From: a virus
Length of the DNA: 30,640 nt
Reading direction: 5' to 3' (one strand)
Virus record (IMG/VR): IMGVR_UViG_3300005529_000544
Span: 1 to 30,640 of that record
The position numbers were made by a program, and so were the translations under genes. The notes beneath the pieces were generated by a model. The model did not search any database and was not told where the DNA came from. It was given only the letters and a program-made list of their open reading frames with translations. How positions within the stretch are numbered: the stretch's first letter is position 1; each line of letters starts with the position of its first letter. This document shows positions 1-30,640 of the stretch, one piece after another.

Positions 1-1155
1 TTCGCCCGGCAGCGGGTCCCAGTTCACCTCCTGCCCTTTGGTTTTCCATTCAAAGTCGTAGCTCAGCGTTTTAAACGGCGCGTGCATGGACGCCGCGAGC
101 CCGCTGGCCGGCGCTTCCTCGGGCACGGCAAAAGTGCCGTCATCGAGCAACTGCCCCGGTTGCAGCTCGATCGTCTGGTCGATCTCAAAAAACGAGCCGT
201 TGCCTTGCGTGGAATCGTCCACGACGTATTTGCGCCAGTAGCGCACGGTGTCCGAGTCACCCGGCTCGACGTTTTCGATGTAAGCCACCCACGTGATCCG
301 CACACGGCTGAGCAGAATGTCGGGGCGCGCGGTCCAGTTCCAGCCGGTGACGTTGCCTGCGGTGACATCGAGCACGCGCGAAACCACGTCGCTGCTAATC
401 ACCGCGTTGCCGGCGTTATTGACCGCTGTGCCGCGATTGTTGTGGAAATGGAGGATCGGATGCGCGTCGCTGGTGTTGTAGAGCCAGCGGCAGGCGAGCA
501 GCGGCATCCAGCGCATCTGGTCGCGGATCACATCCCAGCAGAACCGCGATTGCGCCTGCGAGCCGGGCGGGTAGAGATCGGCCACCTGCGAGACATCCCA
601 CGTGATCGGGGCACCGGCCTGCGCGGCGGTGACGGCCGCTGCGTAGCCGAGCCCGGCGATGGTCGCATCGCTATAACCCGCCCACGCGAGGATGAACCAT
701 TCCAGAGCCTCGACGATCTGGTCTGCCACTTTCATCGTGCTGGTGCCGGCATCGTTCCAGCGGTTTAAAATCACGTCGCTGTTCCATGCGTCGACAAACG
801 TGGTGGTGAACACGGTCGGATCAGCGGGGATTTTGCAGCGCTGGCGAAAGACTTTGCCACGCAGCAGCGCCTGCGGGCCGAGGATTGTGTAGCGGCGTTC
901 CTCCTTGTTTCCGGTGGCCTCGCCGCGCGGGTCGAGGCACCAGCCGGTAAAGCGGATCGTGTTTGTCCAGTCGCGCAAAATCACGCGGGTAAAGGCGGGG
1001 ATCAAATCGGCCGCCTGCATGCTGCGCGGCAGCGTGAGCGTCATCTTGTCGTCGCCCGCGCTGGTGGCGTCCACCACGCAATCGACGATGCCGAGATCAG
1101 CCAATGTGGCCGAGGTGCTGTTGCCGATCTGGAGTGTATGGTTTTGCAGGCCCAT
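1..1155 (-). CDS. Putative tail/baseplate hub-like protein (3' end beyond the window)
   Basis: An open frame of 385 codons runs from ATG at 1155 to the left edge without a stop, so the C-terminus is missing. The start lies one base after the tape-measure stop, which fits co-translation. The N-terminal ~85 residues (LQIGNSTSATLADLG..., then ...FTRVILRDWTNTIRFTGW... and RRYTILGPQALLRGKVF) resemble the first beta domain of gpD/gp27-like tail hub proteins, where a short 'value, then excursion from the axis, then GW..P' pattern is common. The rest is rich in Trp and Asp with no motif I can name. Position directly after the tape measure is where siphovirus distal-tail or hub proteins sit. Function is inferred from position plus this weak resemblance; it could be another tail-tip protein. 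Confidence 0.6.
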   Translation of the reverse strand, partial: MGLQNHTLQIGNSTSATLADLGIVDCVVDATSAGDDKMTLTLPRSMQAADLIPAFTRVILRDWTNTIRFTGWCLDPRGEATGNKEERRYTILGPQALLRGKVFRQRCKIPADPTVFTTTFVDAWNSDVILNRWNDAGTSTMKVADQIVEALEWFILAWAGYSDATIAGLGYAAAVTAAQAGAPITWDVSQVADLYPPGSQAQSRFCWDVIRDQMRWMPLLACRWLYNTSDAHPILHFHNNRGTAVNNAGNAVISSDVVSRVLDVTAGNVTGWNWTARPDILLSRVRITWVAYIENVEPGDSDTVRYWRKYVVDDSTQGNGSFFEIDQTIELQPGQLLDDGTFAVPEEAPASGLAASMHAPFKTLSYDFEWKTKGQEVNWDPLPGE

Positions 1156-1156
1156 T

Positions 1157-3085
1157 TTAGTAGTCGCTCCTTGCGCCTTCGATTCTCGATTTCATCTCGG
1201 TCATCGAGGAAGCCATCGCGGCGGCTGCGGCTGTCACCATTTTCGAAGCGTTGCTGATTTCCTGCGCGGAATGCGTCAAGTCCTGGGCGGCTTTGCTGTG
1301 CGCGGCGGCGGCGGCTTTGGCGTGTTCGCTCGCGGCTTTGAGGGCTTCAAAGTCTGCGCTTGCACCTGTTCCTGATTTAACCTCGCTCGGAAGTGAGAGC
1401 GGGCTTTTGGTGTCAATCGGCTTCTCATATTCCGCGTCGCGATCATGCTCCAAGTCTGAAGCCGATTTTTGGCCTCTCACATGATCATGACGATCCTCGC
1501 GCGCAAATTCGCGTTTGAGTTGGCGGCGCGCCGCAGCGTTTGGAGCGTCGCGAAGCCTCTCGTCTCGCTCCTGTTTTTTCGATTTGGCGGCTGCTTTATC
1601 AGCCGCTTCATCCTCGCGCACATCGGCCTTGACGATCTGCTCGGCTTCGCGTGCAGCTTGCTCCTTAGCGCGCTCCTCGGAGAGTTGCGCCTGATGCGCG
1701 CGATCGATTGCTTCCTCGGTCTCGTGCCGGTTCTTGCGCTCGGTTTCCTGCTGTTGCTTTAGCGCCTTGTCTTTTTCGTCCTGTGCTTCTTTGCGCCGGC
1801 GGGCTGACTCCTCCTGATCGGCGGCTTGCTGCTCGATCTCGCGCGCTTCCTTTGCGTTTAATTTTTCGCGTTCGAGTGCGGCGATTTTGTTGCCGCCGCT
1901 GACTTGCGCCTCAACCGCCTTGGCGCTTTGTGTGCTGGCGGCGTTGTTCGCTTTTTTTTGCTCTTCCTCAGCTTCCTTCTTTTTCGCTTCCAGCTCTTTT
2001 ATTTGATCTTCGACTTTTTCTTTTAACCACGCAGCGAGCGCCTCGCGTTCCTTGTCGATGCGATCGCGCGCGGATTTAAAACCTTGTTTTTGCGCATCGG
2101 TATCAGCGGCAAGTCCGTGTTGTTCGTAAAATTCCGAGGCTTCCTGCGCGGCGGGTTTGTCCAGTCGAGCCTTAACCGCCGCAACTTTGTCAGCGAAATC
2201 GTTTTTCTGCTGCTTGATATTTTCGTATAACGAGCGGGCTACAGCAGCGGCTTGAGCGGCATCCTCAGCCGCTTTTTCCTGCGCTTCAATCTTACGCTTT
2301 TGGAGTTCGATTTCCTTGTCGTAAAGCGCCTGAGAGCTTTGATTACGCAGCGAGGCAAAAGTGGTTTTGGTGTTGAATACCTGTTGCCGTTTTTCCTCGT
2401 CGCTCAGGTCGGATCGCCCCTGTATTCCGGCAATGGCATTCTTTTCCTGCGCAGCCAGAAGTTTTTCCATTTCGCCATGAATGGAACGAAAAGTTTCCAG
2501 GGTGTGATCAAGTGCGGCATCGGCATTTTTGATGGCCTCCTCCCACTCCTCCGCCGGTTTTTTCATCTTCTCGGCTTCCTTTACCGTCTCGTCAATTTTC
2601 TCGCGCGCATTCTCCGCTTCGTCTGCGATTTTTTCCTGTTCCTCCTTCGCCTTTTTCGAAGCTTCGACCACATGCCCGATCAGTTCCGTGAGGCCAGTGA
2701 GCGCCAGCGCCAAGACGCCAAACACCCCAGCACCCGCCGCGAGCGCTACGCCCTTGAACGCAAACATCAGCCCATGCAGCGCGCCTTCGCCGCCTTGCGC
2801 AGCTTCAGATAACCCGGCAATCGCCAGATGCGCGCCGTGCAGCCCGTGCGTGGCTTCCATCGCCGCCTCACGGATTTCGCCCTGCGCTTCACCTTCGCGA
2901 TGCAGCGCCTCCCGCGCTTCGCGCAAGCCTTCCGTCGTCTTCGCGTGTTGCGCGTTGTATTCCTCCGTCGCCGCCGTGGCCTTTTTGGTGGAGTCGGCGA
3001 CTTGATCGAGACCGGCAGCGGTTTTCTGCGCGCCGTCGCCGGTCGCCGTCGTCGCGATCTCTAGATCAAACTTTTTGTCGCTCAT
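1157..3085 (-). CDS. Tail tape measure protein
   Basis: A 642-residue protein that sets tail length in siphoviruses by spanning the tail lumen during assembly. Residues 1-60 have the MSDKKFDLEIATTATGDGAQK start with a KKATAATEEYNAQ segment typical of tape measures. One hydrophobic stretch lies at about 104-138 (FKGVALAAGAGVFGVLALAL). From about 140 to 530 the chain is almost wholly charged coiled coil (EEQEKIADEAENAREKI and many KEAEEE blocks), then Ala-rich helix to the end. By the usual ~1.5 angstroms per residue it would specify a tail near 95 nm (inference). It follows the fibre gene by 22 bases and is followed after one base by the hub-like gene. A classic tape measure follows the tail chaperones; here a fibre gene intervenes. 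Confidence 0.75.
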   Translation of the reverse strand: MSDKKFDLEIATTATGDGAQKTAAGLDQVADSTKKATAATEEYNAQHAKTTEGLREAREALHREGEAQGEIREAAMEATHGLHGAHLAIAGLSEAAQGGEGALHGLMFAFKGVALAAGAGVFGVLALALTGLTELIGHVVEASKKAKEEQEKIADEAENAREKIDETVKEAEKMKKPAEEWEEAIKNADAALDHTLETFRSIHGEMEKLLAAQEKNAIAGIQGRSDLSDEEKRQQVFNTKTTFASLRNQSSQALYDKEIELQKRKIEAQEKAAEDAAQAAAVARSLYENIKQQKNDFADKVAAVKARLDKPAAQEASEFYEQHGLAADTDAQKQGFKSARDRIDKEREALAAWLKEKVEDQIKELEAKKKEAEEEQKKANNAASTQSAKAVEAQVSGGNKIAALEREKLNAKEAREIEQQAADQEESARRRKEAQDEKDKALKQQQETERKNRHETEEAIDRAHQAQLSEERAKEQAAREAEQIVKADVREDEAADKAAAKSKKQERDERLRDAPNAAARRQLKREFAREDRHDHVRGQKSASDLEHDRDAEYEKPIDTKSPLSLPSEVKSGTGASADFEALKAASEHAKAAAAAHSKAAQDLTHSAQEISNASKMVTAAAAAMASSMTEMKSRIEGARSDY

Positions 3086-3107
3086 GCGATTCCTCGGATG
3101 AGCGCCG

Positions 3108-5591
3108 CTAGTTAACTTTTAGCCCGACCCAGTTATAGGTGCTAGTATCGGTGGCTGCACCGGTGATGTTGGCCGAGCCTGAAAAAACGACGATGGACGG
3201 AAGATTGGTTCCGGGTGTTCCGCCGGCAGTTTTAATCGTTGGAACGATAACCGTATTCGCGTCGATGGCCGTGCTCGCGATGCTGGCCGTGCCGCTGGTG
3301 AGAGTAAACGTGCCGGAGAGCGAGTTCGCTCCGCTTTTGACCTTCAGCGTCTTGCCAACGGTGGCGGTCGTCAGATCGCCGTCGCTGAGCACCCCGCCGC
3401 CGGTGTAGATCGTTTTCACGATTGTCAGGCCGCCGTCGCAGCGCATCGCGCCGGTGCCGACGCCGCTGCTGTCGGCTGTGTATTGGGTGAGCGCGTAGCC
3501 GGTCGAGAGCGTGCCGCCGCTGAGCGTGATGACCGTGGTTCCCGCGACACCGTAGAGGACGCTCCCGCTGTTGCTGGCGGCGAGAAACCCGCCGGCTGTG
3601 GAGCTGCTTGAATTACCAAATCGGAAACCGGTGTTGCTGCCGGCCCCGCCGAGCAGCGCGACAAAGCAGTCGGAACTATTTTCAAAGGCAAACTCCGAGC
3701 TGCTGTCGCTCGCGCCGCTGCTCGCTTTTTGCACGGAAAAATAAGGCGTGGAGAGCACCTTCAACCCGAGCGCACTGCGCCAGCCGCTGGCGCTGCCGAG
3801 CGTCGGGGTGCCGTTGAGAGTCGGCGTGGTCATCGTGCCCGATGTTCCGAGCACGGCGGAACCGCTGCCGGTGGTGGTGGTGATCGAGAGCGCGCCGGTG
3901 CCGCCGCTGGTGGTCACAAGGCCGTTGCTCGTGAGGTTTGAAAGCGTCGCGATGTTTTGCGAGGTGTTCACCGTGATCGTGTTCGTGCTTCGGGTGAGGC
4001 CGGTGGAAAAGGTGAGCGGAACTTCATATGCGCTCGATGCGGTAAACGCGGCAGTGCCGAGCGTGCCGCTGCTGCCGGCGGCGAGGCTGTAGCCGTTGAG
4101 ATTGAGCGTGCCCGTGCCGGTGCTGACGGTGTTACCGTTGACCGTGGCGGCGACGAGCGCACCCGCGCTGCTCACCGACCAATTCGTGCCGGATAGCGTT
4201 CCGTAGGTGGTGACGTTATTGGTGCCGGCGTTGAACTTGAAGTAGCTATTTCCCGGACTGCGCGCGATATAGAAGTTACTCGTGCCGCCGCTGTCGTAGT
4301 CGGTAAAAATGGCCGCGTAATCCGCGCTGGCCGCGTCGAAATAGAGGTTGGAATGGTAGCCGCCTGTGCCGCTAATCGTAAGCCCATCCGCACGCGGGCG
4401 GCGCGTGCTCGGCGTGGTGGGAAATGTGCCGACCCCGAAAGCGTTGCTGCCATTGTTCTGGATCGAAAATGCCGAGGCGTCGCGTGCGGCCACGAGGTTG
4501 AGCACGATTTGTTTTTCAGCCGCACCGAGCCGGATCACCGAGGGATGGCTGAAGGAAGTCGGCTGCCGCAGGTCAGCCGCGCTGCTCCACGTCGTGAGAT
4601 CGCTTGAATCGCGGTATTTGCAGCCGCCGATTGTGTATTCTCCAAACAGCCGGTAAGTCCCGCTGGCGAGCAGCACCACCGATGCCCCCTCGCCGACGTT
4701 CAAGCCGGAATTGACGACGGTGTTGTAACCGGAAAACGGGCTGCTCGAGCTCGCTTCCTGCATATTGGCCGCAAAGAGCAGGTCGTAAAAAATGTAATAG
4801 GTGCCGGCGCGGTAGACGATGTATGGCGAGTTGTTCGAACTGGCTGCGGAAAGCGCCGTTCCGGTGATCTGCACCGGCGCGCTCCAGCCGGTGGTGAGGT
4901 CGATTTCGGACGCCGGGTGCATCTCGTAGGCGAGCATCTTCACCGAATCGTCGCCCGCCGCGATCGTCAGGTGCAGGCTGTTGTCCGCCGGATCGACAAA
5001 CCAGAGAGGCCCCCACGTTTTCTTACCCGAAAAAGCGGCCACGGTGATTTGCGTAAAAGTCCAGTTCGCCAAATCCGTGCTGGTGCCGACAACGAAGCGG
5101 CCGTTCGTCCCGCTCATGCCATCGCTCGTAAAGGCGACGATGAACCGCCCACCGCGATAGAGGATGGAAGGATCGCGCACGGTGCCGCTGGTGGAAGTGA
5201 TCTGCCGGTCGGTGGCAAATCGCCAGTTCAGCGCGTCGGTGGACGTGATGAACTCCAGTTTTTCGTCGTAGTAATTAAACGTCGCGCCGAGATAGCACTC
5301 GCTGGCATCGAGCGGCTGGTAAGTGTTGCCGATCGATGTGCCGCTGAGGTTCAGCGTGCCGCTGACGTTCACCGTCGAGCCGGTGGCTGTGTTGAGCACT
5401 GCGCCGCTTCGGAGCGTGGTGGTGCCGGAAATTCCAGTCGTGCCGCTCACGATGTTCGTTCCGCTTAACGTAGTGACGCCGCTGAACGTCTGTGCGCCGG
5501 TGTGGTTGGCGGTGGTCGGATCGGTCTGCGTGACCGCGCCGAAAGCGGCGATACCGCTGAGAAGAAAAAGTGCGATGAATGCTTTTTTCAT
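3108..5591 (-). CDS. Secreted-type tail fibre with a GH43-like beta-propeller domain
   Basis: 827 residues starting at ATG 5591; upstream in-frame codons overlap the preceding genes and are not used. Residues 1-19 (MKKAFIALFLLSGIAAFGA) look like a Sec signal peptide. Residues 20-90 are Ser/Thr/Gly repeats of fibre-shaft type (TLSGTN, GISGTTTL, TVNVSGTLNLSG). Residues 95-370 look like a five-bladed propeller of glycoside hydrolase family 43 style: RDPSILY (D140), STDLANW, TWGPLWF, NNSPYIVY, EGASVVLL (E301), and SHPSVIRL. The pKa-modulating Asp expected in the third blade appears as Asn-Asn-Ser. The remaining ~450 residues are again low-complexity Ser/Gly/Thr beta repeats. Likely role: receptor binding or cutting of surface polysaccharide. 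A catalytic role is inferred; a lectin-like propeller is possible. The signal peptide is odd for a virion protein. Confidence 0.7.
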   Translation of the reverse strand: MKKAFIALFLLSGIAAFGAVTQTDPTTANHTGAQTFSGVTTLSGTNIVSGTTGISGTTTLRSGAVLNTATGSTVNVSGTLNLSGTSIGNTYQPLDASECYLGATFNYYDEKLEFITSTDALNWRFATDRQITSTSGTVRDPSILYRGGRFIVAFTSDGMSGTNGRFVVGTSTDLANWTFTQITVAAFSGKKTWGPLWFVDPADNSLHLTIAAGDDSVKMLAYEMHPASEIDLTTGWSAPVQITGTALSAASSNNSPYIVYRAGTYYIFYDLLFAANMQEASSSSPFSGYNTVVNSGLNVGEGASVVLLASGTYRLFGEYTIGGCKYRDSSDLTTWSSAADLRQPTSFSHPSVIRLGAAEKQIVLNLVAARDASAFSIQNNGSNAFGVGTFPTTPSTRRPRADGLTISGTGGYHSNLYFDAASADYAAIFTDYDSGGTSNFYIARSPGNSYFKFNAGTNNVTTYGTLSGTNWSVSSAGALVAATVNGNTVSTGTGTLNLNGYSLAAGSSGTLGTAAFTASSAYEVPLTFSTGLTRSTNTITVNTSQNIATLSNLTSNGLVTTSGGTGALSITTTTGSGSAVLGTSGTMTTPTLNGTPTLGSASGWRSALGLKVLSTPYFSVQKASSGASDSSSEFAFENSSDCFVALLGGAGSNTGFRFGNSSSSTAGGFLAASNSGSVLYGVAGTTVITLSGGTLSTGYALTQYTADSSGVGTGAMRCDGGLTIVKTIYTGGGVLSDGDLTTATVGKTLKVKSGANSLSGTFTLTSGTASIASTAIDANTVIVPTIKTAGGTPGTNLPSIVVFSGSANITGAATDTSTYNWVGLKVN

Positions 5592-5596
5592 AAAAT

Positions 5597-5863
5597 TTAA
5601 CTGGCGACCCAGCTCGGGCCGTCCTGCCACGTGCTGCCGTCTGTTGAGACTTGAATTTTGAATCCGTGCGTGATCGGCACGAGTTTCGCGTAGGTGCCGA
5701 TCAGCACTTCGCCCGCCGCGTTGAGGCTGGATAGTTTGATGATCGTCGCGTCGGACTTGATTAAATAGAGCCCGCCGTCGCTCCCCGCGAAGAGGCCGGT
5801 GTAGCCGGAAGCGGGGCCGCTGCTCGGGTTTGCGATTTGCGGTAGTGAAATAACACCGTCCAT
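5597..5863 (-). CDS. Small tail-region protein, unknown
   Basis: 88 residues (MDGVISLPQIANPSSG...), beginning 6 bases after the upstream gene and ending 5 bases before the fibre gene. The sequence is mostly short beta-prone segments (GYTGLFAGSDGGLYLIKSD, FKIQVSTDGSTWQDGPSW), with no signal peptide or membrane segment. The SDGGLYLIKSDATIIKL pattern resembles short beta-structured appendage proteins and would suit a fibre-associated or tail-tip accessory role. That is inference from location only; I do not recognise the family. Confidence 0.55.
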   Translation of the reverse strand: MDGVISLPQIANPSSGPASGYTGLFAGSDGGLYLIKSDATIIKLSSLNAAGEVLIGTYAKLVPITHGFKIQVSTDGSTWQDGPSWVAS

Positions 5864-5869
5864 AGTTTG

Positions 5870-6469
5870 TTAAGCAGCGAGCAGATACACGTCTGCCAAC
5901 GGGTCGATGATTAGGGCGCCGTCGACTTGAAGCGAAAAGGCGACGAGGACTTTGCCCGCGCCGACTGTGGCCGTGGTGCCGGCGGGAATGATGAGCGGCG
6001 AGATCGCCGATTCGTCCAGCAGCGGCAGCGCGAAATCCGCCCCGCTCGCAGGCGAGCCATTCACCGCGATCGCGAGCTGGCCGCACTTGACGCTGTAGGT
6101 GACGACGGAGGAGAGATTCTCCATGTCTCCGCGCGTGGCGGTCCACGCCGCGCTGGTGGCGGTGATGGTGAGCGTGTCGGTGCCGTCGCTGTAGGTGATC
6201 ACCAGGTTGCGCACGCCGCCGATCGCCTCGATGCGCTTGGCGTGAAACGTCATCGCTGCAATCGCGCTCGCGTGCTGCGTGGTGATGGTGAATTGCACGT
6301 CGTTGCTTTTGTTGTAGCGGTCGAGGAACTGCAGCCAGAGCGCGCGGATCGCGGCGACCGTCTCCGTGACGGCCGCGCCGTTGATCTCCAGCTTCCCGCA
6401 GCGCCCGCCGGTGCGCGTGCCATCGGCCAGCGTTACGGCGTTGCAGGTGATTCTGACGACGTTGTTCAA
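5870..6469 (-). CDS. Tail-region protein, unknown, TTG start
   Basis: 199 residues. The reading frame is the same as that of the tail-tube gene upstream; the tube's TAA is followed by four codons and then TTG at 6469, the only possible start before the clear coding sequence (NNVVRITCNAVTLADG...). No convincing Shine-Dalgarno site is seen. Residues 1-60 contain a helix (AIRALWLQFLDRYNKS), then beta-rich sequence (NLVITYSDGTDTLTITATSA) to the end. Position between tube and tape measure is where tail-assembly chaperones usually lie, but the composition does not look like a chaperone and no slippery sequence was noticed. Product could instead be a readthrough extension of the tube protein. Confidence 0.6.
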   Translation of the reverse strand: MNNVVRITCNAVTLADGTRTGGRCGKLEINGAAVTETVAAIRALWLQFLDRYNKSNDVQFTITTQHASAIAAMTFHAKRIEAIGGVRNLVITYSDGTDTLTITATSAAWTATRGDMENLSSVVTYSVKCGQLAIAVNGSPASGADFALPLLDESAISPLIIPAGTTATVGAGKVLVAFSLQVDGALIIDPLADVYLLAA

Positions 6470-6481
6470 ATCGTGCGCCGG

Positions 6482-7648
6482 TTACGAGTTGACGCCGAAG
6501 GTGAAGAGCGGCTGCCACGCGCTGCTTTGGTAAGCCTGGATCGCTTCCAGCTCCACCTTGTCGGTGACCGGGTTTTTGGTTGAAAATTCGTGCCCGGCCT
6601 TTGCCTTGCGCACGAGCGGGATCACGAGGTTCAACCCGCCGCTTTTCGCGCCGGTGATGTTTGCCTGGCAGGTTTGCGCCTGCTCCACGCTGCCGCCGAG
6701 CACGTCCGCCGTCTCGGGAAAATAGGTGGAGTAAAACGTGTCCACATCGATGTTATGCGGGCGGAAGCTGAGCGTTCCGGTGAGCATGCCCTGCCGGTAA
6801 TCGCGCGTCGGTTCCATCGCTGGTTTCACCGGGTCGAGCACGCAGTTGGGTGTAAACGTGATGCCGTCCTTGTCGGTGACCACGGTGAGCTGCGCGAGCG
6901 TGAGCGTGACGCTGGCGTTCGTGGCCGTGGCGGCGGCGCTGAGGACGAACACCGTGCTGCTGGTGATCGAGGCCACGGTCGTGCTCGCAGGGATGCCGGT
7001 GCCGGTGATCGCCTGGCCGGGCAGGATGCCCGCCGTGCTGGTGACGGTGACGTTCGTGCTGGTGTTCGTGGTCGCGGCGGTGATGGTGCCGAGATAACCG
7101 AGCGCAAGCGTGTAGCGGTCGAACAACTCATCGGCAATCGTCCATGCCGGTTCGCTGTAGCTGGCGCTGGCCGCCGCGAAGAGCGACGCGGCATCGCCGA
7201 CGTTCGTGCCGAGCGCCTGCAGGTAGCTCAACTCCACCGCCGAGCCGACGAGCGGCTTGTCCGGTGCGAAGGTGACCGGCGGCATTTTAGTCAGCATCGC
7301 GGCGTAAGCGGTGCCGGTGAGGCCGAGGTCGCTGGTGCCGCCAAACTTCTTGTGGATCACCGCCGGCAGATCGCTGGTCGGGCGCACGAGCGCGCCGGCG
7401 CTCGACGGGTTGGTGTAGGGAAAGAGCGCGGCGATTTGCGCGGCCAGCCCGGTCTTGAAGATTTTCGGGACGAAGGTGATTTTGCCCACCTTGTCCGCGA
7501 TGCCTTTACTGATGCCGACGCCGCTCGCGCTCGGGATGTCAAACATCTGGTCGGGCAGGACGACTTTCCAGTCCTCCCGCATTTTCCATGTGGTGGAGTC
7601 CCAGGTCAGGTAAGCCGGGCCGCCGCGAAAGTTGGTTTGATTGCTCAT
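6482..7648 (-). CDS. Major tail tube protein with an inserted beta domain
   Basis: 388 residues. The N-terminal part (residues 1-185) reads like a major tail subunit: GGPAYLTWDSTTWKMRED, a conserved AELSYLQAL-like stretch (VELSYLQALGTNVGDAA). The C-terminal part (255-388) continues with GITFTPNCVLDPVKPAM and ends FTFGVNS. Between them, residues about 187-254 form a Thr/Ser/Val-rich module with the pattern AGILPGQAITGTGIPASTTVASITSS, a beta module that recurs in many phage structural proteins and is probably displayed on the tail surface. No tail-sheath gene is nearby, so this is best read as the tube of a non-contractile tail. Assignment rests on position after the F/G/terminator-like genes and before the tape measure. 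Confidence 0.65.
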   Translation of the reverse strand: MSNQTNFRGGPAYLTWDSTTWKMREDWKVVLPDQMFDIPSASGVGISKGIADKVGKITFVPKIFKTGLAAQIAALFPYTNPSSAGALVRPTSDLPAVIHKKFGGTSDLGLTGTAYAAMLTKMPPVTFAPDKPLVGSAVELSYLQALGTNVGDAASLFAAASASYSEPAWTIADELFDRYTLALGYLGTITAATTNTSTNVTVTSTAGILPGQAITGTGIPASTTVASITSSTVFVLSAAATATNASVTLTLAQLTVVTDKDGITFTPNCVLDPVKPAMEPTRDYRQGMLTGTLSFRPHNIDVDTFYSTYFPETADVLGGSVEQAQTCQANITGAKSGGLNLVIPLVRKAKAGHEFSTKNPVTDKVELEAIQAYQSSAWQPLFTFGVNS

Positions 7649-7669
7649 GGTTTAAATTGTGTTGTTGTT

Positions 7670-7894
7670 TTACTGGTTGTTCGCTGCTGGTTTTGTGGTC
7701 GGAGTTGAAGCGCCGCTTTGCGGCTCCGGTTTTGGAGCGGCGGGCGCGGGCTTCGGTGCATCGGGCGGGACGATCGCGTTCACGCTGTCGGTCCATTCCG
7801 GAACTTTGGTTTGTTTTTCAGCCGGTAACTTGCGGAAGTCTTCGAGGGCTTTCGTGTAGTGCTGGTAGATTTTGGCGTTTTGTTCGTCTGTCAT
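7670..7894 (-). CDS. Small Pro/Ala-rich protein, unknown
   Basis: 74 residues starting at ATG 7894. The first half is helical and charged (MTDEQNAKIYQHYTKALEDFRKLPAEKQ), the second half is a Pro/Ala/Lys tail (PPDAPKPAPAAPKPEPQ). It lies between a putative tail terminator and the tail tube and is in the same transcript. The family is not recognised; no membrane or signal segment. Confidence 0.5.
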   Translation of the reverse strand: MTDEQNAKIYQHYTKALEDFRKLPAEKQTKVPEWTDSVNAIVPPDAPKPAPAAPKPEPQSGASTPTTKPAANNQ

Positions 7895-7904
7895 AATTGT
7901 TTGG

Positions 7905-8471
7905 TTAGTCGGTGGCGCGGGCTGCGCCGGTGCATTTGGTGGAAAAATGGCAGCGGAGAATTTTGACGCCCATCTCCGCGTCCTTGCTGCTGGTGACGTT
8001 CTGGATCGTCGGTTTGCGGCAGGTGATGTCGTAACTGCTGCCGTCGGCGGAAAAACTGAGCGTCTTGTGTTTCAGCGCCGCGATCACGCGGTCGGCAATC
8101 GTCCATGCGGGCAGTCCGGTGCCGGTCCCGACAACCGTGGTGGTCGCGGTGAGTTTGTTGCTTTCCACCAGCTCGTAAATCTCCACGAGGAAATTGACCG
8201 GGTTGTAAAATGGAGTGCGGCTTTGCGATTCGTCGTCATCCGCGCTCTCGATCAGGATCGCGACCGCCACGCTCAACTGCGCGACGCTTTTCTCGACGAG
8301 GCTCTGGATGTCGCCTTCGTTCGTGTTGACGATCGAGGAAAGCGAATGGCCGGCATCGTCCGTTTTTTCCGAGCCGTTGCCGTTGCGCGGGGTCAGTGCG
8401 GCGAGATCGGTAAAGTCCTTTAAAATCTGTGCCACCAGCGCGGGGATGGTCTGGAGGTTCGGCGTGCTCAC
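7905..8471 (-). CDS. Putative tail terminator/Gp37-like minor tail protein
   Basis: 188 residues from GTG at 8471. That start overlaps the TGA of the G-like gene as GTGA, the same four-base coupling used throughout this operon; a longer frame from ATG 8516 would run deep into the upstream gene. Start sequence is VSTPNLQTIPALVAQILKDF. The middle includes SVAQLSVAVAILIESADDDE, NPVNFLVEIYELVESNKL and ADRVIAALKHKTL, alternating helix and strand as in tail-completion proteins, and the gene sits immediately before the tail tube. In Mu the equivalent slot holds gp37. Function is inferred from this order and overall appearance; no diagnostic motif is visible. Confidence 0.55.
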   Translation of the reverse strand: MSTPNLQTIPALVAQILKDFTDLAALTPRNGNGSEKTDDAGHSLSSIVNTNEGDIQSLVEKSVAQLSVAVAILIESADDDESQSRTPFYNPVNFLVEIYELVESNKLTATTTVVGTGTGLPAWTIADRVIAALKHKTLSFSADGSSYDITCRKPTIQNVTSSKDAEMGVKILRCHFSTKCTGAARATD

Positions 8472-9040
8472 AATTCCTTGCCCTCCCATGCCGCCTCGAC
8501 TTCCGCGCCGATGCACGCGGTGTAGGTGGTCTCGTTATCCGCGATGCCGTGGCCAAAGGGCGCGCGGGCGGGAATGACGATCTTGTAAGTCTTGCCGCCC
8601 GGATGGCTCACCTCGCGGGCGAGCTTGCCGGTTTTCTTCGCGAAGCGCGCGAGCTGCGGGTGATTCTCCTGCCGCACGAGATTGCCCGCGCGATCCGTCC
8701 GCAGCCGCACCACGCCCGGCTTGGTGACGCGCTCAATCACTTTTCCTTCTTCGTGAACCCATGCGTAAGGCGCTGCGTCGATGATGTGCGTCGTTACTCG
8801 ATTGCCCTGGATCTCCGCATAAAGGCGCGATGCGCTTTCGCGCATCAAATTACTGCGCGGTGTAAGCGAGCTTTCGGTTGTCGGCCCGGAGAGGCGCTTT
8901 TCCTTGATGTTTAACACCGTTTTTTCCGTAGCCGTGTCCATCCCTTTGGCGATCGCGCGCAAAGTAAGGAACGGAAATTTCTTTACCCGTTCCGCCAGTT
9001 GCAAACTCGCCATCGGAATAATGATCTTCACCTCGCTCAT
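8468..9040 (-). CDS. Virion morphogenesis protein, Mu G / HK97 gp10-like
   Basis: 190 residues. It contains the AAPYAWVHEEGKVI segment, matching the '(Y/W)A..(I/V)HE.G' core that marks head-tail joining proteins of the HK97 gp10/Mu G group, with basic helices before it (LRAIAKGMDTATEKTVLNIKEKRLSG). The C-terminal part (GGKTYKIVIPARAPFG...) fits the same family, where a 'R(P/A)F(L/G)' segment ends the core. The gene follows the F-like gene after a 49-base gap containing a short tandem repeat and is coupled to the next gene by GTGA. Probable role: completion of the head-tail junction. Confidence 0.7.
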   Translation of the reverse strand: MSEVKIIIPMASLQLAERVKKFPFLTLRAIAKGMDTATEKTVLNIKEKRLSGPTTESSLTPRSNLMRESASRLYAEIQGNRVTTHIIDAAPYAWVHEEGKVIERVTKPGVVRLRTDRAGNLVRQENHPQLARFAKKTGKLAREVSHPGGKTYKIVIPARAPFGHGIADNETTYTACIGAEVEAAWEGKEL

Positions 9041-9059
9041 GCGCGCGCCCCCTCAATTG

Positions 9060-9085
9060 GCAATCTGCAATCAGCAATCAGCAAT
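9060..9085. repeat. Short tandem repeat, 7-base unit
   Basis: The 7-base unit gcaatc(a/t) occurs about 3.7 times in the 49-base gap between the F-like and G-like genes. On the transcribed (-) strand it reads as repeated GATTGCT. Such 'gcaatcagcaatcag' runs are typical replication-slippage sequence; no function is evident. It is one of few real gaps in an otherwise overlapping operon. Confidence 0.7.
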
Positions 9086-9089
9086 GCCC

Positions 9090-10016
9090 TCATGCCGCCT
9101 CCTCCTCGATTCCCTCGACCGCGACGCAATGGCAGTTGCAGACATTGGCCGGCGAACCCGCGCCGTCGCCGGGATACATCAGGCTTTCGCCGCCGACGAT
9201 GAACGGCCCGTCCACCGGCACGTTCTGGTTGCGCGGATCGTCCTCGGCCTCGGCGTGCCATTCGCGCACGTTCGGCAGATGGCTGGTGAGCCAGCGCTTG
9301 GTGGCGATGCCGGCCTGCTTCATCCCCTCCTGCCGCGCGTATCCAAACGCGGCGGCGGTCTCGGTGCTGGCGATGTTCGCCGCGCGGCCTTCACTGATCT
9401 GGTCGAATTTATCGCTGACCCGTTGCGCGATTTGTTTCAGCGTGCTCCCCTCGTCGAGCGCGGTCTTGATTTCATCGGAAATCTCCGCGTGGATTTCATC
9501 GGGGATGTCCGCGAGCTTGTTTTCGCGTTCGTTTAAAAATGTGAGTGCCTTCGGGTCGGCCATCACGAACGGCTCGTCGCGCCCGAGTTCCTCGAAAAGC
9601 TGGTCGCCCGCGAGCTGGAGCGCGTCGGTCGATTCACTGCGCAGCGTGGCAAAAAGCCCGTCGCGAAACTCATCGGGATCGAACACGAGATCGGACACGA
9701 ACCGTGTGCCTTCGGCACTTTTTACCGCCGCAGCTTTGAGGCGTGCGCTTTTCTCGATCTTCCGCAGCGTCTCGAATTTCGCATAATCGAGCTGCCGCTT
9801 GATCGCCGCGTGCATCGAGGCAATCACCGGTTCGCGCTTTTTAAAATGCGCCGCCGCCAGCGCCACTTTTTTCGGGTCGCGTGTTTTGCCAGCCTCCGAA
9901 TTTGCGCACGCGAGCGCGGCGACGATGCGCCGTTGCGCCGGCACTGGAAGCAGCGTGATGGCTCGCAAGGTTCGGGCAATTTGTGGGCGGGTCAGCATGT
10001 GATAGGTGATGGTCAT
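9090..10016 (-). CDS. Head morphogenesis protein, Mu F / SPP1 gp7-like
   Basis: 308 residues. The C-terminal half carries the family signature: ISEGRAANIASTETAAAFGYARQEG, then RWLTSHLPNVREWHAEAEDDP, then GGESLMYPGDGAGSPANVCNCHC. The pattern 'W.....(V/D)R..H' followed by 'L..PGD.......N..NC.C' is the conserved end of the SPP1 gp7/Mu F minor head protein family, which binds the portal and is ejected or needed for head assembly. The ATG at 10016 overlaps the end of the gp36-like gene by four bases. In Mu, F precedes the protease and coat genes; here it follows them. Confidence 0.85.
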   Translation of the reverse strand: MTITYHMLTRPQIARTLRAITLLPVPAQRRIVAALACANSEAGKTRDPKKVALAAAHFKKREPVIASMHAAIKRQLDYAKFETLRKIEKSARLKAAAVKSAEGTRFVSDLVFDPDEFRDGLFATLRSESTDALQLAGDQLFEELGRDEPFVMADPKALTFLNERENKLADIPDEIHAEISDEIKTALDEGSTLKQIAQRVSDKFDQISEGRAANIASTETAAAFGYARQEGMKQAGIATKRWLTSHLPNVREWHAEAEDDPRNQNVPVDGPFIVGGESLMYPGDGAGSPANVCNCHCVAVEGIEEEAA

Positions 10017-10516
10017 GCGTTGCCGCTGTCGGCGGGCTCGCTCGGGTTCGCGTAATCGTTCGCCGTGCCGGTCTGCTGCACGCCAGGGCGCGGGGTCGGG
10101 TGCATGCGGCCGATCACCTTGTTTTCACTCCCCCAGCAGCCGCCCTTGCTGGTGGTGCCGGCGGTAGGCGGCTCTGGCGCGAATTTCTGCGCGGCGATGT
10201 CGCCGAGTTTCTTGAGCGCGTCCTCGTATGCCTTTTTGCGCTCCTCGGTCTGCATCGCCTTTAGCGCCGGGAGTGCGATCAGCAGTTTCCAGCGGGTGAT
10301 GGCAATGGCGTCGTTGTGCAGCCCTAGCGGGAGCTTGGTCGTGTCCGCATCGAGATCGTAACCGCCGCTGCGGATGGCATCGCGCACCTCCGCGACCACG
10401 CGGGAGAGGATCGACGCGATATTGTCGATCCCCCCCTGCTGGTTTTTGATCACCGCCGCGTCGCCGGGCGTAAATTCGCTCAGGACATCGGAAGTGGTGG
10501 GTGCGCTCCAGGCCAT
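10013..10516 (-). CDS. Neck/adaptor protein, Mu gp36-like (DUF1320-like)
   Basis: 167 residues. The start MAWSAPTTSDVLSEFTPGDAAVI and the following helical segment (ASILSRVVAEVRDAIRSGGYDLD..., LPLGLHNDAIAITRWKLLIALP) resemble the DUF1320/Mu gp36 head-tail adaptor family: a short N-terminal turn, then helices with 'v...i.sYl...(Y/W)...lp..l...a..ia...l'. The C-terminal 55 residues are a Gly/Pro-rich tail not expected in the family. Its overlap with the F-like gene and its place after the coat gene fit a connector component. Confidence 0.6.
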   Translation of the reverse strand: MAWSAPTTSDVLSEFTPGDAAVIKNQQGGIDNIASILSRVVAEVRDAIRSGGYDLDADTTKLPLGLHNDAIAITRWKLLIALPALKAMQTEERKKAYEDALKKLGDIAAQKFAPEPPTAGTTSKGGCWGSENKVIGRMHPTPRPGVQQTGTANDYANPSEPADSGNA

Positions 10517-10517
10517 G

Positions 10518-10751
10518 TTAGTTCAGCGTGGCCAGCAAGGCTTCGATGAAGTCCGAAAGCTCCTGTGAACCGGGTTTCAGCGCTTCGTTAAAAGCCCATC
10601 CCTGCCCGCCTGGGCCTTCACGCATCACACGGCGTGCTTCGGCGAGTTGACCGACGAGCCAAGCCCGTCCGATAACACTGTCGAGCGGGTTCGCCTGTTT
10701 GGTCTTTTTTGGCTCCGCCGTCTTGGCGGTCGCCGTCGCTGGTTTCGCCAT
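10518..10751 (-). CDS. Small head-region protein, unknown
   Basis: 77 residues starting at ATG 10751 with a basic Ala/Lys/Thr stretch (MAKPATATAKTAEPKKTK) followed by a helical part (SVIGRAWLVGQLAEARRVM... and LSDFIEALLATLN). It ends one base before the gp36-like gene begins. No family recognised. Confidence 0.5.
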   Translation of the reverse strand: MAKPATATAKTAEPKKTKQANPLDSVIGRAWLVGQLAEARRVMREGPGGQGWAFNEALKPGSQELSDFIEALLATLN

Positions 10752-10757
10752 GATGCG

Positions 10758-11165
10758 CTACTTGGTTGTCGCGGTGATGAGCGCGCCGGTGGTGCCGCTA
10801 CTGATGAGCTTAAGCGTGCCGGTGGTCAAAACCGCGTCGATGGGGATGGATGCCTGCGCCGCCGTGGAAACGGTCGCAAGCGTCGTGGTGCCATCCTTGA
10901 GGATCAGCGACGAATCGGCGGTGCCGGCAGTTCCAATCACCACACGCGTGATCGCGTTGATGCTGGTGACCGTCGTGGTGCCGGTGGTGCTGATGTAGCT
11001 GTAAGCCGAAGGCGCGGCGGAGATCGCCTGCTTGTGGGCAATGACGAGTTCCGTGTCGTTTGTCTGCGGCTTGAGCGAGCTAAACGTGGTGTTGAGGTCA
11101 GTCGCGTAAACCGCGCCGACGATGACTGCCGCAATGGCTGCGGCGATGAGCAATGGTTTCTTCAT
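10758..11165 (-). CDS. Signal-peptide-bearing small protein in decoration-protein position
   Basis: 135 residues. Residues 1-21 (MKKPLLIAAAIAAVIVGAVYA) form a textbook Sec signal sequence or N-terminal membrane anchor: two Lys, a 15-residue hydrophobic core, and a V-Y-A end. The rest is Thr/Ser/Ala/Val-rich and beta-prone (AYSYISTTGTTTVTSINAITRVVIGTAGTA, then SSLILKDGTTTLATV). It is the first gene after the coat fusion, the slot that often holds a capsid decoration protein. A secreted virion protein would be unusual; alternatives are a host-surface protein or a membrane-anchored assembly factor. Function is not established. Confidence 0.6.
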   Translation of the reverse strand: MKKPLLIAAAIAAVIVGAVYATDLNTTFSSLKPQTNDTELVIAHKQAISAAPSAYSYISTTGTTTVTSINAITRVVIGTAGTADSSLILKDGTTTLATVSTAAQASIPIDAVLTTGTLKLISSGTTGALITATTK

Positions 11166-11207
11166 TTTTTTTAACTTTTGATTGGTTTTTGTTGTTGGTA
11201 TCCCGCC

Positions 11208-11233
11208 GCCCGCGCGGCATGCACCGCGCGGGC
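11208..11233 (-). terminator. GC-rich hairpin after the coat gene
   Basis: A perfect 10-base inverted repeat (GCCCGCGCGG / CCGCGCGGGC) around a 6-base loop, 16 bases past the coat stop. The U-run expected after an intrinsic terminator is missing on the transcribed strand, so it is more likely a partial terminator or a 3' end stabiliser that raises coat mRNA relative to downstream genes (inference). Confidence 0.5.
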
Positions 11234-11248
11234 GAAACGGGAAGGTTT

Positions 11249-13537
11249 TTACTGCGAGGTGAGCAACTGGCCGGCGTTCGCCTGGCCGAGCGCGGTTCCA
11301 TACATGATGGAAATGCGGCGGGTGGCCGTGCCTAGTTTGTGATCGACGTATTCGACCAGCATCACGGAGATGCCGAGGTCGGGGTCTGTGACGGTGGTGA
11401 CGTTGCCGTAGGAGCTGCCGGGCAGCGCCTGCGTGTAGTCATTCGGCATGCGGGTCGCGACCACGAGCGCGCTCTTGCTGCCGCCAAAGCCGACGATATG
11501 GTCGGAGCCGGCGGGCAGGTTCGGAGCGTCCACGACCGTGAAGCCATGCACGTCGGGCAAGGTGCCGTCCGTGATGATTCCCGATTTTTGGAACGCCGCG
11601 AGCGTGACGATCGCATTGTCCTGGGCGAGCTTGCCGAAATACGTGCTGTAAAGCAGCAGCGTCCGGTTCATCGCACCCATCGGCACGCCGAGGATATTCA
11701 GCGGCACCGCCATGTTGATCACATCCGCGCGGCTGAAGTTCGCAGCGGCCTGCGTCACCGGTGTCGCGGTGAAGTTAGCAGCAGTGATGTTCGCATAGAG
11801 CGCATCGACGATGGCCTTGGCCAGCGCGTAGCTCTGCGCGGGAGCAGCCTCGCCAAAGAGGTTGCGGACCGTGCTCGAAAGCGTGTTGCTGTCGAACGTG
11901 ATCGGCACGCCTTTGTGCGCGTTGATGGTCACGCTCACGTCCGTGGTCGTGTCATCGCTCGCCGTCCAGCCGGTGCTGGTGTTGTAGGTCTGCACCGTGG
12001 GGATGCTCACGATCCGCGTGGTGACCGTCTGGTTGTAGCTCGCCGGCTGGTCGCTGAAATCGGTCGAAAACCGGGTCAGCGCCGGGAAGGTGAGTTTCAG
12101 CAACTCCAGCACGCGTTGCACGACGAGCGTGCCGGCGAGTGTGCCGACGCTGTTCGCCGAGATGAGCGGGCTGTCCATGATCCGCGAATCGTGGCGGAAC
12201 TCCGCCGCGTAGATCGCCGCCATTTCGCGCGCCAGTTTCGATTTCTCCGTGCGGTCGGTGCAGGCCGAGTTTTTCGCGACGAGCGCCTCGTAAGCGGAGA
12301 AGACGTTGCGCGGATCGGAGCCGGTGACGACGATGCGTTCCGCGCCATTGCTGGCGACGATGCGCGTTTCGAGCGCCTGCGCGCCGCCCCATTTCGCATA
12401 GATCGGCTCGAATGTGGCCGGGTTGTCGGTCACGTTTTTCTCGATCTCGGCGAGCGCCGCCGTGTCCTTGGCCGCCACCGCGCCGCGCTTCACCATATCC
12501 GCGACGAATTGCTTCGCGTGGGATTGGCGACGGGCGAGGTCGTCGGCTTCGAGTTTGGCAGCCTTGGCCTTGAGCGATTCGTTTTCGAGCGTGGTCTGGC
12601 TCGCTTTCAGTAGCGCCTCTTTCGCTTCGATTTTCGAGGCGACGAGTTCGTCATTTTGTTGTTTGGCTTTGAGAGCCGATTGCTCGCTTTTCAGCGCGTC
12701 AATCTCTTTTTGAAGCTCCGTGTTTTTGGCTTGGAGCGCAGCCAGTTGTTCAGGTGTCATATTGACTAGGTTTTCCTTTTGTTGTGATGGATGCGCTCCA
12801 TCGGCGTTTTTCGCCCACAAGGGCAAAATCTGGTTAAAGGCCGGGTCGTTCACGAACCCGCCCATGTTCGGCTTCGCGTCCTCGCGGCAGACGATCCGCG
12901 CCGGTTTGGCGCGTTTGTTATCCACGTGGAATACAGGCGAGAATTGCCGGTAATCCTTCCCCTCGATCGCCGCGCGGCCGCTGCCGGTGAGTTCCCCGCT
13001 CACGTAGATGCCCGGCGCGGGCGTGTCGCTCCACTCGTAGCGCTCCGGCCAGAAGCTGGCAGGGCCATCCTCGTGGTTGAGATCAAAATAAGGGCGCTTG
13101 CCTTTCGCGGTGAGCGCCTCGTGCTGCGCCTGCAGCGCCGCCGCGCCCGCGCGATCCGCGAGCACGTCGATCGGCAACCCGATGCCGCCGCCCACGGGCG
13201 TGATCGATTGCACCCCGCCCGGCATATACATAAACCGCCGCGTCGCCGCGACCGGCCCGGCATGCGAGAAAATGGCGATGGTGTCCTCGACACTTTCCTG
13301 GCCGCCCTCGTTCTTCGCGGTGATCGGTTCGTCGATTGGCGCCGCGCCGATGGTGGAAAGCTCCACGTCATTCGGCACGAAAATCACTTGCACGTCGGGA
13401 TTGTTTTTGTGCCAGTCGTTAAAAATGGCGACGAGGCGAACCATGCACTCACTCGTGACGGACCGGCTGTATTTCACGACCAGCGTTTCGCCGGGCTTGA
13501 GGCTTATGCTTTGAAGGGCTTCGATTTCGATGTTCAT
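11249..13537 (-). CDS. Fused head maturation protease (I-like), scaffold and major coat protein
   Basis: 762 residues. Residues 1-95 are a small separate domain (LKPGETLVVKYSR..., VQVIFVPNDVELS). Residues 96-240 match the Mu I / phage I-like protease: RPYFDLNHEDG (H155), WPERYEWSDTPAPGIYV, and GKDYRQFSPVF (S200). Residues ~256-345 are coiled coil (MTPEQLAALQAKNTELQKEI...), as in a scaffold. Residues ~405-762 look like a coat protein: ISANSVGTLAGTLVVQRVLELL, VSIPTVQTYNTSTGW, ...GFTVVDAPNLPAG. Mu makes I, scaffold Z (internal start in I) and coat T from separate reading units; here all are in one frame. An internal ATG at 12760 with an upstream AAGGA may yield scaffold-coat alone. Coupled by four bases to the portal gene. 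Confidence 0.8.
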   Translation of the reverse strand: MNIEIEALQSISLKPGETLVVKYSRSVTSECMVRLVAIFNDWHKNNPDVQVIFVPNDVELSTIGAAPIDEPITAKNEGGQESVEDTIAIFSHAGPVAATRRFMYMPGGVQSITPVGGGIGLPIDVLADRAGAAALQAQHEALTAKGKRPYFDLNHEDGPASFWPERYEWSDTPAPGIYVSGELTGSGRAAIEGKDYRQFSPVFHVDNKRAKPARIVCREDAKPNMGGFVNDPAFNQILPLWAKNADGAHPSQQKENLVNMTPEQLAALQAKNTELQKEIDALKSEQSALKAKQQNDELVASKIEAKEALLKASQTTLENESLKAKAAKLEADDLARRQSHAKQFVADMVKRGAVAAKDTAALAEIEKNVTDNPATFEPIYAKWGGAQALETRIVASNGAERIVVTGSDPRNVFSAYEALVAKNSACTDRTEKSKLAREMAAIYAAEFRHDSRIMDSPLISANSVGTLAGTLVVQRVLELLKLTFPALTRFSTDFSDQPASYNQTVTTRIVSIPTVQTYNTSTGWTASDDTTTDVSVTINAHKGVPITFDSNTLSSTVRNLFGEAAPAQSYALAKAIVDALYANITAANFTATPVTQAAANFSRADVINMAVPLNILGVPMGAMNRTLLLYSTYFGKLAQDNAIVTLAAFQKSGIITDGTLPDVHGFTVVDAPNLPAGSDHIVGFGGSKSALVVATRMPNDYTQALPGSSYGNVTTVTDPDLGISVMLVEYVDHKLGTATRRISIMYGTALGQANAGQLLTSQ
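12758..12778 (-). promoter_or_regulatory. Possible internal translation start for scaffold-coat
   Basis: Within the protease-coat fusion, AAGGA (12778-12774, - strand) lies 13 bases before ATG at 12760, at the exact junction between the protease domain and the coiled-coil scaffold (codon 260). Mu gene Z, the scaffold, starts internally in gene I in the same way. Spacing is longer than ideal, so this is a suggestion. Confidence 0.35.
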
Positions 13538-15144
13538 GCGAGGGTTTCCGCGAGGGTTTTTAGTTCGCGGGCAAAAATGGCGTCGTCGGGTTGGGCGGCG
13601 AGTGCCGCGAGCTTGCTCTCAAGCGGGTCGTCTTCCCCTGAGCGCGCCTTCGGGGGAGTCACTTCCGAAGGCGACTTTTCGTTGTTTAACGACCCTGTTT
13701 GTGGTGTTGAATTTTGTTTGCGCACGACCGGTGCGCCTTTTGCCGGTGCAGGCTGGTCGAACTTGGCGCGCATATAGCCTTCATCGAGGTCGAAAAGCTG
13801 AGCGAGGATTTGATCCCTTTGCGCATCTTCCAGGCTGCCCTCCTTTTTCTCCAGAAGCCGGCACTCCGGCAGCAGCGCGCCGTCGCCGTAAGTCAGCGTG
13901 AGGATGCTCGGGATGAGCTGGCCGTTGAGCACCGCGCAGGCGAATTTGCCGGCGGCTTCGATCCGGTCCTGTTTCACATCCTTTTCCACCGAGCCGAAGG
14001 CTTTGCCGCCGCCCTTGGTGGCGCTCTGGCTGCCGCTCATCGTCTGCCCCAGGATGAGCAGGCGCGCGTAGCGGTCGGCACGGTCGAGCAGCTCGCCCTG
14101 CGGGCTGTGGTCGCCGGTCTTGCCGGTGTCTTTCAAGTCGAGCGTGGTGCCGGCGGGGAAGGCCGCCCAGCCGGCGCTCCCCATGTTTTGCAGCATGTTG
14201 CAAATCGCGTCCACGGTCGATTGCGGGGCGTTCGGGTCGTAGTTCGCCCAGCGGAACGGCAGGCCGAATACCTGCGCGAGATTCATCAGCCAGTCGGCGG
14301 AGAAATTCGCCGCGCACCACCACCAGGCGAGCGCGCGGAACATCGCGCTGCCAAACGGCGTGCCGCTTTGCGCCTTGTGGATTGCGATCAAAAATTTGTG
14401 CGGCGGGAATGGAGTGACGTTCGTGTTGAGTTGCGCCTGGGTGAGATACGAAGATGAGCCGGGCGCGGAGGCCGTGGCGGTGGCGTTCGGGTTGAGGCCG
14501 AGCACGCCATCCTGTCCCCAAGCGAATGCGGTCGGGTCGGCCCACCACGTCGCGCGCGGGGCCATGAACTGGCCGAGCGATGGCGTCTGCTGGATTTGCC
14601 AGCCGATTTCCAAGACCGAGACGCCGCAGAACCACGCGTGCAAAATATCGCTGATCGTCCCGTCGAGATCGTTCTCATCCGCCGCCGGGTTCGGGCGCAT
14701 CCCTCGCAACGCCGCCCCGGCCACCTTGCAACGCTCGATCGCGTCGTTCGTCGGGTCGGTGTCCTCCTCCGCATACGGCTCGAACACCATTTTTTTGCGC
14801 TGCACGCCGAGGACGATTTCCTGCACGCACGCGGCCAGCTCCGGCCAGCTATCGAGCATCAGGCGGAAAAGCGCGGCCTGCTGGACGTGATAGCCCGACG
14901 CCGCCCCGCGCAGCGTCATCTCGATATATTGCGGTGTGATCGCCGCGAGCTGCGGCATCAGCCATTGGTAGCCGCCATTCTGCGGCCGCAGGATGCGCGC
15001 GATGGATTGCGGGCCGTTATTCGGACTCACGGTCAACGTCTGCGTGGTCGCAGGCACAATCGCCGTCGACGTCTTGGCCGCCACGCGGCTTTTTTCGCGG
15101 CGGTTGAGCCGGTCGATCACTGCGTTGTCGCGCGGGGTCATCAT
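13534..15144 (-). CDS. Portal protein, Mu gp29-like (DUF935)
   Basis: 536 residues, the usual size for the family. Typical DUF935 features: LRGAASGYHVQQAALFRLMLDSWPELAACVQE near residue 80-110, where 'l....sGd....q..L...m...dp.l......R' is usual; VLEIGWQIQQTPS (family 'sv.Ei.W'); FGLPFRWANYDPNAPQS; LLILGQTMSGSQSATKGG (family 'il.gqtlTt..g..gs'); and FGSVEKDVKQDRIEAAGKFACAVLN. The C-terminal 100 residues are a charged tail. The protein forms the dodecameric DNA gate at the capsid vertex. Overlaps both the terminase (upstream) and the coat fusion (downstream) by four bases. Confidence 0.9.
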   Translation of the reverse strand: MMTPRDNAVIDRLNRREKSRVAAKTSTAIVPATTQTLTVSPNNGPQSIARILRPQNGGYQWLMPQLAAITPQYIEMTLRGAASGYHVQQAALFRLMLDSWPELAACVQEIVLGVQRKKMVFEPYAEEDTDPTNDAIERCKVAGAALRGMRPNPAADENDLDGTISDILHAWFCGVSVLEIGWQIQQTPSLGQFMAPRATWWADPTAFAWGQDGVLGLNPNATATASAPGSSSYLTQAQLNTNVTPFPPHKFLIAIHKAQSGTPFGSAMFRALAWWWCAANFSADWLMNLAQVFGLPFRWANYDPNAPQSTVDAICNMLQNMGSAGWAAFPAGTTLDLKDTGKTGDHSPQGELLDRADRYARLLILGQTMSGSQSATKGGGKAFGSVEKDVKQDRIEAAGKFACAVLNGQLIPSILTLTYGDGALLPECRLLEKKEGSLEDAQRDQILAQLFDLDEGYMRAKFDQPAPAKGAPVVRKQNSTPQTGSLNNEKSPSEVTPPKARSGEDDPLESKLAALAAQPDDAIFARELKTLAETLA

Positions 15145-16793
15145 ACTCCCGCAAACCTCCGTGGCTCAAAAATGCGGTGTGGTGCCGCCGAGTTGCCGAT
15201 GCGGATTTTGGAAACGGTCTCGGCGTTCAATGCGCCGGCATTATTCAAGAGCGCCCACTCCGCGAGCTTGCCGCTGTCGAAGGTGTCGCCATGTTTGCCG
15301 TCGCTATCGGGCGTGCATTTGTAGCGGCCCTGATCCTTCACCGTGAGCCGGTGATCGTCCTTGATGTAATCCGCCGCAGGCAACACCGTGCGCCCGTCAT
15401 TCACGGCGGCGCAGTAAAGATCGCCGAGATACGTCTTGTAATTGATCGCGTCGCGATAACCGGACGGCAACGGCTCCACGCTTCCGCCGCCGAGCACCAG
15501 CTCGACCGGGATGATGCGCGAAAGATCGTCCTTCGTTTCCTCCGCCGCGAGGCGTTCGTTGCTCGCGTCGATGCAAAGCCGGCGCGCGGGGCCGCCGGAA
15601 TTGCGTGCGCGGATCGTGGTGACGATGCGCGCCAGGTAATCGCTCATGACCGCGCGCTTTTTCGTCTTAAAAACCACGACGAGCCGCTGGTGGCGTTCGC
15701 CGCCGCAATTCTCCGTGACGGTGATGCTCGACGGGTTGCTCGTCTCGCCGGTGGTGCTCGCCACGTCGAGGCCGATGCCGACCGGGCCGCTCGTGAGCGT
15801 CGCCGCGAGCAGTGTGAGCGCCTGCCGGAAATCGCCTTCGTTCTCGACGAAAACAAAGTTGCACTTTCCGACGCCGCGCCGTTGCGCCGAGATCAGCGCA
15901 ACCAGGTCGATCGCCGCCGCGCCGCCCGCCTTGTGGTTGAGCGCATACGTCTCATCCCAGCCGCTGCGGAATTGCGGGAAGACGCGGCATTGCGCGTAAG
16001 TCATTTTTTCGCCGCGATCGTCAAAGAGCGCATGCCCGGCGGCGTAGGCATCCTTCAGCGCCACGCGATGCACGAGGATGCCCTGCTGGCCGATGTAGAG
16101 ATGCCCATCCGGGTTCGCGGGGAATTGTTCGTCCTCGCTCTCCGCCGTGATCTCGCGCGGCATCGTCATTTCAAAATAGGGATGCCGGTCGTTGCCCGAG
16201 AGGTTCGAGGCGTAGATGATTTTTAAATCGGGCGTGTCGCGCATCATCGGGTCGGTGGCGATGCGCAGTTCGTTCTCGAAATTCGCGTTGGTGAAACCGG
16301 ACTCGTCGCGCAGCACCGTCGCGCGCCAGCTCCGCGCGGTCGCCGGGTTCGGCGCGATCACCTGCAGCCGCGAGTAATGTGTGCGGTCAAAGTAAAGGCG
16401 CAGCTCCATGCGCGAGCTTTGGTAAAGCTCTGCAAAATCCTCCGGCGAAAGTCCGGTGAGCAGTTTGTCCTTTGACGAGTCCGCGACTTTGAAATCGAGG
16501 TCGCGCTCGCCCGCGCCGTGGTCGAAGACTTCGCGCACAGCGGCTGCTTCATTGGCAACGATCATCGCCTGCTCCGCCGCGCTGAGCGTGACGCCGACCA
16601 GTTCCTTGCCGAGCAGGAGCGACGCGCTCGCGGCGATGACCATGCGGCCCGGCGATTTCGAGATTTCGTCAAAGCCGATGTCGCCGAGCGTGGTCGATTT
16701 CCGGCATCGGCGCGCCCAGTAGAGCGCGATCTGGCGCACCTTGCGCACGGCGACCAGCGCGACGTTTTGATAGGGACGGCGCTCGCGTTTCAT
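15141..16793 (-). CDS. Terminase large subunit, Mu gp28-like
   Basis: 550 residues; the packaging motor and nuclease. ATPase: adenine/Walker A region YWARRCRKSTTLGDIGF (K32, S33) and Walker B ATVLRDESGF (D163, E164), then IIYASNLSG as coupling motif. Nuclease of RNase H fold: GIGLDVASTTGETSNPSS (D343), RLCIDASNERLA (D409), and KHGDTFDSGKLAEW (D503). Walker A differs from the common RRxGKST in having Arg31 where Gly is expected. Coupled by four bases to the small-terminase-like gene and the portal. Mu-like phages package by headful with this subunit. Confidence 0.88.
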   Translation of the reverse strand: MKRERRPYQNVALVAVRKVRQIALYWARRCRKSTTLGDIGFDEISKSPGRMVIAASASLLLGKELVGVTLSAAEQAMIVANEAAAVREVFDHGAGERDLDFKVADSSKDKLLTGLSPEDFAELYQSSRMELRLYFDRTHYSRLQVIAPNPATARSWRATVLRDESGFTNANFENELRIATDPMMRDTPDLKIIYASNLSGNDRHPYFEMTMPREITAESEDEQFPANPDGHLYIGQQGILVHRVALKDAYAAGHALFDDRGEKMTYAQCRVFPQFRSGWDETYALNHKAGGAAAIDLVALISAQRRGVGKCNFVFVENEGDFRQALTLLAATLTSGPVGIGLDVASTTGETSNPSSITVTENCGGERHQRLVVVFKTKKRAVMSDYLARIVTTIRARNSGGPARRLCIDASNERLAAEETKDDLSRIIPVELVLGGGSVEPLPSGYRDAINYKTYLGDLYCAAVNDGRTVLPAADYIKDDHRLTVKDQGRYKCTPDSDGKHGDTFDSGKLAEWALLNNAGALNAETVSKIRIGNSAAPHRIFEPRRFAGV

Positions 16794-17455
16794 TGCGGGA
16801 TTGCCACCTTTCCGCTCGCTTCGAGCGCATCCACATCCGAGAAGGCCGCCTTGCGCATCGCGGCGATCTGGTCCGCTTTCGAGAGGTTGCTGTTTGCGAT
16901 CTCCGCCGCGCGCACGCGCAACGCTTCGTTCAACAACATTTTCGCCGCGTCGGTTTCAAATTTTTCGCGGTCGAGTTTTTGCGCCTGCTCCTTGAGCTGC
17001 TGGTCGCGTTCCTTCAACTCGCGGGTTTGCTTTTGGTCGATTTCCTTCAGCTCCAAATCCTGCGCCTTGAGCATGTGCCGGATGAACTCGGCGATGCGTT
17101 CCTCGTTCCTGAGTTCCACCGGTTTTTGCAGCTCCTCAAAAATGCACTGGCCGATCATCGTGCTCGCGGCGGAAGTGAAGCCGGCGGCGGAAAAACTTTT
17201 GTTAATCAACTCCGCGCGCTGCGCGTCGGCGCGGATGCTGGAGAGTGTCGCGGAAAAGGCTTTGTCGGCGCGGCGGTTTTCGAGCCATTTGCCGAGACGC
17301 CCGGCGGAGAGCGTAATATCAAACTCCGCGCGCAACCACGCCACGCCCGCCTCCAGCGGCACGGTCTCGCAATGCGCGAATACCTGCTCCTGCTGCGCCT
17401 CGCTGAGCTTCGAGTCCAAAACCGAATCGCCGCGTGTTTTACGGTTGTTTGGCAT
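16790..17455 (-). CDS. Putative small terminase, Mu gp27-like (DUF3486-like)
   Basis: 221 residues from ATG 17455 (MPNNRKTRGDSVLDSKL), which overlaps the previous TGA by one base; a longer frame to 17680 would overlap it fully. Residues 15-70 look like a helix-turn-helix: SEAQQEQVFAHCETVPLEAGVAWLRAEFDITLSAGRLGKWLENRR. Residues 120-190 are a coiled coil (HMLKAQDLELKEIDQKQTRELKERDQQLKEQAQKL). This order, N-terminal HTH then coiled-coil oligomerisation, is that of small terminases, and the gene lies right before the large subunit. DUF3486 assignment is by resemblance and position. Confidence 0.7.
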   Translation of the reverse strand: MPNNRKTRGDSVLDSKLSEAQQEQVFAHCETVPLEAGVAWLRAEFDITLSAGRLGKWLENRRADKAFSATLSSIRADAQRAELINKSFSAAGFTSAASTMIGQCIFEELQKPVELRNEERIAEFIRHMLKAQDLELKEIDQKQTRELKERDQQLKEQAQKLDREKFETDAAKMLLNEALRVRAAEIANSNLSKADQIAAMRKAAFSDVDALEASGKVAIPQ

Positions 17456-17715
17456 CAGACTCCCTTCCAGTGCGCAGGAATTGAAATTTCGTAGGGCTTG
17501 CGCAGCGGCGTGACGCGAGCCACAAAACCGCACGCGTCCTCGTCGATGAACGAGAAGCAAAAATTCAGGAATTGCTGCCACGCATTCGCGAGCGCGAGCA
17601 GCCAGCCGAGCCAGAGCGGGCGCGGGATCGGACAAAAGATTTCCAAGTCCGTGAACTGGACGGGACAAAACCAATACCACCCGATCGCGATGATGGTGAT
17701 TTTGCGTTTGTTCAT
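17455..17715 (-). CDS. Small protein, unknown, hydrophobic centre
   Basis: 86 residues from ATG 17715 (MNKRKITIIAIGWYWF), chosen because it overlaps the preceding TGA as ATGA. The centre (PIPRPLWLGWLLALANAWQQFLNFCFSF) is hydrophobic and Trp-rich and may associate with a membrane. Two clusters of Cys (FCP, FCF, DACGF) are present. Family unknown; the position parallels small genes of the Mu 24-27 block. Confidence 0.5.
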   Translation of the reverse strand: MNKRKITIIAIGWYWFCPVQFTDLEIFCPIPRPLWLGWLLALANAWQQFLNFCFSFIDEDACGFVARVTPLRKPYEISIPAHWKGV

Positions 17716-17963
17716 TGCCGCAGCAGCACCTTTCCCGTCTCGGTGATCGTCCATTTCACGTTTTGCTCGTCGATCGGGTCGGCCACGGTTTTGACGTGCG
17801 CTTTCGTGTTTAAAAAAGTCATCGCCTGCTCAAACTCCGCGTCGCCCACCGGCGGGCGCAGGCGCGTGTCGAGCTGGACGCGCAGCGTGGTTTCCGGCGT
17901 CGCATATGGAAAAGCGACTTCCAGCACATCCAGAATCGTCCGGCGGATTTCGAGGTTTCTCAT
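17712..17963 (-). CDS. Small winged-helix-like protein, unknown
   Basis: 83 residues from ATG 17963 (MRNLEIRRTILDVLEVAF), the start that overlaps the preceding stop as ATGA. Helical N-terminus, then VGDAEFEQAMTFLNTKAHVKTVADPIDEQNVKWTITETGKVLL, which reads like a winged helix with a beta-wing ('v.w.iT..G...L'). Mu has a comparable small gene in the block before the terminase. Function not known; DNA binding is inference. Confidence 0.55.
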   Translation of the reverse strand: MRNLEIRRTILDVLEVAFPYATPETTLRVQLDTRLRPPVGDAEFEQAMTFLNTKAHVKTVADPIDEQNVKWTITETGKVLLRQ

Positions 17964-18373
17964 TTTTCGCGGCCCTCCAGCCGTCCGAGCGAACGCACGA
18001 TGTCGTCCATCTTTGTCCAAAGACGCCGGTTGGCGTCGCTGAGGATTTTGATCATCTCATCCTTGCGCTGCTCGCCGGCGCGCATGAGATCGAGTTCCAT
18101 CTTTGATATTCCGCCGCGAAGCATATCAAAGTCGCGGTCGAGCTTCGTGACGTCCTCCTTGATGCGGAGCAGTTCCCCCGGCAGTTTCTCCAGCGCGCCG
18201 ATGCGTCCGTCGAGCGTGTCGAGTTCTTCATCCACCGGCGGGCGTTTGCCGAACGCCTTGCGCGATTCGTTGTAAATTTTCAGCACCAGCAGGATCACGC
18301 CGCCGAGCGAGACGAGCCCGATGACGACCACGAGAAACGGCCCTGCGTTTTCCATTGTGAGTTCCGCGATCAT
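17960..18373 (-). CDS. Membrane-anchored coiled-coil protein, Mu gp25-like (DUF2730-like)
   Basis: 137 residues. One transmembrane helix at about 12-33 (FLVVVIGLVSLGGVILLVLKIY), then a helical, heptad-rich tail (LDTLDGRIGALEKLPGELLRIKEDVTKLDRDFDMLRGG...). Mu gp25-type proteins have this design and lie just upstream of the gp26-gp28 genes. Overlaps the next gene by ATGA. An in-frame second Met at codon 7 (18355) is an alternative start. Function unknown in the family as far as I know. Confidence 0.6.
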   Translation of the reverse strand: MIAELTMENAGPFLVVVIGLVSLGGVILLVLKIYNESRKAFGKRPPVDEELDTLDGRIGALEKLPGELLRIKEDVTKLDRDFDMLRGGISKMELDLMRAGEQRKDEMIKILSDANRRLWTKMDDIVRSLGRLEGREK

Positions 18374-18490
18374 TTACCCTTTCTCCTCCTCGTGCGGCGT
18401 CGGCGTTCCCGTTGCCATGCGAGCAGCGTCGCCAGCAAATGCTGGCTTCTCGCGGCGATCTGTTTCCGAATTTGCCGTTTCATTCCTCAT
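18374..18490 (-). CDS. Very small ORF between the 63-residue gene and the gp25-like gene
   Basis: Two overlapping candidates fill this 120-base stretch. Frame 1 (18490-18374, 38 residues, MRNETANSETDRREK...) shares ATGA with the previous stop and its TAA abuts the next ATG. Frame 2 (18483-18372, MKRQIRKQIAARSQHLL..., very basic) begins after GAGGA and shares ATGA with the next gene. Both fit the coupling used here and neither resembles a known protein, so one is probably real but which is open. Confidence 0.35.
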   Translation of the reverse strand: MRNETANSETDRREKPAFAGDAARMATGTPTPHEEEKG

Positions 18491-18678
18491 GCGAAAAGTT
18501 CCGAATCGGAAATACCCAGTTCCTCTTGCGCGATTGCGATTGCGAAACACAGCTCGACGGACGCGCGATGGAGTTCCCTGCCGGCACGCGCGAAATCCGG
18601 CTTGTCCCCGGAGAGCGCGAAATTGGCGAGTTCGAGCCTTCCATGCGCTTCCCTGCAGCGTTGAAAAAAAGTGTTCAT
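18487..18678 (-). CDS. Small helical protein, unknown
   Basis: 63 residues from ATG 18678 (MNTFFQRCREAHGRLELANF...), overlapping the TGA of the DPBB gene as ATGA. Wholly helical in appearance (RAGRELHRASVELCFAIAIAQEELGI), no signal or membrane segment. Placed between lysis and packaging genes; no function assigned. Confidence 0.5.
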   Translation of the reverse strand: MNTFFQRCREAHGRLELANFALSGDKPDFARAGRELHRASVELCFAIAIAQEELGISDSELFA

Positions 18679-19118
18679 TCGAAAAGGGTCGTGTCGAGCG
18701 TGATCACCGCGACGTCGTCGGTCTCCAGCCCGAGGTAGGCGGCGAGGCCGGGCGAGAGATCGGCGATGCGCCCGGTGTCGCGGGTGGGGTTGCCGTCGAT
18801 CAACGTCCCGTCGCCGGGGCCGTAATCGACCGGGCGGGCAAAGGCGATCCGGCCATTGGCCGGGTTGCAGACGCGCACGACCATCCGGCGCAAAAGATTT
18901 TTTGGCGTCTCCGCGTAGTTCCACCGCATGGCGATGTAATAGGCGTCCGGGTTCAAGCCGCGCGCGTAGCCGGTGCTGCCGCGCGTGAGAAATAATGAGC
19001 TAAACCACCATTTGCCGGCATCCGCCTGGCCGATGAGCGCGAGCCCTTCCGTCTGCCCGACGCCTTTGTCGTCCGGTCCGCCGAAGGTGGATATTTTGCC
19101 CTGGTATTGCTGCCTCAT
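18675..19118 (-). CDS. RlpA/DPBB-type protein, candidate endolysin
   Basis: 147 residues from ATG 19118 (MRQQYQGKISTFGGPDD), preferred because it overlaps the stop of the tiny membrane peptide as ATGA; longer starts run into a hairpin and the tRNA. The double-psi beta-barrel pattern is visible: YIAMRWNY, then MVVRVCNPANGRIAFARPVDYGP, then GRIADLSPGLAAYLGL, then DDVAVITL. The core 'v.V.n..(N)G....v.V.D.GP........iDLS...a..lG' is that of RlpA lytic transglycosylases and expansin-like proteins; the Asp in VDYGP and ADLSP are the best catalytic candidates. It sits next to the holin, so a peptidoglycan-cleaving lysis role is the likeliest inference. It has no signal peptide, in line with a holin-dependent endolysin. 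Confidence 0.6.
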   Translation of the reverse strand: MRQQYQGKISTFGGPDDKGVGQTEGLALIGQADAGKWWFSSLFLTRGSTGYARGLNPDAYYIAMRWNYAETPKNLLRRMVVRVCNPANGRIAFARPVDYGPGDGTLIDGNPTRDTGRIADLSPGLAAYLGLETDDVAVITLDTTLFE

Positions 19119-19198
19119 CGCAAATCGCCTCCGCTCGAAGGCCATGTCCACACCAGAACGATCAGCCCCAAAATGAAGAGCGTGGGCAGGTAGATCAT
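19115..19198 (-). CDS. 27-residue single-span membrane peptide
   Basis: ATG at 19198 encodes MIYLPTLFILGLIVLVWTWP followed by SSGGDLR and a TGA that overlaps the next ATG (ATGA). Seventeen or so residues are continuously hydrophobic, enough for one membrane span. It lies between holin/tRNA and the DPBB gene, so a second holin-type, pinholin or antiholin-like role is possible. There is no clear Shine-Dalgarno site, and the small size makes chance occurrence possible. Confidence 0.4.
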   Translation of the reverse strand: MIYLPTLFILGLIVLVWTWPSSGGDLR

Positions 19199-19215
19199 CG
19201 GTAGTAAGCGGGCTG

Positions 19216-19253
19216 CCCCGCGCGCCCGTTCCCCCCGGACGGGACGCGCGGGG
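19216..19253 (-). terminator. Strong hairpin after the tRNA
   Basis: A 14-pair stem with one bulged A: CCCCGCGCGCCCGT pairs with ACGGG-A-CGCGCGGGG around a 9-base loop. It starts 21 bases past the tRNA 3' end on the transcribed strand and lies before the membrane-peptide gene. No T-run follows on the - strand (four T follow on the + strand). It may protect or define the tRNA 3' end, or attenuate transcription. Confidence 0.5.
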
Positions 19254-19274
19254 ACTTTTGACCACAGTGCAAAG

Positions 19275-19348
19275 TCGCGGGGGATGGATTTGAACCATCG
19301 GCCTTTTGGTTATGAGCCAAACGAGCTACCAGACTGCCCCACCCCGCT
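19275..19348 (-). tRNA. tRNA-Met(CAT), initiator-like
   Basis: Folds as a full cloverleaf. Acceptor AGCGGGG/CCCCGCG with an unpaired A1-G72; D-arm GGGC/GCTC with loop AGTCTGGTA; anticodon stem TTTGG/CCAAA with loop CTCATAA (anticodon CAT); variable AGGCC; T-arm GATGG/CCATC with loop TTCAAAT; discriminator A73. CCA is not encoded (CTT follows). Initiator traits: a 1-72 mismatch and the purine11-pyrimidine24 pair (G11-T24) typical of initiators; body similarity to E. coli tRNA-fMet is very high. Departing trait: only two of the three G-C pairs at 29-31/39-41 are present. It lies between the holin and DPBB genes in the late transcript. Confidence 0.9.
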
Positions 19349-19364
19349 GTAAAAAAAGATTTGA

Positions 19365-19640
19365 TCACGGTTTGTTGACGACTTGGAAAGCGGGTTGCGC
19401 CCTGGGCGCGGCGGCGACGAGCGCATCCTGCTTCGCCTTTTCCGCCATGATTTTTTGCACGATGCTCCAGCCGAGCGAGAGCAGCGTGACGGCTGCGCCG
19501 ATGGCTTTTTGCGCGGTGTCGTTGTCGGCGTAACCGTTCGTGACCAGGTAGACGCCGCCGCCGGTGAGAAAATGCCGCACCTGTCCCGCGAGGATCGGGC
19601 GGCCGTATTTCAAAACGAGATCGAGAATGAATTTAGGCAT
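19365..19640 (-). CDS. Putative holin, Pam3-gp28 type
   Basis: 91 residues. The core ILAGQVRHFLTGGGVYLVTNGYADNDTAQKAIGAAVTLLSLGWSIVQKI matches the pattern of the Pam3-gp28 putative holin family ('RH.lt..GGylv..G........a.Ga...l.s.gWS...K'). Two hydrophobic segments lie at about 25-37 and 47-63, followed by a charged tail. Holins permeabilise the inner membrane so the endolysin can reach the wall. It is followed by the tRNA and then by the membrane peptide and DPBB gene, a compact lysis cassette. Confidence 0.7.
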   Translation of the reverse strand: MPKFILDLVLKYGRPILAGQVRHFLTGGGVYLVTNGYADNDTAQKAIGAAVTLLSLGWSIVQKIMAEKAKQDALVAAAPRAQPAFQVVNKP

Positions 19641-19654
19641 TTGTTTTTTTGATT

Positions 19655-19720
19655 GCCACGGAGGGCACTGAGATCGCTGGGGGTTTAAAAAATCTTCGTG
19701 TTCTCTGTGTTCTCCGTGGC
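19655..19720. repeat. Imperfect inverted repeat, GCCACGGAG...CTCCGTGGC
   Basis: Arms of about 19 bases (16 matching) with perfect 9-base ends, around a 28-base A/T-rich centre. It fills the gap between the lipoprotein and holin genes. Similar 'gccacggagaacacagag' intergenic repeats are, to my recollection, scattered in several environmental bacterial genomes; if so this is a host-type repeat that entered the phage. Could also form a hairpin in the late mRNA. Confidence 0.6.
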
Positions 19721-19727
19721 TGATTTT

Positions 19728-20234
19728 TCAGGGTTGTGTGACGACTGCCGGGGCCGCCGCGACGCTCAAGTCCAGCCCCTGCGCCGCCGCTTCCTTCGCC
19801 ACGTCGGGCGGCAGATGTTTCTTGATTGCCTCCGCGACCACGCCGGTGATCGCATCCGCGACCGGCTTCTTGAGCGCGGGATCGCTGATGCCATCGGCGA
19901 TGGTCTGATGCACCACCGCCATCGGCGCATTGGTGCCGATGGTCGTGCGCAGTGCATTCGCGGCACCGCTGAGAGCGTCCGCTTTTAAATCGACCGGCTG
20001 ACCGGTGAGGAGCTGGCTGAGCGCGGAAACGCCGATGTTCAGCGCCGCGCTGGTGGCAAAGCGTTTTGCCTCCTGCGTCGCCGGCGAGTTCCACGCCGCC
20101 TCAAACTTCGCCTTGTCAAAATGCTTTTTGCCATCGGCACCGGTGGTGCAGGCGGGAGTGAAAAACGGGATGGCGAGGAAGGCGCTGGCGAGCAAAACGA
20201 ACGCAGCGCTGCGAGGAGAAATGCGTGGGTGCAT
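19728..20234 (-). CDS. Phage lipoprotein, first gene of the late transcript
   Basis: 168 residues from ATG 20234. N-terminal signal (SAAFVLLASAFLAIPFF) followed by a lipobox-like FTPAC, so Cys29 is likely lipidated and the protein exported to the periplasmic face. The mature part is Ala-rich and helical (FDKAKFEAAWNSPATQEAKRFATSAALNIGVSALSQLL...). In a lysis cassette, a small lipoprotein suggests an outer-membrane spanin-type role, but it is longer than typical o-spanins and has no clear match. Other options: superinfection exclusion. Confidence 0.6.
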   Translation of the reverse strand: MHPRISPRSAAFVLLASAFLAIPFFTPACTTGADGKKHFDKAKFEAAWNSPATQEAKRFATSAALNIGVSALSQLLTGQPVDLKADALSGAANALRTTIGTNAPMAVVHQTIADGISDPALKKPVADAITGVVAEAIKKHLPPDVAKEAAAQGLDLSVAAAPAVVTQP

Positions 20235-20255
20235 ATCCCAGCCTTGGCAACAAAA

Positions 20256-20339
20256 GTGGAAACACCGTGAGCCCTTTTTTTATGCTTGACAAAAACGCGG
20301 CTCTTGCAGGTGGAAACGTTCCACCTGTCAAGTGGAAAG
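20256..20339. promoter_or_regulatory. GTGGAAA repeat cluster and 9-base palindrome upstream of the late genes
   Basis: The 213-base gap 20235-20447 contains GTGGAAA three times on the + strand (20256, 20310, 20332) and a perfect inverted repeat CAGGTGGAA-acg-TTCCACCTG at 20307-20327. A TTGACA (20330-20325, - strand) lies against the palindrome's left edge, pointing toward the late genes, but no good -10 is found 17 bases away. It is probably a regulator- or transposase-binding region that controls late transcription; the factor is unknown. Confidence 0.45.
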
Positions 20340-20447
20340 AAATCTTTTTTAACGCGTTTTTTAATCCGCAGCGCTCAATCCGACTCCACAACAAACCGTA
20401 ACACTTTTTGGTCGCGTGTGTGTTTTGTCTGTATGTTGAACAGCGGA

Positions 20448-20918
20448 TTATTCCGCCATCGCCGCAAAAGTCCGCCACTCCGTTTCACCCTCGCGTAAAA
20501 CAAATGTTTCGTCGTTGATCACGCCCGCCGTTTTGAAGTCGAGCAAATCCTTCCATGTAAACGGACCTTCATTCGCGCCTTCGTTGCTGTAGTAAAACGC
20601 CGGCTCCTTGTGCAGACCGAGAGGGTCGGTGTTGGCTGGCGCTCGTGTGGGTTTCGGCGCTTCCACTTGTTTAAATGTCATGCGCTCCACGGCGTCAGCG
20701 GCGCGCTCGGCGTGGTGGGCCGTCTTAGCGATCAGACCCATGACTTGCGCGAAGCCTGCGAAAAAGAAAGCGTTAAGGAGTAATGATACGAAGGCGATTA
20801 CTGAAACGCGGTTGGTGTCGCTGAATAGCATGATTGTCGCTGGCAACAGGCCAAAACAACAAAGCCCCGCGAACAGGTTGAACATCGTCGCGAGAATCGG
20901 CTCGTTATACTGTTTCAT
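20448..20918 (-). CDS. Membrane protein with a GYF_2-like domain
   Basis: 156 residues. Two transmembrane helices at about 10-32 and 38-64 (MFNLFAGLCCFGLLPATIMLF; VIAFVSLLLNAFFFAGFAQVMGL). The C-terminal part YYSNEGANEGPFTWKDLLDFKTAGVINDETFVLREGETEWRTFAAM is a GYF_2/DUF4339-type domain ('W.......G..s..el......g.i...t.Vw..g...W'). It ends the repressor transcript (downstream of repressor and zinc-ribbon gene). Expressed in the lysogen, so a superinfection-exclusion or host-modification role is possible, but not shown. Confidence 0.6.
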   Translation of the reverse strand: MKQYNEPILATMFNLFAGLCCFGLLPATIMLFSDTNRVSVIAFVSLLLNAFFFAGFAQVMGLIAKTAHHAERAADAVERMTFKQVEAPKPTRAPANTDPLGLHKEPAFYYSNEGANEGPFTWKDLLDFKTAGVINDETFVLREGETEWRTFAAMAE

Positions 20919-20919
20919 A

Positions 20920-21102
20920 TCAGTGGGTGAATACGTTGCTCTCGCAACTCAGAACGAAGAAACCGAAGATCAGGCCGATGATGATCGCGGCGAGCAACCC
21001 AGTTGCGCTTTGTGCTTTTTTAAGAATCTGTCCGCAGTGCGGGCAGGTTTTTGCCGTGGTAGAAACGGCGTTTGTGCAGGCGGGGCATTGCGTGAGTTTC
21101 AT
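20920..21102 (-). CDS. Small zinc-ribbon membrane protein
   Basis: 60 residues from ATG 21102 (MKLTQCPACTNAVSTTAKTCPHCGQIL). Four Cys in CPAC...CPHC form a zinc ribbon at residues 6-23; one transmembrane helix follows (LLAAIIIGLIFGFFVLS). The start codon lies 2 bases from the repressor stop, and the 21150 start would enter the repressor gene. Same transcript as the repressor and the GYF_2 protein, so likely expressed in the lysogen. Function unknown. Confidence 0.6.
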   Translation of the reverse strand: MKLTQCPACTNAVSTTAKTCPHCGQILKKAQSATGLLAAIIIGLIFGFFVLSCESNVFTH

Positions 21103-21104
21103 AG

Positions 21105-21764
21105 TCACTTCATGAAGTTGCGGCGCATTTCCCCGACCGGATAAAGCCACACGAAATCCTCTTCGTGCAGATCGAGCGGAGGGTAGGCCGCGTTATAGGA
21201 TGAGAGCCGGAAGGTTTTGCCATCGGTTCCCGTGCGTTGAAAGAGTTTGCAGATCACGCCGCCGGCCTTGAGCCGTGCGACCACCACGTTATTACTAATG
21301 GGCTTTTGCGAGCAGAGCAGGATCACGATGTCGCCTTCCTGAATCACCGGCATCATAGAGTCGCCACGCACCGTCACCGCGATGGCTCGCGGGTCGCGGA
21401 TGCCACCGCGTTCCAGAAATCCATCCCAGTCCACCACGTCATCAAAGTCAATCATCGCCTTGCCAGCCGTCGCCCATGAGATGAGCGGAATCTTTTTCTC
21501 CGCGCGATATTTGGCGGCGGGTTCGGAGGCGTGCGCTCTCAGCTTGTTTAACTCGTGCTCGATATCTCCCTCGCCCGAGCGCAGCCACTCAAAATCAAGT
21601 CCCGTGCGTTCGGCCACCTTGTGGAGCGTGCTGTCAAAGGCGCGGGCTCCGTCGCGCCAGTTGATGATATTGCCGGGACTCACATTGAAGATGCGCGCGA
21701 GGGCATTGATACCGCCTGCGGCGTCGATGAGCGCCTGAATCCTCGCAGCAAATTCAGAGTTCAC
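21105..21764 (-). CDS. CI-like repressor with S24 (LexA-type) autoprotease domain
   Basis: 219 residues from GTG 21764; a longer frame begins only at TTG 21833 within the operator region. Residues 5-60: helix-turn-helix (IQALIDAAGGINALARIFNVSPGNIINWRDG). Residues 95-200: S24 peptidase with ISWATAGKA, scissile A100-G101, VRGDSMMP (Ser136) and VVARLKAGGVICKLF (Lys173). The family self-cleaves when RecA* is formed, so the prophage should be SOS-inducible. Mu's own repressor c is not of this type, so this is a lambda-like repressor on a Mu-like genome. It diverges from the Cro-like gene across the 21814-21842 palindrome, a standard repressor/operator arrangement. Confidence 0.85.
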   Translation of the reverse strand: MNSEFAARIQALIDAAGGINALARIFNVSPGNIINWRDGARAFDSTLHKVAERTGLDFEWLRSGEGDIEHELNKLRAHASEPAAKYRAEKKIPLISWATAGKAMIDFDDVVDWDGFLERGGIRDPRAIAVTVRGDSMMPVIQEGDIVILLCSQKPISNNVVVARLKAGGVICKLFQRTGTDGKTFRLSSYNAAYPPLDLHEEDFVWLYPVGEMRRNFMK

Positions 21765-21813
21765 AATGGCAATGGTCGCCCATGTAAAAAAATTTGAAAG
21801 TTTTTTCTTGCAA

Positions 21814-21842
21814 GCATTCAGACTGAATGACAAAGTGAATGC
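21814..21842. promoter_or_regulatory. Candidate operator between repressor and Cro-like gene
   Basis: ATTCAG-A-CTGAAT (21816-21828) is a perfect 6+6 palindrome, nested within GCATTCA (21814-21820) ... TGAATGC (21836-21842), so one half-site is shared between two inverted repeats. It lies in the divergent gap. This is what a dimeric CI/Cro operator should look like. Promoter -35/-10 pairs cannot be assigned with confidence. Confidence 0.6.
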
Positions 21843-21845
21843 GTG

Positions 21846-22055
21846 ATGAGATTCGTAGCCCCCCTTAAAGTGCGCAAACTAAAAGCGCAGATCGTATTAA
21901 AAGGGCTGTCGCTTGGAGAGGTTGTTCGTCGCGCGAAAGTCAATTACACCGCCGCATCTTCTGTTCTCTCGGGAAAGCGGATCGATGAAACCACGTTCAA
22001 GAAGTTGAAGGAGACTGTGGAAAAAGCACCGATGCCAGGGGAGGGCGCTGAATAA
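21846..22055 (+). CDS. Cro/Ner-like HTH regulator
   Basis: 69 residues from ATG 21846 (a GTG one codon earlier is an alternative). The core IVLKGLSLGEVVRRAKVNYTAASSVLSGKRIDETTFKKLKETVEK is an XRE-type helix-turn-helix. It is the first early gene opposite the CI-like repressor, which fits a Cro/Ner role: shutting off the repressor and tuning the early promoter. Confidence 0.7.
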   Translation: MRFVAPLKVRKLKAQIVLKGLSLGEVVRRAKVNYTAASSVLSGKRIDETTFKKLKETVEKAPMPGEGAE

Positions 22056-22061
22056 CTCTGT

Positions 22062-22277
22062 ATGGATATCGCTATTCAGTTTAAGCTCATCAGCCGTGTG
22101 GCGCTGGAACACTCTCAAGATGATCAACGCTTCGCGGTGCTGCAAGCCGTTGCCGAGATCGGAGCGCAATGCGGCTGCGAGGCGGAAGCCGACGCCGCCA
22201 ACGCCACGCTCGCCGCGCTCAGGGTTGCCGATGAGCACCAGCTTCGCCTTTTCACAATGTTGAACACCAAAAGCTAG
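22062..22277 (+). CDS. Early gene, unknown
   Basis: 71 residues (MDIAIQFKLISRVALEHSQDDQ...), largely helical with a Cys-Gly-Cys in the centre (GAQCGCEAEAD). It starts 6 bases after the Cro-like gene and is in the same transcript. No family recognised. Confidence 0.5.
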   Translation: MDIAIQFKLISRVALEHSQDDQRFAVLQAVAEIGAQCGCEAEADAANATLAALRVADEHQLRLFTMLNTKS

Positions 22278-22282
22278 ACCAC

Positions 22283-22588
22283 ATGATTGATTTCTCCCCA
22301 AACGAATTAAGAAGCCGCTTCCTCGAAGGCGCAATTCCGCTCCGCCGCACCGCCCGCCGCGTCGGCATCTCGCATACTTATCTGCGCATCGTCCTGCTCG
22401 GCGAGCGTTCCAATCCCGATCTGCTGCGTCAGGTCGCGCAGGTAATCCTTCAACCCGACCGCACGGCCCCCCAGCGACCCCAGCGCGAGGCGAACCGGCT
22501 GATCGAGGCGGGGTGCAATCTCTTCCTCGTAAAAAACGGCTACTACCGCTCGGCGATCTGCCGGGCCCACCCAAGTTCACGGAGTTAA
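22283..22588 (+). CDS. Early HTH protein, possible second DNA-binding regulator
   Basis: 101 residues. Residues 20-60 (LRRTARRVGISHTYLRIVLLGERSNPDLLRQVAQVIL) look like an XRE/Cro helix-turn-helix ('l..tA...Gis..yL..vl.G.r.p...l...a..i'). The C-terminal 40 residues are polar and basic. A role in early regulation is inferred. Confidence 0.55.
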   Translation: MIDFSPNELRSRFLEGAIPLRRTARRVGISHTYLRIVLLGERSNPDLLRQVAQVILQPDRTAPQRPQREANRLIEAGCNLFLVKNGYYRSAICRAHPSSRS

Positions 22589-22593
22589 ACAGA

Positions 22594-23040
22594 ATGACAA
22601 CAGAGCAACTTTACCAAATCGAACTCGAATCGCCCTGCTTCACCGCGCTGGCCCCGACTGACCGGGAGGATTACGACGCAGGGGATGCCTGGCCGGAACG
22701 TCTATCAAGAGCCATCGTAGAACTTTGTCACGCGGTTGCGGAGGCAAATGCCGAAAATCCGGGTAACGCCGCAGGCGGGTTAATAAATCCAGCGCGCGAT
22801 CCAGAGAGTAAAGAATCAAGCCTCGAAGCTCTGCTGACGCATCCGGCCAACGACCTGTATCTATGTATTGAAGGAAATATGCGCGGACTGCTCGCGCGGG
22901 CTCTTCTTCGCCTCGAAGGCCATCCGGTAAATCCGGCAGTGGCAGAATCAATGTCTTTCGAATCTTGCTGGCCTGCATCCGCAGAGCATTCAACAGCGGT
23001 TCCAGCCATGGCGGGGAGCCCGGATACATCTCGGCCATGA
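22594..23040 (+). CDS. Early gene, unknown
   Basis: 148 residues from ATG 22594, with GGAG about 12 bases upstream, and a TGA at 23038 that overlaps the next ATG (ATGA), typical of this operon. The first 60 residues (MTTEQLYQIELESPCFTALAPTDRED..., WPERLSRAIVELCHAVAEANAEN) look like a real protein; the C-terminal part is less convincing. A long open frame also exists on the opposite strand (22640-23038). I favour + because of operon direction and coupling. Confidence 0.45.
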   Translation: MTTEQLYQIELESPCFTALAPTDREDYDAGDAWPERLSRAIVELCHAVAEANAENPGNAAGGLINPARDPESKESSLEALLTHPANDLYLCIEGNMRGLLARALLRLEGHPVNPAVAESMSFESCWPASAEHSTAVPAMAGSPDTSRP

Positions 23041-23522
23041 AAGCTATGCCTTCCTATTTTGCACCGCTCGGGACGGCTGAGGTTTTGACAGCTTTGCAGC
23101 CGGGCGCGATGGAGCGGCTGGTTTGCGAGACGTGCGCGGCTTTCGATCTTTGGATCGACGCGCTTTCGATGGAGGAGCTGGGCGCGCTCCCTTTCCGGAT
23201 CGACTCGGTTCGCGGCGAGCTGGGCTTTGTGAAGATTTTCCTGCGCGATGCGCGGCTCGGTCTAGCTCCAGGTTTATTTGATCGAGCGCGCCGCGAGCTT
23301 CTGCAATCAGCGTTGCGTAAGTTGCCAGGCGTTCTTCAATCGAGCGTCGAAACTGCGCCGCTTCCGAGCGCAAAGTGTCGATCTCGCGCTGGAGGCGCGA
23401 AAGCTCCGCGCGCAGGACAGGCGGCTCGCCGCCGGGAGGATATTCGCTCATCCCGCAGAGCTAAGACGAAAACGCAATCCGCGTCATGCGGGAAAAAAGG
23501 AGCGGTCAAACCGGCCCGTTAA
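23037..23522 (+). CDS. Early gene, unknown, basic C-terminus
   Basis: 161 residues from ATG 23037, four-base overlapped with the previous stop. Residues 1-85 are well-formed (MPSYFAPLGTAEVLTALQPGAMERLVCETCAAFDLW...ELGFVKIFLRDAR). The rest, from about residue 100, is a low-complexity Arg/Lys/Ala tail. A long opposite-strand frame (23044-23451), whose start encodes a coiled coil, overlaps the tail. The + reading is supported by coupling, but the C-terminal half may be misread. Confidence 0.4.
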   Translation: MKAMPSYFAPLGTAEVLTALQPGAMERLVCETCAAFDLWIDALSMEELGALPFRIDSVRGELGFVKIFLRDARLGLAPGLFDRARRELLQSALRKLPGVLQSSVETAPLPSAKCRSRAGGAKAPRAGQAARRREDIRSSRRAKTKTQSASCGKKGAVKPAR

Positions 23523-23525
23523 ACA

Positions 23526-23738
23526 ATGGAAGCCTCCTTTAAACAGATCGTCGCACTGGCCTGGAGCCATTGCCCGCCGGAAAAGCGGGAGATGCTGCTG
23601 CGGGACATTCTTAACGTCGCACGCGGATTGCGCGGATGCGACTGCGAGAAAATCGAAAACAGCGCCGATGCACTCCTCTCGCTGGTGCAATCCGTCAACC
23701 GCAAATCCGCCGAGTTTGCCAGCCTGTTAACGCCATGA
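23526..23738 (+). CDS. Early gene, unknown
   Basis: 70 residues (MEASFKQIVALAWSHCPPEKREMLLRDILN...), helical with one Cys-Asp-Cys motif (GCDCEKIEN). It starts 3 bases after the previous stop and its TGA overlaps the next ATG (ATGA). Not recognised. Confidence 0.5.
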   Translation: MEASFKQIVALAWSHCPPEKREMLLRDILNVARGLRGCDCEKIENSADALLSLVQSVNRKSAEFASLLTP

Positions 23739-23932
23739 AAAAGAACGGAACACCGATCGTGCATCAAATTTCGCTGGCCGGGCATGGCTGTAGCGTGGAG
23801 CGCCGCAAGGGACTCAGTGGCGCGGTGTCCGCCGCCTGCAACGCCTTTTTCCTCCGGCGCGGCATTTCCACCCAGCTCACCGCTCAATACGGGCGCGGCC
23901 TGCCGCTGCGTCCCCGCAACAAGAACCGTTAA
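23735..23932 (+). CDS. Early gene, small basic protein, unknown
   Basis: 65 residues from ATG 23735, ATGA-coupled to the previous gene (MKKNGTPIVHQISLAGHGCSVERR...). Basic with a single central hydrophobic patch (SAACNAFFLRRGISTQL). No family recognised. Confidence 0.45.
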   Translation: MKKNGTPIVHQISLAGHGCSVERRKGLSGAVSAACNAFFLRRGISTQLTAQYGRGLPLRPRNKNR

Positions 23933-23938
23933 ACAATT

Positions 23939-24112
23939 ATGAGACGCGAAAACAACCGTAAAACCCTCCTTTGCGCCTGTGGCTGCGGACGCAGAAATGA
24001 CCAATGTTCGGGCGAGGCGTTGAGCTGGATCGATGGACTTTGCCTGATGGCTGGCCGGCGCCGGCCTGTGCCAGTGCAAACCGAAATGCCGATGCTGGAG
24101 CCAGCGCGATGA
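23939..24112 (+). CDS. Early small Cys-rich protein
   Basis: 57 residues beginning MRRENNRKTLLCACGCGRRND. Cys at 12, 14, 16, 23 and 35 form a compact metal-binding cluster candidate (CACGC...C...C). It starts 6 bases after the previous stop and its TGA overlaps the next ATG (ATGA). The C-terminal part is Pro/Met/Arg-rich. Family unknown. Confidence 0.5.
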   Translation: MRRENNRKTLLCACGCGRRNDQCSGEALSWIDGLCLMAGRRRPVPVQTEMPMLEPAR

Positions 24113-24321
24113 ACGCCACGCAAAAGCAAATCGTGAGCACGGCCAATGCGCTCCGCGCGATGGGCGAGGAGCGGTGCGACATCGTGGTCGCGGGCGTGAA
24201 GGTGCGCGTCTTTGCCAATAGCGAAAACACCGCGCCACTCAACGCTCGCACGCTCCTGCGGGTGCTCCGCAACGCCAAGATTGATTTCAAAATTCTCCAT
24301 GAACGCGCTCGCAATAACTAA
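24109..24321 (+). CDS. Early gene, unknown
   Basis: 70 residues from ATG 24109 (MNATQKQIVSTANALRAMGEERCDIVVAGVKV...), helix followed by strand, Ala/Arg/Asn-rich. It is coupled to the previous gene by ATGA and overlaps the next by 23 bases. Not recognised. Confidence 0.5.
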   Translation: MNATQKQIVSTANALRAMGEERCDIVVAGVKVRVFANSENTAPLNARTLLRVLRNAKIDFKILHERARNN

Positions 24322-24934
24322 ACCTGCCACACTGGCGACCGACGCCGACTTTCACATCGTCGAGCAACCGAGGTGGATGACCTTTCACCGGCTGGCGATG
24401 CAGAGCGCCCGCGAGGCGGTGCTTTACGCCGCGCTCTGCGGGCTGGAGCTGATGCGCGTGCGGGCAGGGATGCCGCGCGGCGAGTGGCTGCCGTGGCTGG
24501 AGGAGCACTTCCCAGGCAGCGCGCGCACGGCCCAGCGTTACGTGGGCGTGGGCGAGATTCTGGAGTGCCGGATGAGAAATGCGACACATGGGTCGCATTT
24601 GACAACCGTGTTTAACACGCTGCTCGACGGAGGCGTGTTGCCTGATGACCGGCGCGAGGCGGCGCTCGATGCGCTGCACGAGATCGCCCCGGCGTCGACC
24701 CCGCGCCAGCTTTTCCTCGAATGCGGTGTGCTCAAGCACGCTGAGAGCCCGCACGCGGCGGCGAAGAAGGCGAAGAAACAACTGGCGAAACAGGCGGGCA
24801 TCGACACGCCGATCATGGAGACATGGCTGCGGATGAACCGCGCGAAGCGGCTCCGGTTCGTGCGCGAAAACATCGACGTGCTGGAGGAATTGATCGCGGA
24901 GGCGAAGAAGCTCCGCCGGAAAGGAGCGATCTAA
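24299..24934 (+). CDS. DUF3102 family protein
   Basis: 211 residues from ATG 24299. Residues 31-82 match the DUF3102 core: AVLYAALCGLELMRVRAGMP, GEWLPWLEEHFPGSARTAQRYVGVGE, i.e. 'a...a...G..L...k....hGeW..wl......s.rtAqrym'. The rest is helical and basic (HAAAKKAKKQLAKQAGIDTP..., KAKRLRFVRENIDVLEELI). DUF3102 occurs in phage and plasmid early/replication regions and is thought DNA-linked. Its TAA overlaps the transposase ATG (TAATG), so the two may be translated together. Confidence 0.75.
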   Translation: MNALAITKPATLATDADFHIVEQPRWMTFHRLAMQSAREAVLYAALCGLELMRVRAGMPRGEWLPWLEEHFPGSARTAQRYVGVGEILECRMRNATHGSHLTTVFNTLLDGGVLPDDRREAALDALHEIAPASTPRQLFLECGVLKHAESPHAAAKKAKKQLAKQAGIDTPIMETWLRMNRAKRLRFVRENIDVLEELIAEAKKLRRKGAI

Positions 24935-27270
24935 TGAACCTGCAAATTCTACCCGAACAGGAACGGTTGCCGGCGGCGGCATGGGCCGGGTTGCTCGGCA
25001 TCAGCGAAAGAGGGTTTCGCCTGCGCGCGCCCGAGCCGGTGATCGAGGAGCGCGGAAGCGGCGGCATGCAGACTTTCCGCTTTGGCGACCTGCCGGAGGA
25101 TTGGCGCGCACAACTCGCCGCACGGCTGGAGGAGGATCGCGGACGCGATTTTTCCTCGCTGGTCTCCTCGCAGTCGGTCGGCTGGAAACCGCGCATGGAA
25201 TTTGCCGCCTTCCCGCAGGCGACACGGGAAAAGGCAAAAAAGATGTTCGACGTGATGGAAGCTTACTTTGCCACGCTGGAGGCGACCGGACGCCGGGCGA
25301 GCGCGGAGGAACGGGCGCAGGCGATGTTTAAAAGCCTCTTTAGTTTCATCGACAAGGACACACTGGAGCTTGTCGAGCGCACCATCAGCGCGCACCGCGT
25401 GCGCGGGAAGGCGAAGGCGATCGAGCGGCTCGGCGGCTGGGAATTACTCAAGGCGCAACGGATCGCGCTCACATTCCTCTGCGATAACAAGAACGTCCCC
25501 CACAAGAACCGGCTCGAAATCCCCGCTGCGTTCGTGAAGGCGTTTCGCGCGAAATGCCTGGAGCCGGGCGTCGTGAGCGTGAGCGCGGCCTTTATCTATT
25601 TTGAGCTGCTCTGGCAGCATGGCGAGGAAGTGCCCGGACTCGGGCGGGCGCGGCGCGAGGATGAGCCGTTCCCTTTCAAGCTGGCGCAACTGCGCAGCGC
25701 CAAGGTAATCCCGACCCGAGCGGCGCGATTGATGGCCACGCTCGGCAAAGGCCACGCAATGCTCAATGGCGCGCTCCCGTCGCTTCCGTGCAGTCGCGCG
25801 AAGCTCGGGCTGCGGCAGCGCATCGAGTTTGACGACAAACGGCCCGATCTCAATGTCATCGGCGACGATGGCCGGATTTTCCAGCCGTGGATTTATTTCG
25901 CGCGCGATGTCGCCACCGGCCAGATCATCGACTTTGCGCTGCGGCCAGATGGGAACATGAAGCAGCGCGACGTAGTGGATTTGACGGTCGCGGTGATCCG
26001 GTTCAGCGGCTTCGCGCCGGGTGCGATGTTGAAATTCGAGCACGGCACGGTCTCGATCTCCGAGGATCGTGCGGAGTATCTGCGCAAGCAATTCGGCCTG
26101 CAAATCTCCCGCACCGAGCTGCTCGGCGGACGCGGCGCGACCGGCCTCTGGCGCGAGAAGACGCGCGGCAACCCGCGTGGCAAACCTTACATCGAGTCGT
26201 TCAACAACGTTTTTACTCACCTGATCGGCTTCTTGAAAGGGCAGCGTGGCAACGATGCGCGCGTGGCGATGCCCGACATGCACGGCGACCCGAACCTCAC
26301 CCCCGCCACGCTCACGCACAAAAATTACCGGCTCAAAAACTCAATCACCGAGGAGGCGCTCCTTTGCGCGCAAAACGCGGTGATGTGCCAGTATTTCGAG
26401 ACGGGCGAAATCCTCGACGCCCGTGCGGCCTGCGCGCAAAGCGGCATCGAGGCACCGCTGGTGCACCTTGCCGATTTTCTCGAATGGCTCAAGCTCGCGA
26501 TCGCCTACTACAACCGGCGGCGCGGGCACCGGATGGACGGTTTCGCGAAGATCGAGGTCAACGGGAGGCTGGTGACCGAAAGCCCCGACGACAAGGAAAA
26601 GCGCCTGCTCGCCGAGATGGGCGCGCGCGGCGAATCGCTCCTGCGGATCAGCGAAAAAGATGCGGCTCTGCTGATGATGCGGATCGCGCGGGCAACATTC
26701 ACCGCCAACGGCTGCGTGATCAATGGCTGCCGGTTCTGGCACGAACACAGCCGCGTCGTGCACGAGGCGCAACGCGTGGGTAAAAAGGAATTTCTGATCA
26801 TTCACGATGTGGACCGTCCATTTGAGATTCACGTCCTCAAAAACCCCGTCTCGCACATCGACGAGTGCAACGAAAAACTGGCCGATGACGCCGAGAAACC
26901 GGAGCACCTCGAAACCATCCCGATGTTTGTGCCGCCGGAGCGCACCGACCCCGAGGCAATGATCCGCCGCAACGAGCGGCAGGCGATCAATCACAACCGG
27001 ATTGCCCGCGAGGCGTTGATTGGTTCACAGGTTTACATCGAGGCCGAGACCGCCCGGCGCGAAGGCAACACCGCCGCGCTCGATGCGCTCCGCGCCCGTG
27101 TCTGCGGCCTCACCGCACAAGTCGCGCGCGAGCTGCCGGAGAGCGAACTGGCCGGCCGGATCAACAGCGCGGAATCCCGCGCGGCGCAGCGCGATGCGGC
27201 CAAGCCGAAATACATCGAGTCGCTGGGCGATGAGCGCGACTGGGCCGCGACGCAGGAGGATGAGACATGA
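24934..27270 (+). CDS. MuA-like DDE transposase with a Glu at the second catalytic position
   Basis: 778 residues (MuA is 663) from ATG 24934. Residues 14-65 resemble the MuA N-terminal enhancer-binding winged helix (AWAGLLGISERGFRLR..., FRFGDLPEDWRAQLA). Catalytic core at 293-425: LRQRIEFDDKRPD (D300/D301), GRIFQPWIYFARDV, LKFEHGTVSISE (E369), and GKPYIESFNNVF (E421). MuA needs D269, D336 and E392; spacing here (68, 52) is close to 67 and 56, but E369 stands where Asp336 should be. Residues 595-645 (VVHEAQRVGKKEFLIIHDVDRPFEIHV) look like the Mu C-terminal beta-barrel. The C-terminal extension (650-778) is charged. The enzyme pairs phage ends and joins them to target DNA. Confidence 0.88.
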   Translation: MNLQILPEQERLPAAAWAGLLGISERGFRLRAPEPVIEERGSGGMQTFRFGDLPEDWRAQLAARLEEDRGRDFSSLVSSQSVGWKPRMEFAAFPQATREKAKKMFDVMEAYFATLEATGRRASAEERAQAMFKSLFSFIDKDTLELVERTISAHRVRGKAKAIERLGGWELLKAQRIALTFLCDNKNVPHKNRLEIPAAFVKAFRAKCLEPGVVSVSAAFIYFELLWQHGEEVPGLGRARREDEPFPFKLAQLRSAKVIPTRAARLMATLGKGHAMLNGALPSLPCSRAKLGLRQRIEFDDKRPDLNVIGDDGRIFQPWIYFARDVATGQIIDFALRPDGNMKQRDVVDLTVAVIRFSGFAPGAMLKFEHGTVSISEDRAEYLRKQFGLQISRTELLGGRGATGLWREKTRGNPRGKPYIESFNNVFTHLIGFLKGQRGNDARVAMPDMHGDPNLTPATLTHKNYRLKNSITEEALLCAQNAVMCQYFETGEILDARAACAQSGIEAPLVHLADFLEWLKLAIAYYNRRRGHRMDGFAKIEVNGRLVTESPDDKEKRLLAEMGARGESLLRISEKDAALLMMRIARATFTANGCVINGCRFWHEHSRVVHEAQRVGKKEFLIIHDVDRPFEIHVLKNPVSHIDECNEKLADDAEKPEHLETIPMFVPPERTDPEAMIRRNERQAINHNRIAREALIGSQVYIEAETARREGNTAALDALRARVCGLTAQVARELPESELAGRINSAESRAAQRDAAKPKYIESLGDERDWAATQEDET

Positions 27271-27386
27271 ATTTTGATCAATCTGCCGCGCCACGCGGCG
27301 CAACAGAGCGGGGCGCTCTCGTGAGCAGCGAAGCCTCAGCACGTGGCAATTTTTCCAATCAATTAACCACAACACCACAAACCTAG
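27267..27386 (+). CDS. Possible 39-residue ORF between A and B
   Basis: ATG at 27267 overlaps the transposase TGA (ATGA). It encodes 39 residues (MNFDQSAAPRGATERGALVS...) ending at TAG 27386; the following 19 bases to the ATG of the B-like gene are A/C-rich. Polar, no motif. Either a real coupled peptide or a chance frame in the 135-base gap. Confidence 0.3.
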   Translation: MNFDQSAAPRGATERGALVSSEASARGNFSNQLTTTPQT

Positions 27387-27405
27387 AAACCACACACCCT
27401 CCCAC

Positions 27406-28584
27406 ATGTCCACTACACGACTTGCCCCTCCCGGCGCAGACCCCGATGCCAGCAACGAGCGTTACCTCGCCAGCGCGAAGCTGCGCGGGATTGCGATCGG
27501 GCTGAACATCGTCGCCCGCGTCGCGCGCATCCGCCCGCCGCAGGAGCGCGACGCGATGCTCTGGCTCTGCAATTACGCCCGGCTGCGCGATCTCACCGCC
27601 GACGCCCTCAGCGGCGAACTCGACCTCGACCGCACGGAAATCCGCCGCGCGCTCACCGATCCCGACGCCGATCTCACCCGCTTTGTGCGACAGGTCGACC
27701 TGCTGCGGGGCCGTTTCGAGCGGCACCTGCACGAGGAACGCGCCGCGCAACGCCGCGACTGGCGGCTGGTGGGCGAGTTTGACAAGGCGCTGGGAAAAAT
27801 CGCCGACACGAAGGTGCGCCGGAAGATCGGCAACGCCTTTAAAATGGCGCTGGCCGAGCCGCAGATCATCGAGATCACCGGCAAAACCCGCATGGGCAAA
27901 AGCATCTGCGCGCGGCACGAGTATTTTAAAAACCTGCACCGCGCCTGCTGGCTCACCGCGCCATTTGGACCCACGGAAAAGGACTGGACGGAAGCCCTGG
28001 GCAGCGCGCTCGGCGTCCACATCGGCACCAACGGGAAAAACAGCGAGGCCCGCCCGAAGATCATGGCCTGTTTCGGCCCGAACCGGATCAACCTCTTAAT
28101 TGTGGACGAGGCGCATTATCTCTGGCCGAAGGATTTGCGCAATTCGCCGTCGCGGATCGAGTTTCTCCGGTTCCTGTGGGAACTCCACGGCGTGAGCGTG
28201 ATCATTTTAGCCACGCCGCAATACAGCGAGGCGCTCACCGGCGCGATGAACGATAACCCGCGCTGGGCTCCCGGCCAGTGGGTGGGCCGGGTGCAGACCT
28301 TCCCGCTCGCCGACACGATGAGCGAGCCCGACCTCGCCGCCGTGGCGCGGCATCACGCGCCCGACGCGAGCGAGCCGGTGATCAAGCAGCTCGTCGAGCA
28401 GGCGCTCAGCAGCGAGGGCTATTGCGGCGCAATGGTGAAGGCGATCGAGCGCGCCCGGTTCAAGGCCGAGGCCGGCCGCCCGCTCACGGTGGAGCTGGTA
28501 AAAGAGGCGCAACGGCAACTGGAACGCGAAGCGCGGGTGGCGGCGCTCACGCCGAGGTTTGGGAGAAATGGGAGGGCGCAATGA
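27406..28584 (+). CDS. MuB-like AAA+ ATPase, transposition target factor
   Basis: 392 residues. Walker A: ITGKTRMGKS (159-166); Walker B: LLIVDEAHYL (230-239, D234 E235); sensor-like IILATPQYSE; basic arm RWAPGQWVGRVQTFPL. Residues 20-100 form a longer N-terminal HTH-type region (LDLDRTEIRRALTDPD), as MuB also carries an N-terminal HTH. MuB binds target DNA and delivers it to MuA, and shields the phage's own ends from self-insertion. Directly follows the transposase, as in Mu and its relatives, and is coupled to the next gene by ATGA. Confidence 0.85.
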   Translation: MSTTRLAPPGADPDASNERYLASAKLRGIAIGLNIVARVARIRPPQERDAMLWLCNYARLRDLTADALSGELDLDRTEIRRALTDPDADLTRFVRQVDLLRGRFERHLHEERAAQRRDWRLVGEFDKALGKIADTKVRRKIGNAFKMALAEPQIIEITGKTRMGKSICARHEYFKNLHRACWLTAPFGPTEKDWTEALGSALGVHIGTNGKNSEARPKIMACFGPNRINLLIVDEAHYLWPKDLRNSPSRIEFLRFLWELHGVSVIILATPQYSEALTGAMNDNPRWAPGQWVGRVQTFPLADTMSEPDLAAVARHHAPDASEPVIKQLVEQALSSEGYCGAMVKAIERARFKAEAGRPLTVELVKEAQRQLEREARVAALTPRFGRNGRAQ

Positions 28585-28925
28585 GGACACCCGAGGGCGA
28601 CGCCATTTTTGCAGTGGTGAAAACGCGCGTGGGCCGCGACCACGCGATCACCAGCGCGGACATCTGCCGCGAGCTGCGCTGGCGGCCTTCGCGCGAACGG
28701 CAGGTGCGGCAGATCATCAGCGACGAGTCGATGCTCTGGCCGGAGATCGTCTGCGCCGCGCCGGGAAAAAACGGCGGGTTTTTCCGTGCCGAAACGCTCG
28801 ACGAACTCTGCATCTACGACAACTGGCTCACGGAGATCGCCGAGCGCGAGATGAACAAGCGCGACGCCTTCCGCGCGTATGTGCGGCAACAAGGCATCCG
28901 CCTGCCGGAAAGGGCGCACGCATGA
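28581..28925 (+). CDS. Winged-helix-like protein, unknown
   Basis: 114 residues from ATG 28581 (MRTPEGDAIFAVVKTRVGRDHAITSADI), ATGA-coupled to the ATPase. Residues 20-50 (AITSADICRELRWRPSRERQVRQIISDESM) look like a winged-helix DNA-binding fold, with a beta hairpin APGKNGGFFRAE following. Tail is charged (EREMNKRDAFRAYVRQQG). Role in transposition control or early regulation is possible. Confidence 0.55.
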   Translation: MRTPEGDAIFAVVKTRVGRDHAITSADICRELRWRPSRERQVRQIISDESMLWPEIVCAAPGKNGGFFRAETLDELCIYDNWLTEIAEREMNKRDAFRAYVRQQGIRLPERAHA

Positions 28926-29275
28926 GCAACCTCGAACTGCTGCAATTTCTCAAGGCCACTCACGCGGAGGCGCAGCGGGCGGTGGCGCTCCACGGCGAAT
29001 TTGCCTCGCTGCACGAGGCGCTGGGCGTGATGGATGAGGAGTTTCACGAGTTTAAACTGGAAGTTTATAAAAAAGCGGAAGCGCGCGACCCGCAGCGCGT
29101 TTACGACGAACTCGTCCAGATCGCAGCCATGTGCGCGAAAGCCGCGCAGTTGGTGAAGGCGAAAGCGTCCTACGACACCGCTCATGACTTTTTCTACGGC
29201 GGCGTTGCTTCGCAAATGAACGCGCTGATGAAAGCGGCCAGCGATCCTAATCCTTCGACGGTATACCCACGATGA
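28922..29275 (+). CDS. MazG-like protein
   Basis: 117 residues from ATG 28922, ATGA-coupled. The all-helical stretch LHEALGVMDEEFHEFKLEVYKKAEARDPQRVYDELVQIAAMCAKAAQ contains E39-E40-x-x-E43, the first MazG/NTP-pyrophosphohydrolase metal motif. The second motif (ExxD) appears as E63-L-V-Q66, so Asp is replaced by Gln, a change also seen in some phage MazG-like proteins with 'ELVQ(V/I)AA'. MazG-like enzymes hydrolyse nucleoside triphosphates; activity here is uncertain. Confidence 0.6.
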   Translation: MSNLELLQFLKATHAEAQRAVALHGEFASLHEALGVMDEEFHEFKLEVYKKAEARDPQRVYDELVQIAAMCAKAAQLVKAKASYDTAHDFFYGGVASQMNALMKAASDPNPSTVYPR

Positions 29276-29448
29276 ACACCCGCCCGCTCTGTCTCTGCTG
29301 CGAGGAAACCGAGGCCACGTGCTCCGATCCCGATCTCGGGCCGGTCTGCGGCGAATGCTTTGCGCTCCTGCACAACATCGCAGTCGGCCTGCGGCAGGCC
29401 ACTTTCGGTTTCCCGCGCTGCGGCACCAAACACCAAAAACCACAATGA
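29272..29448 (+). CDS. Small zinc-ribbon protein
   Basis: 58 residues from ATG 29272 (ATGA-coupled to the MazG-like gene). Cys at 7, 9, 10, 17, 26, 29 and 50, with CLCC...C...CGEC, look like a zinc ribbon with a second knuckle. Followed by a short helix (LLHNIAVGLRQAT). Function unknown. Confidence 0.55.
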   Translation: MNTRPLCLCCEETEATCSDPDLGPVCGECFALLHNIAVGLRQATFGFPRCGTKHQKPQ

Positions 29449-29455
29449 CCACCAC

Positions 29456-29989
29456 ATGAAAAAAGACAAATCACCCATCCCCGAATCCCCCGATTTCAAG
29501 AACGCGATCGACCTGCTCGCCCTCTATTCCGACGCCACGATCCGGCTCGCGGCGATCAAGGCCAGCCTCGACGCGAAAATGCTGCCGATCCTCGACAAGC
29601 GCCGCAAGGAATACACCCGGCTGCAGGCCGCCCAGGGCGAAGCGCAAAAGGCGCTCCAGGTCATCTGCGAGCGCAATCCGCACTGGTTCGTAAAACCGAA
29701 GACGCTCACCACCGCCTACGGCAAGCTGCAGTTCCGCAAATCGACCAGACTGGAATGTGCCGACGAGGCGGCGTGCATCCTGCGGATCGCGCGCGGCGGC
29801 GGACGCAAAAAATACCTGCGCCGCAAGGTGGAACTCAACATCGAGGCGCTGGAACGCTGCAGCGACGAGCAACTGGCCGAGTTTGGCATCACCCGCGTGA
29901 CCACCGAGAATTTCACCGTCAAACCGCTCGGCGTCCAGATCGGCGAAGCGTCCGCGACGGAAGAGGGCGAAAGCGAGGAAGCGGCATGA
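29456..29989 (+). CDS. gam: Gam-like host-nuclease inhibitor
   Basis: 177 residues from ATG 29456 (MKKDKSPIPESPDFKNAIDLL). Mu Gam features: an N-terminal long helix pair (IRLAAIKASLDAKMLPILDKRRKEYTRLQAAQGEAQKALQVICER), NPHWF at 83-87, then YGKLQFRKSTRLE, and LGVQIG-type strands near the end. Gam binds DNA ends like a bacterial Ku and protects the incoming phage DNA from exonucleases such as RecBCD. The place downstream of A and B matches other transposable phages. Overlaps the next gene by ATGA. Confidence 0.85.
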   Translation: MKKDKSPIPESPDFKNAIDLLALYSDATIRLAAIKASLDAKMLPILDKRRKEYTRLQAAQGEAQKALQVICERNPHWFVKPKTLTTAYGKLQFRKSTRLECADEAACILRIARGGGRKKYLRRKVELNIEALERCSDEQLAEFGITRVTTENFTVKPLGVQIGEASATEEGESEEAA

Positions 29990-30219
29990 AGCTCCCGAAC
30001 TGGATTTACCGTTACCGCGTGGTGCTGGAGCGGCACGGCTGCAGCCCCGGCCAGAAGCGCGGCGGGCTCGTGCGCCTCTTTCTCACCCGCAGCGGCACCG
30101 CGTGGGTGGCCGATGCGCGCCACGCCGGCACGTTCATCGGCACCCGCCCCGGAGCCAAAGCCTTCGCCGCCGCGCTCGCAGCGCAGGCGGAGGATGTGGA
30201 GAGGGGGTTTGTGCTGTGA
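29986..30219 (+). CDS. Small early protein, unknown
   Basis: 77 residues from ATG 29986 (MKLPNWIYRYRVVLERHG), ATGA-coupled to Gam. Basic and aromatic N-terminus, then beta-type segments (GLVRLFLTRSGTAWVADARHAGTF), ending with an acidic helix. No family recognised. Confidence 0.5.
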   Translation: MKLPNWIYRYRVVLERHGCSPGQKRGGLVRLFLTRSGTAWVADARHAGTFIGTRPGAKAFAAALAAQAEDVERGFVL

Positions 30220-30476
30220 GCGCATTTGTTAAAATTCTAGCCTGGTTTGTGGTGTGTGTTTGCTGGCTACTCGAAGTTCTTGCCATTCTGGGAGGCGTCG
30301 CGATCGCGCTGATGATTGCGGCCTCGATTGCTCGGAAAATGTGGGAAGATCGAGCGGTTCTATTGTTCTGTTTTGCGCTTGCGACAATCGCGACGCTGGT
30401 GTGTTGGCTGTATTCCCGCGCAAGACAATGGGCACTGCAGGTGGTGCAATCGAAAGTGAGGCCGGAAAGCCGATGA
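30216..30476 (+). CDS. Small membrane protein, two helices
   Basis: 86 residues from GTG 30216, sharing GTGA with the previous stop. Two transmembrane helices at about 5-36 (ILAWFVVCVCWLLEVLAILGG...) and 48-66 (AVLLFCFALATIATLVCWLY), then a basic tail. Its TGA overlaps the following ATG (ATGA). Function unknown. Confidence 0.5.
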   Translation: MSAFVKILAWFVVCVCWLLEVLAILGGVAIALMIAASIARKMWEDRAVLLFCFALATIATLVCWLYSRARQWALQVVQSKVRPESR

Positions 30477-30640
30477 GCACGCAAACGAAAATCGAATGGT
30501 GCGACCACACGTTCAATCCATGGATCGGCTGCACGAAGGTGGATGAGCTGTGCACGAATTGCTACGCGGAAACACAGGACAAATTCCGCGCCTGGACGCC
30601 GAAAGGATGGGGCAAAGGCAAGCCGCGCCAGCGCACGAGC
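30473..30640 (+). CDS. DUF5131 / phage Gp37-Gp68 family protein (5' part only)
   Basis: 56 codons from ATG 30473 to the right edge. TKIEWCDHTFNPWIGCTKVDELCTNCYAE matches the family start 'tkIeWtd.TwNP..GCtkvs.gC.nCYAe', with a Cys triad (C20, C27, C30) near the N-terminus, as in the radical-SAM-like group to which the family is related. Function unknown in general; phage copies may act on nucleic acids (inference). Coupled to the previous gene by ATGA. Confidence 0.8.
   Translation, partial: MSTQTKIEWCDHTFNPWIGCTKVDELCTNCYAETQDKFRAWTPKGWGKGKPRQRTS

Follow-up and report, generated by a model that had tools for sequence, protein, structure and literature searches.

An unusual initiator-type tRNA gene in the late region of a Mu-like prophage

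The stretch of DNA analysed here (the window) comprises positions 1 to 30,640 of IMG/VR record IMGVR_UViG_3300005529_000544 and forms the end of contig C28 of a MAG of 3.68 Mb that is 91.5% complete. It holds a Mu-like prophage, as is evident from its MuA- and MuB-like genes, its Mu-type portal gene and its homologs of Mu I and Mu F. The named relatives of the portal gene come from one Verrucomicrobia MAG and from Chthoniobacter flavus, and the host is therefore placed, by association, in the Verrucomicrobiota. The transposase and the MuB-like ATPase are encoded on the plus strand; the genes for lysis, putative terminase, portal, protease/head protein and Mu F-like protein lie on the minus strand, as does a single tRNA gene. 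The features are:

9090–10016, minus strand: Mu F-like protein (PF04233)
11249–13537, minus strand: Mu I-like protease fused to the major head protein (PF10123; phrog_283)
13534–15144, minus strand: Mu-type portal protein (PF06074, E 1.2e-64)
15141–16793, minus strand: putative terminase large subunit (Mu gene order and relatives)
16790–17680, minus strand: putative small terminase (by position and synteny only; precedes TerL in the related loci L248, L237 and L192)
18675–19118, minus strand: 147-aa protein of no known family, earlier a candidate endolysin
19115–19198, minus strand: ORF for a predicted membrane peptide of 27 aa (read from the sequence; overlaps the next start, ATGA)
19215–19255, minus strand: strong hairpin directly 3' of the tRNA gene (RNA fold of a 63-nt stretch, -34.5 kcal/mol)
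19275–19348, minus strand: initiator-type tRNA(CAU), CCA not encoded (ARAGORN, Rfam RF00005, comparison with the host initiator, initiator covariance model)
19365–19640, minus strand: holin, 91 aa (PF23987 Phage_holin_10, E 1.4e-14)
19728–20234, minus strand: putative lipoprotein of the lysis region, 168 aa (lipobox-like N-terminus read from the sequence)
21105–21833, minus strand: CI-like repressor (phrog_4, E 3.4e-27)
24823–27270, plus strand: MuA-like transposase (phrog_310, E 1.2e-17)
27406–28584, plus strand: MuB-like transposition ATPase (PF13401/PF05621; phrog_296)

The putative large terminase subunit gave no PHROG or library match, and its assignment is based on gene order and relatives; the putative lipoprotein gave no family match in Pfam and PHROG searches. 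A 1136-aa protein (3108–6518, minus strand) with near-threshold matches to GH43 and to a K1-lyase C-terminal domain is probably a tail spike with depolymerase activity. A further Mu-like element, divergent from the first, is present in the host genome (G000:C19:1634–4760, L288; terminase pieces 34–38%, portal 21%). The 16 kb of it that were read revealed no tRNA, the contig end removing its lysis side.

The tRNA gene had been described in the first-pass annotation as lying between a holin and a candidate endolysin. The holin, which lies upstream at a distance of 16 nt, is confirmed by its family match, while the 147-aa protein on the other side matched nothing in PHROG or PDB and its identification as an endolysin is unsupported. 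A 207-aa ORF beginning within the tRNA gave no Pfam or PHROG match. No sigma-70-like promoter site was found in 18300–21300; together with the short gap to the holin gene this makes co-transcription with the late genes, as first proposed, most likely, and the tRNA would then have to be cut out of late RNA. The hairpin at 19215–19255 is not followed by a T run and is absent from the terminator list. It is GC-rich and very stable and might serve as an RNase III site or shield the 5' end of the message that follows.

ARAGORN reports one tRNA in the whole window, tRNA-Met(CAT) at 19274–19348 on the minus strand, and Rfam RF00005 matches it over its full length at 19275–19348 (61.2 bits, E 3.9e-11), in agreement with the complete CAT-anticodon tRNA originally noted there. 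Written stem by stem, its sequence is AGCGGGG TG GGGC AGTCTGGTA GCTC G TTTGG CTCATAA CCAAA AGGCC GATGG TTCAAAT CCATC CCCCGCG A. The final A73 is followed by CTT in the DNA, hence CCA is not encoded. Of the 39 other tRNAs of the MAG, 22 have an encoded CCA (ARAGORN calls), so its absence is normal in this genome, although the host initiator, like most bacterial initiators, has it.

In the survey of Ardell and Hou, positions 1 and 72 are mismatched in 98.6% of bacterial initiators and paired in 99.5% of elongators (PMC5143459). The prophage tRNA has an unpaired A.G here, a combination recorded in 1 of 4438 bacterial initiators in the same survey. At positions 11 and 24 the survey has A:U in 4430 of its 4438 initiators, C:G in nearly every elongator and no entry for G.U (PMC5143459); the prophage tRNA has G.U, which keeps the purine:pyrimidine order and not the exact A:U. 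Its anticodon stem contains U29:A41, G30:C40 and G31:C39, so that among the pairs 29–31:39–41 only 30:40 and 31:39 are G:C; the host initiator also has just two (A:U at 29:41). The formylation determinants of initiator tRNA, namely G2:C71, C3:G70, G4:C69 and A73 (PMC9976931), are all present. The initiator covariance model scored the prophage tRNA at 86.3 bits, as against about 90–95 bits for host initiators, and its body, likened at the outset to E. coli fMet tRNA, differs from the latter at 13 of 73 positions. Judged by identity elements and pairwise identity, on which the class call rests, it is an initiator with two almost unseen details (A1.G72 and G11.U24). The first-pass annotation had named assignment as an elongator or pseudo-tRNA as grounds for withdrawing its reading, and the identity elements, the intact pairing and the model score speak for neither. 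An elongator or Ile-CAU tRNA was likewise rejected, as among the 39 host tRNAs only the initiator exceeds 68% identity.

The host initiator gene is intact on another contig (C26:8659–8735). It is the nearest of the 39 host tRNAs (84%; next best 68%), with 61 of 73 positions identical, and a leftover fragment of a host tRNA, the other ground for withdrawal named at the outset, or a duplicate of one is thereby rejected. Eight of the 12 differences form four compensated pairs (28:42, 29:41, 50:64 and 51:63). One of the others turns A:U into G.U at 11:24, one lies in the D loop, and two replace C.A at 1:72 by A.G, both sides having changed with the positions still unpaired. The 20 stem pairs other than 1:72 all hold despite the 12 substitutions. 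When 12 substitutions were placed at random in the host initiator, 253 of 300000 mutants kept all of these pairs. The compensated stems and the retained 1:72 mismatch argue that this tRNA, or the lineage from which it came, was under selection as a tRNA, plausibly as an initiator; the selection that maintained the pairing may have acted in a previous cellular owner. Both tRNAs have the same anticodon loop, CUCAUAA. When 388 genomes of the phylum were searched for a source gene, only the window's own genome came within 3 mismatches of the 5' 41 nt, and the best plasmid match was 86.5%.

Relatives of the prophage were gathered by portal and terminase searches (28 IMG/VR contigs and prophages of related genomes). 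In all 57 loci were checked, 44 of which cover the tRNA region, the window being uncounted and near-duplicate contigs retained. By the initiator covariance model an initiator-type tRNA is present in two of the 44, L237 (also read as L247) and L319. The other 42 lack it, including the closest by terminase, L248 (TerL 71%), and the tRNA is therefore dispensable. That ARAGORN had missed tRNAs in the relatives was considered and rejected, since outside the window, L237/L247 and L319 no score of the covariance model exceeded 17 bits. Across the host order the model's match list was filled by host genes. The L237 portal is 63% identical to that of the window. Both the L237 and L319 tRNAs have C1.A72 and A11:U24 in sequences far from a host-type copy, and both lie upstream of the putative terminase gene and on its strand, roughly where the tRNA stands in the window. 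The L237 tRNA (5642–5715) overlaps the 3' half of an ORF for a 91-aa membrane protein (5485–5760) whose start and stop overlap the neighbouring genes, and maturation of the tRNA would destroy that message. The L319 tRNA has a C.A mismatch at 29:41, and an intact host-like fMet gene (4176–4252) and an integrase-like fragment (13601–13804) bound the prophage region. Its history may therefore differ; here a Mu-type head module may have switched to site-specific integration at fMet.

The suggestion that initiator tRNAs are rare in phages was not borne out. The prophage tRNA matched 103 phage records at E 1e-3, an initiator consensus matched 117 at E 1e-8, and a scan of IMG/VR for the initiator core gave at least 120 matches; for comparison, searches with two elongators gave 1243 and 1102 phage records at the looser threshold of 1e-6. 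Phage initiator tRNAs are thus known, scattered through many phages and not very rare, and that of the window is an unusual variant. In the 76 matches that lie farther than 300 nt from a locus end, 1:72 is C.A in 29 and a wide mix in the rest, and it is unpaired in 57. Individual phages, Erwinia phage pEa_SNUABM_47 (PMC7760394) being one, have been noted to carry an fMet tRNA; our literature search found no paper on the function or placement of phage initiator tRNAs.

Among IMG/VR loci that include 2.5 kb on both sides, the tRNA stands alone in 18 of 21 cases for initiators versus 13 of 39 for elongators (Fisher p 1.2e-4), and standing alone looks more typical of the former. The large ORFs downstream of lone initiators belong mostly to terminase families and those upstream mostly to replication families; downstream of elongators terminase is not among the top families. 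Counted per IMG/VR cluster, 7 of 32 have a terminase downstream on the strand of the tRNA and 2 have one upstream (p 0.09, which by itself is not significant). Among annotated phages, initiators that stand alone or almost so adjoin genes for terminase, portal or capsid in RHph_TM3_3_3, phiLM21, PaMx74, Javan74, R6L/ZS04, CN1A, P3.1 and ct7L0027. RR1-A is an exception, and the initiator tRNAs of phiKX1 and CRP-212 look like attachment sites, an integrase adjoining that of phiKX1. A count of 8 of 11 phages near terminase gives p 3e-5 if 15% of the genome is assumed to count as near, a value that is indicative only, these being hand-picked small phages. In the elongator control 3 of 6 small-phage cases were also in late, lysis or head regions, those of CobraSix, 276BB001 and DSS3_VP1 lying among lysis, capsid or head genes. 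A terminase-side slot specific to initiator tRNAs was accordingly not upheld, and late placement looks general for lone phage tRNAs.

Several phage initiator genes are unannotated in public records, namely the initiator-type tRNA-Met of R6L, ZS04, CN1A, P3.1, Javan74 and Pan5 (loci L337, L469, L338, L341, L467 and L339); that of Pan5 overlaps a CDS called omega repressor. The tRNA-Met of Sinorhizobium phage phiLM21 (L464, 3999–4075) is on the minus strand in the record and on the plus strand, that of the terminase, according to ARAGORN. We also observed tRNA arrays with the T loop GTGCRA for GTTCRA (G at position 55), 11 tRNAs in L242 (G037:C67, 3413–5173) and 10 in L088, and a second initiator-like copy with a GTGCRA T loop at L241:280–356. 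L242 carries an HNH endonuclease-like ORF.

The question of what tRNAs do for phages is an old one, and it is usually answered by codon supply or by evasion of nucleases. Inside genes an initiator tRNA is useless for codon supply, and a lone one in a late operon is therefore a clean test of initiation control. The present tRNA, lone, diverged and structurally intact, puts this third idea to the test, and its near-unique combination of A1.G72 and G11.U24 tests the latitude of the initiator rules. We regard it as real, mechanistically suggestive and of a known but little-studied kind. It is reasonably probable, in our view, that the prophage encodes a functional, late-expressed initiator tRNA that aids initiation or re-initiation in the overlapping late operon, where four core late junctions are 4-nt gene overlaps; its expression, charging, formylation and benefit are what we infer. 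Overlaps of 4 nt are common in phages without a tRNA, so these junctions are consistent with such a role and not diagnostic of it. The tRNA would be made when the late operon is transcribed, and RNase P and 3' trimming would excise it from the polycistronic transcript. Its 3' end would be completed by the CCA-adding enzyme of the host, host MetRS would charge it and the host transformylase would formylate it. It would then join the host initiator pool during translation of the virion and lysis genes, and the extra initiator would help initiation, above all re-initiation at the overlaps. In E. coli, re-initiation requires a formylatable, P-site-binding initiator tRNA (PMC2268962). As A1.G72 occurs in one and G11.U24 in none of the surveyed initiators, formylation and P-site use are not assured, and since lone elongators share the late slot, position is no specific argument for initiation. 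The unencoded CCA and the lack of the gene in 42 relatives also count against this reading. A boost to late initiation is our best guess, and it fits the overlapping late genes. One might go further and suppose that small phages of many lineages have converged on keeping one initiator tRNA of their own, placed where early genes give way to late ones, as an initiation device for virion genes, some versions (A1.G72) being tuned unlike the host initiator for preferential initiation of phage messages or immunity to host control; this we consider a long shot.

Other roles might be proposed. The tRNA might replace or protect the initiator pool against host defences such as VapC-type anticodon nucleases or AtaT-type acetylases, its altered acceptor end and anticodon stem making it a poor target. 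It does differ from the host initiator at 1:72 and in two anticodon-stem pairs, and anticodon-nuclease-resistant phage tRNAs have been proposed (PMC10264068). The latter, however, would owe their resistance to changes in the anticodon loop relative to the host, and here that loop (CTCATAA) is unchanged. In the case of VapC-LT2 in Shigella flexneri the fMet tRNA is generally avoided by phages (PMC10264068), which also counts against evasion, and a search of the host genome found one PIN-domain gene only, in a 406-aa frame unlike a small VapC. We judge this rather unlikely. Somewhat less likely still is a role in cis, in which tRNA processing would sever the holin part of the late RNA from the part for the downstream genes and set their ratio and timing, with the hairpin protecting or regulating the downstream message. 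The close spacing to the holin gene, the lack of a promoter-like site in the region searched and the strong hairpin all suit it, as does L237, where maturation must cut the overlapping message; given the anatomy of the locus, some cutting of late RNA in cis would occur whatever else the tRNA does. Yet this purpose would be served by any tRNA or by a plain RNase site, the initiator-specific features in all three prophages are left unexplained, and the fold of the full 171-nt stretch is just modestly more stable than that of shuffled sequences (z -1.78).

The gene might, finally, be a passenger with no phage role, taken from another cell or phage or left as a relic of an attachment site. Its patchy presence among the covered relatives would agree with this, and other phages do integrate at initiator tRNA genes, as the adjoining integrase of phiKX1 and the integrase-like fragment near L319 indicate. 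MuA/MuB transposition, on the other hand, does not depend on a tRNA as attachment site, the gene lies in the interior and is complete with all its stems paired, and the phylum and plasmid searches found no source of the same sequence; we hold this to be the least probable of the three.

Set beside known systems, the working late initiator tRNA that we favour resembles bacterial initiator tRNA-fMet (that of the host and of E. coli) in its CAU anticodon, unpaired 1:72, R11:Y24, GG:CC at 30–31:39–40, G2:C71, C3:G70, G4:C69 and A73. The host initiator has C.A at 1:72, A:U at 11:24 and an encoded CCA, in place of which the prophage tRNA has A.G, G.U and none. tRNA-dependent lysogeny (PMC10865867) similarly involves a temperate phage with a tRNA able to stand in for the host's, but there a tyrosine integrase breaks the host tRNA, whereas the window encodes a transposase and MuB and the host initiator is intact. 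RHph_TM3_3_3, phiLM21, Javan74, PaMx74, R6L/ZS04, CN1A and P3.1 likewise carry a single initiator-type tRNA, either where the late region begins or inside it (CN1A, unlike the window, has a tRNA-Trp too). These phages are unrelated to the window, and none of those examined has its tRNA inside a Mu-like lysis cassette. Enterobacter phage CobraSix also has a single tRNA beside the holin in a late operon; unlike that of the window it is an elongator, a tRNA-Arg between antiterminator and holin, and codon supply is the usual explanation for elongators. Among phages the best match is the initiator-type tRNA-Met of Caulobacter phage CcrColossus and relatives (93% over 71 nt), which differs in a U1:A72 that can pair, in a terminal TCCA and in belonging to a 280-kb genome with several tRNAs, but which shares with the prophage tRNA the anticodon stem UUUGG/CCAAA.
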